Source: Prorocentrum cordatum (taxonomy: Eukaryota > Sar > Dinophyceae > Prorocentrales > Prorocentraceae). Taken from it: a stretch of 64,000 nucleotides of DNA. The stretch spans positions 352,506-416,505 of the forward strand of contig CAUYUJ010011226.1 of assembly GCA_963575745.1 (NCBI GenBank), written 5' to 3'. A program made the translations under genes and the position numbers. The notes beneath the pieces were generated by a model that saw only the letters and a program-made list of their open reading frames with translations, made no database searches and was not told where the DNA came from. This document shows positions 1-64,000 of this stretch, one piece after another. The first letter of the stretch is position 1; every line of letters begins with the position of its first letter.

Positions 1-99
1 GCCCCCGCAGCGGCCATGATCCCTGACGGCATGGTCGCTGCAGTCAGCCACGTCAAAGCGCGGGCGTGTCTAGTCCTGGAGCAGGCTCGCGGCCACGCC

Positions 100-2990
100 A
101 GAGCGCCTCTGGAAGGTGTCCGTGGCGCTGGACGACCTCCTCTTCGGTGAAGGTTCGGCGCCTGCGCCGACCGCGCGCCGTGAGCGGCCCCGGGAACGCC
201 TGCGACGGATCCTTGCAGGCCAATGGGATGCTGCCTGGCTCTCCATGGAAGACCAGACACGCCGAGGTCCTGCTCCAGGCCGCGGTCGAGAGGACGAGCT
301 CGAAGCCCGTGTGCGCCGAGTCGCAGAGCTCGCGCGCGCGGGAGAAATGCCCCGAGCCGCGACGGCCAGTCTGGCCGCGGGGCGACGCGGCAGACGCGGC
401 CGCGGTGGTTCGCAATTTCAGCGCTACACAAATGCCTGAACCGCCCCAGCCCGCCGCCGGGGGCCTCCCATCAGGTGCCGTGGCAGCCCGCTCGCGCGTG
501 GTGGTGATGGTCCCCCAGGACAGGCGGGCGCGGCCATGTGCTCTGAGGAAGGCGACGAGGTTCGCCTCGCACCTGCGGGGCGGCCAGGGGCTGCTGAGCC
601 CCGCCGCCGCGTTGCCACGCACCTGAAGGGCCAGTTCGGTCGCTGCCCTAGGCGTGGCGGTGCAGGGCCAGGCGGCGAACGCTACGAACACTGGGCCCCG
701 CTCAAGATGGACGAGGAGGGAGCCGCCGCGGTAGCCGACGCACTCGCCTGGCTCGCCACGGGCGACCTCCCCCAATGGGCCCTCGCGGCCCTTGTCGCAG
801 CCCGCCTGGCGGGCATCCCGAAGGCCACTCTTGGAGACGTGCGCGTCTTAGGCTGTGGGAACGTCACCAAACGAATGGCGGGGCGCAGTGCTGCCAAAAT
901 CTTCCACTCGGACAAGCGCGCGGCAGTTGGGGACCAGCAGTTTGGCCTCGCCAAAAACGGGTGCGGCGAGCTGCGCCGTCGCCTGTGCGCGATGGCTAAC
1001 GCCCAACCTGGCCGCTGGGTCGTGGCGGTGGACCTGAGGATGCCTTCAGCAACATCCCCGGGGAACTGGTCAAAGAGTCGATCCGCGCCAAAGTCCCTGG
1101 TCTGCGCCCCCTGGCTGCGGCGCGGCTGCAAGACTGCGCCAACCGCGTTGCTGGGGGCGGGGCGCAGCCAGCTCAGCTGGTTCCTCGGATCCGCGGGCTT
1201 GATCAGGGATGCCCCATGAGCCCCGGATTCTGTGCGGTTGGCACCGTGGACGACCTGAGCCTAGGTCGGGTCTCGTTTCGGACCGTCGATCCGCATGGGG
1301 ACTGCCTGGCAGATCTGGATGACGCGTACTTCGTCGGCTCGGCGGAAGCGGTATTCCACGGCCTGGAAGCCTGGAAGGCGCGCATCGAGACGCATGGCAT
1401 GAAGATGAAGATGCCTAAGACGCAGATCTGGCCCCCGCATCCCCAGGCTGCGCTACCGCCCCAATGCGCCCACTACGGTCAGTACCGCGTAGACAAGCTC
1501 AAGGCGGCAGGCTCGACGCAGGCCTGCGCTGACCACGACGCGGGCGCGGACCGGCGGGATGCCCCCCTCGCGGACTTCGCGGCGCCAGAGGGCCTCGCCG
1601 AGGAGGTGGCGGCCGTCGGTGCCGGGGCAGCCCTGGGCGCCGACGCGCCGCTGCCGTGTGGAGGGGCATTCCTGGCCAAGCAGGACCGCTACTGTCGGGA
1701 CCTGCTCCTGCTTCATAAACACGGCCTGTCGGCCTTCGGCGCGTTCCCGATGGGGCGGATCTGGTCGCGCGGGGCCTGCGTCCACACCCGGCGCGCACTT
1801 CCGCTCGCAGAGGCTTGGGCCAACCAGGTAGATGACGGAGTAGTCGCCGTCTTTGCGGGCTGCTAGGCGTCGCCGAGGCCCCGCGGGCCCAAGTCTTCAT
1901 GAAGGTCAGTGAAGGCGAATTCGGCTTCGGAAGCGCGGCCGCGCGCGGGCCGGCGGCCCCCCTCGCCTGCTGGGAGTCAGGCGCCCGTGCGGCCGCTGCG
2001 GAGCTGCGGGGAACGACGGCGGAAGGCCCCCGGTGCCGCTGGCCAGGCCCGGGGCGACCCCTCTCGGCGGACGAGGCCACGCAGGCTCGCCCGACCGGGG
2101 GGCGCGCGCCCCAGGCGGACCGATGGCAGGGTCTCCTGGAAGGCCGGGCGGGCACGGGCCAAAAGACGCACGCCGGGAGGGTGCGCGACCGCGTCGCCAA
2201 AAACTTCCTGACCACCCCGCCCCCGGTTGCGGCGGCGGCGGTGCACGGTGCTTCTGGCCCCTCTGCGGGCGCGTGGTTGGGAAATGTCCAAGGGGTCTCG
2301 CCTCTTGCCGACCGCGTTTTCTGCGTCGCGGCTAAGCGGCGCATGCGCCTGCCCCTGCTGCTCGCGGAGGGCGCGCGCCAGAACAGGCCGGGAGCGCTCG
2401 CCCGCGCACCGCCGCAGGCGGACCCCGTCTGCGGACGCAATGTGGATGTCCGCTGCGCGCGCGCTGAATTGCCCCGGGGGCGGCGGCCCGGCGCGGCGCC
2501 ATCGCGCCGTCCGCGACGTCGCGGCGCTCTGGCTGCGCGAGATGGGCCCCCGCGCGCAGGTGGAGCAGGTCATCCAAGAGTGGCGCGCGGAGGCGGACGG
2601 TGCCGCGACGCTGGGCGTCGCGTGCCGCCGCGGCCCACGCGGGCGCGCATGCCTCGACATCAGTCTGGTGGACTCCGCGGCGCTCGCGCAGCTCGGCGGC
2701 CCCATGGGGCGGTCCTGCAGCGCAGATAAAAACTGCAGCATCGCAGATGCCCATTCCAGGGGCTCGTACCCTATGTCCTGGACATCAATGGCAAATGGGG
2801 CGCCGAGGCCGAGACCTGGCTGAGGCGCGTGATCGGTGAGCTTCCTGAGGGGGAGCGCCATGCCGCCAAGGTTTCCCTTCGCTCCTCGGTCGCCCGGGCC
2901 CTGCAGGGCCGGGGTGGCCGAGCGCGTCGATCTCGCCGCAGAGGGCGCCATGCCGAGCGCCGGGGCAGCCCCGCGTGCTCGGCGTTGACT
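100..2990 (+). pseudogene. Non-LTR (LINE-type) reverse transcriptase, multiply frameshifted
   Basis: Relic of a LINE-like polymerase, which would copy RNA into DNA at a nicked target. Coding character changes frame at least three times. An N-terminal helical segment lies in frame 2 (116-400). The frame from 536 carries GPGGERYEHW, a GDQQFGLAKNG block and VAVDL at 1022-1036, where the Asp of palm motif A is encoded. After an apparent one-base loss near 1037-1042 the protein resumes in frame 1 as AFSNIPGELVKESI. The GLDQGCPMSPG block (motif B) follows near 1200 and ADLDDAYFVG (motif C, catalytic DD) near 1312-1340. The C-terminal part is recognisable at 2490-2960 (WLREMGPRAQVEQVIQEW, then LVPYVLDINGKWGAEAETWL) in two further frames. 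Catalytic aspartates survive, but no intact frame does, so this copy is dead. The segment at 1450-2450 is too degraded to assign domains. Confidence 0.72.
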
Positions 2991-2999
2991 AGGTTCCGC

Positions 3000-3538
3000 G
3001 TCCGTCCCCGCCCCCCAACCCCGCTCTCTGCGTCATTTGTCGTCCTGGGCCCTGGCTGTGCTGCCTTGCTTGCTTTCGCCGATGTCTCCTCACTTTTTGC
3101 ATCCTGATCGTCTGGGGTCTTGCTCACGCGTGGCCAGAATGATGCTATCCACTATAGATCTGACCCATCGGATGCACTGCGTGCCAGGAGCTCTCTCAGA
3201 CAGTGTCACAAGGCAGAATGTGGCGTCCAGGGTAGGGGTAGCCCTGTGGGCCCTGGGGTCTGCTGCGGCTCGCCATCGAAGTCGACGCTTGCCCGCGACG
3301 TGGTTGCCTCTCCCCTCTCTTTCGCCCTCTGCGCTCGCTCCGAACGGGGGTGGGCCCAATCTTTTTGTCTCCTCTGCCCCGTCCTCGCCCCTGACGAGCC
3401 GATTTAACTTTTGCGCTGTTATCCCCTTTTTGAATTTCCTGCGGGGGATCGGCCGCCCCCTGGCAGCTTGGTGCAAAACCTTTTTACCTCTCCCCCATCT
3501 CGTCCGCAGCTGTTTGGATCGCGCGGCTTAGCGACACC
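3000..3538. other. Spacer, pyrimidine-rich, no gene seen
   Basis: Between the LINE relic and the next ATG. The + strand is C/T-rich in several stretches, and no protein-like frame is convincing on either strand. Confidence 0.5.
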
Positions 3539-4338
3539 ATGGCAACGGAGCTCTCGAAGCCCGCGGTGATGCCCTGGCCGGCGACGACTCGCCCTGCCTC
3601 CTCGCGCCACGACCCCGCGCCGTTGCGCGAGGCTCTCAGCGACATGGCCAAGGCTAAAACGGAGGCCAAGGCTAAACCTAAAACTGAGGTTCCAAATAAA
3701 CAAATTGAAACACAATCGGAAACCGATGCGATGGCGGCCGCGCTGGAAAAGGCCACCGAGGGTGCGAGCGCGGGCATTGACCCGCCCAGCAGGGGCGCGC
3801 CGCCAACCACGGAGGAGGTCGCAACGGAAGTGGGACGCCCGATGGCGGTGGCTGAAGTATCGGGGCAGCACCGCGTGCCTCGCCCTGACCAGGAGGTGGA
3901 CCCTCTGACAGCGACATCTCGGAGGAGGAGTTCGCGCGCGCCCCTGAGAGCTCAGCCCCCGTGCCCGAACCGCAGGGCGACTCGGGGGGCCCCGCTGCCG
4001 AGGGGCGGGGAGGTGCGGGGGCGGCCAACATTGCCTCTCCGCCCAGCGGCGCGGGGGGGCGGATGCCCGCAAGGCACGCCATGACAGCCGCCCAGCCCGC
4101 GTTGAGCGCGGCGCCGTACGCGGGCCTCTCCGAGGACCAGAGGAGCGGACTGGACAAGCTGACATTTGCGCTCCAAGCCATGCAGCTGCGGGAGCAGGTG
4201 GGCAGCGTCGGGGGCCCGCGGCGACCCAGGCGATGCTTCCAGTGCCGTGGGCGGCAACGAAACATGCGGCAACGCGTCGAGCGTGGCCGCGACGCAGCCG
4301 CCGCCGAAGCAACAAAGCGGCGCGTGGCCAAATAAAGC
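3539..4338 (+). CDS. Hypothetical Lys/Glu/Ala-rich protein, possibly frameshifted
   Basis: An ATG in good context (gacaccATGGca) opens a frame with a charged repeat-like stretch (MAKAKTEAKAKPKTEVPNKQ) and a Glu/Thr-rich part. Its later portion (after about 3900) turns into Arg/Pro-rich sequence typical of a shifted frame. The frame from 3961 to the TAA at 4333-4335 instead reads as a plausible C-terminus containing SGLDKLTFALQAMQLREQVG, so I suspect one frameshift or a small intron near 3900-3960. No known domain is recognised. The DKLTFALQAMQL part is repeated downstream (separate entry). It could equally be a random open stretch in GC-rich DNA. Confidence 0.3.
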
Positions 4339-4506
4339 CGAGGACAGAGGGGGCAGAGGGGGGGGGGCAGGCCGAGGGCGGAGGGACAAGCTGACATTAG
4401 CGTTTCAAGTCATGCAGCTGCAAGAGCAGGTGGGCAGGGGGCCTGCGTCGGGAGCCCGCGGCGACCCAGGCGGACCAACCAGTGCCATGGGCGGCAGCGA
4501 GACATG
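4150..4506 (+). repeat. Imperfect direct repeat, two ~115-bp units
   Basis: The unit starting gacaagctgacatt occurs at about 4151 and again at about 4387. Both run through an atgcagctg core, a cccgcggcgacccaggcg block and a final gaaacatg/gagacatg. Both units translate to related peptides (DKLTFALQAMQLREQVG and DKLTLAFQVMQLQEQVG), so the duplication preserved the frame. The 4340-4385 linker is G-rich. Confidence 0.75.
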
Positions 4507-4880
4507 AAGTGACGCGCCGCGCTCGATGCGTGTAGCACTACGGACGCTAGACGATAGACGACAGACTCTGTTTGTAGCGTGCACCCCCGCACCCTGCAGC
4601 GGAATTCGCTGCCTGGGGGGAGTCCAGAGTTTGACAGCCCAGGGGCCACAACTCGGGGGTCACTGGCAACGAACGACGAATTCCAAGGGTCGACGGTCCA
4701 GGGGAGCACGGCACGTGTTGGCAACTGCATTGGCAGCAGCAGCAGCAGGGCTAGCAATAGTGAAATCGTGGCGGCAATGCCCCAAAAGCGTGCAACATCC
4801 GCGTATCCGAACACCCGCGTGTCGGCGGCAGCGCTGGCTCAGCAGCAATTGTCCGCCGCCGTGCTCTCGGCACGCTGAGG
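4507..4880. other. Spacer, nothing recognised
   Basis: Mixed-composition sequence with a short cagcag run near 4733-4748. No supported gene. Confidence 0.4.
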
Positions 4881-4914
4881 CGTGTCAGAATGCCAGTTGG
4901 TTGTGTTTTTTCGG

Positions 4915-5290
4915 TAGCTTTCCAAGGACGACCCCACGAGGGGTCCAGAAATTGCCCCCTTCCCCCCCTCTCCCAGCTTTGCCCTCCAGCGCTCTTCTTG
5001 GTTGGTCTCACGCCGGCCTCAAGACGGGCCAAGACCGCCCCACATCAGGACGACTCCCCCGCAACGCGCCCAGAAGTCCCCAAAGGCACTCACGACGGCC
5101 TCCAGCGCGGCCCTTGGAGGCCAAAAGCATTGAACAACCAACCGAATTTTGCTGTTTTTTGCTTCTCTGCGGCAAAACATGCCTTTGGGACGGCTTGAGA
5201 AAGAGGCCCAATAAGGTACCAAGAATGCGCAAGACCGCCCAAAAATGGCCTAAGAAGCCCCCGGGACGGTTTCAATCCCCCCTCCAAGCG
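4915..5290 (+). repeat. CCAAGA-type degenerate minisatellite, locus 1
   Basis: Irregularly spaced CCAAGAC/CCCAAGA-like units (for example gggccaagaccgcccc, gcgcaagaccgcccaaaa, cctaagaagcccccggg) at 9-14 base spacing. The same repeat type recurs at 6.4, 13.4, 16.3, 22.2 and 48.6 kb. It is more degenerate here than at 16.3 kb. Confidence 0.5.
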
Positions 5291-5299
5291 GTTTCCACA

Positions 5300-6394
5300 A
5301 CAACTGAAGGAAAACAGTGTCCAGCAGTTCGGCCAACCGTTAGCCCAAGGTTTGGCATACGCCCCGCAGAAAGGCAGGGGCGCACATAACTTACACGTAG
5401 ATGCATATATGACATGCCTGGCAAGCCGAATCCCCAGGAATGCCCTGGACAGCCGAATTGCTTCTACACAGTGGTTTGCGCGACATGATGTAGATGTTGC
5501 CGTTGCCATATTCATGTTTTTTGTTGTCCGCCATAGACAGTGCACGCTAAACAAGCAAGACAAGCTGGCAAAACCAACCAACCAAAACTGGTCCCGAGCA
5601 GGTCGCAACAAATGAATGTCTGGTGCGGTGGCCCAATCCGCATCACGTGGCCACACTTAGGACAAGCTGACTGCTGCTTGTGATCGCTTGCTAGCTGCGT
5701 GTGAACGCTAGGCGTCTAAGCAGAACCATCGCAAGTGTTCATCGGCGGGGCCCGCCTGTGATCGAGCTGTCACCTCTTCCTCCTCCTGTTCCTCCGCCGT
5801 GTTCCTCATCGTCATCTGATCCTCATCCCTAACCCTTCATCCGAAGCTGTTTCAAAAGGCGCCCTGCAGAACATGTAAGTGAGGGGGAGTGACCCTCGTG
5901 CCTTTCACCAACTTTGCCCCGCCCGTTATGATAACATTAATTCGACCTCTTATCAAGCGATCTAACCAGTGCCACCCATACCGAATAACTGCAACATCTT
6001 CGTTGCTCTTCCGATCCATAATGCGCTTCCCATAAGCAGCGCATCGCATGATCAACATAATGGGCGACAGTAGGGTAACATAGGATTGAGCTGGCACCGC
6101 ACTATCGAGAGGAATGGAAACAGCGCCCAGCAGGGACGTTGCATAGGAATCTGCACTCCATCTATGTATACTAGGGAGCCATCGCACGCGCAACGCGCGC
6201 GCGCGCTCATGTTCTAATTGTCTTGGGATATAGAACGACAAGCGGCGTAGCGGGGCCGTGCCCGGAGGAAAGGAGCTGTGGGTTGGGAAGTCAACGCGTT
6301 CGTCGCCGAAGGAGGGAATGTGTGCTCGGATTACGGCGAGGGGTGCACGACTACATACAAGTAGACATGCGTGTAAGCATTTATTGCCCCCCCC
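5300..6394. other. Spacer, no gene seen
   Basis: Lower GC than its surroundings. Frames on both strands are short or uncharacteristic. The 188-codon and 189-codon reverse-strand frames show no motif or believable composition. Confidence 0.4.
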
Positions 6395-6800
6395 CCTGGT
6401 GCTGTACCCCCTCGCCCCCAAGAGAGCCCCCAGACTGCTCCAGAGAGTCGGCTTGGAACTCTCTTGGGGGCAGGAAGGATTATGGGGAAGTCATGGGGTC
6501 CTCCGGGAATACCCTGGGGACCTCTTGGGGAAAGATTTGAGGCCTGGTGGGGGGCCTTCTTCGGGGCATGTTGAAACTTGGGAGCCGTCTTGATGGGGAG
6601 GGCTCCTGGAGCCCCCCTTGGGCCTCTCTTGGGACATCTTGGGGCCAGGGGGCCTCTTCGGCCGTCATGTGGCAATCTTGGCCCGTCTTAGGGCGGTATT
6701 GGAAGCCTCTTGAGCCCCCTTGTGCGGCCGGAAACCGGACAAACACGAAAACGCGAAAATCCTTCAAACATTCCGGGGAGACCCCATGGGGCGAGAAGGG
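6395..6800 (-). repeat. CCAAGA-type degenerate minisatellite, locus 2 (reverse orientation)
   Basis: On the + strand the units read ctcttgggg, cctcttgggg, cgtcttgatgggg and catcttggggcc, that is, the reverse complement of CCCCAAGAG/C. About a dozen units are spaced 10-30 bases apart. Reverse orientation relative to the other loci shows that the family is dispersed in both directions. Confidence 0.6.
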
Positions 6801-6879
6801 GAACTTAAAATACTCTGGGTGTCCCTGGTGGTCTTCGGCATTGGGCCACTCGGGGCCGGGTTTCCGGTTATGATTTTTG

Positions 6880-7165
6880 TTTGTAGATGTATGTGTGTAT
6901 ATATATATGTGTGTGTATGTGTACATTCGCATACATCGATATGCATATATGCAGGTGTGCGTGAACATGTGTACACCCAGGTTGAATAATCATGTATGCA
7001 TATGTATGCAAATTTGCACAGGCGAATCGATGTACATGTAACTGCACATATAGTTAGATGAATACAAATGACTGAACACATACGCACATGTGTACATTTA
7101 TATATACATTCAACAGATGGGGACGCACATATGTACACTTAGAAACACATATAATGATAACAATG
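6880..7165. repeat. AT/GT alternating purine-pyrimidine tract
   Basis: Runs of tatatatatatgtgtgtg, then interspersed catatatgca and acacat motifs. Alternating purine-pyrimidine DNA of this kind is low-complexity. It immediately precedes the first dispersed inverted-repeat element. Confidence 0.6.
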
Positions 7166-7235
7166 CATACATGCATATATGCAGCTGATCCCAGTGCGAC
7201 CCTACCTAGGAGTTGGAACATTTAGGAAAGCAACA

Positions 7236-7412
7236 TCTACATCTACACCGACAGCTACATTTACATGTACAGCTGCATCTACATCTACATCAACATCAAC
7301 AGCGAGACTCACATCTACATCTACATCTACACTTACATCTACACCTACATCTACATCACATCTACACCTACAGCCACATCTACACCTACACCTACATCTG
7401 CATCTACATCTA
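7236..7412 (+). repeat. (CATCTA)n hexanucleotide array
   Basis: About 28 units of catcta/cacctacat variants with interruptions. It lies inside copy 1 of the dispersed element, between its left end and the TATGC array, and is absent from the other three copies. Confidence 0.8.
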
Positions 7413-7524
7413 CAATGTCGTATTGGGTTTGCTTTTGCGTTGCATTGCTATTGCTGCTGTTGCTGTGCCTTTGATTTGCATTCGCTGTGTTTTGCTTTGC
7501 TGTTGCTGCGGTTGCTTTGCCTTT

Positions 7525-8267
7525 GTGTTGCTGCTATGCTATGCTATGCTATGCTATGCTGCGCTATGCTATGCTATGCTAGGCTATGCTTTGCTGTGCT
7601 GCGCTATGCTATGCTATGCTAGGGTACGCTCGGCTGCGCTGTGTTATGCTAGACTATGCAATGCTATGCTATGCTGCGCTATGCTATGCTATGATATGCT
7701 GCACTATGCTATGCTATGCTAGGCATTGCTACGATATGATATGCTGCGCTATGCTATGCTATGATATGCTATGCTATGCTATGCTGCGCTATGCTATGCT
7801 ATGCTAGGCTATGCTATGCTGCGCTGTGCTATGCTATGCTATGCTGCGCTGTGCTATGCTAAGCAATGCTATGCTATGCTATGCTATGCTGCGCTATGCT
7901 AGGCTATGCTATGCTATGCTTGGCTATACGATGCTAGGCTATGCTGTGCTAGTGCTGCGCTGCGCTATGCTGCGCTGCGCTGCGCGAAACTAAGGTAAGC
8001 TAAGCTATGCTAAGCTAAGCTATGCTAAGCTAAGCTAGGCTAGGCTAGGCTAGGCTAAGCTAAGCTAAGCTAAACTAAGCCAGACCAAGCCAAGCCAAGC
8101 TAAGCCAAGTTAAGTTAAACTAAGATAAGCTAAGATAAGATGAGAGAAGCTGCGCTCAGCTAAGCTAAGCTAAGCTAAGCTAGGCTAGGCTAGGCTAGGC
8201 TAGGCAAAGCTAAGCTAGGCTAAGATGAGATAAGCTAAGCTAAGCTAAGCTAAGCTAAGCTAAGCTG
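7525..8267 (+). repeat. (TATGC)n then (TAAGC/TAGGC)n pentanucleotide arrays
   Basis: To about 7975 the unit is TATGC with frequent TGCGC replacements. From about 7985 to 8267 it is TAAGC/TAGGC. The switch between unit types is abrupt. The array supplies long stop-free frames that encode (YAMLC)n and are not genes. Confidence 0.9.
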
Positions 8268-8395
8268 GGTGAACCCAGGGGGTGCAACTGGGGGAACCGC
8301 GGGGCGGATACCGGGGGAACCGCCCGGGGCGATTTCCACTGCCCGGCCCCTTTAAGAAAGAGAGTAAGAAACCTCTAGGCAGAGCCTAGGTAGGA

Positions 8396-10172
8396 AACAT
8401 ATACATATGTAGAACACTATATATAGAGAGAGGGGAACAATGACACAGAAAGAGATAAAGAGAAACATAACGCGAGAGAGAGAGAGACAGAAAACACGCA
8501 AAATCAGTCCTGGCCAACGTCCGCACGCCACCCAAATACAAAAGCCGACTGAGGCATAAAGTCACACTCGTGCGCAAAAGGAGCTGGCCTCAGCGTGTCC
8601 CCGCGCCCACCCACATCCGATCTTGCCCAGTTGCCAGTGATCTGTCGCATCGACGGCAACACAGGCCTCTCAGCGCAAGGCTAATCGATGCGTCTGCGAC
8701 GCCAAAGTAGAGGTGGTTGGACCGTATGCGTGCGTTGAAGTCGGCATCGCGTCGCCCCATTCACCGACAACGCATCTCGGCACTGAAACATGTGGGGAAG
8801 AACGCACAGTGCTCAGCATCCCAGAGGCCCCAAGAGGTCTCCAGGAGGCCAGCGATTCAAGACCAGCTTTGACCTCCAGACAACGGGGCAAAAGGAAGAG
8901 CCGCACTGTGATCCTCAGAGCGTGTGTCAGCTCCAACGGGTGCCTGTCCACAGAAGCCCATCAACAGGACGCAACCTGTGTAATGAGGGCCTGCACGGGC
9001 TGCGCACTATCGGTGGATCGGAGCGGCGTGCCACACGCACATTGGCCCACCACACGCCATGAGGACCATCGAGCCACGGAGCGGAAGGGGCGAACCAAGG
9101 ACCCTGCCATTGCCCATCGAAACGAAGCTACGCGGGTGCCATCAGGGTGTGCACCAGGGACCCGGGGGACAGGGCACCGAGGAACACTGCAGGGAAGCAA
9201 CTGGCCCCCCAAAGCGAGACCAGCATTCCCGTCGCTTCAAAATCGTGAACGCAGAGAGCATAATCGCAACTCTCATAATAAACATCCCATACAAGGGAGG
9301 CGCATTCGTGAACGCACCTGGGGAAGGAACCGAGCAGGGCAGAACTGATCAGTAAACGCCCAAGACTGTTCAATGGACGCCAATTATGCGCGTCGGAGTG
9401 CTACTGTGTAAGTCGCCTAACTTCGAACATCCATCTCCGAGATCATCTTCGCGCCCTCGTGCCGCCCCCTTGGAGAGAAGGGCAACCGCTCTGGCCTTTC
9501 CTGCGGCGAACGAAGCGCGATCATCTGCGCGCCCCCACAGGTGACCCAGCCTGTGCGGGTCGGGGTGGTCTTCCCTTTCTTGAGAAGGACTCCAGAGCTC
9601 TCACTGGTCCTGGTCCTGCGTGGCCCGAGCGGGCTGACAGAAGCGGCGGCACATCGAGCCACACCGCCGAGGTCGGCCACTCCAAGTGCCGATCTCGCCC
9701 TGAATTCGGCGGCTGTCCTTGTGCAACAGGGTGATCTTCCAACTTCTGACCCAGCTGTCAGTGGAGCGTGCAGCAGTTCGCTCGCCCAGCGCATCTTGCT
9801 GCCAGCTCTAGACCATGTATTGCACTGAAATTCTTTGCAGCCCTCCCGTTTACATTCGCTGGATTGGATGCTGTGGCCCTGGAGTGGCCATTCGACGCTA
9901 GGGATGTGCTCATGTCTCAGCGGCTAGATTATATGACAGGTTCTTTTTCGATTCGAAAGCATTCGTTAGCACTTCAACCGCGGCCTGCCACACTCCCTCA
10001 GCCTCAACTTGGAAATACTTGACGCCATGCAGCGACGCCTGCCGTACCCCAACCGCCTCGGTCCTGTGACACATGCGGCAGTACTATTACGCCGATAAGT
10101 TAATGTCTTGCTCGGGTGGTGTGATCCAAGTCAGAGGATGGTGCTCGGCTGAAGTAATCGATACCAGCTTCT
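8396..10172. other. Spacer, no supported gene
   Basis: Contains a short AGAGAGAG tract near 8470 and several open frames of up to 211 codons on the + strand. These show no motif or characteristic composition. Nothing here can be assigned. Confidence 0.4.
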
Positions 10173-10788
10173 ATTCCCTACCTAGGCTCTGCCTAGAAAG
10201 GTTCTTACTTTAGAACTTAAGGGGGCCGGGCAATGCTACCCGCCCTGGGCGGTTCCCCCGGCATCCGCCCCGCGGTCCCCCCAGTTACGTCCCCTTAGCT
10301 TGTTTATCTCATCTAAGCTTAGCTTATTTCATCTTAGCTTAGCTTAGCTTCATCTTAGCTCAGGTTTATCTTAGCTTATCGTCATCTTAACTTCTCTGAG
10401 TTTAGCATTAACATGGGTGTAATTCCCTACCTAGGCTCTGCCTAAAGGGTTAGCTTAGCTTAGCTTAGCTTGGCTTAGCATAGCGCATCATTATCATAGC
10501 ATAGCATAGCGTAGGCAATCATAGCATAACATATCATAGCATAGCATAGCGCAGCACATCATATCATAGCGCAGCTTAGCATAGCCTAGCATAGCTTAGC
10601 ATAGCACAGCACAACATGACATAACATAGTTTAGCATATCATAGCATAGCGCAGCATAGCATCGCATAGCATAGCATAACATAGCATAGCATAGCATAGC
10701 GCAGCATAGCGTGGCATAGCATAGCATAGCAACTAATGCTGCTTTCCTAGGGGCTCCAACTTCTAGGTAGGGTCGCACTGGGGTAATT
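10173..10788 (-). mobile_element. Dispersed inverted-repeat/pentamer element, copy 2
   Basis: Reverse-oriented copy. On the + strand it begins attccctacctaggctctg, then gccgggcaatg and cgccccgcggtcccccc. It ends ctttcctaggggctccaac, ttctaggtagggtcgcactg and gggtaatt. Between the ends are AAGCT- and TAGCA-type pentamers (about 10300-10735). A second internal attccctacctaggctctg followed by cctaaagggtt at about 10422-10451 shows that this copy contains a nested or duplicated end. Both ends match copies 3 and 4 closely. Confidence 0.72.
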
Positions 10789-10977
10789 CAACTCCGCTTG
10801 GACGTATTTCCGCCAGAGACGTAGCATGTACTCGTCAACGCGAGGGGCAACTACGGCGATACAACATACGTCCAAGACCACGCACCGTAGCCTCATGCAA
10901 TGAACCAATGCGTCTCTCGCTTGCCCTTGCGCCCTCACTCCTCCCTGCTTAGTTCCCCTACCGCACCTCTGGAACAA
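10789..10977 (-). pseudogene. Possible exon fragment, unknown protein
   Basis: A reverse-strand frame reads with plausible composition (CVVLDVCCIAVVAPRVDEYM, then LRLWRKYVQAELNY). It then runs directly into dispersed-element copy 2, which supplies the last residues and the stop. No family is recognised. It may belong to the same - strand gene as the sulfotransferase-like exon at 11.7 kb, but nothing joins them directly. Confidence 0.25.
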
Positions 10978-11557
10978 TGCACCAATGCAGGCACAATCGG
11001 CGTAACCGCGAGCGCCCCTTGTTGAAAGCCGCTAAGGTCCGAGCTCTCTCCCGAGCTCGGGGTCCCCCATGTACGTCTTCACCCTGATTGCAATGTGCGA
11101 ACACGTCAACGTAGACACTAAATGTTGTGCAGATGGGGGAAATGAAAGCACGAACTACAATATGAACAATGAGAAGAAGGCGAAGAAACGAAAGAGGGAA
11201 CCTGGACAACAACGGGGGCAACATATATTGAGCAAGAAGCACGGTACACGAACCTCAGAACAGCCGAGAGAGTAGGGCCGTGGAGTCAATATCATACGGA
11301 CCAAGTGTACCAATGCCGAACCCTGTGACGCCAATCCCCGAGGCGCCTCTTCTTCACGAACGCGTTGAGGCCATCCAAGCACCCAACTTTCCGTAGCGGA
11401 TTGCCCTTCCAGGTCCGACTGCCCCACACCTCGGGGCTAGTGTTGAAAACACAACCCCGACGATTGGGAGTGAAGACGACGTGAAAAACAAACGAATGCG
11501 GACGACTGTGAGGGCCTCGAGGAAGCCCTAGTCGCCGAACCCCTGGTCCTCCGCATC
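10978..11557. other. Spacer / possible 3' part of the sulfotransferase-like gene
   Basis: No frame with a recognised motif. The reverse strand downstream of the 11.7-kb exon would be expected to hold later exons, but I cannot define them. Confidence 0.3.
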
Positions 11558-11599
11558 TCAGCGAAACATGCGTTCTACTACCTTGGACATCACCCCGTG

Positions 11600-11872
11600 T
11601 GGGTGCGCGAGCAGTACTTCGAGCCGGCGCAACCCTCTCCTCTGCCTCCTCTGTTCCTCGGGGAATCGTACGGGCAGCGGCAATGAAGGCGAAGCCGACT
11701 GGATCCGACGGAACTCTGTGATGAGGCGTTCGTAGGGGTCCCTGACTATGCAGAAGGTCTGGGTGCCCCCGTAGACCTGGGGCAGCACAGTAGCGAGGCC
11801 CGAGCCCGAAAAGGACCGAAGGCGGCGCAGTGGCTGCTCTGGAGAGAAAACCTGCTTGTGCCGAGCCCAAGG
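11600..11872 (-). pseudogene. Sulfotransferase-like exon (PAPS 3'-phosphate-binding motif)
   Basis: The reverse-strand frame reads HKQVFSPEQPLRRLRSF, then LATVLPQVYGGTQTFCIVRD, then PYERLITEFRRIQ. F-x-I-V-R-D-P-Y-E-R-L-x-x-E-F is the signature of the 3'-phosphate-binding segment of carbohydrate-type sulfotransferases, which transfer sulfate from PAPS to glycans in the secretory pathway. The Arg and downstream Ser/Glu region look intact. The frame is closed upstream by a TGA about 120 bases before the motif, so an exon boundary or decay lies there. A well-formed GT-AG pair upstream (donor GTAAGT with GT beginning at 11984, acceptor CTATTGCAG ending at 11899, reading downward) suggests an 86-base intron. 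The PAPS P-loop exon was not found, so I cannot tell a live gene from a fragment. Confidence 0.5.
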
Positions 11873-11984
11873 TGCTCAATGGCCTCGGTCCTCTCCATCT
11901 GCAATAGGCAGTTCCGGACCTGCCTGTGCAGCCATGTCCGAAGCTCTTTTTTCCCTTTCGTTCTCTGGGGGCGCCCGAACTTAC

Positions 11985-13052
11985 TGTGTGAGAAGATTAT
12001 GGTGGGCTGCCTCCCCCCTGGGGTGGTCCAGTGCGCCCGCACTGACAGTTGGGCAACGCACTCGGTGCGGCCGGCCAGGGGCGCTCGAGAGACCCAACCG
12101 AGACCTCGAGACCCCGCCAGCCGACGCACCAGACCCACCAGGGAGGGAGGGCGGGGAAGCTGGCGACGCCAGCCAACAGCCCTCGGCCCGCAGACGAAGC
12201 ATCGTTCGCCAAGCGCCCTCCTGGGGCACCGTCGTCGGTCCGCAGACGCCAACTCCGAGCACCACGAGGTGTGCTTGGGCCCTCAGGGGATCCTTCGGGC
12301 CCACACGGGAGCCTGCGACACGGCGCCCCCCTTGCCAGGCCCTCGGGCCGCCAGGGAAGGCACAACACAACTACCCCCTCGGGAGCGAGTGCCGACACTT
12401 GATACCCCGCCTCGGACTCGGGCGGAAAACAATGCAGCCAGTAGCGACGAATCCCCGAATCCAGCCATGGCGACAAGGATGCAGCCTGCCCAGAATCTTC
12501 TTCCCCAGGAACCAAGCTCAGGGACGACAAAGACTCGTTGTTTGTTTGTTTCGTTTCCTGGTCGTTCCAGTTTGATCAGGTCACTGTATAACAACCTGAC
12601 TCAATACCCCCACCTGCTTTCAAAAACAACTCTACTGCCGTTCCTACACGGCGCAATTCCAGGTCAAAAAATGATGCGCATCACCGTCAACATTGTGAAT
12701 GTATCCAGCCATCGCTCTGTCCTGCTTGTCTTCGTCTCCCGTGCGGCAGTATGAGGATGGACATGCACCAGTGCGGGTACAAGCAAGAAGGGGACCATGC
12801 GAAGCCGTAAAGCGTTGTGAGTGTACTCCCAAATACATTGTAGCGCATGTACCAGAATTGCGGCCATGGGCAATTCGTTCGAAACGAACTCTCACCAGTG
12901 GCGAGGTTTGCAATGTTGCATGCTCCATAAAAAGTAGCAAGGTCGGCTGCTAATCATACAAGCCAATCTGGGCGACATGTGCATATCAGCACGTCCAACA
13001 TACTTAGGTGCGCTTGTGAGGGCGTCTTTGTCTGCGTAGCCTACTCACCACT
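11985..13052. other. Spacer, open frames without recognisable content
   Basis: Overlapping frames of 100-298 codons exist on both strands at 12.0-12.7 kb. They mirror each other as expected of GC-rich antisense shadows, and none has a motif I can name. Part could be 5' exons of the sulfotransferase-like gene. Confidence 0.3.
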
Positions 13053-13300
13053 AGAAGCCTCCTAGATGGGGTCGGAGTAGATGGGGTCGGTGGATCGCGC
13101 TGCATCGCCGATATATCGGCTATGCATAGGCGATGTATCGGCGATGCATCGGCGATGCACTGGCGATGTATCGTCGAGCGATGCATCGGCGACGCCGGCG
13201 TGGAGAACATCGGGCTCCGCATCGCGCCGCATCGCCTATGCATCAGCGATGCGGCGCGATCCTCCGACCCCATCTACTCCGACCCCATCTAAGAGGCCTG
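13053..13300. mobile_element. Foldback MITE-like element with ~58-bp inverted repeats
   Basis: The left arm (13053-13112) contains ctagatggggtcggagtaga and tggggtcgg, then ggatcgcgc and gcatcgcc. The right arm (13241-13300) is its reverse complement with about five mismatches. Each arm itself holds a duplicated agatggggtcgg. The 128-bp core consists of GCGATGNATCG units, which also fold. No coding capacity. The outer gcctc/gaggc pairs extend the palindrome, so a target-site duplication could not be separated from the arms. Confidence 0.8.
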
Positions 13301-13434
13301 GAACCACTGATCATGATGCATCAACTTTCCCTACACGTTTCTCCTTGTAATCCATCCGCCCCTCGTTCCCATCCCCCCCGTGGATATGAGGAGGTTCTAC
13401 TTAATGGCGGGAGGAAATCGGCATAAGTCACACA
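13301..13434. other. Short spacer
   Basis: Between the foldback element and a CCAAGA array. Nothing recognised. Confidence 0.4.
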
Positions 13435-13645
13435 AGCCCTTCGGGTCTGGAGGGGGCCTGTCGCGAGCGGTCTGGGCCGCCAAGCAAGCCCAAGAGGGCC
13501 CCAAGATGGCCTCCAAGACCGTACAATATAGCGCAAGATGGTTCAATAGCTTCCAACACGCCGCTAAGAGGCGCCATGACCGTCCCAAGACGGCTTTAAC
13601 TTGCCACGGAGCCTCCCAAGGGACACCCCAGGAGGTCTAAATCCT
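13435..13645 (+). repeat. CCAAGA-type degenerate minisatellite, locus 3
   Basis: Units such as caagcccaagagggcccc, ccaagatggcctccaagacc, gtcccaagacgg and cctcccaaggg occur at 10-20 base spacing. Same consensus and orientation as the 16.3- and 22.2-kb loci. Confidence 0.65.
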
Positions 13646-14396
13646 TCCAACACCAAGTGAAACTCCATGTTGTTTGTCTTCTCGCCTTTTCGCTTTCGAC
13701 GGGCTCTTGGGTTCTCAATCTGAGAAGCCCGCCACCTTCTGAGAAGGCCTGCCCCGTCTCACTCCGCGCCCCCTCCTCGGCGAGCCGCCGATTGTCACTG
13801 CCTTCATAGAGAACGACACCACGGGGAGTTGTCGATTTTCAGTTTGGCACATGGGCTCGTCCTAAAGAGGCAATCGAAGCATCGAGGCCGCCATTCATAA
13901 GCCATCCCTGACCTATTGCTGTCGACGTGGACATATGCCCACTGCCAGCAGTACCAGGACGTGAAGGGCAGAGTCTGCGTATCGTTCTCAGGGGTGGGTC
14001 AGGTCGAACGAAAGGCGGGGGGACAACAATGGTGGGGTTAGCCAATCAGCCCACGTGGCTGGATTTCGAAGAATGTGTCCAGCGGCGGGGCCGAAGCAAG
14101 CTGATGTAGCAGATGTCGTGCCTCCCTTTCCCAATCCCCTGCGAGAGAACTTCGTCGTGTGGTTCTTCGGATCATAGCTCGGGCCGCTCGGGACGATTCG
14201 GCACCCCTGGAACGCTCTCGGCATGGCGCAACTGCTGGAGAGCATCCCGAGGCTGGGAAACTGCTGGGGACCGACTAAAACGCCCAACAACTTCGGACTC
14301 CCAACCCCTCTTCGCCCGACCCCGGGGTGGAGGTGGCGGAGGCAGCGCGTGGGGAGTCCCACGGCCTCGGCCAGCTGAGACGGAGGAACGCTAGCA
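13646..14396. other. Spacer, no gene seen
   Basis: No frame on either strand has a recognisable motif. A 145-codon reverse frame (13988-14425) is of unconvincing composition. Confidence 0.35.
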
Positions 14397-14665
14397 CGTG
14401 GGCAGGTCGTCTGCCCGGCGACCACGCTGCGCGGGCCCTGCCGCGCCCCCCGCCCGCTTCCTCGCCGTCCTCCCTCCTGCTCCTCCCCCTCGTCTCACGC
14501 TCCTGCTCCTCCGCCGCCTCTCCTCGTCTCACGCTCTCGCCTCCTCCCCCTCGTCTCGCGCTCTCGCCTCCTCCCTCTCCTGCTCCTCCGCCTCATCGCC
14601 TCACGCGGGCAGGTCGTCTGCCCAGCGACCACGCTGCGCGGGCCCTGCCGCGCCCCCCCGCCCGC
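14397..14665 (+). repeat. Pair of ~62-bp direct repeats around a CTCCTC-rich core
   Basis: The cacgtgggcaggtcgtctgc...ccgcgccccccgcccgct unit at about 14397-14458 recurs at about 14602-14665 with only a few changes. The interval is polypyrimidine (ctcctgctcctcc). An unequal-exchange duplication or paired short termini would explain it. Confidence 0.75.
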
Positions 14666-16264
14666 TGGCAGCACGCTTCGCGCTTCACGCGTGGCCCCCC
14701 GCCGCCCGCCCACTCGCCAGCCTCCCCCCACAGGGGGGCCTCCCAAACGGGGCCACGGGGCCAGAGCAGGTTCGAGGATCGAGGATCGAGGATGGAGGTA
14801 TCTGGGGGCTTTCGGCCTTTGCTGCGGGTGTTTTCCTTGATTTCGGAGCTCCGGGCGCCGTTTCGGGCCCCGAGGACGAACAAACACGGGTCCGGGACGA
14901 CCCAAAACTAACTCGGGGATGTGGTCGAGGCCTCTTGGGTCACGGTCGTCGGGAGTCTGGGGGGGGGAGGTGCGTCTGGAGAATCGCACGAATCGCGGAT
15001 GCACGAGCGATGGAAGTTGGAGATGGAGGAGGGTCTTCCAGGTTGGGCCCAGGTTTGGTGCTGGTTCGAATGCTCTGGATGGGGTCAGCGGCCCGAGCGA
15101 GCCTCGCGCCACGCACAGGAAGCTGCTGGCTCAGATTGCGTATCTAAACAGATCACCGCATCTCGAGATCTGGGTCGCGGGAGTCGCTGGATTGGGGAGG
15201 AGGGAGGGTCGAGGATCGAGAAACATTCCTGAGATCCGGGCTTCGCAATGTTTTCGCACCAAGCGTTTTCGCTGGGTTTCGGGCCCCAAGACCAATCACA
15301 ATTCGATCTGGCTCCAATACAGCAGATAAATGGGGTGTTGGGCTGCGGTCCTGACTTTTCACGATGTACGATTCTCTCCCGCAACGTCGGATCTCAGGAG
15401 AGGAGCATCGGGACGTTTCCGGGCGTCCCTGGGAGCACCGGGGAGGGCTCGGGGGGATCCAGGCGGGTCCGCTTCCTCGAGGTGGTGGCGACCCCCTAGT
15501 GGTGACCCGCCTTGGCGCTGCCCACCCTCCACCCAGGGCCATCTCAAAGCCTGGGAGGACAACAAAGACAGCGAGACAGACGCGGAGGTCGCCGATTGGC
15601 TGATCGAGTGGCGCACCGCACGCTGGAGCCCCTTCGAATGAGAACCTCCAAACCAGCACACGGAGAGAACTAAACAAATGAGCCTGGCAGGCGGGACAAG
15701 CCGAGCCGAATTGAGGCTAACTGCCGCAGACGTCGCAACTCTCAGCGGCGAGCGGACCGAATCTGTAACGAACCTGGCTTGAACCTGTCGATTCGTTCCC
15801 CCAGACATGTGTTGCAGCGGTTGCGTTGGGAAGGGCGATCGCGCAAGCGCGCATCGACATCGCGAAAACTCGCCCTTGAAGACCCATGGTGAGTGCTGTC
15901 GAGATTAATTGTACAGACAACACACTTGTACACGTCTACTTGTCTTATACATCGGGGACACCCGCTTGGCCACCAACGCATACTGTAACTAAAGGCTAGA
16001 GCCCTGTACAACAACCGTACGGCCCGCCACAACTTGAGGATGGTAACAAACGCATCAACAACCCTGACAACATACCGATGTTTGAACTCAACGGGTTCTG
16101 CCGACCTCAAAAAGCAAACGTGTCAAATCTGACACTTACAACACTCCGTGCTGCAAAATACAGGTGGGGATCCTGATTGCTAAAACTGCTTATGCGCAAT
16201 TCGCTGGCCCAACGGGCCAGAGGCGTGCTAAGATCTCCAGTAACTACTTAACAATATTTCTAGT
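14666..16264. other. Spacer, no supported gene
   Basis: Includes small gaggatcgaggatc tandem units near 14774 and a related gtcgaggatcgag at about 15208. Open frames on both strands (99-205 codons) are mutually antisense and without motifs. Confidence 0.35.
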
Positions 16265-16284
16265 TCGCGCGCGCGGGGCGGCCC

Positions 16285-16560
16285 CTGGGGGCCCCCGGAC
16301 GAAAAATACCCCGGCATCCCCAGGGGAGAGGCTATTTTTCGCCACCCTTCACGAGGATCGTGGCCTCCGAGGGGGTGGCTGCAATCGACTACCCCCCCTC
16401 CCGCCCCAAGGGGCCCCCAAGAGCCCCCTAAGAGGCTCCAGGGGAGCCCAAGACGCCGCCAAGGAGCCCCAAGACGCTCCCAAGAAGCCCCCAAGAGGCC
16501 CCCAAGACGGCCCCAAGAGGCCCCAAATAGCGCTCCAGGGCCGGCGCAATGAGCGAAGCG
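16285..16560 (+). repeat. CCAAGA-type degenerate minisatellite, locus 4 (best preserved)
   Basis: The tract at about 16410-16530 shows the family clearly: gcccccaagagccccc, gagcccaagacgccgcc, gccccaagacgctcccaag, gcccccaagacggcccc, with roughly 9-12 base periodicity and consensus CCCCAAGAS(G). Purine-poor top strand, no coding signal. Confidence 0.8.
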
Positions 16561-17879
16561 ATAAAATAATTCGTGTCATGGTCGGGTAGACGAGGACACC
16601 ATCGGCATCCACACTGCTACGCGAACAGACAGAGCGTTCGCTAGAGTTGAAAATGTGGATTGCGACATGGGGTGGCAGCGACACGCGTGTTTGAGATGGT
16701 GAAGATTCCTGCCGTCGGTCGGTGTCGTGGGTGTTGGACAGGTGGTAGGGGAAGAAACAAGCTGCACGCACCTGTCGCTGCCGGATGCGCGTGCGTGCAA
16801 GTCACATGAATCTTGGGGGCACGAGCTGGGGTCCCAGACGCGAGTGTTGTATCCAATCATTATTTACCTACTTACGTGGTCCGCTTGTCTTCTGCGAAAA
16901 CAGCCCCGTGCGGTCTACGCCAAGTCTCCAGACTTGTTCCTGTCCCCCCCCCGCGCTGGCCACTGGGCCTCAGAGGCCGATTCCTGTCTTGTTATGGTAT
17001 GCCATGATAATGCTGCCACGTACTTTGCAGCAACGTGAAATTCAATGCAGCGCTTTGCCATGCCTGTGTCCCATGTTTTGTTGGGTTACGCTATGCTGTG
17101 ATCAGATACGACATCCGTTGCGCTGCTCGTCAACCCAAGTCTACACTGTGATCTATGCATTCGTCTGTCACCCACTGCGATGATATGCCATGTCGTGGTA
17201 CGCGTGGTAAAACATGTCATGCTCTGCTACGCCCTCCTGTGCCACACTAGATAAGTGTAGACAATGCGGGAATATGCTATCTAATGCGATCGTCCTATGC
17301 TATTCAACACGAATCTATGCAATGCAACAATTTAGAACCCAATGCTGGTTTAGGCTTTTTAACCGTGCGATGCGACGCGTTGGTCATGCGATGCTATATA
17401 GTTTGGGCTGCAACGGAGTCACTATCGGCACAACTTTGCAATGCTATGCCGTACTTACTACGTTTTTGGGGTTACTCCTTATGTTTCTAATTGTTTGTTA
17501 TTTTCCATGAGCGCTGGACGGGGATTATGAACATTACCAGCTTTCCCACTGCGGGAAAGGGGGCTCCACCATGCGAAGCGTCAGCCATGGAGGCAAGGGG
17601 AAAGGGAGGAGGAGGAGGAGGATGAGAAATGGGCGCGCAAAATGCGGGCTGGAGCGACAACCATCGGTACCACGCATGCGGCGACACCAACATGTGGCTA
17701 TGGTTCGCCGCCCAACTGGCCGATGCTGCAACCAATCGGGTTGCTCCGTTTCTTCGCTATGCCGTACTACGCAGTGTTCCAATTTGCCACGCTATTCGGT
17801 TGTATGCTATTCCCCAAACGATGCTTGCACTTTGGGGTTCTTACTTCTTTTGGCATGTGGCTGACTACTCCGGGTTTTC
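16561..17879. other. Spacer with degenerate GCTATGC-like sequence
   Basis: From about 17050 the sequence has scattered tatgc/catgc words (gctatgctgtg, gcaatgctatgcc) that look like an old, diverged pentamer array. No gene is recognised on either strand. Confidence 0.35.
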
Positions 17880-18027
17880 GCCACTTTGCGGCCCGTGCCG
17901 CCTCGTGTGCGACTCGTGGGGACCCCGCGCTTGGGCAGTATTCCGAGGCTGCGCCACGTGGCGGCCCTTGCCGCCTCGTGGGCGCTTGTTGGGCACCCCG
18001 CTCTTGGGGGGGTATGCCGAATGTTCG
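17880..18027 (+). repeat. Imperfect tandem duplication, ~73-bp unit
   Basis: ccactttgcggcccgtgccg at 17880 and ccacgtggcggcccttgccg at about 17954 begin two units. Each continues cctcgtg...ggcaccccgc(g/t)cttggg...tatnccga. Identity is clearly above background but far from perfect. Confidence 0.6.
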
Positions 18028-18067
18028 CTACGTTGCCCCATGCTCTGAGCTTAAACGATTACCCTAC

Positions 18068-18245
18068 AGCTGACGCCACATAGCTTACGCCACATAGCTT
18101 GCACCGCATGTACTGCGCAACATAACTGACATAACATAGCTTACGCCCCATAGCTTCCACCTCAATTCACACCGCCTAGTTTACATGACATAGCTTCCGT
18201 CACATAACTTGCAACACGTAGTTTTCTCCCCATAGCTTTCACCTC
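18068..18245 (+). repeat. CACATAGCTT-type degenerate tandem repeat
   Basis: Repeated words gccacatagctt, gccccatagcttcc, gacatagcttcc, cacataacttgc and ccatagctttc, about every 12-24 bases. Confidence 0.6.
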
Positions 18246-19635
18246 CACAATGCAATCACGCACTGTTTGGGGTCCACGCGGGCTGCCATAGTATGATCTG
18301 TTACGTCGTTCGCTGCTGTGATATTATGCTTTGCGTAGCCTTGGGGTGCTGCATGTTTTATGCCATACATGCCGTACTTCGCCATGCAATGATTTATATT
18401 TCACAGCATGGTAAGTTGTGCACTGCCCTCTTGTCAGGACTATACCATGCATGCCATGACTGGCAATGCTACGCAACCTCATGCAATGCTCTTCCACGCA
18501 ATGCTAGGCCATGCTGCGCTCGGTCATGCTATGCAAGCATATGCAACGACATGAGGCCTTGCCCAACCAAGCGCTGTTAGACCGTAATACTAGGCTACGC
18601 TATGCCTAGCTCTCCATTGCTGTGCAGTGTATTGAGTCTCTTCGATAAGAAGAAACGTTCGTATGCTCCAGCGAGAGCGATGCCTTTAATTCGGGTCGCG
18701 ACAAAGGTCCGGGGGGACGGGGAGGAGCAAATATCGAATGCCATCTAAAGCCCACTGGTGGTGGTGGCATCCGAAGGGTGCAGCAGCTCAGTACATTTTC
18801 GTGGCCTTCACAATTCACGAATGCCTCCGCGTATTGCCGCCACTGCGGCTGGCCTTGCGCCACGGGGTGGCGGTGCGTTCCGAGGGGACGTGCTCCTCCG
18901 TGTTTCCATGCAAACTCTGGAAACGTCCTCATCCTCGTCGGCCCACTGGGCGGGATCCCACGGACGCAGTGCTCAACAACACCTCTATGGTTGTGGTTCA
19001 GAGCAAGGCCATGTCCCACTGGCAGCAAGCCAAGACTGGACCGAATTGAATTTCTCAACCGTGATCACAAATCACGAGCCCAAAAATCCAAGCCGTCCGA
19101 ATTACGCTTTCCGAAATAACTTTCGCCACTTAACCGTGAGAGCTGTGAAGCTGTAGTGCTGGCGCGAGGCAAAGGGGCACCAAGGAGGATACTGAAACTA
19201 CGTAGTGATGTAATGCAACGGAATTGATGTGGAATTGTAGAGTCACCCACCATCCCAAGTTTGCCCGGTCTGGGTCTCTTCCCAAATCTTCGCCTATGAC
19301 TTCTCTACTGGATCTTCCCTCTGGATCCTTCCTAAATCCTCCCCTGGACCTCCTGTGTTTATCCTTTCCCGGGTCCTCCCCTGGAACCACTCATCCTCCG
19401 GAACACTCCCCAAATCTGTGATCATCGCAAACATGGCTTTGTACGCTACAGGGCATCTTACGGGTGGTACTATCGGAGCTGCACCGTTGGTTTCCGTCCT
19501 CGTGGTCAGCTGCCGGGAGGGCGCGCCCGGTGACACCCCGTGCGGGAGGGATTCCTGCGCCCCGTGCGTGGTTCGAGGCCCCACCCAAAAGGGCCGTCGC
19601 GCGCTCCCGCAGGTCATGAGCCCAGCGCGATGGCC
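18246..19635. other. Spacer, no supported gene
   Basis: Further scattered atgcyatgc words at 18290-18600. At 19250-19400 the + strand is C/T-rich with repeated tggatcctt and cctcccctggacc words. No motif-bearing frame. Confidence 0.35.
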
Positions 19636-19870
19636 TTAGATCGTTTCTTTCGGGATCTAGGTGCGATGGCAATCAATCCAGCAGACATTCCGATTCCATA
19701 TTTCGATGATCCTGATCTCGACGACGGCTTTCGTCCAGCCGATCGTGATCGTGTTGTCCCTGTTTCACAATTGTTTCAAACACCTTTTCACACAGACGAC
19801 TTTCACTGTGATGGACAGTCGCAAAGACACCACCACAACAGCAACCTAAACACACTCTACGTGCCGACGC

Positions 19871-19904
19871 GGACAGTCGCGATGCTGCGCCACGTCCGAC
19901 TGAA
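19871..19904 (+). repeat. CAGTCG...CGACTG hairpin, copy 1
   Basis: Short inverted repeat: left arm gacagtcgcgatg, loop including tgcgcc, right arm cgtccgactg. Related hairpins lie at 21.77, 23.66 and 26.27 kb. Arm bases differ between copies but can still pair in the outer stem. Confidence 0.6.
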
Positions 19905-20369
19905 GGTGGTGTTGAGCACCAGCCACCACAGGGACAGCACGCAGGAACAACACAGCCCTTCCTCATGGCACAAATGGAGAAGAGCTCAGCCGAAGTGGCT
20001 CGCGAGCTCTCTGTTGCCCGCTCTGGCGGCGACAGCGGCAAGCACCCGTTGCCCGCCTTGCTGCGCGGCGCAAACAGCCGCGCGCTGCCGAGCGTTTCCG
20101 CTTGGCGCGCTTGTACTTAAAACGAAGCTGGCTGGGTGGTGTGGGCTGCAGTCGCAAGGGTTCGCGAAGGCCGTCCTTGCGTCCCTCGGCGGCCCTACCT
20201 CGGACCCTTCCTGTGTGCCTTGACGGGTGTTGCTCGCACAGACGGGGTATCCATGCTAGCTTCACTCCACGACGCCATTATGGCTTCGGCCACGGCGCAC
20301 ACAGCAACTTTGCACGACAAGTTTGCGTCAGCAGTGCCAGACTCGACCACAGCAAATTCCAACACGCTC

Positions 20370-20865
20370 TGAAAGTGTGGCAGGCGGAGCTCCCCGAGCT
20401 TCGTGCCGCCGACTCTGAGCCGTCCAAGCACACTGTGCTGCGGTCTCTGCGCCATCTGTTGCGCAAATTAAATGTCCTTCGAGTCCCACTCGAAATAACG
20501 GAGATGACCTCCCCGGACAACCTGGGCGCCATTGTCAAAGTGGCGCAAGCCAAGGCAGGGCATTGGGCTGGAGAGGCGACCTCTTCGCAACAGGTGCGGG
20601 CTCCAACGAACGCAACGCGCACTGACGGAAACGCCATACAAAAAAGAAAGACAACAACAAAAACAACGACACGCGCAAAACCTGCAACGGCAAGGGCAAG
20701 GACCAGCAAGCTTGGATACCATGTTCCTTCTACCTCTGCGGGTACTGCCCTTGGGGCAACACCTGCAAGTTCAACCGCAGTGGCAACAGCACGAGCAAGT
20801 CCTTCCCAACGGACGTGTGCCGCATCTGCCATCAGCCTGGACACTGGGGCAACGAATGCTCATAA
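20370..20865 (+). pseudogene. Copia 1 gag with CCHC zinc knuckle
   Basis: A helical segment (HALKVWQAELPELRAADSEP, then LRSLRHLLRKLNVLRVPLEI) lies in one frame. After a shift, the frame ending with TAA at 20863 carries CRICHQPGHWGNEC (20818-20859). This is the retroviral-type C-x2-C-x4-H-x4-C knuckle that binds nucleic acid in gag nucleocapsid proteins. Just before it, CSFYLCGYCPWGNTCKF looks like a second small zinc cluster. The knuckle residues are all present although the gene as a whole is broken. Confidence 0.7.
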
Positions 20866-21114
20866 AAGGACACTGGGGCACTCCCTGTGGCGGGGCTTTG
20901 GGCAGGGAAAAGACAACTTGGGGTGGGGCCCGGGCGAGAAGGCGACGCCAAAAACAACTGCACATGCTTGGGAAAAGGATGGGGCGCCAACGCGCCCCCG
21001 CCCGCGCCTCGTGGTCTCGAGACCGAGGAGAGCCGGAAACGCAGCCGGATCGGAGCCGGCGCGCTGACTGGAGAGGCGGCCGGATCGGAACTGGCGCCAA
21101 CAACGCAGCAGTCC

Positions 21115-21525
21115 GCGGTAAACATGGCAGCTTTCACCGCGATGACACAGCAACTAATGAACGAACGAATAACCAACTACAAAGCAGTGATAGACATTCT
21201 GAAGCGGGTTTCCGGGAACATGCTCCGAATCTCAACTCCCGACCTCACCTTCGGGATCTTCGGCGCCGCTGCGGATTCGCCCCCGGCGGCGGCGGCGGAT
21301 TCAGGTGCCGAAAGACACGCGCTGGCAGGCAAGGGTTTCTGGCACGCCGGGAACATCTGCCCCTGCGACGCGCCCTTCATCCTGGAAACGGCGAACGGCG
21401 AGACAGTCGTCACGCACCAGTGCGACGTTGTGCGCGGAGGCGTCCTCCTTCAGGGCGTCCTGATGTGCAAAACAGCGACATCTTCCCTTCTAGCAATCGT
21501 CCTGCTGACGAACGACGAATGGTAA
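21115..21525 (+). pseudogene. Copia 1 aspartic protease
   Basis: The frame reads ADSGAERHAL at about 21295-21324. D-S-G-A is the catalytic Asp loop of retroviral-type aspartic proteases, which cut the polyprotein. It is followed by PFILETANGETVV, the usual LxTANG segment of Copia proteases. The frame closes at 21525. The upstream part (MTQQLMNERITNYKAVIDIL) is shared with the preceding region. Confidence 0.6.
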
Positions 21526-21770
21526 TACTGCTTGGCTCGAGCCGGCGCTGTCTTGACGGGCCCTGCCAGGACCCCGTTCTGTCTACACAGGTCTGGCATC
21601 TTGTTCATCCTCGTTGGTGCAAGTTCTTCACCGGCCCTTTCGCCATTATCTTTTTCGTCCCCATCATCATTGGGAAGGGGAAAAGGAGGAGGATGAGGAG
21701 AGACGGGAGTAGATCGCAACGCGGGTTCTGCTGGGCCGGCGTTTCGCAATCAGGGTTCCGCAGAGGAAGA

Positions 21771-21804
21771 TGACAGTCGCGCCGCTGCGCCGCGGCCGAC
21801 TGGA
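21771..21804 (+). repeat. CAGTCG...CGACTG hairpin, copy 2
   Basis: Left arm cagtcgcgccgc, loop tgcgcc, right arm gcggccgactg. It is identical over about 34 bases to the copy at 26.27 kb. It lies between the protease and integrase remnants of Copia 1. Confidence 0.75.
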
Positions 21805-22004
21805 TGCCCGTCGCCAGCCGTGGCCCCATCGGAGGGTCGCGGCGGGGCGTGGGCACCAGGCACGTTCGAAATGTACGCTGCCAGCATGCCGGGATAACCC
21901 GCGTTGGTGGTGACCCCCCCAGAGGTTTTTCAACAGTATTCTGACTGTGGCGACCCTTCAAAAATGATGTCGTACCTTCCAGAGCGTTAAAGCCCGCCGA
22001 GCAA

Positions 22005-23440
22005 GATGGACCCTACGCTCCTTATCCATTTAGGAATGGCCACGCGGAGCACGATCCAAATTGCGATATTTGCGTGCGGGCGGGGAGGCTTCCTCTGACC
22101 TCGCCGGCCCCTTGCCCGTGAGCCTAAACGGGAACAAATACGCCTTTGTAGGTGTAATCCCGCCATCCCTGGGCGCCCCGAGGCCTCTTGCTCAATCCCC
22201 TGAGCCTCGGTCCTCAGGCCGGTGGATCCTTCGTGGGCTCGGACCCCAAACTCTCAAATCTCTCGGGCCTCTCCGCGCGTCCTGTAGGGCCCCCGGAATA
22301 CTCCCGCATGACTTTCCCCGGCCCAAGGAGGGCCCGAGACGGGCCGACAGGGCCCGAAAAGGCCCTCAAGACGAGCCCCAAACGCACCGAATCATTGAAC
22401 GATCGGTCCAAGACGCCCAAGATGGCCCGAATACGGCCCGAGAAGTTTTCGAGACTCCCCCAGAGATCCGCGACCTCCCCCCCAATAGGGTCCCCAAATA
22501 CCCCCAAGAAACTCAGTAACTGCCTCCAAGACGCCCCCCAAGAGGCCTCGAGATGCCTCTAAAACGCCTCCCCCCAAAAAGCAAACGACTGCCTCCAAAA
22601 TCGTCCAAAACGCTTACGTTTGAACAACCGTGTGACAAAACAAATGAATCTTCAATAGTTACACTTCTTCAGACGTCTTGGAGACCTTCCAATAGCGCCC
22701 CCCAAAGATGGCGTGCAACAGCTGTTTCAGCATTTCATTGTTTTAATGGTGGCTCACGCGAGAGCGTCATTTTCGAAGACCCAAAGGTTTTGCAACCGAT
22801 TTCCACATGTTCGTCTTATGAAAATGTCTCGAACGTGGGCTGTATCTTCAGCACGCACGGTCATCCACTCCCATCTTGTAGCCTTGTAGCACTGGCCAGA
22901 AACCACTACAATACGCCCTTGTAGCTGTAATCCGGTTTTCCTGGCGAACAAGCCCCCTGACGAACAAAGAATCCCAAGCAGTGCGAGAAGCGATGGTCGA
23001 CTGCAAGCTCGATCAACGACGCTTGTGGCAATTCCATTCGGGCGGCGACGGAGAGTAAGGGGGAGGTGCGCAAGTGGCCCCGGGAGTGCGGTCTCGTTCG
23101 CACCGACACGGGTGGGCATAGGTCGCAGGCCAACGCATCGCCGAGAGGCGCATCCAGGAGCAATTCGAAGTCCGCGCCCTTCTCCTCCAAGCGACCCTCC
23201 CGAAGAGTTATGGGACGAGGCATTGGTGCACGCAAACGCCTTGTTCAACAGCGCTCCCAAGAACGTGCCAGGACACGAAGGTAAGGCACTTCCACAGTTA
23301 CTCGAGAATAGCAATAGCGAGGATGTACGCACATGGCCACCTGATCCCCAGGCCCGTGCGGACGGACAAACTTCGGCTCGCCAAGTTCGTCGGTTTCGAC
23401 TCGAAGACGGTCCATGGTGAGGGTTGCGCCGATCACATGT
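22005..23440 (+). pseudogene. Copia 1 integrase, split by an insertion
   Basis: The zinc-binding part (HAEHDPNCDIC) and the start of the catalytic core (DLAGPLPVSLNGNKYAFVGV, 22093-22155) lie left of a 748-bp insertion. The core resumes at 22909 as QYALVAVIRFSW, then AVREAMVDCKLDQRRLWQFH, and meets a TAA near 23055. A later C-terminal segment (LWDEALVHANALFNSAPKN, 23200-23265, other frame) and KFVGFDSKT (23378-23404) match Copia integrase ends. The first core Asp is visible; the second Asp and the Glu could not be placed. It cannot be functional. Confidence 0.62.
22161..22908 (+). mobile_element. 748-bp insertion carrying a CCAAGA minisatellite (locus 5)
   Basis: Flanked by near-identical 25-base direct repeats (22136-22160, aatacgcctttgtaggtg core; 22909-22933, aatacgcccttgtagctg core; three differences). 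The reading of integrase resumes in frame at the right copy, so the block looks like an insertion with target duplication. Its first 460 bases are the CCAAGA-type repeat (ccaagacgcccaagatggcc, caagacgccccccaagaggc). The rest is unrelated lower-GC sequence. Confidence 0.6.
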
Positions 23441-23655
23441 TGCGGGGGCGAGTAGGTTGTCGAACAACCGATCGCCTCGACCACTGTTCGCGCTGTCGAC
23501 GCCGAGCTCCCCCTGAAGAGCCGCAATGGGGAACTCGACTCTCTTGGCGGCGTTTTCGGCGCCCCGGAGTCGGGCGCGCCCCGTTCCAGGAAAGGCTCCG
23601 CAGCTGCGGAGACCGGCGCGGCGGCGCCGGCGGAGGGCCCGCGGGCAGCGGACGG

Positions 23656-23690
23656 GGACTGTCGAGGTGTTGCGCCGCGCCCGACTGGAA
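23656..23690 (+). repeat. CAGTCG...CGACTG hairpin, copy 3 (diverged)
   Basis: Left arm gactgtcgagg, loop region with tgcgcc, right arm cgcccgactgg. Less perfect pairing than copies 2 and 4, but the loop word and outer arms are kept. Confidence 0.5.
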
Positions 23691-24144
23691 CCGCCGCCTC
23701 CGACGGACCCGCAGCTGAAACGCGACGCCCCACAAACAGTCGTTTCGCCGCGGTCGAAGAGCAGCGCGCTTGCTGGCGCGAACGCACGCGGGGGCAGGCC
23801 CGTAAACGCGCCTGGTCCAACCTCCTGGCCACGTCCGTAGAGAGCCGCGTCCAGTCAGGCGGCGGCGAGTCTGACTGGGGCAGCGTCAGTGCGTGTAGCA
23901 CTCCTTCGTCTTTCGCGTCCGCTGCGTCTGACAGCGATCACGCCCAGAGGGATTTATCTCGAGATGAGGTGGCTGCACTGGGGACTGCTGCTCGCTCGCT
24001 CGAACCAATGCGTTCCGTAGGCGCCGCTGCCGTTGCTACGGGGTCTGGCAGCGATGCTTCCAGCAATTTCGCGAGCGTCATAACTGCTCAGGAACCCGCA
24101 GCCGAGATATTGTACGTCTTAGGCAAGGCCATGTCACACAGCTG

Positions 24145-25060
24145 ATGGACATGAACCTGCGTCTCCAACGCCCGGATGGCCGCGGAGCTCAGGCGGCGGC
24201 CAAACAATTCGATCGCATGGCCGAGCACCCCGCGCGGCTCGCGCCGCAAGAACTGTCGTCGATTCCCGAGGGCGCCCGAGTCGTCAAAGGGAAGCTCCAT
24301 ATCCCTGAGAACGAACTGGGAGCAACCACAGGCATCTCATGAATGCAAGGCCTGTTTTGTAGCCATTGGAAACGTCTTGTTCGACACGCGTATGAAAGTA
24401 GTACGTTCGCCCTCCGAGTCGCTATGGGCGCCCGTAGCTTGCCTCGATGGCGCCTGCTTCGTTCAGGCACGCTCTCTCGCGATGTGTCGCGAGACGGATA
24501 TCATCGACCTTCTTAGTGCGCATCTTCAGGTACATCTTGGAGGAGAGGGGGAGCATTACGTCATCCCCGCTGAAATCGTCGACATCCTGCCGCCGCGCGT
24601 CCAACAACAGCCCCGTTCCTCGAACACGCCCGTGTGTAGATTGGCCCGTACGCTGCGCGGTCTTCAGCGTTCCGGTCCGGATTTCAAAACTGCCTTCACC
24701 CAGTGGCTCCTATGGAACAAGTGGCAGTTAATGGGGGGGAGCCTGCTGTTTTCTATTGTGGCACGGGAAGTCCGATCGCGAGGCCGCGCAGCACGCTGCC
24801 AAACTGAAAATGTGGATCGATGTCGAGCACGCTGCCGGCAATCATATATTCTCTAACGGGTCGCAGTCCAGCCGCGCGTCGTGGCGTGGCGTCTCCTTGT
24901 CCTTGGCCTCGTCGCAACACCGCGTGCGGCGGAGGTCCAAACAGCGCAGCACCATGGCAATCTACGTCGATGATTTCGAGCTGGACGCTGGCAAACGCCA
25001 CCGTGCCCACATCTGGGACGTCATCATATTTTTTTCAACAGCCGCGTCCCTGAGGTGGTC
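24145..25060 (+). pseudogene. Copia 1 reverse transcriptase
   Basis: ELSSIPEGARVVKGKL (24256-24303) begins the fingers region. After a shift, ESLWAPVACLDGACFVQARS and CRETDIIDLLSAHLQV match motif A (T-D-I-I-D), and ARTLRGLQRSGPDF matches the downstream Copia block. The polymerase active site YVDDFEL is at 24963-24983. The two catalytic Asp of YVDD and the motif A Asp remain, but several frame changes separate them. Confidence 0.7.
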
Positions 25061-26054
25061 GGCAAGTTCCTTGGCTGCTCTCGCAGCGTACCTCGCCACA
25101 TGGTTCTTGCAGATGGTCGGACAAGAGTCGCCGTCATCTTGTCCCAGTCGGAGCACTGCCAGAGAATCGTCCGAGACTTCGAGGAGGTTGTCGGCAACGG
25201 CGTGCGACCCGTCACAACGCCAGCGCAGCAAACGATCCCTCCTCGACCATAGGATCCGGCGCCAACAGAGGCTGGAACTGGTCGCCGTACAATCATTGGT
25301 GAGGCCTTTTACGCAGCTCGTTGGACTGGGCCAGACTGCTCGTTTGCAGTTGGTCGTCTCGCTCGGTGCGTAGACAAATGGTGCCGTTGGGGAGAGACAG
25401 AGCTTGGCCACTTCGTCGGTTGCGTCCTCTTCAGCTCGGACTACGGCCTCGCGATGCCAAATTCTGGCGATTCGTGGGGCAACTTGGAGCTCCATGCCTG
25501 GAGCGACGCAAATTTTTCTGCGCCCAAAAGCAACGCGGGCTTCTACCTGAAATTTTCCGGACTGAAGGGGTCCCAGCACCCGCTGTCCTGGGGGGCCGCC
25601 AGACAAGATGTTGCGACAGCTAGTTCCGGAGCATCGGAAGCGCTCGCCTGGGGCAAAAGCGGCGAAACAAGACATCAGGCTAGCAGCCATGATCGAGTGC
25701 ACGCGCGGTGCCCCGTTTGTCGTCCGGGGCCACCTCGACGGCCAAGCCGTGCAGCTCGCCATCCCAAAGGGGTACAACCCCAAAGTTGGGCACCTCAAGC
25801 AACGTGCGGGGGTGAGATTGCTCTTCCTTAACCAGTGCGGGACTCTGCTGGACCGCGCGCCAGTGACCGAGAACATCGGCGATGCATTCACGAAAACACT
25901 AGGACACAATAAATGGATGTACCTCATCGGTACGTTGTTTGGTATTCCTGTTGCCCAATTTCGTAATGACTCGGTGAAAAGAGGCATGCAAAGGTTGGCT
26001 ACGCCGGGTGCGTCTTCATCATCATCGTCAGCAGCAGCTGGAGAGCGCGTGTAG
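25060..26054 (+). pseudogene. Copia 1 RNase H and polyprotein C-terminus
   Basis: VVGKFLGCSRSVPRHMVLAD leads from reverse transcriptase into the connection. RNase H is seen as LHAWSDANFSAPKSNAGFYL and WGAARQDVATASSGASEALA (25490-25655), the D and E/S-S-G-A-E motifs of Copia RNase H. The C-terminal cap (LKQRAGVRLLFLNQ, then ENIGDAFTKTLG) ends at TAG 26052, in a frame open since 25608. This last part is the best preserved of the element. Confidence 0.68.
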
Positions 26055-26946
26055 ATGTTTCCAGGGCAGAGAATGGTTGAGCGCACCGCCAGGGCCGTGA
26101 TGTTGGACAACGCGCAGTACCTGGGCCAGCTTGCTGGGGAGTGCGACGCCAACCAGCCACTTCTGGCCGAGCGGCGCGAAGAGTTGTTGGATCAGCAGGT
26201 CCAACAACACTGGAAGGCCGACCACCTTCAAAAGCGCATCCGGGCAGACGCGGCCGCCGAGAGGCAGGGTGACAGTCGCGCCGCTGCGCCGCGGCCGACT
26301 GGATCCGCCCGATGGCGCGACGACGTGGCCGCGGGTGTACCGAAATGGGTCGCCAGTCACGGGGCATGAGCGGAATCGTGCCACGGCAGACCTACGCCCG
26401 GAACTCGTCCCAAACGCGCCGCAGGACACCGGCCCAGAGCAGTAGTCGCGGGTCTTGCAGGTCGCGATCGACAAGCACCCGCGCGACGACATGTTCACGG
26501 CGCTGGTGAGCAACCTGCTGACCAGGGCAGAGGAGACGCAGTTCGGCATCCAGCGAACAGCCCGTTTCTGCCACTTGTGGGCGAAGATCGGTCGCAAGGT
26601 GCCCGGTGCAATCGCATTGGTTTCGGAGAAGAGCGTTCCGCTGCGGACCTTCCACGGCGACTACCTGGTGAAGGACGTCCCAAATTTGGACGACGACCTC
26701 TTGGAGATGAACCTCTCCGCCCCCGTGGCCTGGGAGCTGCATTGCCTGCGGGGGCCCCGCAACCTCACCCGCAAACCTTCCAACGAGGCACAAGAGGCCC
26801 AGAAGCGGAGCAACCGGACAGCGAACGAGCGGGTGCTCAAGGATGCGCTCATGCGCGCCGCGCCGAAGAGCATGGCGGCCCCCCAAAAGGCTGCCTCGTG
26901 CAACTTCCAAGGCCGCTGGCGCCCCTCCTGCGACTCGGTCTACTGA
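26055..26946 (+). CDS. Small two-exon hypothetical gene
   Basis: Two stretches have coding character. 26055-26267 opens with an ATT or the downstream ATG (MVERTARAVMLDNAQYLGQL) and is rich in Glu, Gln and Leu (RREELLDQQVQQHW). 26461-26946 (VAIDKHPRDDMFTALVSNLL to CDSVY, TGA) is an acidic/basic mixed protein without a known domain. Removing 26268-26460 joins them in frame between CAG and GTC GCG. That interval would be a 193-base intron beginning with the hairpin at 26270 and ending in cttgcag. The donor would be ggtgac, so either the donor is non-canonical or a base has changed. It follows Copia 1 directly and could instead be part of it. Confidence 0.4.
26269..26303 (+). repeat. CAGTCG...CGACTG hairpin, copy 4
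   Basis: Identical to copy 2 across arms and loop, starting gtgacagtcgcgccgctg. It sits exactly at the left edge of the putative intron of the 26.1-26.9 kb gene. Confidence 0.75.
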
Positions 26947-27554
26947 GCCGGGAACTTCCGAGTGAGCGCATCTAGGCATTGAGGCGAGAATCCACGGAGA
27001 GAGTAAACGATATTTCGCCTGAGGTAGCTCTGTAGTCTGTAGCTGATCCTTCGAATTTGTAGATATATCGCACTGTGCTGTTTGCAAACGTAGAGATTTA
27101 GCCGGGCACGCATGTTTGTTTATCTCCGCGGGTGCGCGTCAGACAGTTTGAAAAGGGTTGGGAGGCCCAACCAGCAGCTTCGCGTTAGGCGAAGCCAAGC
27201 TCCAGCTCTGTTGTGCCGTAGTAACGATAGTCCCAGTAGTAGAAGGCGAGCCATCTCAAGCAATTTTGGTATCGATGGCAAATGGTACACCTCGCGCTGA
27301 GATGTAGTTAGATCTGGGCGGCTGGCCGCTTTGAGCCAAGCAACCGCGGATGCACGCTCGTCCCCACTCACATGCAACGCCCAGCTCACTTTCGAGTTTG
27401 GGGGGAGGGAGACGAGGCGTGCACCCACCGCCTCTATACAGCAGGTACAGCAACGACTGTTTACAAAAAGGGCAGCAAGAGGGCGGGGCCGGAAGGATGG
27501 TGGACCCGCACGCAAGTTGCCTTGCCTGCACTATTCTGTGCATGCGAATACTCT
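26947..27554. other. Spacer between the convergent elements
   Basis: Lower-GC sequence. Short frames on both strands without motifs. No terminal repeat of either neighbouring Copia element was recognised here. Confidence 0.4.
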
Positions 27555-28386
27555 TCAGGCGGCTGCAGAACGAGATGTCTGGCCAGCCCGATAGGGACTA
27601 TGTCTCTTGAAGTCATGTTTGAGAGATTGTGTACTTCCCATGACCTGTAGGCGCATCTCTCTGTCGATGCCCCCCTTGGTGTGACCGTCAGCAGTCATAT
27701 CGCGGGTGTCGCGCCACTGAATACTGTGCGCGGTTCCTCGCTCCATCATCTGTCGTGTCCAGCTGATGTGTCCTAAAAGGGTACATTCAGTCGGCTTCTT
27801 CAAGTCTTTGCTTGACAAGGACTTGAAACATACTCGGCATCTATGGTCAAAGTGACCTTGATGCTCAGGCCACCCAACTCAAGTATGTCTTTCAACTGAG
27901 TGGAAGTTAGCGGCCCTGCGTGGAGCTCGCGCAGAGTCGCGATCGCGGGATAACAGTCCTTCCAAGTTGTGGGCAGCTGCCAGTGTCTCTGCTGAATAGC
28001 TCGAGCGGACCTGCAAGCGGTGAGACTTGCAGTGCGCATCGATCAAGTGGACGACGGGCTGACCGGATGGCGTGCTTCCACGCCGTAGCAGGTTTGCCCC
28101 GCGAATGCCATAGCCTTTGACTTCCTCATCGGCATCTCCACTCATGCGTCGGCAGCCTGAGTCGCTGCGCAGGTCGACGTCGCCCGTAGGGGTCATCGCC
28201 TGGTAGACGATCTTCTTAGGGCAGACCTGCAATTTCCTGGTGATCGCGCTCAGTCGTCGCACTTGTATATTGGTCGGTTCTTGGACACGCTGTAGAGAAA
28301 CAACGCGCACCATCAACCACACCTGGGTGATTAATGCATGCGCAGACACGCCTCTAAGGCTGACGAACATGTACGCAACCATCTTG
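27555..28386 (-). pseudogene. Copia 2 RNase H and C-terminus
   Basis: 27879-28382 contains LRGVSAHALITQVWLMVRVV, VDLRSDSGCRRM (RNase H Asp region) and LIDAHCKSHRLQVRSSYSAE (S-S-Y-S-A-E, the RNase H Glu region). After a shift, 27555-27818 reads SSKDLKKPTECTLLGHISW and WRDTRDMTADGHTKGGIDRE, the last conserved block (D-M-x-A-D-x-x-T-K) of Copia polyproteins. The terminal residues run into unrelated sequence. Confidence 0.65.
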
Positions 28387-29326
28387 GATGCCTGAGCGCC
28401 AGCGCCGGCGCCGGCAAGTTAAGGACGTTGTATAGGACGGACCTGCTTGAAGTATTCGTCTTGGTCCAAAGTAACACAGCCGTCCTAATCCTCGGTATAT
28501 CTCGCAACAAGTGGTGCACATGTGCTCGTTGAGTTCTCACTTACCAAAGGTGTCTTCTACGCACTTGACATGCTTGTCAATGGTGTCCTCAGAACCGGCC
28601 ACATTGATGTCATCCGCGTGCGTGGTCGTGAGCAGGTTACTGCTCGCCTCGAACTCCTCGTCGTAGGACGTGGGTCTGAGACCAAAACCTCTCGTGGTCC
28701 TTCTGAGCTTTAGTGAGAAAGCTTGGGGTGCGTCTCTGGTACCAGTGCCTGGTTTAAGGTGCTGCAAGCAATGCTTTTTGACTCGTCGTAGTGTCAGAAT
28801 CCTGGGAGAGTTCGAAGCGCCGTGGCCAATCCAGGCGGCAAAGGAAAACGCGGCACATGCTCTTTTTCACCAGTTGCCTCAGCAAGTTCCTGGTAGGCCA
28901 GCCCTTTCAGGGTGGCCATGTTGATGTCGAGGGAGGCAATGATCCATTGATTCTTGCACGCTGCCGTACTCATCGCCGCGCTGCTCCCAAAAAGGTTTCC
29001 ACGTCAAAGGTTTCAAGATCCATGAAGCCTCGAAGCACCAATCGCAATCTGATGGCACGTCCCATTTCGCCCTTCTCGTTATTCACAAGCTTCAATTTGT
29101 GCACGTACGTCGAAATCCTGATGTTTGACGCTTCAGATAGGTCTCGCACTTTGAAACACTTGTTGTCAAACCGTGTCATGAGTTTGGTGTAGAGGGCTTT
29201 CGAAACTTTCTCGGGATCCGCCTGGACGTGAACCTCCGCGAGGAGGTCGTCTTCCTTGACGTCCACAGCTCGCTTTGCAGCGGCGGCCACATATACTCGC
29301 ATGGTGGTCACACGGTCGGCATCCAA
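28387..29326 (-). pseudogene. Copia 2 reverse transcriptase
   Basis: The 118-codon frame 28970-29326 has EVHVQADPEKVSKALYTKLM, ASNIRISTYVHKLKLV and MGRAIRLRLVLRGFMDLETF, the N-terminal RT part typical of this family. After a frame change at about 28970-28770 (motif A region, degraded), 28537-28767 reads KPGTGTRDAPQAFSLKLR and then HADDINVAG, the x-D-D polymerase motif C. Both catalytic Asp of motif C survive. Confidence 0.65.
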
Positions 29327-30380
29327 TATCCTGTGCTGTTGTTCGGACAGGACTACCTTTGATATCCGTGCCGTATATCAGAGTTCTACATATTGACAAT
29401 TTTTCGTCTGAGTCCAGTCCGTAACTGCAATCTTCGACCATGGAGCACAATGGGACATGATACGTCTCGTCGATGTCGGAGTCGTGTGGGTGTCCCCACT
29501 TAGGCAGGTGTCCCCGCTGTTCTTCAGTTGCAGCGATCATCATGCTATTGTCTGGAATCATATGTGCGGGTATTGTGAAAAGATCCTCTAGTGGAGTTGC
29601 CTCCAGAAGTTCCCTTTTACCTTGTAGTTCTGTGTACAACACTTCCATAGCGTGTGCCTCGAGGTCAGCCTCCGACTCCTCATAAATCGTGGGGGGCCGT
29701 GCATCCTCCTGTGGCGGTTCGGCTTATGTGGCTTCTCTTGCAGTTCCATCCGATGCCGGTGCATCCGCCAATTCCTCAAACTTTGTTATCTCCTGGTCAA
29801 AGCCTGCTTGAGGTTTGGTGGACTTCATGCACTGGATGATTCTAGAATGTGCTGGCCCAATTATATCGTGAATGTTTAGAACGATGCCTTCTGCTTCATA
29901 ATTGTAGACTCCGGGATTCACATCGACGTCGTAGTGGACCAATGTGCAACTGTCAGCGTAAGCAACCGGAGGTAGCTTATGGATACTCTTGGCTAGCCTG
30001 ACCGAAACTACGTTCTCAATGCGGAAGAAGTTTCTGATAAGGTATTGTAAAGCTAGATGTACCTTAGGAGATAGTCGGCTTACACTTGTCATCTGAAGCA
30101 TCCCCTTCTTGGTCGGGACATATCCAAATGTCATAACAGGTCTCCCCGCAGGTAGACTGGCCACGAACGTCAACGCTGTTCGTAGTGCAGTGTTGTCTGA
30201 GCCAATTTCTCTGGCTATCAAAGCTTCAATATAAATTGAATGTCGTGCATCGCCGCATTGTGCCTGAACGTCGCGACTCCCCTCTCGAATGATGACTTTG
30301 ACCCCTCTCGGGATCGTTTTCTTACGACTGGGGATGGGCCACGCCGGCCTCCCCAATCGTCCTTCTTGGTTGTGGGGCAA
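29327..30380 (-). pseudogene. Copia 2 integrase C-terminus and linker
   Basis: The frame at 29724-30380 begins in the region corresponding to the integrase C-terminal barrel (RKKTIPRGVKVIIREGSRDV) and continues DARHSIYIEALIAREIGSDN. The shorter frame to the left (29327-29648) continues as an acidic linker (MIPDNSMMIAATEEQRGHLP). No further enzyme motif. The two frames are offset, so at least one frameshift lies near 29650-29720. Confidence 0.55.
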
Positions 30381-31432
30381 TGGTAATCACCTAAATCTCC
30401 TTCATGGTAGCAATGCTGACCGGTAACAGTTGTCTTAATGCGTAATGCACGATTGGTCTTGGCTACTGCACTGGCCTGTGTGATAGCTTCAACGCATGCC
30501 TTGCGAACCATCTGTTCACGAGAATGATCTGACGTTTCCGTCGGCTGTTCGTGATCCAAGATAGGTAAGTGAGGGATCATTGCCGGTTGCCGTCCAAACA
30601 GAGCGTTGCATGGAGACACCTCGTTGTAGAAGGTGAGCGCGCTGGCGGCAAACAAAGGCTCATGCAATAGTCGTGTGAACTCAAAAAGTATGTCTAACCT
30701 GTTGAGTTCAGCTTCCACGACATGAAGTAGATGGCGCAATATGCCACTTCTGGCCTCGAGCGTCGAAGCGCGTTGTCCACGCGCACGTACCCTTGGTTCA
30801 GTGCACTGTGCCTTAAGGACTGCTTTCGCGGCGTCGTTGTTGAGGGCACCCTCTCCATCGGAGTAGAATACCTTTGCAAGTCCAAACTGCATTCAGCACT
30901 GATGGTATGCATCCAGGACGCTGGTCATCGTCTTGTCTGGCATCTCCATTCCAGTCGCATATCGAATGCAGCGATCGATGGTATGGAATATGTTACGTTC
31001 TTGTTTGTATAACATCAGGTCACACTCAACTTCTTCGTTGGATTTGCCAGGCAATGCAGTAGATGGAATAACCGCATGCCCAGGCTTGTCCCAAGCCCTG
31101 CACTCCCGACTGGTGTCGCGGACACCTTTAATCATATTGAGTCTGACGTTGTCCAGACCTACCTTGGTTAAGATGAGTCTCATCTTCGGCTCTTTCGCAT
31201 GGAACCAACGCATGTGTAGCTTCCGCAGCTCGCGCGTACCACGCTTGTACGTCGAACCTTGACCAGTCTGGAAGACGTGGTCGTGCAGCAGGGTTACCCG
31301 CTTGTGGCGGTGGAGGTGCATCTCCTCCTTGCTGTCGGCCACGTCTGACTCTGACCTGCGGCAGTCGGAGGTGGTCATCCGAACTCCCAGCTCCACTCGA
31401 AGACGGTTGCCCTGCAGCAGGTTCAGCAGCAT
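30218..31432 (-). pseudogene. Copia 2 integrase (DDE), one nonsense codon
   Basis: Two frames of the same phase are separated by one TGA at 30893-30895, where DAYHQC*MQFGLAK strongly suggests a lost Trp. The zinc-binding part is LHMRWFHAKEPKM...SRECRAW, with Ser in place of the first Cys of the expected CxxC. Core residues: Asp in EEVECDLMLY (about 31020), Asp in YSDGEGALNN (about 30859), Glu in LEARSGILRH (about 30757). All three catalytic acids are therefore present. The product would insert the cDNA copy into the host genome. Confidence 0.75.
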
Positions 31433-31925
31433 GTCTGCCTACTGTAATGTCGTGGCTGCTGGCGCCCGCCGTGGGTCCGGCTCTAGAGCCGGGCCTGGGT
31501 GCTCGTAGCCGCGCAAGCGGTGGTGCGGCTTGCGCCTCGGGTGGTGGTGCTGCTAGTTCGGCAGGGGCCGGTGGCGCCTGTCCGTGATTGTCAGGCAGCT
31601 TCCAAGGTTTGGCAAACTTGCATTTGCCAGGTGTCCGTACATGTCCAGGCTTGTTCTGGCCGTAGTTCTTCTTGCAGCTCGGACATTCCCAATGGTAGTC
31701 TTCCTTATCATACCACCTGCAGTGCTTGGGATTTCTGTCGCGTGAGGGAGAGCGCGCTTTAACGTTATCCGCGCGCGCAGGACATCCTAGCCCTCCCGAG
31801 GGCGGTCTCGCGATCAAGCCGTCGGATTGCCGAGGGATAGTTGGATCGTCCAAATCATACCCCCTCACGCTGGTGACTAGCACGGTGGAAGAATCAGGGT
31901 GACCATGAAAGGGATCACGGCTCAC
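31128..31925 (-). pseudogene. Copia 2 gag-like region with Cys/His cluster
   Basis: 265 codons. The N-terminal part has HCRWYDKEDYHWECPSCKKN followed by GHVRTPGKCKFAKPW, a Cys/His cluster likely to bind zinc. The middle is Ala/Pro-rich and unstructured. After that the frame drifts into DWSRFDVQAWYARAAEATHA, where integrase homology is already read in the overlapping frame. It probably supplies a nucleic-acid-binding gag-like domain. Confidence 0.5.
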
Positions 31926-32407
31926 CTGGAAAAGATCGCGTGCGATCTGAATTGCCTCGACAAAAAAAGGAACTGCATATTTGGAATATAATGTGCAGCC
32001 ATGGACTGTTCTCTGTTACATACCGACGCATCGTGATTATGACCAGCACGTCGTCTTCGTTCAACAGGGGTGAATAGAAGGTGGTGATTGGCCATGATCT
32101 CGGTCGGTTTTCGTGTCGATACACCATGGGAATCGCGTAAGCCGGTAGTGCGTTGGTCCAGATTGCATGTGGCCAACTTGGTCCATGGTGGTATCTGATC
32201 CACCCAAGTACCCACTGGTTGTTCTCGTAAATAAAGCCACCGAAGACCATTCTGACGTGTGGCAACCGTACCACAAAACTTGATGTGTGGAAGATCTTCT
32301 TTATGGTGTTCATGCCATGTATCATTTCTGACTTGGGAGTTAACATATGAAGGGGGTCCAGTCGTTCTGCAGTTGGGTTGTAATATGACAACACTGACGA
32401 AACACAC
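31922..32407 (-). pseudogene. Copia 2 methyltransferase-like domain, second half
   Basis: The frame carries VVILQPNCRTTG (Cys at about 32371), in the place of the P-P-C catalytic loop of cytosine-5 methyltransferases. Then comes REQPVGTWVDQIPPW (32183-32227), in the place of the E-N-V/E-N-P motif. GLRD...RKPTEIMANH follows at about 32100-32150, in the place of the downstream target-recognition strand. The usual DQC before G is DQR here. A parallel frame (31915-32394) is a shadow. The first half is in the adjoining entry. Enzymatic activity is unproven, and the fold assignment is from motif order only. Confidence 0.5.
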
Positions 32408-32467
32408 GTCTAAGTAGTGCTTTGCTGCATCCTGGACATCCTTGTTTCCAAGGGCAACATAGGAGCG

Positions 32468-33031
32468 TTAGTCTAAATTTCCCCCGGAAGACAAACCTCG
32501 GTTGAATGCTAGCTGCGATATACCTCCACTGCATCCACACAATTTCAGCATGTCAACCTTGTTGTGTCGTCCATAGCATAAAGTTGCAAGTGCGGAGAAT
32601 ACATCTGCGTAGGATTCAGCAGGTAGCCCCGCAAGTAATGTGATGCAAATTTCCTCTTCGCCATCACTTTCCGTGTCGGAGTCAAGGGGGGCGTCGGTGC
32701 AGTGCGCGCTACACCCGACACCTTTACGGTCATCTCCGCAGTCGTCGTTGCCTTCTTCGACTATCGTGGGTATCTTGCGCGCCTTGATGCCCGCTTTTTT
32801 GTCGGCCTTCTGTTTCGAATTTTGCTTGATTCGGGCATCGGTCGGCAGTGCTGTCTGCTGTTCAATCTCAGATGAACGTAGCGTCAGAAATTCGGGAATA
32901 GAGGGGGGCGCGCGGCCGCGCTCAATCGAAAGGGGAGGGAGACAATCGTCATCGACGAACGCAACTCGCCTTGGGCGTGGACGTGGGTCCTCCTGTCCGA
33001 TGAGAGCCGGTTCTGGCTGCTCACAGTACAA
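32468..33031 (-). pseudogene. Copia 2 N-terminal region and start of methyltransferase-like domain
   Basis: 187 codons. An acidic, Arg/Pro-containing N-terminus precedes a basic stretch (KQNSKQKADKKAGIKARKIP), an acidic run (DSDTESDGEEE) and then LKLCGCSGGISQLAFNRGLS. The last peptide resembles motif I (glycine-rich S-adenosylmethionine loop) of cytosine-type methyltransferases. The frame stops after LSSGGNLD at 32468, and the homologous reading continues in the next entry. No ATG-initiated start is certain. Confidence 0.5.
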
Positions 33032-33077
33032 CCGAGTACGTAGGTTTGTTGCGCCATCCGGTAACGGCGCATTGTAA

Positions 33078-33545
33078 TTGTACCCGATAGGCTGGTCCTG
33101 GATCTCGATGTCTTATATGATCTGACTGTCGCCCAGGTTCATCGTTGCCCGTCTTACGACATGGTCCCTTTCAGGGCCATTCTTAGGAGACTGAACGTAA
33201 GTTCGAGCTCCTTTACCCACTCGTGTGTGAATGCTAAGGTGTGCAGCACTCGTGTGGTCTCTTTGTTTTCTGTAAATCCACTTGATCAATCAATCTCGCG
33301 GCATGATTGCCAATGTTTTGTTTCGCCGTTCTGCCTTCTGAGCGCCTTGGCCATGCCCGCCCAATTCATGCTCAGCACGTTGAGCAAATCTCCCGACAGC
33401 TTGACGCGTGCATTTCCACAAATAGGTCGGGATGCGCGTGTAGGTAATTGCCTCTTGCAGATATGATCCGTTAGACAACTTACTTGAGGGGTCGCATTTC
33501 AAACCAGAATGGCAGCATCGCGTACGCATGACCTGCAAGTCGAGA
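33078..33545. other. Spacer upstream of Copia 2
   Basis: Could contain the 5' leader or terminal repeat of Copia 2. No motif is recognised and no matching sequence was found beyond its other end. Confidence 0.35.
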
Positions 33546-34107
33546 GTTAAGTGAGATACGCGTGCACTCAACGGAGGGAGAGGAGGAGAGGAGGGGACGA
33601 GAGAGGGACCAGGACAGGGCGAGGGTATTTTCATGGCAGCGTGGCGACGCGCATCTCCACCTGGGCGTGGGCCCTGACGGCTCACGCCCGACGCGAGCGC
33701 GTGGGCCCTGACGGACCGCGCGCTCGCGCTCTGGCACGCCTGCGGCCGCATGGCCAACGCGGGCGTCTGGGAGCACAGCGGGGTGGGTGGGCACCCGCGC
33801 GTCGGCCTGAGCCGAACGCTACGGACCCAAAATGGCTACCTGAGCCCACACCCCCTCCCACTTAACCTGCAGTCTACAACCAATCAGACTATACAAGTTA
33901 AGTGAGATACGCGTGCACTCAACGGAGGGAGAGGAGGAGAGGAGGGGACGAGAGAGGGACCAGGACAGGGCGAGGGTATTTTCATGGCAGCGTGGCGACG
34001 CGCATCTCCACCTGGGCGTGGGCCCTGACGGCTCACGCCCGACGCGAGCGCGTGGGCCCTGACGGACCGCGCGCTCGCGCTCTGGCACGCCTGCGGCCGC
34101 ATGGCCA
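33546..34107. repeat. 211-bp direct repeats (33546-33756 and 33897-34107) around a 140-bp segment
   Basis: Both copies begin gttaagtgagatacgcgtgc and end gcggccgcatggcca, spaced 351 bases apart, with no differences noticed by eye. The 140-bp segment between them (33757-33896) contains a spliced-leader-like sequence on the - strand. They lie just downstream (on the - strand) of the giant tyrosine-recombinase element. A repeat-unique-repeat arrangement resembles the B1-A2-B2 end of Ngaro/PAT-type elements, but the matching A1 at the other end was not found. Confidence 0.8.
33811..33848 (-). other. Degenerate spliced-leader-like sequence
   Basis: The - strand reads ggctcaggtagccattttgg, then gtccgtagcgttcggctcag. 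TAGCCATTTTGG is the core of the conserved dinoflagellate spliced leader; CCGTAGC and GGCTCAG words flank it, as in a damaged tandem leader relict. Its only - strand gene downstream within 1 kb is Copia 2. Confidence 0.4.
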
Positions 34108-34888
34108 CGTGAAGAGAGAACGCAGCCGCGCGCGCGGGGACGCCCAGCCCGAAGTGCGAGGGCGGACCCCGAGGCCGCGAGGACCTCGCGCGCGCGGCCA
34201 CTTGCCTGCAACCTTGAGGCCTTCCGCGCCCCGCGCACCCAGAGCGCGGGCGCGGCGCGTGCGCGAAGCGCGCAACAGAACGAGAAAAAGAGCGGCGCAT
34301 GATGCGCCGGGCGCAGAGCGCAAGTGTGGCCCCGCCCGCGCAGCGCGCAGGACGCGCTGCGCGGGCGGGCCCAGAAAGCGCGCGACGCGCGCGCCAAGTT
34401 CAAACAACCTCTCACTCACGGGCCTGGCCCGAGTAGCGGTCCGCCTCGATGGGCCACCGTCTTCAGCCCGCAGCCCGCGATGCCGCGGGCGCTGGCGTCG
34501 GGAGTGGGGTGCTCCACGCCTAGATGGATGGCGTGTTCCCCTGACGGTCGCGGCTCTCGTCGCCGCTGCGGTCTCCGCCGCGCTCACTGCGATCCCGGGG
34601 GCTGCCGCCATCGCCGCCCCTCGACGCGCGACCGCCCGCGCTGGGCCTGCCACGCTCGCTCCGGCCGCGGCTGCCCTGGTCGACCTTGGAGTGGCCGCCC
34701 TTGCCGCCCTTGTCGCCCTTGCCGCCGTTCTTGGTGCCCTTGGCGGCCTTGCCGGAGTGCTTGCCCTTGATCCTGCCGCCCTTGCCGCCCTTGTCGCCTG
34801 CGCCCTTGCCACGCCAGGCTGGGATCCCACCCCCGCCAGCGGCGGCCTCCGCAGCGGCCGCCGCAGCACGCCTCCGCTTTTTCTCCTG
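34108..34888. other. Spacer, 3' flank of the giant element
   Basis: Very GC-rich and open in many frames on both strands, with a gccgcccttgccgcccttgt tandem-like tract at about 34690-34800. No supported gene; possibly the 3' untranslated part of the element. Confidence 0.4.
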
Positions 34889-36025
34889 CTAGTACCAGCC
34901 GCCGCGGGGAGCGCGAAGCTGCCCAGCGTGCTTCCCGGTCTTACGCCGCGTGCGGCCGGGGGGGGTGTCGCCGCGCCGCGCCCACGCTGGGTCCCGCGCC
35001 AGGCTGCGGCTGGGCGACCTCTCGCGCTTGGGCCGGCCGCGGCTGGGCGACCTCTCGCGCTTGGGCCAGCTGAGGTCACCTGGCGGGCGGTCCCCCTCAG
35101 TCCCCGCGCCCGCGGCACCCGTGCTGGGGCGCTCTCCGTGGCCGGCACTGGGGCCCGGCGCCTCCCGCACGGTGTGGCCTCTCTGCCGGGCCTTCTCCAC
35201 CACCGTCTTGGGTTTGCCGAAGGCGACGCGGCAAGCCTCGCAGTAGCTCACGTCGCACCCCTTGCAGTGCCACCGCAGGGCTCCGCTGTTAGCTCCGCCC
35301 GCGGGGCGCATTTCGCAACCCCAACCGTCTCCCGGGTCAAAGGAGCTCCAGCGTATCTTGAGAGCGCACGTTGGGCAGGCAGGCGGCTGGATGGTCGGGC
35401 CATCCTCCCCGTCGCTGCCTGGGTCAGGGCCGCGAGGCCGGCTCGCCCACTCCGTGACCACCGTGCACGGGTCCGTCTTATAGAACCGATAGTTCGACCT
35501 CATGCACTCCCGCGCGCGCTTTGCATCAGCGCGGCGCTGGAACTCCACGAGCACACACGGCTCCCGCTTGTGGCGGTGGTCGTACAGGAAGGCGATGTGC
35601 TTGACGACCCCACAGGGCACGACCACCTGCCTGACCACCTCGGCGTCGACGTGGTGCGGCACCCGCTCGATGCGGATGATGGTCTCGCCCTCGTCGTGCT
35701 GGTCGCTGGGCTGCTGCTGGGCGCTCTGGCGCTGTTCCTCCTTGCGCCTACGGCGGCTCCTCGAGCGCGGCTGGCGCTGGGGTGGACCGTCCCCCGCGCC
35801 TGGCGTCGCCGTCTCCTCCACCTCAGTCTTCACCTCGAAGGACCGCGGCGGCGCTCCCCCGCTCTTGGGCTTCAGGACGGCCTCGCGCTTCACGACGTCG
35901 GCCCTCGGAGGTGCGCCCCCCGTCTTGGGCTTCAGGACGGCCTCCTCCTCCCGCCCCCTGCGCCCGCGATCGCGAGGCCCATCGCGCTCGCGATCGCGGC
36001 GCCTCGCGCGCGAGGGCGAGCGCAA
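34889..36025 (-). CDS. RRM + zinc-cluster + RS-repeat RNA-binding protein in element tail
   Basis: 378 codons whose first codon would be TTG; there is no ATG before residue 175. The frame is the same as that of the recombinase ORF, 21 bases after its TAG, and open between. An RS/DR-rich N-terminus holds two 13-residue tandem units (AVLKPK[T/S]GGAPPR at 29-41 and 49-61). The RRM spans 114-191 with RNP2 IIRIERVP and RNP1 PCVLVEFQ. A Cys cluster at 217-265 (CPTC, C, CKGC, CEAC) resembles a ZZ-type finger. The tail has two KRERSPSR repeats. SR-type RRM proteins act in splicing and RNA handling. Either it is a translational readthrough module of the element or a captured host gene. Confidence 0.65.
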   Translation of the reverse strand: MRSPSRARRRDRERDGPRDRGRRGREEEAVLKPKTGGAPPRADVVKREAVLKPKSGGAPPRSFEVKTEVEETATPGAGDGPPQRQPRSRSRRRRKEEQRQSAQQQPSDQHDEGETIIRIERVPHHVDAEVVRQVVVPCGVVKHIAFLYDHRHKREPCVLVEFQRRADAKRARECMRSNYRFYKTDPCTVVTEWASRPRGPDPGSDGEDGPTIQPPACPTCALKIRWSSFDPGDGWGCEMRPAGGANSGALRWHCKGCDVSYCEACRVAFGKPKTVVEKARQRGHTVREAPGPSAGHGERPSTGAAGAGTEGDRPPGDLSWPKRERSPSRGRPKRERSPSRSLARDPAWARRGDTPPGRTRRKTGKHAGQLRAPRGGWY

Positions 36026-36046
36026 GGGCGCAGGGCGCCTCTCACG

Positions 36047-37049
36047 CTAGCGGACCTCTTCGGCGAGGCGCTCCTGCCCCGGGGAGCGCGGGGGCCGTGG
36101 GCGCTCCGCTGGAGCGCCTTTGCTCTGGCGCCGCGCTGCAGCCTGGATGGCCGCTCGCGCCAGCGCCGCGGTCACGGCGTCCTCGCCCGGGTCGAGCACC
36201 GGGGCTGGGGCCGACCCCGCCTCGCCCCTGCTCGAGGCGTCCTCCACGTCGGTGAGCTCCACGACCGCCTCCGCGTCCACCGTGCGCATCATGTCGAGCA
36301 GCCCCTTGTTGTTCTTGCAGAGCTCGCGGAGCCCCGGCATGGGCTGCCCCTGGAACTGGGCCAAGGCGAGCGCCAGCTTGGCCGCCTGGCGCTGGACCTT
36401 GATATTCGGCCCCGCGCCCACTCCCCACGCGCCCCGCTTGCCGTCGACGAGCACCAGCTGGCCGTGGTCCTCGCTCGCCCCCGCGGCCAGGCAAGCCGCC
36501 GCGATGCACGGGGCTGCTTCGTGGTCGTGGTTGACCACCTCGACGAGGTCCTCGCTGTCCAGCTCGTCCACCACCGTGTACAGGATGTTGTGGGCGGCAC
36601 TCCGGAGCTCGTCCGACAGCGCGGCCCCCGAGACGACGACGCCGAGGGGGTTCACCGCCATGATGCTGTAGTCATGGCAGCGCGCCTTGCTCTGGTCCGG
36701 GGCCACCAGGCCCACCAGGAATCCCATGACGCACGCTGCCGAAGCGCGGGGCGGAGGCGCGGCTGGCGCGCGGGGCTGGGGTGCGCGCGCTGCTCGCGCG
36801 CCTCGCTCTGGAGTGGGGGGCGGCTGCGGATGAGAGGACCAAGAGGAGGCGGGCGTGCCTGGGGCGATCGGGGGCAGCGGCGAATAGGGACTCGAGGGCG
36901 AGAGGCCCACCGGGATACCCCCGCAACGCGAAGCCCCCGCCCCGAACCGAACACCTGTAGGACCCGCCTGCTGCTTCTCAACGCGCCCGCTAGCTCCTCG
37001 CCCTGGCTCGTATCTCACCGGCCCCTCCTCCCCTTCCCCCTCCATTTTT
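36047..37049 (-). CDS. Domain of unknown function after the recombinase
   Basis: Continuation of the recombinase frame. A Pro/Ala/Arg-rich linker is followed by a compact part with MGFLVGLVAPDQSKARCHDY, NPLGVVVSGAALSDELRSAA, LYTVVDELDSEDLVEVVNHD and NIKVQRQAAKLALALAQFQG. This alternating strand/helix composition looks like a folded domain, but I do not recognise it. The frame ends at TAG 36047-36049 after ERLAEEVR, and the next ORF continues in the same frame. Confidence 0.5.
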
Positions 37050-37921
37050 GACCCTGCTCGCGCCGAAGGGCGCGCCCAGGGGGGACGCCCGGGCGCCCAG
37101 GCCGGGCGCTCCGAGGGCCTCAGGTCGCTCCCAAACGGGGGCGGGTCGCTCCCGGCCAACCGGTCGGGGCGGGCGCTGGCCGTGACGCCGTCATCACCGC
37201 GGGCGTCCGGGGCCAGTAAGGCGTGACCTTCCGCCATGCCTCGGGCGAATGGAGCCTGACGCCGATGGTCCTCCCAGAGGTATCCATGGAAGGCGTCCGT
37301 GGACCACCTCCCGAACCTCTTGACCGCTTCCAGGTCGCGACAGGCGTGGTACAACGCCGTCGCGCCCCCGATGCGCAGGGAGTGGGATCCCATCTGGCCT
37401 GCGTCCACGCCACAGGCGGCAGCCGCGAGTTGGAGGAGCCCCTGCACCTCCTCCCGCATAATCGGGTGGCCATCGGGCCGGCGGAACAGGGGGAGCCCCG
37501 CCTCGGTTCCTCGTCCAAGCCGGTCCGGCAGCTCCCTCTGGAGGTTGGCCAGTGCGTCCACGACACACAACTCCACCCCCGAACGGTAATGGTTGCGCAC
37601 GCAACCCGCGTTAAACTGGTCCGTCTTGGACGACGTGATCGTCAACACTACCTCGTCGCAGTCGCTGAGCCATGCGCTGGGTGTACCCCCGCGCAGCCCC
37701 TGCACGTCCTGCCCACGCACCACCCGTCCCATGCTCCAGGAGCGGTCCTCCTGGACCAAATACTCCGACGCGCGGAGCATGAAGAAGTACCCCGTCATGA
37801 GCGCCGCCCATAAGATGGTCGCCTCTCGGCGCGTGGCCGTCCCGTGGGCGAACAAGTACTCGCGGAGCCAGCGCAACATCCGGGGCGTGGCCGGCAGCTT
37901 CCGCTTCGCCTTTCCGTCCCA
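37050..37921 (-). CDS. Element tyrosine recombinase, catalytic domain
   Basis: In the frame entered after 37922 (WDGKAKRKLPATPRMLRWL). Catalytic residues counted from Met at 37879: Arg36 in FFMLRASEYL, Lys85 in TSSKTDQ, His166 and Arg169 in GSHSLRIGG, Trp192 in RFGRWSTDAF, Tyr200 in HGYLWED. The full R-K-H-R-W-Y set has the spacing of phage-integrase-type recombinases. It would join the circular element DNA to the target through a Tyr-DNA intermediate, as in DIRS elements. The N-terminal arm-binding domain is encoded in the preceding frame, so function requires frameshifting, repair of an indel, or an assembly error. Confidence 0.78.
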
Positions 37922-37922
37922 G

Positions 37923-40900
37923 CGGCGGGAGTCCCTCGATCGTGGTCCAGGGCCGGCGCCGATCGGAGGTCACATCCCCAAACCCTGCCAGGGTATGGGC
38001 ATACCGAATGGCGAACAGGCGCTGGCGGATGGTCGTGGCCCGCCTCTTCATCACCTTGTACAGGTACACGACATACCGGATGAGGTCATCCTCATCCGTA
38101 AGGCGGGCGTCCCGAGTCTCCCCCTGGAGGTACGGGCTCCGGCCTCGGAGCCTCCGCCAGAGTACCCAGTTACGCCACCCGGCGCTGTAGTTGGCCCGCG
38201 TCCCTTCGGCGAGCTTGGCCAGCATCGCCTCGGTGGCGGTCGCATCCAGCTCGCGAGGGTCGGTGAGTTCACCCTGAACCCCTTTCGGGGCGCCCCCGCC
38301 GGCGTACCGCCAGGCCGCGGGCTTCACCAACGCGGGGGCAAGGGCACTGCGGGTACGCCGGCGCGTCTTGCGCGGGGGGCGCGCCTCGCCTCCCGCGCCG
38401 TCCGTGGCGCTCGGCCTGGGCGTCCCCGCGCCTTCCTGGGCAGCGAAGGTCACCGCCCCGACCCGCTCCCCGCCTGCCCCGTCCTCCCCGGCCGCGGTGG
38501 ACCGAGCGGTAGCAGGGGGGTCGAGCTGGTCCGCCAGCCGAGCAGTGTCGTCCGTCGTCTTCCCCGCCTCCAGCGCAGCCTCGAATGGCCCGCTTGGGCG
38601 GTCGGGGGCCTGAAGCCAGGCCTTTAGCCACAGCTTAACCATCTCGTCGTTAGCGAGTCGGTCGTAGTCGGGACCGACGCCAGCGCGCGCCCCGGGTGCC
38701 TCGCCTGCGCTTGCTGCCTCTACGGCCTGCCTCAGCAGACGCTCCGCCCACTGGAGCACCCAGCGGGCCGTGCGGCGCCGGAGCGCACGGGCGGCCTGCC
38801 GCATGCGCTCGGCGATCGGCATACCTCCAAGGCCCAGGCTATCCCACAGCTCCGCCGCGCCCCCTTGTGCGCACCAGATTTCTTTCGGGTGCAGGGCTCG
38901 CGCGGTCCAGCCGCCCTCGGACCCCTCCAGGATCAGGGTGTTCGCATAGCCCTTCAACGGGTCGGGCTTCGCCCGTGCCGTATGGCAGGGCCCGCGCGGA
39001 TCATGAATCACCGCGCGCTGGGCCCGCCCGCCTCCCGCGGGTTGCCACGTGCCGCGCGGCCAGGGCATCGTGCGATCCCCCGTCGTCGAGATCCGGGGGT
39101 CCACGAGCAATGTGCCGTTGTTGAGGTCCAGGCGAACCTCATCCAGCGGTGGCCGCCCTGCCTCTCTCCAGAGCTGGCAGAGGCCGCGTGGCTCCACGCA
39201 GGGCTGCCCCAGGGGGGGTACGAGGCTCGGCGCCCGAACCCGTTCTCCGCAACCCCAAACCTGGACCGCCCGCGCGCGTGCCGCGACGTCGCCGAAGTGC
39301 GTGCACAGAAGGCGCGTCTCCGGGGAGAGCGCTACATAGCCGAGGCGCCGCAAGCGCGCACCCAGCCGCGCTGCGGCGTAGTTGACGGGGGCGTCGAGCA
39401 ACACGGCCAGCGGCCGGATGGTGATCAGTAGACGCTCCAGGCCCGCCGCCTCGCGTCCACCGGGGTCCTCCGATAGTGACGCGCACAGCCGACGGATCCG
39501 CGGTGCCCCAGTGGGGTCCTTGGGGTGGTCGCCGTCGTCCGGGTCCCATCGGTCACCGACATCCCACGGCGCCAGCAGCGCCGACCCGCCGAGGCTCTCC
39601 CATGCCTCCCCGAAGGGGGGCCACGCGGTTCCCACCTCCAGCAGCCGCGCCCCCTCGACCTGCAGGGGGGCGTAGCGTGGTAGAGCCTCCCGGGCTCCCT
39701 TGACTTGGAGTGCGGCCGCGCGCCAGGGCCCATCGTCTCCTGGCATCCGCAGCTCGCGCTGGGCGGCCTCCTCCACCAGCTCGCCCCACGGTGCTGCCGG
39801 CGACAACTCGGTCCATCCGGCCTCCGCCATCCGCTGGCGCACCTCCTCCACCGTGGCTCGAGTCACGAAGTCGGCCAGCTCGTTGTGGTAAGTCCGTAAG
39901 TAAAGTCCGTCCAGGACCCGGAACTTGTACCGTAGCTCCAGCATGGCCAGGACTCGAAGCAGGTGGCGCGCCACCGCGTTCCGTGCCCGGCGGCGTCGCA
40001 GCCAACGGCTGACATTGCTGTTGTCAGTGACGTACGGCAATAGAAGCTGGAACCAGTCCGGGCCCTTCTCGGCCGCCAGGGCTATCAGGCACAGGAGTTC
40101 GACCACCGCGATGATCTCCCCCTCCCCCTGCCAGGTGACCCCGGGGGCGGAGCGGAGCGTCTCCAGGTAGGGAGCCGCCTCCGCCACGATGTACTCGCGC
40201 GAGGACCAGTCCAGCGCGCCGATCCGATCTAGGGTGGCATCGCCTCCCAGCCATCGCAGCTTGCCGAGCGCCCCCGGAAGCGCGAGGGCCTCGCGAAGGC
40301 CTAGCAGGCCCTCGAAGGAGGTCTCGAAGTTACCCTCGACAGGCATCTCAAAGCAGACGCGCAGCCAGTCCAGGGTCTGGTGCCAGTCGTCCCACGCAGC
40401 CTCTACCTGCTCGGGGTCGCCCGGCGGGTGGACGTAGGCCTGGCCTGGGTCGCCCGACAGCATCCGGTGGACCGCTGGGAGCTCCAGGCTCAGGGCTGGA
40501 GCTGCGCAGGCGCAGAACTGGCCGAGCCCACTAAGCTCCCTCGCGGTTCGCAGCCGTACCATGCGGCAGCCGAAGCTCAGCTCCGGCTCCGCCAGGAGGA
40601 AACGCATCTTCATGGCCTTGGGCTCCGGGAGTCCCACTCGCTCGCGCTCGAAGTCCATGCTGAGCCCCCAGATAATCTGAGTGGTGGAGGGCCCCCCCTC
40701 GGCGTCCCTCTTGCTGACGTTCACCGCTTCGGACCCGAATACCTCACGTATGGAAGCATCCAGTGCGTCGCAGGCCATCCATGGCCGGACCCCGATGTCG
40801 GGCTCCACCACCACAGGATCATCCATAAGCCACTCCGAGTGGAAGTGGGTGGTGTCGTGCCAGTGCGGCCCCCCAGGCCGATAGCTCTCGTGGAGCTCCC

Positions 40901-43900
40901 TCGCCGCCAGAGCGAGCATCATGTAATTGCCTGGGGCTCCTGTCCACCCAAACACCATGGCTAGGTAAACGACTCTGACGTCCCCCTCGATGCCAGCGTG
41001 GGCCCCCGGTAGTGAAGTGCCGAAGTCCCCGACGTCCGCCGGGGCGATGTCCAGCCACTTGAAGGCCCGCGAGACGTCCCGCTTGGCGCAGAGAAGGCGC
41101 GCTCCGGGATGACGCGCGCGGTGCCATACCGCCGTCCTCGCCACTTGCCGATGGCGTGGCTGGACGGCCGGCGGGTTGTCGCGCTTGTGTGTGGCGGCGT
41201 TGGCCGAGAGCATCGCGTGGATCATACGCCCTTCGGACGATAGGGTTCTGTCCGGTAGCTGCTTTGGGGCCCTCCCCAGGGGGGCTTCCACCAGCTCCGT
41301 CAAAAATCCCTCTGCCGCCTGGGAAGCCACCAAGACGATCCCCCAGGTCACATCCGCCCATACCTTCTGGTAGGCCTCGTCGATGTGGGCTCGCACGCTG
41401 GGGTACGGCCGGGCTCGCTCGCGCCTCCGTGGCGCGCCCCGCCGCGCGGATGCTCCCCCTTCCGCCAGCTCCCGGACGTACTCGAAGTGCTCTCGGCTTA
41501 AACACCGCCGCACCTTGTCCCCCAGGACACCACGAAGAGGGTTGCCCAGGCGCTCGTGGCGCGCGCGCCTAAGCAGCGCGGCCGCCTCCTTCAGGGACCC
41601 CGTCCGTTGGAGGAGCCGATCCCCCAGACCCACCAGGGTCCGCATGGCTTCGGGGTCATGCTCAGGGTGCTCCGTGGAGAAGGTCAGGTAGACCGTGGCC
41701 AGCTCCGCCGGGCTGCGCCCGTCGAGGTCCTCCGCGATATCTCTGGCCGGGTCCTCGCAAGGGGGTCGAGGCTTGCCCGCGCTCACCTCCCCCTGTGTCT
41801 CGCCCAACGGGGGCTTAGGAAGCCCCGCCAATGCTCGGTGCATGGCTGGGCTGAGCCTACCGCATTTTGAGCCGTCCCCTGAAGCCTGTAGGCGCTCGAT
41901 TCCAGTGAAATCGACGCCCTGCAGGCGCCCGGGCGCCTCCGCCCGGGCGAAATTGGGGGGCGCCCCCGGGCCATCCTCCCATATAGGCGCCAACTGCCGA
42001 CGCAGTTGGCTCACCGACCAGCGGTGATAGGCCCCCTTCAACACCTTTGTCCACGCAATGCAAAGCCTGGGGGCCCAAACCTGCGCCTCCTTGGTGCGCT
42101 TAATGCCCGTGCCAGGCACGTGGTCTTTCAGCTCGACGTGGTGGTGGTCACGGGGGCATCGTCGCGCCAACAATAGAGCGTGCAGGTACAGCCGGGGGCT
42201 GACGAGCCACCAGCTGCCCTTGCGATAGCGGCTCTCAGGCGCATCGGACGGGGCCTTACCCCAGGCGCACATGTGGATCGGGACGATCATGGCCCCGGTC
42301 GCTCGACGCAGCTCGTGCATTGGGGCCTGGTCCCAGATCTTGGGGTAGCGGCCCGAAGGGCAGGAGGACTCGATGAGAAACTCCTTGCCGGCGTCGTGGA
42401 GGATGCGGCAGGTGTCGCACGTGAGCTGGGTGTGGCTGTTACCAACGAGCTCAAACTCCTTGGAGCCGTCCCCCTCGGGGTGCTCCCACGTGCGGGTCCC
42501 CTGCGGGGTCCCGCCAGGCTGGGTCATGAGCCCGAGGTCGGTGTACGAGCCACACGGGGTACCCCAGCACCACACGTTGGCCACATCGGGGCCCATGGGG
42601 GTCCGTGCGGCCTCCTGTAGGCGCGCGCGAACAGCCGGGTCGAGGGTGTCGCGATCCGGCCGCGGGCCGGACTCTCGGAGAGGGTCGTCGTAGTATTCGA
42701 TCGGCTCCAGCACCCGGATGCCCTCGGCTCGAAGCGCGGCCGACCAGTTTCCCGACCCGGCGTACACCTCCTGGGCGATCAGACCGTACGCGAACGCGGG
42801 GTCGTGACGGATTGGCATCGCGTTCGCTTCCAGGAGGCGTGCCTGGACGTCAGCTGGATGTTCTCCGAACGAGGCTGGCGCGCGCCCCACTGCGCGGCCC
42901 GCCCGACCTTCCGCTGCCTTGCAGTGGGTGCAGGGCGCGCTCTTGCCTGGGACGGTGGGTTCGACGTCAGGACCTTCGTCGAGCATCTCGCGCCAGCCGA
43001 CACTCACGATCTCGCGGGACAGGCGTCCTGCGTGCCCCCAGCGCTGGCCTAGGGCCGCCGCCTCCGCGCGGGAGCGTGGGCGCAAGACGCGCATGTGGCC
43101 ACGCCAGATCAGGGGCGGAATAACTTGATCCTCCGCGCAGACACCCGTCCCCATTAGGTGGTCTACGCATAGGCGCCCACTGCCGTTGACACGGTGCACC
43201 TGGAGCGTGACGGCGTCGAGGTCGGTGACGGGGCATGCTGCTAGGCAGCGATAGTCCTTGTCGTGGTGTGGATGCACCGCGTCATGGACGTAGGAACGGA
43301 CATCGGCCTCCATGGCCGTGATCCACGGCGGTGAGTCGCCCAGGGCACGTAGTGCCTCGTGGGCCTCCTCCCATAGTGCATGGCGATACGTCGCGGCCAA
43401 CTGCTGCACCGCATCCGAGCTGGGCTCGCCCGCGCCCTCGCCCGCGCGTAGCAGGAGCACCCCAGCCGCTACGTGCAGTAACAGGCACTGCCGCTCCTCG
43501 GTGTCGCCCACCTCCAGGCCCATCGCCTGGCCCATCTCCTCTGTAGGGCTGAGGCGGTCCCGGTAGTCGAGGAAGTCCCACTGGATGCGGGTGTCCCCGT
43601 CCCAGAAGGTATAGGACCCGCGGCCTATCAGCCCGTCGGCGTCCCAGGCAACCGGGCCGACCTCGGCCCCGCCCTCGGTGACGTATCCTGCGGCGCAGCT
43701 AAGCGCCTCATGCAGGTCGGCTGCCTCGCTGCTGAGTCCCCGATGGCCTCGGTCCACGGCTTCCTCGAGGGCCCGCTCCACGGTGAGTCGCTCCCCGCGC
43801 AGGCGCGCCCCCAAGACGCGCCCGCGCACGTGGCTCTGCAGGTACTCGCTGGCCCCTTTCAGAGGCGCGAAGATGCCCTCGGATTCAAGCTCCTGCATGA

Positions 43901-45404
43901 GCTTGAGGCGAAGCTCCGGCCCATCACCCGCGGGCTGGGCGTCCCAAGTGGCCGCCGCACGCGGGCAGTCGCGGTCCTCGAGCCATCCGAAGTCGGGACC
44001 CTTCACCGCTTCCCGGAGGTCGGATTCCATCGCGGTAAGCTGGAGCGTGGCGTAGTCGTCCGGGGCCTGCCCAGGGCCCGAGTCGCCCGCCGCTCGCGAG
44101 CCGCTGCCACGGCCACGGCCCTTTTCCTTCTGGGTGTCAGGGGCAGCAGGGGGCGACGTGTCCTCGCCGACCTTCTCGGCCTCGGCTGCCTTGGCTTGCG
44201 AGCGCAGCTGCGCAATCATCCCATCCACCTGTTTGGGGTCGATCCGGGGCGTCCTAAGGAGCCCCCCGCGCCTCGTGAGCTGCATGACTACCGTGTAGTC
44301 CAATCCGCGTGTTGACTTGATGGGGTCATGGGAGTTAGGGCAATCGCAAGCCTTCCGCGAGCAGCCCACGTGCGTGGTGGCCCCCCAGCAGATAGGGACA
44401 TTGTCCTTATTGCGGGGCGCATGCGCCACGGAGCGCGTACGCTCTTGGCGTGTTAACTCCTTGCCCGCTGGGTGCGCCCTCTTGGGGGTCGTCCCCGCTG
44501 GGGCCCCGGTGCCCGCCTTGGGTCCCGCCTTCGGCTGGGGCCCAGCCCCCGCCTTGGGCCTGTCATCACCCTGCGCCGTGGGCCGGGGCTCGCCCATTTC
44601 CTCGCCCCCTTCCGCCTTTGGCGGTCGCTTCGTGAGGTGGGCGTTCAGCTGCCCATTGAGGAGGCGCGTGAGCGCGGCCTTATGCCGGGGCACGACTACC
44701 TGCTGGTAGTAGGCATTCGGATCCCCGAGGTCGAACGTTCGGGGCAAGTCGTAGCCGTTCTCCGGCATGAGCAAGATGTACTTGATGTCCTCCCTCCTTG
44801 GGTTCTCGGTGTCGAGCTCCCGGCAGAGCCGACGCCTGAGCTCCCGTAGCTCCTCGACCCAGGTGCTCTGGAGCTCTTCCCGCAGATCCTTGACCCAATG
44901 GTCCGGGAACTCCGAGGGATCCCTCTCGAAGGCCGCCTCCAAGAATCCTAGCGACCGCCGACGCTCTGCCCCGTGTGCGACCCCTACGATGGACTCGAAC
45001 ATCTGGATCTCGCACCGGGCCCTCTTGAACCAGGTCGCCATGTGGGTGGCGGGCCGCTGGTGGGGCTCCAGCTTGTCGTCCACAGGGAGCCTGTAGCCGT
45101 CGAAGTCCTCGTCACGCGCGGGGATGCAGTCGTCCACTGCCAGGTCGTGTGGACCCGTCCCGAAGGCGAGCGCCGCGTAGCCGTGCGCCACGCGGTTGGT
45201 AACCAGGCAGGGAAACCCGATCGTCTTGAGCGTGCGCTTGGAGTGCGCACACATGCGCTTGAGGGAGTCGAACAGATCCTTCCCCGTGATCCCCTCGCAG
45301 GCCTCAACCACGAAGGTGTTGCATCCCCTGGCTATGTAGAGGTCCAGTTCCTCGTCTCGACCGATCCCCGCCCGGGTGCCCCGGGCCTTCTTTCGCCCTC
45401 GGTG
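37923..45404 (-). CDS. Element pol: CCCH finger, MTase-like I, RT, RNase H, MTase-like II, recombinase N-terminus
   Basis: Residue numbers count from the GTG at 45311, but the frame is open further upstream. A CCCH finger (C-x8-C-x6-C-x3-H) lies at 308-328. Methyltransferase-like I spans 835-1095: EVYAGSGNWSAALRAEG, WCWGTPCGSY (Cys920), FLIESSCPSGRYPKIWD, IHMCAWG. RT spans about 1300-1570: CAKRDVSRAF (Asp1412), MVFGWTGAPGN, WLMDDPVVV (Asp1497/1498). RNase H spans 1730-1820: Glu1738, Asp1763 in VTDNSN, Asp1814 in ELADFVTR. Methyltransferase-like II spans 1888-2195: VGTAWPPFGEAWESLGG, RRLCASLS (Cys1943), RPLAVLLDAPVN, FGDVAARARAVQVWG, RALHPKEIWCAQG. The recombinase arm-binding domain starts at 2352. 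The product would reverse-transcribe the element RNA. True pol coding leaves this frame at 37922 by a one-base shift, after IEGLPP. Confidence 0.75.
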
Positions 45405-46798
45405 GCCCGCGCCTGCCGCTCGGCGGCGAGGACGTGGCGTTCGGTGAGGCGGTTCTGGCGATCCAGGCGCTCGATGATCTGGGCTTCGGCCTCGGCTGTA
45501 ATCCCGCCCAGGGCCCCAGCCGCTCCGGCGTCGTCCGGACCACCGGCTCGTTCCCCACCCAGGCCACCCCCGTGGGGCGTCTGGCCAGTGAGGTGCCCAA
45601 GGACCGAAGGTCCGTCGAGGAGCGGATTGGTCCCGCGAGCGGGGCCCCCGCGTCCATCGCGTGCCAGTAGGTCCCGATCGCCCGGCAAGCCACGACGTGG
45701 GCCCGTGAGGTGGACGGGGGGCATGGCCCCGAAGAGCTCGCGCCGGGGTGCCTGCCTCGGGCTGGGACCCCGTCCCCGCGCCGAGCGGCTCCGCGAGCCC
45801 TCGCGTGAGAGGCTGCCCTGCAGGGGAACCTTGTCGCTGGCCGCAGCACGCTCTCGCGCGCGCGCTTCCAGCTGCGCATCCTCCAAATCCGCGAGGGCGC
45901 GCTCCAGATCGGGCCCCAGGGGGCCCGCCGCTGCCACCTGTGCGACTCTCCGCCGCAGCTGCCGGTCCGCCTGATCAAGCGGAATCCCGAGCAGGTCCGC
46001 GGTCATACCTAGTGCGCTGAGGGCCGCCGCTTGGCCCCCTCGTCCCTTGAGATCCTCGGCTCGTAAGGTATCCATAAATATCTCGAGGGGATCGGGCTCC
46101 TCAGCATCCTCGCTCACGCCGGCGGCGGCCGCCGCCAAGCGTGGCGGAGCCGCCACGGGGGCTGGGCGGGGTAAGCCCTCCATCCCGGGCGCAGGTTGCG
46201 CCCCCTGCGCGACGCCCCGCCGGTGGTGGCCGAGCGTGCGTACCGGGTCGTGCTGCAGCTGCTGGCGTTCCGTGCTCGTCAGGTAGCGCCGCCTCCAGCC
46301 GCTCGCGCTTTCCACGCCCACACCGCCCCACTGCTCCTGGCGTAGCATCGCCGGCAGATCCTGCGGGATGTGGTGGGCGATGACACGCAGCCCCACTTCC
46401 CGCGCGCCTTGGGGGACCTCGTACAGCAGCCGATTGATCCAATCTATCGGGTAGCGCCCGTCCTCCAGCGGGGGGGGGCGCCGCGCGACCTCGCTGGCCG
46501 GGACCTCCACCCTGACGCCCTCGAGGCTGGTCCCGATGATAAGTCGGGCGTCCCCGCCAGTGCCCCGTGCGTCGAGCCCCTCGCATTCTCCCAGTAGAAT
46601 GTACCAAGGACTCGGCGCGCCATGCGCCTCCTCGGCTCCCCGAGGGTCGCCCGGGAGTACCGGGCAGACCTTCGCGAGAATGGGCTCCTGAAGCCACCCG
46701 TGATGGGCGATCCGATCGCCCGGGGTTCCGCGGTCGGCGGACCGTGAGCGCTCGCTGGCCCTTGCTTCCGCGGAGCGCGAACGACGCGGCTGCGGCAC
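45332..46798 (-). CDS. Element gag-like protein
   Basis: 488 codons in the frame after the N-terminal protein; the apparent first codon is GTG, so it is probably an internal part of a longer product. It begins with an Arg/Ser-rich stretch (PQPRRSRSAEARASERSRSA) and a compact segment (WYILLGECEGLDARGTGGD). An Ala/Arg/Glu-rich helical region (RALADLEDAQLEARARERAA) comes before the Arg/Pro-rich tail. No zinc knuckle. Position before pol and composition suggest a structural gag role. The stop at 45332 overlaps the pol frame, whose coding character already starts at about 45.40 kb (RDEELDLYIARGCNTFVVEA). Confidence 0.5.
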   Translation of the reverse strand: MPQPRRSRSAEARASERSRSADRGTPGDRIAHHGWLQEPILAKVCPVLPGDPRGAEEAHGAPSPWYILLGECEGLDARGTGGDARLIIGTSLEGVRVEVPASEVARRPPPLEDGRYPIDWINRLLYEVPQGAREVGLRVIAHHIPQDLPAMLRQEQWGGVGVESASGWRRRYLTSTERQQLQHDPVRTLGHHRRGVAQGAQPAPGMEGLPRPAPVAAPPRLAAAAAGVSEDAEEPDPLEIFMDTLRAEDLKGRGGQAAALSALGMTADLLGIPLDQADRQLRRRVAQVAAAGPLGPDLERALADLEDAQLEARARERAAASDKVPLQGSLSREGSRSRSARGRGPSPRQAPRRELFGAMPPVHLTGPRRGLPGDRDLLARDGRGGPARGTNPLLDGPSVLGHLTGQTPHGGGLGGERAGGPDDAGAAGALGGITAEAEAQIIERLDRQNRLTERHVLAAERQARATEGERRPGAPGRGSVETRNWTST

Positions 46799-46799
46799 C

Positions 46800-48185
46800 A
46801 GAGGCTAGAGCCTGCACCCCCGAGGGCTCAACATCGACGGATGGGGCCACTGCGGGCGGTGGTGGTGCGGCGGGCGGGGGGTAGACCGGCCCGGGCGCTA
46901 CGCCAACCCCATCGGCGACATGCGCGGTCCAATCGCGCGCCTTGGCGGGGCTTGGAGCCCGCGCTCGCATGCGACGGCGCAGACCCCCGAGGATCCCTGG
47001 TTGGACCGTCGCTTCGACGCGCACGGTGTGGCCCTCATCCCGTCGGAGATGTTCCCCGCACATCGGGGCCCCCCCACAGCTACCCTTCGCCATGCGGAGG
47101 CAAGTGGGAAGGCTGCATTTGCGGCCGATCAGGGTAGACCGATACTTCTGCGCATGGTGGGCGCAGAGGTGCAACTGTGCATTGAGGCAACGCCCCGGCC
47201 GTGGGACATCCGACACCTCTGCATCCTCCTGAAGCAGAACAGTCGCCTCCTGCATCCCTCGGTCGCCGCGCCCCTCCGGCTGGAGGGGGCGTGCGCCGCC
47301 TGCGAGCTGCGCCCCAACTTGTGCGGCTCGGCAGGGGCGCTCCTCCGCCTCCACCTCGCTCTCCGAATCGATGTCCAGGCGGCGGTAGCCCGTGGCGTCG
47401 GTGATGTAGCGGGGCTCCGGCCGGGCCCGGCACAGCCATCCAAGTACCGACCAGGGCAAGCAGAGCAGCCACTTGATGACCCCGAATACCTTCCGGAGTC
47501 CCACGCCGACTGCCCGGCATGCTGTGGCCTTACCGTGCTCAGCCAAGTCCACGATCTGTGTGTGGTCAATGGCCGCGTACTGGTCGACATGCATGGGGTG
47601 CGCCACTGGGCATGAGGCGCACTCGACGGCACGGCATAGATGCACGTTACCTGTCTCCTCGAGGTTCAGCCGCCACTTACGACTGGTGCACCCCAGAACC
47701 TGCCCGATCTTGATGTTGAGTCCGTGGCGGTCCAGTCGATACCGGTCCGCGAAGTTGCAGCTGATGCGGGCCACCTGCCCGTGCTTGCGCAGGAGCACGT
47801 GGTTGTACGCCCGATTGGTTCCCCGGCCGCGGACCTCCTTTGTGTAGAACTCCGTTTCCACCGCGCCGCCCAAGCCCGGCCCGCGCCAGCGCACCAGCAG
47901 GGGAGTCGGAGGGGGTGGGGGGAGATGGGCGCCGGGCCCATCGCCTCCGCGTCGCTGGCAGCACCGGGTATTCTGGTACCACGTCCAGCGGAGTCCCCCA
48001 GCTGCCCACAGCATACCGAGAGAGACCAACGCATGCACTTTGGACGACCAGTGTCGTCCACAAACAACATACGTACCAACAAAAGGCATATGTACCATGT
48101 TTTTCGTTTTCGTTGTGCGAAGTTGTTCGCGCTCGCATATTCGTGTTTTTGGTTGTTTAATGTAGAGCACGGTGCAATCGCACAT
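46800..48185 (-). CDS. Element N-terminal Cys-rich protein
   Basis: Open from an ATG at 48185. No known domain. Features: HPMHVDQYAAIDHTQIVDLA; a hydrophobic segment (VFGVIKWLLCLPWSVLGWLC) that could cross a membrane; a Cys cluster (HLCRAVECASCPVAH); and a second cluster (CSLPTCLRMAKGSCGGAPMC plus His) that could bind zinc. The C-terminal part is Pro/Ala-rich. Beyond about 46.8 kb the frame is a shadow of the gag-like frame, so a frameshift or frameshifting site lies near 46.80 kb. A leader-like word (caattttggttgag) lies about 50 bases upstream of the ATG. Confidence 0.5.
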
Positions 48186-48190
48186 GATCA

Positions 48191-48600
48191 ATCACGCGTT
48201 TTTCAGCGTCGCGAGCTTGAGAATGCAGCAGCTCAACCAAAATTGTATCATCATTCCTCCTCTGCCTTCCTCTCCCACTGTTCCTCTCTCGTTATCATAG
48301 ATTCCTCGTTTCCTGTTTTCCCTCAATGTTGCTCTTCGATCTCCCGCGCCCCTCCCGCGTTCGTCGACTCCGTGTTTTCTGCATGGCCCCCCTCCTCCAA
48401 TAATCCCCCTGACTTGCCCCTTCCTCTTATCCTCCTTATCCTCCTCCCCCTTGTCATCCTCGACATCCTCCCTCCTCGTGCCTTTCTGTCCCCCATTCGT
48501 CCTCCCCGGTGCGGCATCGACCGAGGCCGCGCGGGAAGGGCCGGGAAGATTGCGGGGGGGGCCCAGGAGGGCACCGCCGCCGCACAGAGAAGGCACGGAG
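48191..48600. other. Spacer upstream of the giant element
   Basis: C/T-rich on the + strand. It should include the 5' untranslated part of the element. I found no copy of the 33.5-34.1 kb repeats here. Confidence 0.4.
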
Positions 48601-49010
48601 GGCAGAAGAACCCCCGAGACCCCCCGACACCCCCAAGATCCCCAAATTCCCCAGGAAACCTTCAGAGACCCAGGAAACCCTCGAGACCCCCAAGATCCCC
48701 GATATACCCCAAAAGATCCCAAGGCCCGAAGGCCCCTCAAGATCCCCATGAACCCAAGGCCCAAAGATCCCCAAGACCACAAGATCCCCAAGGCCCCCAA
48801 TATCCAAACCCTCAAGACTCAAGAGACCCCGAATATCCCAAGACTTAAGAGACCCATGTTCCCCAATATCCCAAGGTCCCCAAGATCCTATGGAACCCCT
48901 CAAGGTCCCCAGGATCCAAAGCCTCAAGAGACCCCCGAGATCCCAAGGATTCCCTAGGTTCCACAGGCCCCCCAGATCCCCAAGGGCCCCAATGTTCCCA
49001 AGAACCAGGG
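48600..49010 (+). repeat. CCAAGA-type minisatellite, locus 6 (CCCCAAGATC variant)
   Basis: About 30 units such as acccccaagatccccaaat, ccccaagatccccgata, cccaaggcccaaagatcccc and ctcaagagaccc, spaced 10-15 bases. Same family as 16.3 kb, but with AGATC dominating, so the array has homogenised locally. Confidence 0.75.
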
Positions 49011-50497
49011 GCGATGGCGGGATGGGCCGAAAGCCTCAACCTATTTTTCGTTCGATCCAACCACGGACGAATCACAGCTTGCACGTCATTGACTCCTGCG
49101 CCCTTCGCAGCAGTGAAAACGACCGAACACTAACAAGCATTACAGTCACCCCGTAGAATATTGCAGAGGCCGGCAGACAAAGCGGCGCTCGCTCCATCGC
49201 TGTCCAATCAGGAGCAGGGCACGTTTCAGCACTCGCCGGCCCCAGGGGGCCAAAGAGGCGTGAGCGCGCCTTCCCCGTACTTACGTTGGAGCGAGGACGG
49301 GAATGACGAGGAGAGCCAAGGTGGGGAAGAGGAAATTGAAGGATGGACGAGGATTTGGCGGACGCGGCAGCAAGATATATCAACTTAGACGAGCTCCGAG
49401 GGTCGGTCCGTTGCCCTGACCTCTTCCACTTACCTAAAAAATCTTCCTCTCGCAACGTGTCAAACCACAGCGGATTCATGCGACTACGGGGCAGATCCAT
49501 CAAAGTGCGTTGCCAATAATGATCTTTCTGCCTGAGGCGCCAAAGAAACAAATTCTTACGAGTGCTGTCATCACAGAGCCAGGCGTTGCATTTCAATGTA
49601 ACCATGCCGTACTTCTTGGCCTCGGCAGCGTCTTCACACGACAAGATCGGCCCATTTTTGCCCAAGAGAGATATGTATGATGAGAGAGCCTTGAGAAGCG
49701 TCGCCCTCATGCGGCTCCTGGCACTCCCACTGCACAATTTGCCACAACGATCGCTCACGAAGAAAACAAGAGCTTTGACGCTGACGGCCTTGAAAGCGCT
49801 GCTCAGTTCAGGGTAGTTCTGGTCGTTGAGCCTGTCTTTCCCAAACGATCTCAGCGAGAAGCCGGGGCCCTGTCGAGGGGGGGCGAAACGGGGGGGGCAC
49901 CTCGTTTTCGCGCGGTCGATGCCAGGGCCCGAAAATCAGACATAACAAAACGACTGGGCGACGGCGGCCGACGACTACATTCCCCGACCTTCGGGTAAGC
50001 CAGCCGGAGCGACTTGCACCACTCGTGCACCTTCTCCCATTCATCCAACAAATTTTGATCAGTAGTTTGCGTTGCATCACCGATAAGACCTTCAAAGATA
50101 AGGTCTAGGAGCGCCGATGGTATGATATCCCGGACAATCCCGAGGAATAAATCATGGGCGTCATCAAACAGATTGGGCTCGATGCGCCAACCAACTATTT
50201 GACTCAAAGGCGACATCAAGTCAGCAGGACAAGTTGCCAAGTACCTCTCGTGCGACAGCGCTGTCTGAAGATGGCCAGCGCTATCGTTGAAATCTGTATA
50301 CAGAAGCGACGCGTCAGCATGCAAGTGGGTATTGTTTGCGCCGCACCTGTCACACATCTTAGTGCGCTGCCAAAAACTAGAAAAAAAATCACCTCCTTGC
50401 GAGCTTTCAAGTCGGCTTTGCTCCCAGCGAAACAAGCCATGAATACGCCAGCTCGTCCGCAGACGAGCAAATCACAGGGCTCGCCGACATGAAATTC

Positions 50498-50646
50498 CAT
50501 TACAAAAGGAAGGAGGAAGGAGAAGAGAAAGGAGGGCAGGAGGTTGGGGGGGGGGCGAGGAGGAGCAGAAAGAGGAAGAGGAGAAGAAAGACGAAATAGA
50601 GAGGGGGGGGGCCAGGGAAGGAAAGGCCGGGGTGGCTTCGCGAGAG
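50498..50646. repeat. GGA/GA-rich tract inside the transposase-like gene
   Basis: ggaaggaggaaggagaagag and ggaggagcagaaagaggaag on the + strand; polypyrimidine on the coding strand, just before an acceptor. This is consistent with an intron. Confidence 0.6.
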
Positions 50647-50867
50647 GGCCCGAACGGTCTAGCATTGAGATGCCTCCCCAATCTTATCCGCAACCAACTT
50701 CAGGATGGCAAGTTCTCGGCGTCGTCTTTGCGGCCCTTATTTTTCTCTCCTGAGTGCCCCTCGCTCGCTCCTTCTATCTATATCATCCTCCGCCACCTCC
50801 TTCCCAGTCCTCCCCCCCATTCACCCCCCCCCTCCTCCTCCTCCTCCGCCCTCTTCTGCCCCCCCCC

Positions 50868-50871
50868 CGCA

Positions 50872-50952
<81 letters not shown>

Positions 50953-51060
50953 CACACACACACACTCACCACACTCACACAACACACACACAACACACAC
51001 ACCACCACCACACCCTCCCTCCCTCTCGCCCCCCCCCCCCCGCCCCATCGCCCTTCCCTC
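50868..51060. repeat. (CA)n microsatellite with flanking C-rich tracts
   Basis: About 65 CA dinucleotides with a few interruptions to about 51000, then accacc and poly-C. It lies in the predicted intron at 50736-51071 of the transposase-like gene. Confidence 0.9.
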
Positions 51061-52103
51061 CCCCGCGCAACCTTCAATCGGAATGGCGAAGCCGCGGCCT
51101 CCGTCGCTTGTGAGCGGCTCATTATCTCGGGCCAAGCCAGTCCTCATCCACGCAAAATCCGATGCAATATAACGATAGATCTCCCAGAAGACCATTCGTT
51201 TGATTTCAACTGTCGGCATGCAAGCGTGTCTCACCGCAGCAATTGGAAAGACCGAATCATAAGATGAGTTCGTCCTCACCGTGCCAGAGCACCATAAAAA
51301 TGCATAAAATTCACTCCGCCTGTGGACCTCGTAGCCGTCTACGAAGATAAACAATGGCAAGAAGCGGTTGCGTTGGGATGCATCTAGTTCCGACAAAACT
51401 TCGTGCTTCTTATGCGGCTCCCACGCGCACACGCCGTCCCAAAATGATTGAAGCCCGCGGCCCCCATCATCCCCTAAGAGGCTCTCTTGAAATCTCTCCG
51501 GCCCGCGCTGCGATATGTATTTGATGAGCCTCGACGGGGGGAGCAAGTAAATCTCAGTTAATTTCACATGTTTTTTGCCAGGCTCTCGCAGCGGTACCCA
51601 GATCCAATCGCCCTTCGCGGGCTGTGCCAGCGCGCCGCGAATCTCCCCCTTCCAGACGAGCCAACTCTGCCAACGCCCACGCGCTTGCTGCAAGTGCATT
51701 GGCATCGTTTCTGGGCGAGCTGGTGGGGACTACTGTCGAAACCCCGCGCCCCGGGGCCCTCGCTTTTAGCTGTGGATGGGGGTTGCCAACCGAAGGCAGC
51801 ATGGATAGAATCCAGCGGTAAATTGAATGACGCATCAGCTAACCACCTGTCCATGTCGCGGTCCACGTTCGAGGGGTCTCTGTGGGACAGGGCGGACATC
51901 CACTCTACGGCTGGTGAGTTCGCCCCAACTGCTTTCGCAGCGGCCGCCATGTCCACTGCGTCGTGCCACCATATTTTACCACACCCCACACGTTCCAGCG
52001 TCGCACTCGCGTAGGGGTCGTCCCCGTGCTCGACGTAGCGGGCCCTCCTGGGGGGCGGCGGAACAAAATCAGCGGCCCTCAAAGGGGGCCTTGGATTCGA
52101 CAT

Positions 52104-53290
52104 TCAACGGGGCCCACGAGGCCCGAGTGAAGGTCCATCGGGAAATACATGATTTGGGGCGTGGTCTCGGGGCCCGATGGCTCCTGCGCGGAACCCGACG
52201 CGTCGACAGCAGCAGGCGCCCGCGCTCGGGGCGACGGCCTCGTGGCCAGGGCGGGGGCAGGGGCGGATCAGCCCTCCCCGCGAGCGAACAGGGGGGGGTC
52301 GAGTGAGGAGGACAGGAAGAGAGGCAGGGAGAAGGAGGGGGGGGGGAAGGAAAGGGAGGTGGAGGCGCAGGGAGAGAAGAAAGAGGAGGGGGAGGAGGAG
52401 GAGGAGGAGGAGGATCGGAGGAGGATAGAGAAGGACGGATAGGGCGAAGCACAACAGGGGGGCTCGGGGCTCGCTTTCAGCAGTTCCTGGCGCTTTGCGC
52501 ATATGCATGGAGAAGCACCCAGAGAAACGCATCGGCAGGCGCGGGCCCCGCGCGCATGGAGGGCGGTCGAGAACGAACCAGGAGGGAATGCAGCAGATAT
52601 TTGCGAACAGACAAGTCTCGAGAGCTCGCTGGGATATTTCGGCCAACTTTTTCTATTTCGGGCAAGCGCCTTGTCCTGTAAATGTTCGACGGGGCTTGGG
52701 GTCTCGAGGCGGCCCAGGACAGTCGCGAGACTCCGGCGGATGGGGGGGTCGATGGGGGAGGGCGAGGGGGGGGATAATATTTTCAGCTACTCTTGGGAGA
52801 CATCCGTAACCCGACTGGGTAGCTCCAATTCTCGGCGCCCCTCGGGGGCCCTGCTCACCCCCTCGCGGTGCCATCTTGGCTGGACCTTCGAGTGCTCTGT
52901 GGCGTCGGGCCTCTCTTGGGCCATCTCGAGGCCTCGGGCAAAAAGGCCGCGGGGGGCTCAAGGTTTGTGTTTCGGGGGGCCCGGGGCCCCGGGCAATTGC
53001 GAGGGCGGTCTGCGGGCAAACCGCGCATTCGAGGCCGCCACCGCGAGTTTCGAGGCCCACGTGGAAGCCGGCCTGTTGAACACTCTCGGGTTCATCACCT
53101 TCTTCCTCTTCATTCTGCTCATCCTCCTCCGTCCTACTTCCCCCGCTGCCCCCTCCCTATCTCCTCTGCCGTGCCGCCCATCGCGCCCGCGCCATTCCCC
53201 CCAGCCTCCCAATCCCCCTCTTCTTTCTTCTCCTCCTCTTCCTCCTCCTCCTCCTCTCCACCCCCTCCTCCCCCTCCCCCATCCTCCTCC

Positions 53291-53321
<31 letters not shown>

Positions 53322-53603
53322 TCCTCCTCCTCCTCCTCCTCCTCCTCCTCCTCCTCCTCCTCCTCGTTCTCCTCCTATGTCACCTGCTCACCTCCCTCCC
53401 CCTCATCTCGTTATTCCGCCACTTCATGGCTATCCCGGCCCTTCCTCCTCAACCCCCGCCCTCGCCATCCTCGTCGTCGGCGCCTCGCTGGCCTTGGCCT
53501 GCGAGCTGGGTCTCTCGCGCGGCGGCTGCAGCTGGCGGCGCAGGCGCCCCTCGCGAACCGCCTTGCGGGCGGGGCGGCGGGGGGGGAGCGGAAGATATAG
53601 AGA
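52104..53603. other. Spacer with GGA-rich and CTC-rich tracts, no supported gene
   Basis: GGA-type low complexity at 52300-52435, weak CTTGGG/CTCGAGG words at 52680-52960 (possibly a diverged CCAAGA locus in reverse) and a (CTC)n tract at 53221-53372. Long frames here are driven by composition. Confidence 0.4.
53221..53372 (+). repeat. (CTC)n trinucleotide tract
   Basis: Almost uninterrupted ctcctcctc with two poly-C breaks. Confidence 0.9.
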
Positions 53604-53984
53604 AATTACCCCAGCGCGACCCCACCTAGAAGTTGGAGCCCCTAGGAAAGCAGCATTAGTTGCTATGCTATGTTCTGCTATGCTATGCAATGCACTATGC
53701 TATGCTATGCCATGCTTTGCTGCGCTCTGCTATGCTGTGCTGTGCTGTGCTGCGCTATGCTATGCTCTGCTATGCTATGCTGCGCTATGCTATGGCTGTG
53801 CTGCGCTATGCTATGCTACGCTCCGCTATGCTATGCTGTGCTCTGCTATGCTAGCGCTCAGCGAAGCTAAGATAAAGGTAAGCTAAGCAAAGATAACCGG
53901 GGGGGCCGCCTGGGGCGTTTTACATTGCCCGGCCCTTTAAGCATAGAGAGTAAGAACCTTTCTAGGCAGAGCTAGGTAGGGAAT
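53604..53984 (+). mobile_element. Dispersed inverted-repeat/pentamer element, copy 3 (shortest)
   Basis: Left end aattaccccagcgcgacccc, acctagaagttggagccc and ctaggaaagcagcattag. A TATGC array of about 190 bp, a short aagctaag stretch and a shortened right block (gggggggccgcctggggcg, tgcccggcccttt) follow. The right end is ctaggcagagctaggtaggg. It has the same order as copies 1 and 4 with the array contracted, so the ends, not the array, define the family. Confidence 0.75.
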
Positions 53985-54408
53985 GCAGAGAGCAGAATCA
54001 ACACAGAAAGAAAGAGAGAGGCATTCGTGATATTGAGGATGAGGTTGAAACGAAGTCGAGGAAGGAATGGGCGGATTCATAGCTTAAGCTTGGGAGCGAT
54101 TGCATTTGTTCCCCGCGCCGTTGCATGAGATCGCAGTCTGCAACATAACCCCTGCTTGTCGAATGGGCAGCGCGAGCAACGCCAGCCACGAGCCACGGAG
54201 TGCGGGGCAAGGGAGGAGGTAAGACATAGGGGATCATTTGCACTCGGAGATGTGAGGTAAGAAGAAAGGGAGTGAGCAACCAGCACAGGGCTCGGGCTCG
54301 TGGCTTAACACTCATCAATTGACAATCAGCTCGGACTGCAGCGCGCCCTCACCGCGCTCTGGAGCTCACCCCCGTCAACCGTGAGTAGTCTGGGTACTGA
54401 TGATGCTT
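53985..54408. other. Spacer, no gene seen
   Basis: Nothing recognised. It would be the 3' flank of the - strand exon at 54.4-54.65 kb. Confidence 0.4.
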
Positions 54409-54651
54409 TCATGCCGCCGACGCAGTCTCCTCCCCGCCCTCTCTCTTTTTTTTGATCTCGATTTTTGGCTTCGCAACCTTCTTGCCCATGACCTCATTGT
54501 GCATTTTCTGCGCCAGCCCCTTGTTATCAGTGAACCACTGAATCTGATCAGCAATCTGGGTCATGAGGTCTGGGTCCGTCCGCCGGCATGCCAAGGCAAT
54601 GCCGATGGGCTTAACAAGTGTATTTGTCTGTCCGTCCTGGTCTATACCGCG
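54409..54651 (-). CDS. Terminal exon of an unidentified gene
   Basis: The reverse-strand frame reads RGIDQDGQTNTLVKPIGIAL, ACRRTDPDLMTQIADQIQWF, TDNKGLAQKMHNEVMGKKVA and ends KKKREGGEETASAA with TGA/TAA-type closure at 54409. Composition is that of a real soluble protein with a Lys-rich C-terminus. Upstream there is an acceptor-like acaatag next to a (GA)n tract, the complement of the 54.69-55.06 kb (CT)n, which would be intronic. I could not find the preceding exon with certainty. Confidence 0.5.
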   Translation of the reverse strand, partial: RGIDQDGQTNTLVKPIGIALACRRTDPDLMTQIADQIQWFTDNKGLAQKMHNEVMGKKVAKPKIEIKKKREGGEETASAA

Positions 54652-54686
54652 TATGTGACGCTATTGTTATATATCTATCTCACTTG

Positions 54687-55062
<376 letters not shown>

Positions 55063-55211
55063 GTCTCGGCTCGAGAGTGCCCAGCACTCAGACCGCAGCC
55101 GCGACGCGAAGCGCCCCGCCTCGGAGTCAGTCTCCCAGGCCTCGCGAGACCGGAGGGGTCCCCCCAGGACCCTACTGATTCGCGTCACCTCTCCTCAGTG
55201 CGACCGCCGCC

Positions 55212-58200
55212 ATGGCCCCCCTGTCTGCGCCAGGCCGCCACCGCACCTTCACGTCTCACCATGCTGTACTACCTGAGCTACCTGGCCATGTTACTGTACA
55301 CAGGCACCAGGACCTTGTCTTCCGCGTGCCCGTCCTGCACGGGCGCGACCTCCCAGTGCCACCTGGACACGCCCCACACGTGCCGCGTGCGGATCTTCAC
55401 GAAGATCTACGTATACTTGGGCATGACGTGTTTCACCTGCGCGCCGAGCTGCGCGCCTACCGCGCCGACCTCCGCGCTCACTTACCAGGCACCGACGCCA
55501 ACACCGACGACTCCGTCCAGCACCTGCACACCTCGGTACGGCCAGGTATCCAGGGGGGGGTCGGGCTCCCGACTGCTGAGGGTGACGGTGCTGAGTGCGG
55601 TCGGGCTGTTCCCACGCCTGCCGTCGTCGCGCCGTGCGTGACAAGCAGTCGGCCCCCAACCTCCCCCCGAGAGCGCTCCCGCGGCAACGTAGGCACCGCT
55701 CTCATCTTCATCGGCATTATCTTGCTGAACTTCGGGTACGGCCTTGGCTCCACCTTCGGCATCGTCCTCGGCGCCGTCGGTCCGCAGACAGCATCGACGC
55801 CAGCTCTGACGACGGCACTGCAGTCAGCATCGACGCCAGCGAGTGGTACGGATTCGGCACCACCCTCGCCTCCTCCCTCACCCCGCCCCGCAGGAGGAGG
55901 AGGAGACGATGACGACCACGACGACCTTGACGACTCATTACCGGCGCCGGCGCCGAGGTCAGCACCGACGCTCCTACCGAAGGCAGTCGCCGATCTATCG
56001 ATGATGCATGCATATACGACCACAGTCTCGCTGACCCCGACGGCAGCATTGACGGCGGCGAGGACGGCTCCGACGGCAGCACCGCTAGCATCACAGACTC
56101 CGACGGACGTCAGTACCACAATCAGCCACTCCTGCGCTACCTGTATTGCCACTCGCTCGGCGGCGCCTTCAGGCCCGCCGAAGTCTGGTGACCTACAGAC
56201 CTCTCCTCGGCATCATCGTCTCTCAGAGTTGCAGCCAGCTTCGACGCCAGCTCCGACGTCCGTATCGAGGCCAGCACCGACGCCAGCCCCTACGACAACA
56301 CCGCCAGCGACGGATTCGGCACCACCCTCGCCTCCTCCCTCACCCCGCCCCGCAGGAGGAGGAGGAGACGATGACGACCACGACGACCTTGACGACTCAT
56401 TACCGGCGCCGGCGCCGAGGTCAGCACCGACGCTCCTACCGAAGGCAGTCGCCGATCTATCGATGATGCATGCATATACGACCACAGTCTCGCTGACCCC
56501 GACGGCAGCATTGACGGCGGCGAGGACGGCTCCGACGGCAGCACCGCTAGCATCACAGACTCCGACGGACGTCAGTACCACAATCAGCCACTCCTGCGCT
56601 ACCTGTATTGCCACTCGCTCGGCGGCGCCTTCAGGCCCGCCGAAGTCTGGTGACCTACAGACCTCTCCTCGGCATCATCGTCTCTCAGAGTTGCAGCCAG
56701 CTTCGACGCCAGCTCCGACGTCCGTATCGAGGCCAGCACCGACGCCAGCCCCTACGACAACACCGCCAGCGTCAACACCCATGCCTGCCCCTACGCCGTT
56801 ACCTACGCCAGAGTTGCAGGCCGCATCGACGCCAGCTCCGGCGTCTCCAGCGAAACCAGCACCGATGACAGCTCCTATGCCAGCACCGCCAGCGGCACCA
56901 ACCACTATTATTTATCCCACCCCGCCGACGTCCCTGGGTGCCCCTAGGCTAGCACCGCCGACCACCGCATCCATTGAGGCGCCCACGTCCACATCAACGA
57001 CAGCACCGACGGCAGCATCGAGGCCAGCCTCGATGAGTCTTCAGCCAGTCACTGCTCTGACGCCTCGTCCATGGCCGCGGGCGGGAGTGCAGCCTTCAGG
57101 CGCACTCTCCGCTAGCGGGGCCGCCATGTCATGTCATGCCACGTCCGCCTCGTCGCCCGTATCGTCTGTGTCACTATCTGCGCCGACGACCACATCGACG
57201 CCACCACGGACGGCAGCTGGGACGTCCGCATCGGCAGCGACAGTTTTCGGGCGACCGCCTTCGACGTCAGCAGTGGCAGACTCGCCGGCGGCGGCACCAA
57301 CGTTGCCACCCACGGTGGCACCTACGGCAGTCCCCCAAACGGCCTTCACAGCGGTATCCACGATAGCACTCATGACTACATCCACGGTGGCATACACGGC
57401 CATGGCTCCCGTGCCCACGTCCGCACCGACGCCAGCATTGACGACAGGATCGGCCTCAGTATCGTCGGCACCGACAGCGGCATTGACGACGAGATCGACA
57501 CCATCAGGCACACCCACGGCTATTGGGGCCGCCGTACCACGCCGCATCATGCCCGCCACGCTGTCACCTACGGCCCCACCGACCCAAACAGCGACGTCAG
57601 CACCGACGACCGCATCGACGCCAGCCTCGGCGAGCCCTCAACCATTCACTGTCCTGACGCCTCGCTTAGGGCCGCTGGCGCGGGTGCCGTCTTCAGGCGC
57701 ACCCTACGCTAGTGGGACCGCCATGTCATGTCAGGACACGCCTGCCTCGTCGATTTTTTCGTCTGCGGCACTGTCTGCATCGACGACAACATCGACGACT
57801 ACGCCGGTACCCACGCCAGTGTTGCAGCCAGCATCTACGCCAACTCCGCCGTCTGCATCGGCGCTCGCATCCATGGCAGCATCGCCCATAGCTTTGACAC
57901 CAGCACTGCCAGCGGCAGCTCCCACGCCCACGCCTACGCGGGCACCAACGTTGACACCAGCACCAACACCGGCACCGAGCGCAGCCGAGACGTCATCGCC
58001 GACGATTACCCTCATGCCAACCCTGCCAGATTCAGCACGCCCTGAGTCGTCCGCGGCGGCGCCAAAGGTGGCACCCACGTCGGCCTACACGGCAGCGTTC
58101 GTGGAGTGTGTGTGTTTGGAGGTCATCGAGTGGTACAACGTGGTGTCATTGTCCACGTGGGCCACTTTGTGCGCCACGTACGGCATGTACTACTTCTCCA

Positions 58201-59639
58201 TCGGCATCCGCGACAAGTGGCGGCGACGGAGCGCAGCTACAGCGCGGCGCCGACGCCGACAGTGCGGCGGCGACGTCGACCGCAGACGCCCTCTAGGCCA
58301 CCAGACGGCCGCCCAGGGCCGCCCTGGCATCAGCCCCTACACTGCCTCGAGCCTCGAGCCGACCTCCCTACCAAAACCTGGGAGCACGCCAGCGGGGGCG
58401 GCTTCAGCCCCCCCGCATGGCACCATGCCTGCCATTCCTGTCATCGGCCCCCACATGGCCTCAAGCCTCGATTCGACCCTCCCGCCAAAACCTGGTAGCA
58501 CGCCAGCGGGGGCGGCTTCAGCCCCCCCGCATGGCACTACGCCTGCCATTTCTGTCATCGGTCCCCACGCTGCCTCGAGCCCAGGGGTGACCTCCCCGCC
58601 ACAACCTGGTAGCATGGCAGCGGGGCCAGCCTCGGCCGTCTCACATGCTCACACGCCTGCCCTGGATCCTGGCTCCCTCGCAATCCCGCGTGTTAGCACT
58701 AGCACTCCCAGCACTAGCACTGCAACTGTACGGGAGCACCTCGAGCGCTACCTCGGACCACAACCAGCCACCATCGGTTACCTCCGAGCAGTCAACCGTC
58801 GTTTGGCAGCTCGGATTCCACCGCGGCTCCACGCCGGCACCGAGGTTGTCGTAAAAGGCCAGGTCCACAACCCCATCAACGGCCTCCGAGGCATCGTACG
58901 AGGGCCGTCCAGGGAATACCCAGGCCTCTGGACCGTCACGCTGCCTACTGGTGACACTGCCCACCTCCGCGGTTCCAACTTGACCGTCCCAGCACCTCCG
59001 CTGCGCGCCGAGGTGCCGCCCACCAGTACAGGCATACTCACGAGGGCGCCAATTCAGGACCCCCAGCCGGCCCCCGCAGCGTACACAAGTTGCATCAGTC
59101 TGGCGGCACGGCGGCCTGTCGACTCAGCGGCGGCACCCTGCAAGTCGGCCTCGCTGCCTGCCGCCAGCAGCCGCGATCAGACGGACAACACGGCTGGCCA
59201 CGACGAAGGCCTCGGTGGCTCACGCGATGACGGTGACGACGACGGCCTCTTCCTCGGGGTACAGGTCGAGATCACCGCACCGACCAGCCCTCTGCGTGGA
59301 TACATCGGCACAACCATCGACTTGTCTGGCGACCGCGTCGTGGTCCAGTTCACCGGCGGTCTCACCGTCGGTTGGAGCCGCTCCGATGTGACTCGCGTTC
59401 GCAAAGACCCAGGGCTCCGGCTGTCAGGCAGCACGCAGAAACTGATGCGGCGCCTCGACCAGTCGCCGCGCCCCTTCCCCGGGACTGCCCTGGAGCCCCT
59501 CCATGACATCCCGGAGGAGCCTGTCCCTGCTGACCTCCCGCCTGCCCCCTGGACGGCAACATCGGTGGAAAAGACAAGTGTCTGTTGTTCACACCTGCTA
59601 CACATGCGTACAAACACTCACTCTGACTCTATTCTGTGA
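55212..59639 (+). CDS. 1475-codon Pro/Thr/Ala-rich protein with two SH3-like C-terminal domains
   Basis: The longest + strand frame, starting at gccgccATGGcc. The first 160 codons look frame-shifted (His/Arg-rich). The overlapping frame from ATG 55261 reads MLYYLSYLAMLLYTGTRTLS plus a Cys-rich stretch, like a signal peptide, so the true N-terminus may be there. A hydrophobic segment (TALIFIGIILLNFGYGLG) follows. Residues about 210-950 are STP-rich repeats (APTPAPTTTPPAS), including a perfect 154-codon tandem duplication. A second hydrophobic segment (WATLCATYGMYYFSIGI) and three 38-residue repeats come next. Two small barrels follow: TEVVVKGQVHNPINGLRGIV...WTVTLPTG...LRGSNLTV and LGVQVEITAPTSPLRGYIGT...GWSRSDVTRV. 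It could be a mucin-like surface protein. The function is unknown. Confidence 0.5.
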   Translation: MAPLSAPGRHRTFTSHHAVLPELPGHVTVHRHQDLVFRVPVLHGRDLPVPPGHAPHVPRADLHEDLRILGHDVFHLRAELRAYRADLRAHLPGTDANTDDSVQHLHTSVRPGIQGGVGLPTAEGDGAECGRAVPTPAVVAPCVTSSRPPTSPRERSRGNVGTALIFIGIILLNFGYGLGSTFGIVLGAVGPQTASTPALTTALQSASTPASGTDSAPPSPPPSPRPAGGGGDDDDHDDLDDSLPAPAPRSAPTLLPKAVADLSMMHAYTTTVSLTPTAALTAARTAPTAAPLASQTPTDVSTTISHSCATCIATRSAAPSGPPKSGDLQTSPRHHRLSELQPASTPAPTSVSRPAPTPAPTTTPPATDSAPPSPPPSPRPAGGGGDDDDHDDLDDSLPAPAPRSAPTLLPKAVADLSMMHAYTTTVSLTPTAALTAARTAPTAAPLASQTPTDVSTTISHSCATCIATRSAAPSGPPKSGDLQTSPRHHRLSELQPASTPAPTSVSRPAPTPAPTTTPPASTPMPAPTPLPTPELQAASTPAPASPAKPAPMTAPMPAPPAAPTTIIYPTPPTSLGAPRLAPPTTASIEAPTSTSTTAPTAASRPASMSLQPVTALTPRPWPRAGVQPSGALSASGAAMSCHATSASSPVSSVSLSAPTTTSTPPRTAAGTSASAATVFGRPPSTSAVADSPAAAPTLPPTVAPTAVPQTAFTAVSTIALMTTSTVAYTAMAPVPTSAPTPALTTGSASVSSAPTAALTTRSTPSGTPTAIGAAVPRRIMPATLSPTAPPTQTATSAPTTASTPASASPQPFTVLTPRLGPLARVPSSGAPYASGTAMSCQDTPASSIFSSAALSASTTTSTTTPVPTPVLQPASTPTPPSASALASMAASPIALTPALPAAAPTPTPTRAPTLTPAPTPAPSAAETSSPTITLMPTLPDSARPESSAAAPKVAPTSAYTAAFVECVCLEVIEWYNVVSLSTWATLCATYGMYYFSIGIRDKWRRRSAATARRRRRQCGGDVDRRRPLGHQTAAQGRPGISPYTASSLEPTSLPKPGSTPAGAASAPPHGTMPAIPVIGPHMASSLDSTLPPKPGSTPAGAASAPPHGTTPAISVIGPHAASSPGVTSPPQPGSMAAGPASAVSHAHTPALDPGSLAIPRVSTSTPSTSTATVREHLERYLGPQPATIGYLRAVNRRLAARIPPRLHAGTEVVVKGQVHNPINGLRGIVRGPSREYPGLWTVTLPTGDTAHLRGSNLTVPAPPLRAEVPPTSTGILTRAPIQDPQPAPAAYTSCISLAARRPVDSAAAPCKSASLPAASSRDQTDNTAGHDEGLGGSRDDGDDDGLFLGVQVEITAPTSPLRGYIGTTIDLSGDRVVVQFTGGLTVGWSRSDVTRVRKDPGLRLSGSTQKLMRRLDQSPRPFPGTALEPLHDIPEEPVPADLPPAPWTATSVEKTSVCCSHLLHMRTNTHSDSIL
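55850..56773 (+). repeat. 462-bp perfect tandem duplication
   Basis: The unit beginning ggattcggcaccaccctcgc at 55850 repeats at 56312 with no difference noticed by eye. At 154 codons it keeps the reading frame. Identity this high in a decaying landscape means a recent event, homogenisation or an assembly artefact. Confidence 0.9.
58341..58680 (+). repeat. Three 114-bp tandem repeats (38 codons)
   Basis: Units begin at about 58341, 58455 and 58569, each reading ASS..., then PKPGSTPAGAASAPPHGT..., then PAI.VIGPH. The third is diverged. They lie in frame inside the 1475-codon ORF. Confidence 0.8.
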
Positions 59640-60505
59640 TGTCAGAAACAACGATGCCGCCACACAGTGTCTCAGCCTGAAGGGTCAGAAACAAGGATGC
59701 CGCCACACAGTGTCTCTCCCCTGCCGGCACGAGCGGCGGTGTTCGAAATGGGACCTCTTCCACAATCGTCTTTATGCCTGCTGCGGGGGTGGCGGCTTCA
59801 GCCCCTCCCCACGCACTCGTGTCTTCACGCCATGTCATGTCCGCCATGTCGTTGCGGGTGCATCCGCTGTGAGGGCCTCCACTGCACCTTTGCACTGTCT
59901 CTGCCTGTGAGCATGCGGGCCATTCGGCTCCCAGCATGTGCACCTTTTCCTCGGCGCGTCTGGCGCCCCTCTGCTGTCCGCCGCCTGGGCGCGGACTCTG
60001 TCACTTTCGAGGTCCGCCAATGGGGGCTAAAGGTTAGCTGGCAGCGGCTGGTGCCGCTGTGCTGTCGGCTAGCCTTTGCCGCTCCTGTTGGGGTTCTCGG
60101 CCTGTGCGCACTGTGCTGGGCCATGCGGCTCCCAGCTGGTGCACCTTTTCCCTTTTCGCCAGCCCGTGCGCCCGCGAGGCACCGCGGCCACGGGGCCTGG
60201 GCGTGGGGGCGGGGGGTGCCCCGTCTCTGCGCGCCGCGCTGCGGCCAAGCGCCCAACCGGCGGTCCGCCAAGCCGCCTTAGCCACGTTTTCACGTCGCCA
60301 CTAGCGTTGGGGCCTTTTTCTTCACGCGGTCTGACAGGTGAGATCTTCACAGTCTGTCCGCCGTCCGTTGCTTCAGACGCAATGCGCCGGGGGAAGGGGC
60401 CTGTTGCCCGCCCTCGTATCTTAAGGCTGCACCGCCGCTAATAGTGCATGCGAGTTGTCGCACCGCAGTGCGCCTCGCGGACGGACCCTGGTCCGCCCAC
60501 TTGTC

Positions 60506-60507
<2 letters not shown>
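59640..60507. other. Spacer with small direct repeats, no supported gene
   Basis: A 44-bp tandem duplication (gtcagaaacaacgatgccgc...) lies at about 59640-59725. A diverged duplication of a catgcggctcccagc...gtgcaccttttcc unit lies at about 59926-59955 and 60121-60150. Frames here are compositional. Confidence 0.5.
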
Positions 60508-60973
<466 letters not shown>

Positions 60974-62497
60974 TCAGGACTCCGCCACCGCAATGATATG
61001 CGAACGCAAACGATGGCCCAAGTGAAGGCGCGAAGCGCTCTGTAGAATATTATCCTTCACGTTCTTGGCGGCCTTGCCGTAGATGACGTCCATCATGTCC
61101 GCGTGCCGGATCAGCTCTTTGCTCAGCTCTGACCCGAACTGGTGGTGCGTCAAGGACTTCCCGAGGGCCCTTGCCTTCGTAGCCTGGTCGTGTATCTTCG
61201 GCATCTCCTTCTTCAAGCTTTCGAGCGGATCCACTTCTGTCCTCTGCGCCTCGCTGGCCTCCTCGGCCTGCGTCTCCCGCGGCATGATCCTGCTCACCTT
61301 GCTCCCCTCGGCCTTGGACGCATCCATCAAGAACTTGGCCATCTCGGTCTCCGAGGCGCCCATGATGCTCACCGAAAGGTTGTCCCCGAGCGCCCCCCCC
61401 TCGCCCATGAGGTGCTGGGCCATGCGGTCGTCCACCGAGGCGCGGCCCTCGATGCCGAACGTCTCCTCCGTCTTCTCGAGCCTGGTGTGAGAAACTTTCA
61501 CGCGCACCCTGTACCAGCGCTCCTCCACGTCGTCTGGAAGCCTCTCGTCTGGGATCCACATGGCCTGCTCCAACACCTTGTTGACCTTAGTCTCATTCAT
61601 CCCGTGCATCGGTAAGATGTCCCGCCTCTTCAGGAACTCCCATCTGTTGTTGTTCTCCGTCTGCTTCGAAATCGATTTCCGGACGAACACCTCCACCAAC
61701 TTCTCTAAGTCCCGATTGCACGCCATCCACGTCTCGAATAGTCCTTGCTTGTCGCTCTTGAGCTCCGGGGCGAGTGATACAGGCCACTTCTTGCGATTCT
61801 TCGTGCAGCGCGTGAATGCCGCCCACGCCGCTGGGCACGTCACTGAGTTGAGCACCGCGCGCTCCAGCTTCTTGCCTGGCGCAGTCCCCGTCTCTGAAGC
61901 GGCGCAGTCGGAGCGGCTCGCAACTGACGACTCCGGTGCTTCCGGTGCCGTGCCGATCTTGGCCAAGACGGAAGCCTGCTCCGTCTCCTTGAGTGTCGAG
62001 GTCGCGTGCCCGTCGATGGGCAAGCCTTGCATCTGCCGAAGCGCCCATTCAAGGCCCTCATTGCCAAGCTTCGACATGGAGTTGAAATCCATGCCCTCGT
62101 GTTGGCGGAATTTCTGCAGCAGGTCTCTGGGCTTGATGACGTTGGCAGGGTTCTCGGCTTGCACGGCATTGCAGACTTTAACGAAGATTGCCATGATACC
62201 AGCGGCGTCCAATTGCTGAGCATCAGGTGACGATATACATTGCCCCGCCGCAGCAGCAGGATCCTTGGTCTTGCAAGTGAGCTTCCGATTAGCAGGGGCA
62301 CCTTTCGCAGATGACATATCCGACAACGGTGCCGCCGCATGCTTGGCCGGAGGGGTGCCATATTTCATCTTCTTCTCCGGGGCGCCCTCGAACATTTGTT
62401 CTAACCCTTTTGGCCCAGCAGCACGTTCGACTGGTTTGGGCCCATGAGAGCGCTTGGCACCCTTGCAGCGCTTCTTGATGACGCGCCTGGGGGCCAT
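60974..62497 (-). CDS. Intronless 507-codon hypothetical protein, probable retrogene
   Basis: ATG at 62497 in the context tgccATGGcc. The open frame extends a further 115 codons upstream into unlikely sequence and dispersed-element copy 4, so I chose this Met. A basic N-terminus (MAPRRVIKKRCKGAKRSHGP) looks like a nuclear signal. The middle has VKVCNAVQAENPANVIKPRD and GLEWALRQMQGLPIDGH. The C-terminal half has NKVLEQAMWIPDERLPDDVE, WYRVRVKVSHTRLEK and an Ala/Lys/Glu-rich helical end. No known domain. There is no intron in 1.5 kb, whereas the neighbouring transposase-like gene appears intron-rich. A spliced-leader-like sequence lies about 40 bases upstream of the ATG. Both facts point to insertion of a processed mRNA copy. 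There are no internal stops, so it may be expressed. Confidence 0.65.
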   Translation of the reverse strand: MAPRRVIKKRCKGAKRSHGPKPVERAAGPKGLEQMFEGAPEKKMKYGTPPAKHAAAPLSDMSSAKGAPANRKLTCKTKDPAAAAGQCISSPDAQQLDAAGIMAIFVKVCNAVQAENPANVIKPRDLLQKFRQHEGMDFNSMSKLGNEGLEWALRQMQGLPIDGHATSTLKETEQASVLAKIGTAPEAPESSVASRSDCAASETGTAPGKKLERAVLNSVTCPAAWAAFTRCTKNRKKWPVSLAPELKSDKQGLFETWMACNRDLEKLVEVFVRKSISKQTENNNRWEFLKRRDILPMHGMNETKVNKVLEQAMWIPDERLPDDVEERWYRVRVKVSHTRLEKTEETFGIEGRASVDDRMAQHLMGEGGALGDNLSVSIMGASETEMAKFLMDASKAEGSKVSRIMPRETQAEEASEAQRTEVDPLESLKKEMPKIHDQATKARALGKSLTHHQFGSELSKELIRHADMMDVIYGKAAKNVKDNILQSASRLHLGHRLRSHIIAVAES

Positions 62498-62537
62498 GGC
62501 ACTGCGAGACTGCAGCGGGCAGCGCGGCAAGAAAGAC

Positions 62538-62561
62538 CTATGGGGCCAAAATGGCCTGCGG
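62538..62561 (-). other. Relict spliced-leader-like sequence
   Basis: The - strand reads ccgcaggccattttggc followed by cccatag. Compared with the 22-base dinoflagellate spliced leader, about 19 of 21 leader bases match, allowing two substitutions and three inserted bases; the CCATTTTGGC core is exact. It lies 40 bases upstream of the ATG of the 507-codon gene, the position expected of a leader retained in a retroposed mRNA. Confidence 0.55.
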
Positions 62562-62842
62562 AACAAACCCCATTGCAGTTTGGAAAGTGGGGCTATCATT
62601 GGACATGGGCCCGCGAAACGCTCGAGTGAGGGATGTGCCGAAATGACCGCGCCGTCATGCCCATATTGTTGTCTCATTATCCTCGCCCCTCCTTGTTTCT
62701 TCCCGCCCCCAGACCCTTGCCCAACAGCATCCGCGGGCTCGTCGACGGCTCCACAACATCGCGACGTGCAGGTTCGGTCGCGGCCCTCGCGCCCATTTCG
62801 GCACGCCCCTCGCGCAGTGCATGGCCTTCCTTTTTTATACAT
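62562..62842. other. Spacer between gene and dispersed-element copy 4
   Basis: Would be the promoter/upstream region of the - strand gene. No recognised signal. Confidence 0.35.
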
Positions 62843-63664
62843 AATTACCCCAGTGCGATCCGACCTAGAAGTTGGAGCCCCTAGGAAAGCACATTAGTTG
62901 CTATGCTAGGCTATGCCATGTTATGCTGCGCTATGCTATGATATGCTATGATATACTGCGCTATGATATGCTATGGTATGCTATGCTAATCTATGTGCTG
63001 TGCTATGTTAAGCTATAGTATGCTATGCTATGCTAAGCTGCGATATGCTATGATATGAGATGCCATGTTTTGAGAGGCTATGATATGCCATGCTGCGCTA
63101 TATGCTATGATATGCGATGCTATGCTTGATATGCGATGCTAAGCTAAGCTAAGTTAAGCTCAGCTAACCCTTTAGGCAGAGCCCATGCTAATGATTTGCG
63201 CTGCTTTGCGTTGTTTGTGCGTTTCTCTGCTGTCGCTGATGTATGTTATGCTATGTTATGGTATGCTATTATATGCGGTGATATGCTGCGCTGTGCTATG
63301 CTGTGCTGTGCTGCGATATGCTATGCTAGGCTATGCTGTGCAATGCTGCGCTATGCTATGCTATGCTGGACTATGGTATAACATGTTATGCTGCGCTATG
63401 CTATGCTACGTTATGCTATGATATGCTGTGATCTGCTATGCTAACGCTCAGCGAAGCTAAGATGAAGGTAAGCTAAGCTAAGATAAACCTGAGCGAAGGT
63501 GACGCTAAGCTAAACTAACATGAAATAAGCTAAGCTCAGATGAGATAAGCAACGCTAAGTAAGGGGACGTAGCTGGGGGGACCGCGGGGCGGATGCCGGG
63601 GGGGCCGCCAGGGGCGAGCCCCGCTGCCCGGCCAAGAACCCTTCTAGGCAGAGCCTAGCTAGGG
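62843..63664 (+). mobile_element. Dispersed inverted-repeat/pentamer element, copy 4
   Basis: Left end aattaccccagtgcgatccg, acctagaagttggagccc and ctaggaaagcacattag. TATGC arrays (62900-63130 and 63240-63440) are separated by an internal partial right end (aaccctttaggcagagccca at about 63165-63185). Then come a second aagctaag array and the right block (ggggggaccgcggggcggatg, ctgcccggcc), ending ctaggcagagcctagctagg. The internal end indicates nesting or tandem duplication, as in copy 2. Confidence 0.75.
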
Positions 63665-64000
63665 ACAAATTGTACAAAACCTCATCGGGCCTCGGGGCTG
63701 ACAAACTCGTCCTGGGCCCTCGCTGGCCCTGGCGGTAAAAATGCGGCCCAGGGATGGGCCCCAGGAAATCGGTTCGGACGAGAAGGAGGAGGAGCAGCAG
63801 GAGCAGCAGGACGAGGATGGGGGAGGAAAGGGGAGGATGGGGAGGAGGAGGAGGAGGAGGAGGAGGACGGGGAGAAGGAGGGTAAGAGGAGGGGGAGGAG
63901 GAGGAGGAGGAGGAGGAGGAGGAGGAGACGACGGAGGAGGATGAGGAGGAATGCGCGGGGGAGAAAAAAGGGAAAGAAGGGGAAGGAGGAGGAGGAGGAG
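63665..64000 (+). repeat. GGA-rich low-complexity tract to window end
   Basis: From about 63780, aggaggaggag-type sequence with ggggaggat variants. No gene seen in 63665-63780. Confidence 0.8.

Follow-up and report, generated by a model that had tools for sequence, protein, structure and literature searches.

A damaged copy of a 15.5-kb DIRS-order retrotransposon with two methyltransferase-like domains in the dinoflagellate Prorocentrum cordatum

Organization of the locus

The window analysed here is a 64,000-nucleotide stretch of Prorocentrum cordatum DNA (contig CAUYUJ010011226.1). Its minus strand carries, at 33546–48015, a single damaged copy of a DIRS-order (tyrosine recombinase) retrotransposon, with domains in the order gag-position region with CCCH finger, first methyltransferase-like domain (MT1), reverse transcriptase (RT), RNase H, second methyltransferase-like domain (MT2) and tyrosine recombinase (YR), followed by ORF2. 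A first-pass annotation had placed the element at 34889–48185; comparison with other copies moved both limits, but the minus-strand modules it had listed (CCCH, MT1, RT, RNase H, MT2, YR and RRM) are all present. The following features were assigned:

33546–48015, minus strand: element copy, 5'-truncated (3' end common to copies; full-length homology stops at 48015)
46104–48015, minus strand: polyprotein N-terminal part, in ORF 46101–48191 (relatives' profile, E 1.4e-81)
45332–46804, minus strand: probably the following segment of the polyprotein, frame-shifted (relatives' profile, weak, E 0.12 in the best window frame)
44610–45395, minus strand: gag-position domain (29–46% identity to 8 relatives, same place)
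44328–44390, minus strand: CCCH zinc-finger motif (sequence motif)
41973–42971, minus strand: MT1, predicted C5-cytosine-methyltransferase-fold domain (Pro-Cys at 42563–42543)
40485–41687, minus strand: RT (RDVSRAF, FGWTGAPG, WLMDD)
39795–40337, minus strand: RNase H (motif reading)
38568–39725, minus strand: MT2, probably C5-MTase-like, motif IV Cys absent (poor model; slot shared with the P0014 MTase)
37929–38249, minus strand: YR N-terminal (core-binding) domain (comparison with relatives)
37229–37927, minus strand: YR catalytic domain, out of frame with the RT (R, K, HxxR, W, Y; Pfam PF00589, E 0.0019)
34523–36727, minus strand: ORF2 with RRM, zinc-binding region and RS/KG-rich tail (tblastn, full length, 94% to P0026)
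33897–34107, minus strand: terminal repeat B1, 211 nt, identical to B2
33757–33896, minus strand: A2, 105 nt common to A1 of the full-length copies (33896–33792) plus a 35-nt spacer
33546–33756, minus strand: terminal repeat B2 (by comparison with B1), 3' end ...CACTTAAC

The two ORFs upstream of pol had been taken for separate structural-type genes, a reading rejected on the relatives' polyprotein profile; both apparently belong to a single polyprotein, as in relatives such as P0005 (4,033 aa), the match being strong for the first ORF but weak (E 0.12) for the second. The window copy lacks the hydrophobic N-terminal ~160 aa of the relatives: their N-terminal profile gave no match in the window below E 0.4, and tblastn matches in the N-terminal part start at 47963/48008. 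The CCCH motif was found in 7 of 8 relatives' rows, the eighth (P0007) being unaligned there. Sequence searches of the 2,787-aa frame against Pfam and PDB yielded nothing useful.

In the RT, RDVSRAF starts at 41090 and WLMDD lies at 40832; in 8 aligned rows neither the RDVSRAF Asp nor the first of the two in LMDD varies, and the RNase H columns D490, E537, D562 and D613 are likewise invariant. Pfam RVT_1 matched weakly in 2 of the 8 rows (best E 0.0094, below the curated cut-off), the RT profile had no useful match in PDB, and RNase H, which had no Pfam match, was assigned from its motifs. With the RT-RNase H part as query, 14 relatives were found at 27–57% identity, and an RT profile search added 11, with no named DIRS element among them; nor did the protein searches match any reference sequence of DIRS1, Ngaro, VIPER or PAT. 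Searches of viral contigs yielded no RT match and one phage-like recombinase without RT. In RT trees P0014 and P0047 formed long branches, and YR support was weak.

The YR carries its catalytic residues in the window as R, K, HSLR, W and Y; R, K, HxxR, W and Y are invariant in 7 relatives, and PF00589 was matched in 6 of the 7 relatives' rows (best E 4.3e-5, below the curated cut-off). The RT and YR had been claimed to lie in one block. All catalytic residues were confirmed, but the catalytic half lies here in a different frame (36047–37969) from the RT and YR N-terminal domain (37611–45974). Since the catalytic part is in a single frame in 3 of 6 other copies and in relatives such as P0001, P0004 and P0005, the frameshift is a lesion of the window copy.

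ORF2 is 729 aa in P0026 and is interrupted in the window by two in-frame stops; the RRM/zinc/RS ORF previously reported is present, but its span of 34889–36046 is only the middle of ORF2. The RRM matched PF00076 above the cut-off in the window (E 1.2e-4; P0026, E 9e-5), and ORF2 had no match in PDB. ORF2 was rejected as an adjoining host gene, as its tail and 3' UTR are common to ten copies (L010–L019, the window's included) and its frame is open in 2 of 3 copies fetched for it (L063, 731 aa; L064, 735 aa).

Copies, terminal repeats and insertion sites

Two full-length copies elsewhere in the genome measure 15,466 and 15,462 bp, and the complete element is thus 15.5 kb, a known kind of element much enlarged. 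Homology of the window to these two copies ends at 48015, 993 bp being missing at the 5' end; the 5' truncation, the frameshifted YR and the two stops in ORF2 make up its damage. Among inspected copies, one base serves as the 3' end in 38/40 (the window copy included) and one base as the 5' start in 15/23, so that 15 copies have both end points in common, ~15.5 kb apart. Given the RT-RNase H relatives and dozens of copies with fixed ends, the element is more than a chance assembly, and the copies, with their common end points, bear out the earlier proposal of a giant element that unites RT, RNase H and YR with additional modules.

The ends are split direct repeats in the arrangement A1 ... B1-A2-B2. 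The B-A-B block is present in 40/40 copies and A1 was found, which rejects a chance tandem duplication in one copy. The paired repeats are nearly identical in many copies, and B1 equals B2 in 20 of 39, as expected if the repeats are renewed in each round. Neither end is an inverted copy of the other, and inverted terminal repeats with internal complementary regions were not found; the 5' end is a direct copy of A2. No target duplication of at least 5 nt was detected in the 15 copies (longest border match, 4). The flanks show the preference AA/N5/GTT around insertions: T occurs at +8 in 21/37 (p 2.9e-6), G at +6 in 23/37 (p 6e-5) and A at -1 in 10/15 (p 6.9e-5). The flank counts exclude L022, which has the flank of L021, as well as L023 and L040, which end within B. 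The features of the DIRS order are therefore all found: RT with RNase H, a YR in the element, split repeats and no target-site duplication.

By dN/dS, selection is seen on RT, MT1, MT2 and ORF2. Between the window and other copies the values were 0.052–0.082 for RT, 0.048–0.051 for RNase H, 0.050–0.056 for MT1 (constraint equal to that of RT), 0.168–0.233 for MT2 and 0.237–0.254 for ORF2; the N-terminal 160 aa of ORF2 gave 0.64–0.65 on 9 changes. Among three nearer copies the values were higher and noisy (RT, 0.19–0.34; RNase H, 0.37–0.73; MT2, 0.11–0.31; YR, 0.44–0.53), and MT1 showed no amino-acid change. One copy (L060) retains a single 1,549-aa frame across MT1, RT, RNase H and MT2. In the other two of the three copies retrieved for MT2, L059 and L061, this domain is broken.

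The methyltransferase-like domains and relation to known elements

On its modelled structure, MT1 is a domain of C5-cytosine-methyltransferase fold with the catalytic Pro-Cys, an assignment of fold and not of activity. The Pro-Cys is kept in 7/7 rows and three further copies. Motif VI of C5 cytosine MTases is Glu-Asn-Val; MT1 instead has ES[ST] in each of the 7 rows, retaining the Glu but not the ENV form. MT2 is probably a C5-MTase-like domain without the catalytic Cys, judging from a poor model (pLDDT 50) and its position. Foldseek with this model gave a best E of 2.3e-3, with C5 cytosine MTases in 46 of the 50 matches listed. At the place of motif IV the Pro-Cys is absent in all 6 aligned rows but present in P0014, a distant relative with a canonical C5 MTase in the MT2 slot (PF00145, E 0.014, below cut-off); hhalign aligned 59 columns of MT2 with the P0014 methylase (E 0.013), while MT1 against MT2 was negative. 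PF00145 matched none of the 7 MT1 rows and none of the 6 MT2 rows at E<=5, HMMER filters dropping most matches above about 0.1, and sequence searches of Pfam and PDB with either domain gave nothing useful.

Could both domains be dead passengers, retained merely as protein scaffold? We consider this rather unlikely. In its favour, MT2 lacks the Pro-Cys in 6/6 rows, P0007 and P0014 have no MT1 match, and CpG depletion, which self-methylation would leave as a footprint, was not found: the observed/expected ratio is 0.98 for the element, compared with 0.96 and 0.89 for its two flanks. Against it, MT1 keeps its Pro-Cys in every row and in the three further copies, under a constraint equal to that of RT.

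The background assumed at first, that such elements have at most one, adenine-type methylase, is outdated: SymbioDIRS-Dnmt3, a dinoflagellate DIRS element that combines RT and a cytosine DNMT in Pol and has the arrangement A-coding-B-A-B, was published in 2018 (de Mendoza 2018, PMC5890265). As described there, it occurs in two domain orders, its DNMTs were identified by PF00145 and group with Dnmt3, its YR is a separate ORF, its MTase is under purifying selection, and the DIRS type has no significant CpG difference. Our element shares the host group, a cytosine MTase (here by predicted fold) in Pol beside RT, the A-coding-B-A-B ends, the purifying selection on the MTase and the lack of a significant CpG difference, and might be taken for the same element in another genus and nothing more. 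We think this rather improbable, since both C5-MTase-like domains here go undetected by PF00145 within the filter limit given above and, in relatives, YR and Pol share one frame. The present element further has two such domains flanking RT/RNase H, an ORF2 with an RRM and a length of 15.5 kb. On its sequence match, P0014 may be a link to SymbioDIRS-Dnmt3.

The direct repeats are those described for Ngaro, PAT and VIPER elements (A1 at the 5' end, B1-A2-B2 at the 3' end), which likewise combine YR with RT and RNase H; published descriptions of Ngaro and VIPER give them no MT domain, in contrast to the predicted MT1 fold here (PMC6681497, PMC3266345). DIRS1-like elements, by their published account, consist of GAG, RT-RH-MT and YR, cause no target duplication, have inverted terminal repeats and internal complementary regions, and were all below 6 kb among those described to that date (PMC3266345). 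The present element resembles them in combining a gag-position region, RT, RNase H, MT and YR and in making no target duplication, but differs in having a predicted C5 fold instead of a Dam-like adenine MTase, and split direct instead of inverted repeats. In size, 15.5 kb also far exceeds Ngaro, PAT and VIPER elements.

That the RT and YR parts are two adjoining elements, which came together by chance or by nesting to make up the 15 kb, is favoured only by the YR catalytic part being in another frame than RT in the window, and is rejected with near certainty, because 15 copies have both end points in common, 11/14 proteins of the first search carry RT with at least part of YR, and RT and YR distances co-vary (r 0.96 in 9 proteins, with P0010, P0030 and P0044 omitted because their RT pieces overlap too little; 0/5,000 shuffles as high). 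The check suggested at the outset, for neighbouring RT and YR elements in other copies, thus speaks for a single element.

Proposed cycle and significance

Taken jointly, a DIRS-order retrotransposon, 15.5 kb when complete, with the copying, insertion and MT1, MT2 and ORF2 roles outlined here is very probably the right reading. By analogy with other split-repeat YR elements, i) RT and RNase H would convert the transcript into cDNA, ii) the B-A-B block would restore complete ends and yield a circle, its junction being the B/A joint CACTTAAC.TTGTATAG, and iii) YR would recombine this joint into loose sites of the form GGC-R-AA/N5-GTT. MT1 may methylate cytosines, the likeliest target being the element's own DNA intermediate or its insertion site; MT2, C5-MTase-like but catalytically silent, may act as a partner by binding DNA or assisting MT1; and ORF2 may bind element RNA. 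A more speculative proposal, which we hold doubtful, is that of a giant lineage with a two-part cytosine methylase in one polyprotein, in which a catalytic MT1 and a dead, DNA-reading MT2 would set the methylation of the element's own circular DNA or insertion site before YR inserts it at a recognisable motif, much as DNMT3A works with DNMT3L.

Elements of the DIRS order can thus attain a length of 15.5 kb, their polyprotein frame running to thousands of codons in relatives, and yet spread in many copies. The exact ends, candidate circle junction and statistical target motif open the little-tested integration of YR retrotransposons to assay, and a C5-MTase-like pair, one with and one apparently without the catalytic Cys, would make it possible to test why retroelements take up the very enzymes by which they are usually silenced.

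Domain layout of the window copy

The element copy at 33546-48015 carries the following parts, MT1 and MT2 denoting methylase-like domains, RT reverse transcriptase and YR tyrosine recombinase:

37611-45974, - strand: 2,787-aa frame with, in order, a gag-position domain, CCCH finger, MT1, RT (RDVSRAF, WLMDD), RNase H (GGD, E, TDN, HN..AD), MT2 and the YR N-domain
36047-37969, - strand: YR catalytic half (R, K, HSLR, W, Y), in a frame other than that of the RT
36727-34523, - strand: ORF2, after the YR catalytic half and before the terminal repeats

These domains confirm what the first-pass annotation had observed at the locus. The Pfam search of the 2,787-aa frame gave no match. Among related proteins, RVT_1 matched 2 of 8 rows (best E 0.0094) and Phage_integrase 6 of 7 (best E 4.3e-5), in each case under the curated cut-off wherever one was given. 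In the window itself, the YR piece matched Phage_integrase (E 0.0019) and the ORF2 piece matched RRM_1 over its cut-off (E 1.2e-4). The assignments of RT, RNase H and YR are based on invariant catalytic columns together with the weak Pfam matches. GC content is 68-74% in the block at 34-48 kb and 53-65% on either side of it (22-34 kb and 48-64 kb); another GC-rich stretch (69-70%) occupies the opening 4 kb of the window.

Elsewhere in the window, a 49-bp unit occurs three times (7184-7232, 53604-53652 and 62843-62891; two of them 78% and 94% similar to the reference copy) near TATGC-rich minisatellites, and these units may mark the termini of a different repeat family. An open frame of 1,486 aa (55179-59639, + strand) is rich in imperfect repeats (57-, 114- and 300-nt units) with strong GC skew.

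Copies, ends and flanking sequences

A genome search with the 139-bp middle repeat brought up 663 first-look candidates; 40 were scored (97.8-100% identity), and all of these were inspected, the window's own copy included. The B-A-B layout was found in 40/40. In 38 the 3' end falls at one common base (...TTAAC), followed by unrelated DNA, and the remaining 2 stop earlier, inside B. On the 5' side, 15 of 23 inspected copies start at one base, TTGTATAG (TTGTGTAG in one copy), this end being absent from the fetched stretch in the other 8; A1 corresponds to 105 nt of the A repeat. Exact measurement gave lengths of 15,466 and 15,462 bp for two copies, and in the other 13 the start was located inside 801-bp stretches placed at the full-length distance of about 15.5 kb. 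Alignment of the window copy to two full-length copies ends at 48015, so that the first 993 bp of the element are missing from it. Within one copy B1 and B2 are identical in 20/39 cases and at least 99% alike in 32/39, while B repeats of different copies are 90-98% like that of the window, a pattern predicted by repeat renewal in every round. Two loci 27.6 kb apart on contig C6202 (L021 and L022) have an identical 3' flank, and one of them therefore probably lies in host DNA that was duplicated later. Nested inverted repeats were seen by eye at the B1/A2 joint (window 33757-33907, and L010-L049), the outer being CACTTAAC ... GTTAAGTG and the inner AGTCT ... AGACT; they are a candidate recombinase-binding layout.

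Direct repeats of at least 5 nt at the borders were found in none of 15 full-length insertions (longest match, 4). In 37 distinct 3' flanks, preferences were detected for G at +6 (23 flanks, p 6e-5) and for T at +7 (18, p 2e-4), +8 (21, p 3e-6) and +9 (19, p 6e-5), with no position from 11 to 30 under p 0.01; in 15 5' flanks, A was preferred at -1 (10, p 7e-5) and G at -6 (11, p 0.0012), with -2 to -5 weaker (p 0.013-0.024), all p-values being per position and uncorrected for choice of the best base. The resulting AA-N5-GTT reads as two inverted halves separated by a short spacer, the layout expected of a tyrosine recombinase site. By analogy with models of other DIRS-order elements, insertion would proceed via a circle joined at B/A.

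Open frames and selection

One further copy (L060) retains an unbroken 1,549-aa frame across MT1, RT, RNase H and MT2, which in L059 and L061 is interrupted in or near MT2. Of 6 further copies, 3 have an open YR frame, 2 a shifted one and 1 an incomplete one; ORF2 is open in 2 of 3 further copies (731 and 735 aa). Comparison of the window copy with three others gives dN/dS values of 0.050-0.056 for MT1, 0.052-0.082 for RT, 0.048-0.051 for RNase H, 0.168-0.233 for MT2 and 0.237-0.254 for ORF2. Within ORF2, the window copy gives 0.08-0.12 against other copies for the RRM part, and 0.64-0.65 (9 changes) against L063 and L064 for the N-terminal 160 aa; the corresponding L062 figures cannot be relied on, as the count there includes a second, poor tblastn piece. 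Among the three further copies changes are few and dN/dS is higher (RT, 0.19-0.34; RNase H, 0.37-0.73; MT2, 0.11-0.31), with 0 amino-acid changes in MT1. For YR, values of 0.44-0.53 from three near copies, with 7-13 changes per pair, say little. CpG is not depleted in the element (o/e 0.98), which therefore shows no trace of deamination after self-methylation.

L050 and L052 cover the initial ~1 kb of the element; in both, the polyprotein N-terminus is open and by eye contains a hydrophobic, transmembrane-like stretch, as do related proteins P0002, P0005, P0007 and P0008; this is unusual in a gag-position protein.

Relatives and known elements

With the RT-RNase H part as query, 14 proteins were retrieved (27-57% identity), one of them named Symbiodinium microadriaticum; another related protein, P0042, is labelled Prorocentrum cordatum. 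The largest of the 14, P0005 (4,033 aa), contains in a single frame counterparts of the window upstream ORF, gag-position domain, MT1, RT, RNase H and MT2 and a complete YR. Profiles of MT1, RT-RNase H, MT2 and YR, whole or partial, occur in that order in P0002, P0003, P0005, P0010 and P0013, and P0012 has MT1, RT and YR by profile and an MT2 match in a pairwise hhalign comparison (E 5e-9). RT distances correlate with those of the YR catalytic part (r 0.96, 9 proteins) and of MT1 (r 0.98, 7 proteins), with 0/5,000 shuffles as high in either case. Accessory content varies: P0011 combines RT and YR with a Tpt1/KptA domain (RNA 2'-phosphotransferase; PF01885, E 1.2e-31, residues 1256-1423), P0007 has a DnaJ domain (E 3.6e-7) C-terminal to its YR pieces, and profile search detected no MT1 in P0007 or P0014. 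The slots between the core enzymes seem open to repeated uptake of foreign enzymes. On an IMG/VR contig that is phage-like by eye, a tyrosine recombinase (L009:9911-10963) is 26% like the element's YR, with no RT seen nearby.

According to the accessible part of de Mendoza et al. 2018 (PMC5890265), SymbioDIRS-Dnmt3 are DIRS-like elements of dinoflagellates; their Pol includes a Dnmt3-type MTase, which is under purifying selection, and their repeats are arranged A-coding-B-A-B. The Prorocentrum element is of this kind. As far as that part of the paper describes them, it differs from them in its two MTase-like domains, which are invisible to PF00145, in having YR in frame with Pol in its relatives, in the presence of ORF2 and probably in size. 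In the excerpts available, DIRS1-like elements described to 2011 are all <6 kb with inverted repeats (PMC3266345), and VIPER has the A1...B1-A2-B2 arrangement (PMC6681497). A literature search without most subscription papers and all preprints found no such Prorocentrum element or giant DIRS element described, and 'DIRS' has 0 occurrences in the accessible text of two P. cordatum papers (PMC10449503, PMC10666404). The first-pass inference of a giant YR retroelement lineage with several acquired modules was largely right, but it overlooked SymbioDIRS-Dnmt3 as prior art, and the window copy is damaged. Among the new facts, the exact ends, the evidence from copies, the target motif and the constraint seen in MT1 are the most useful.
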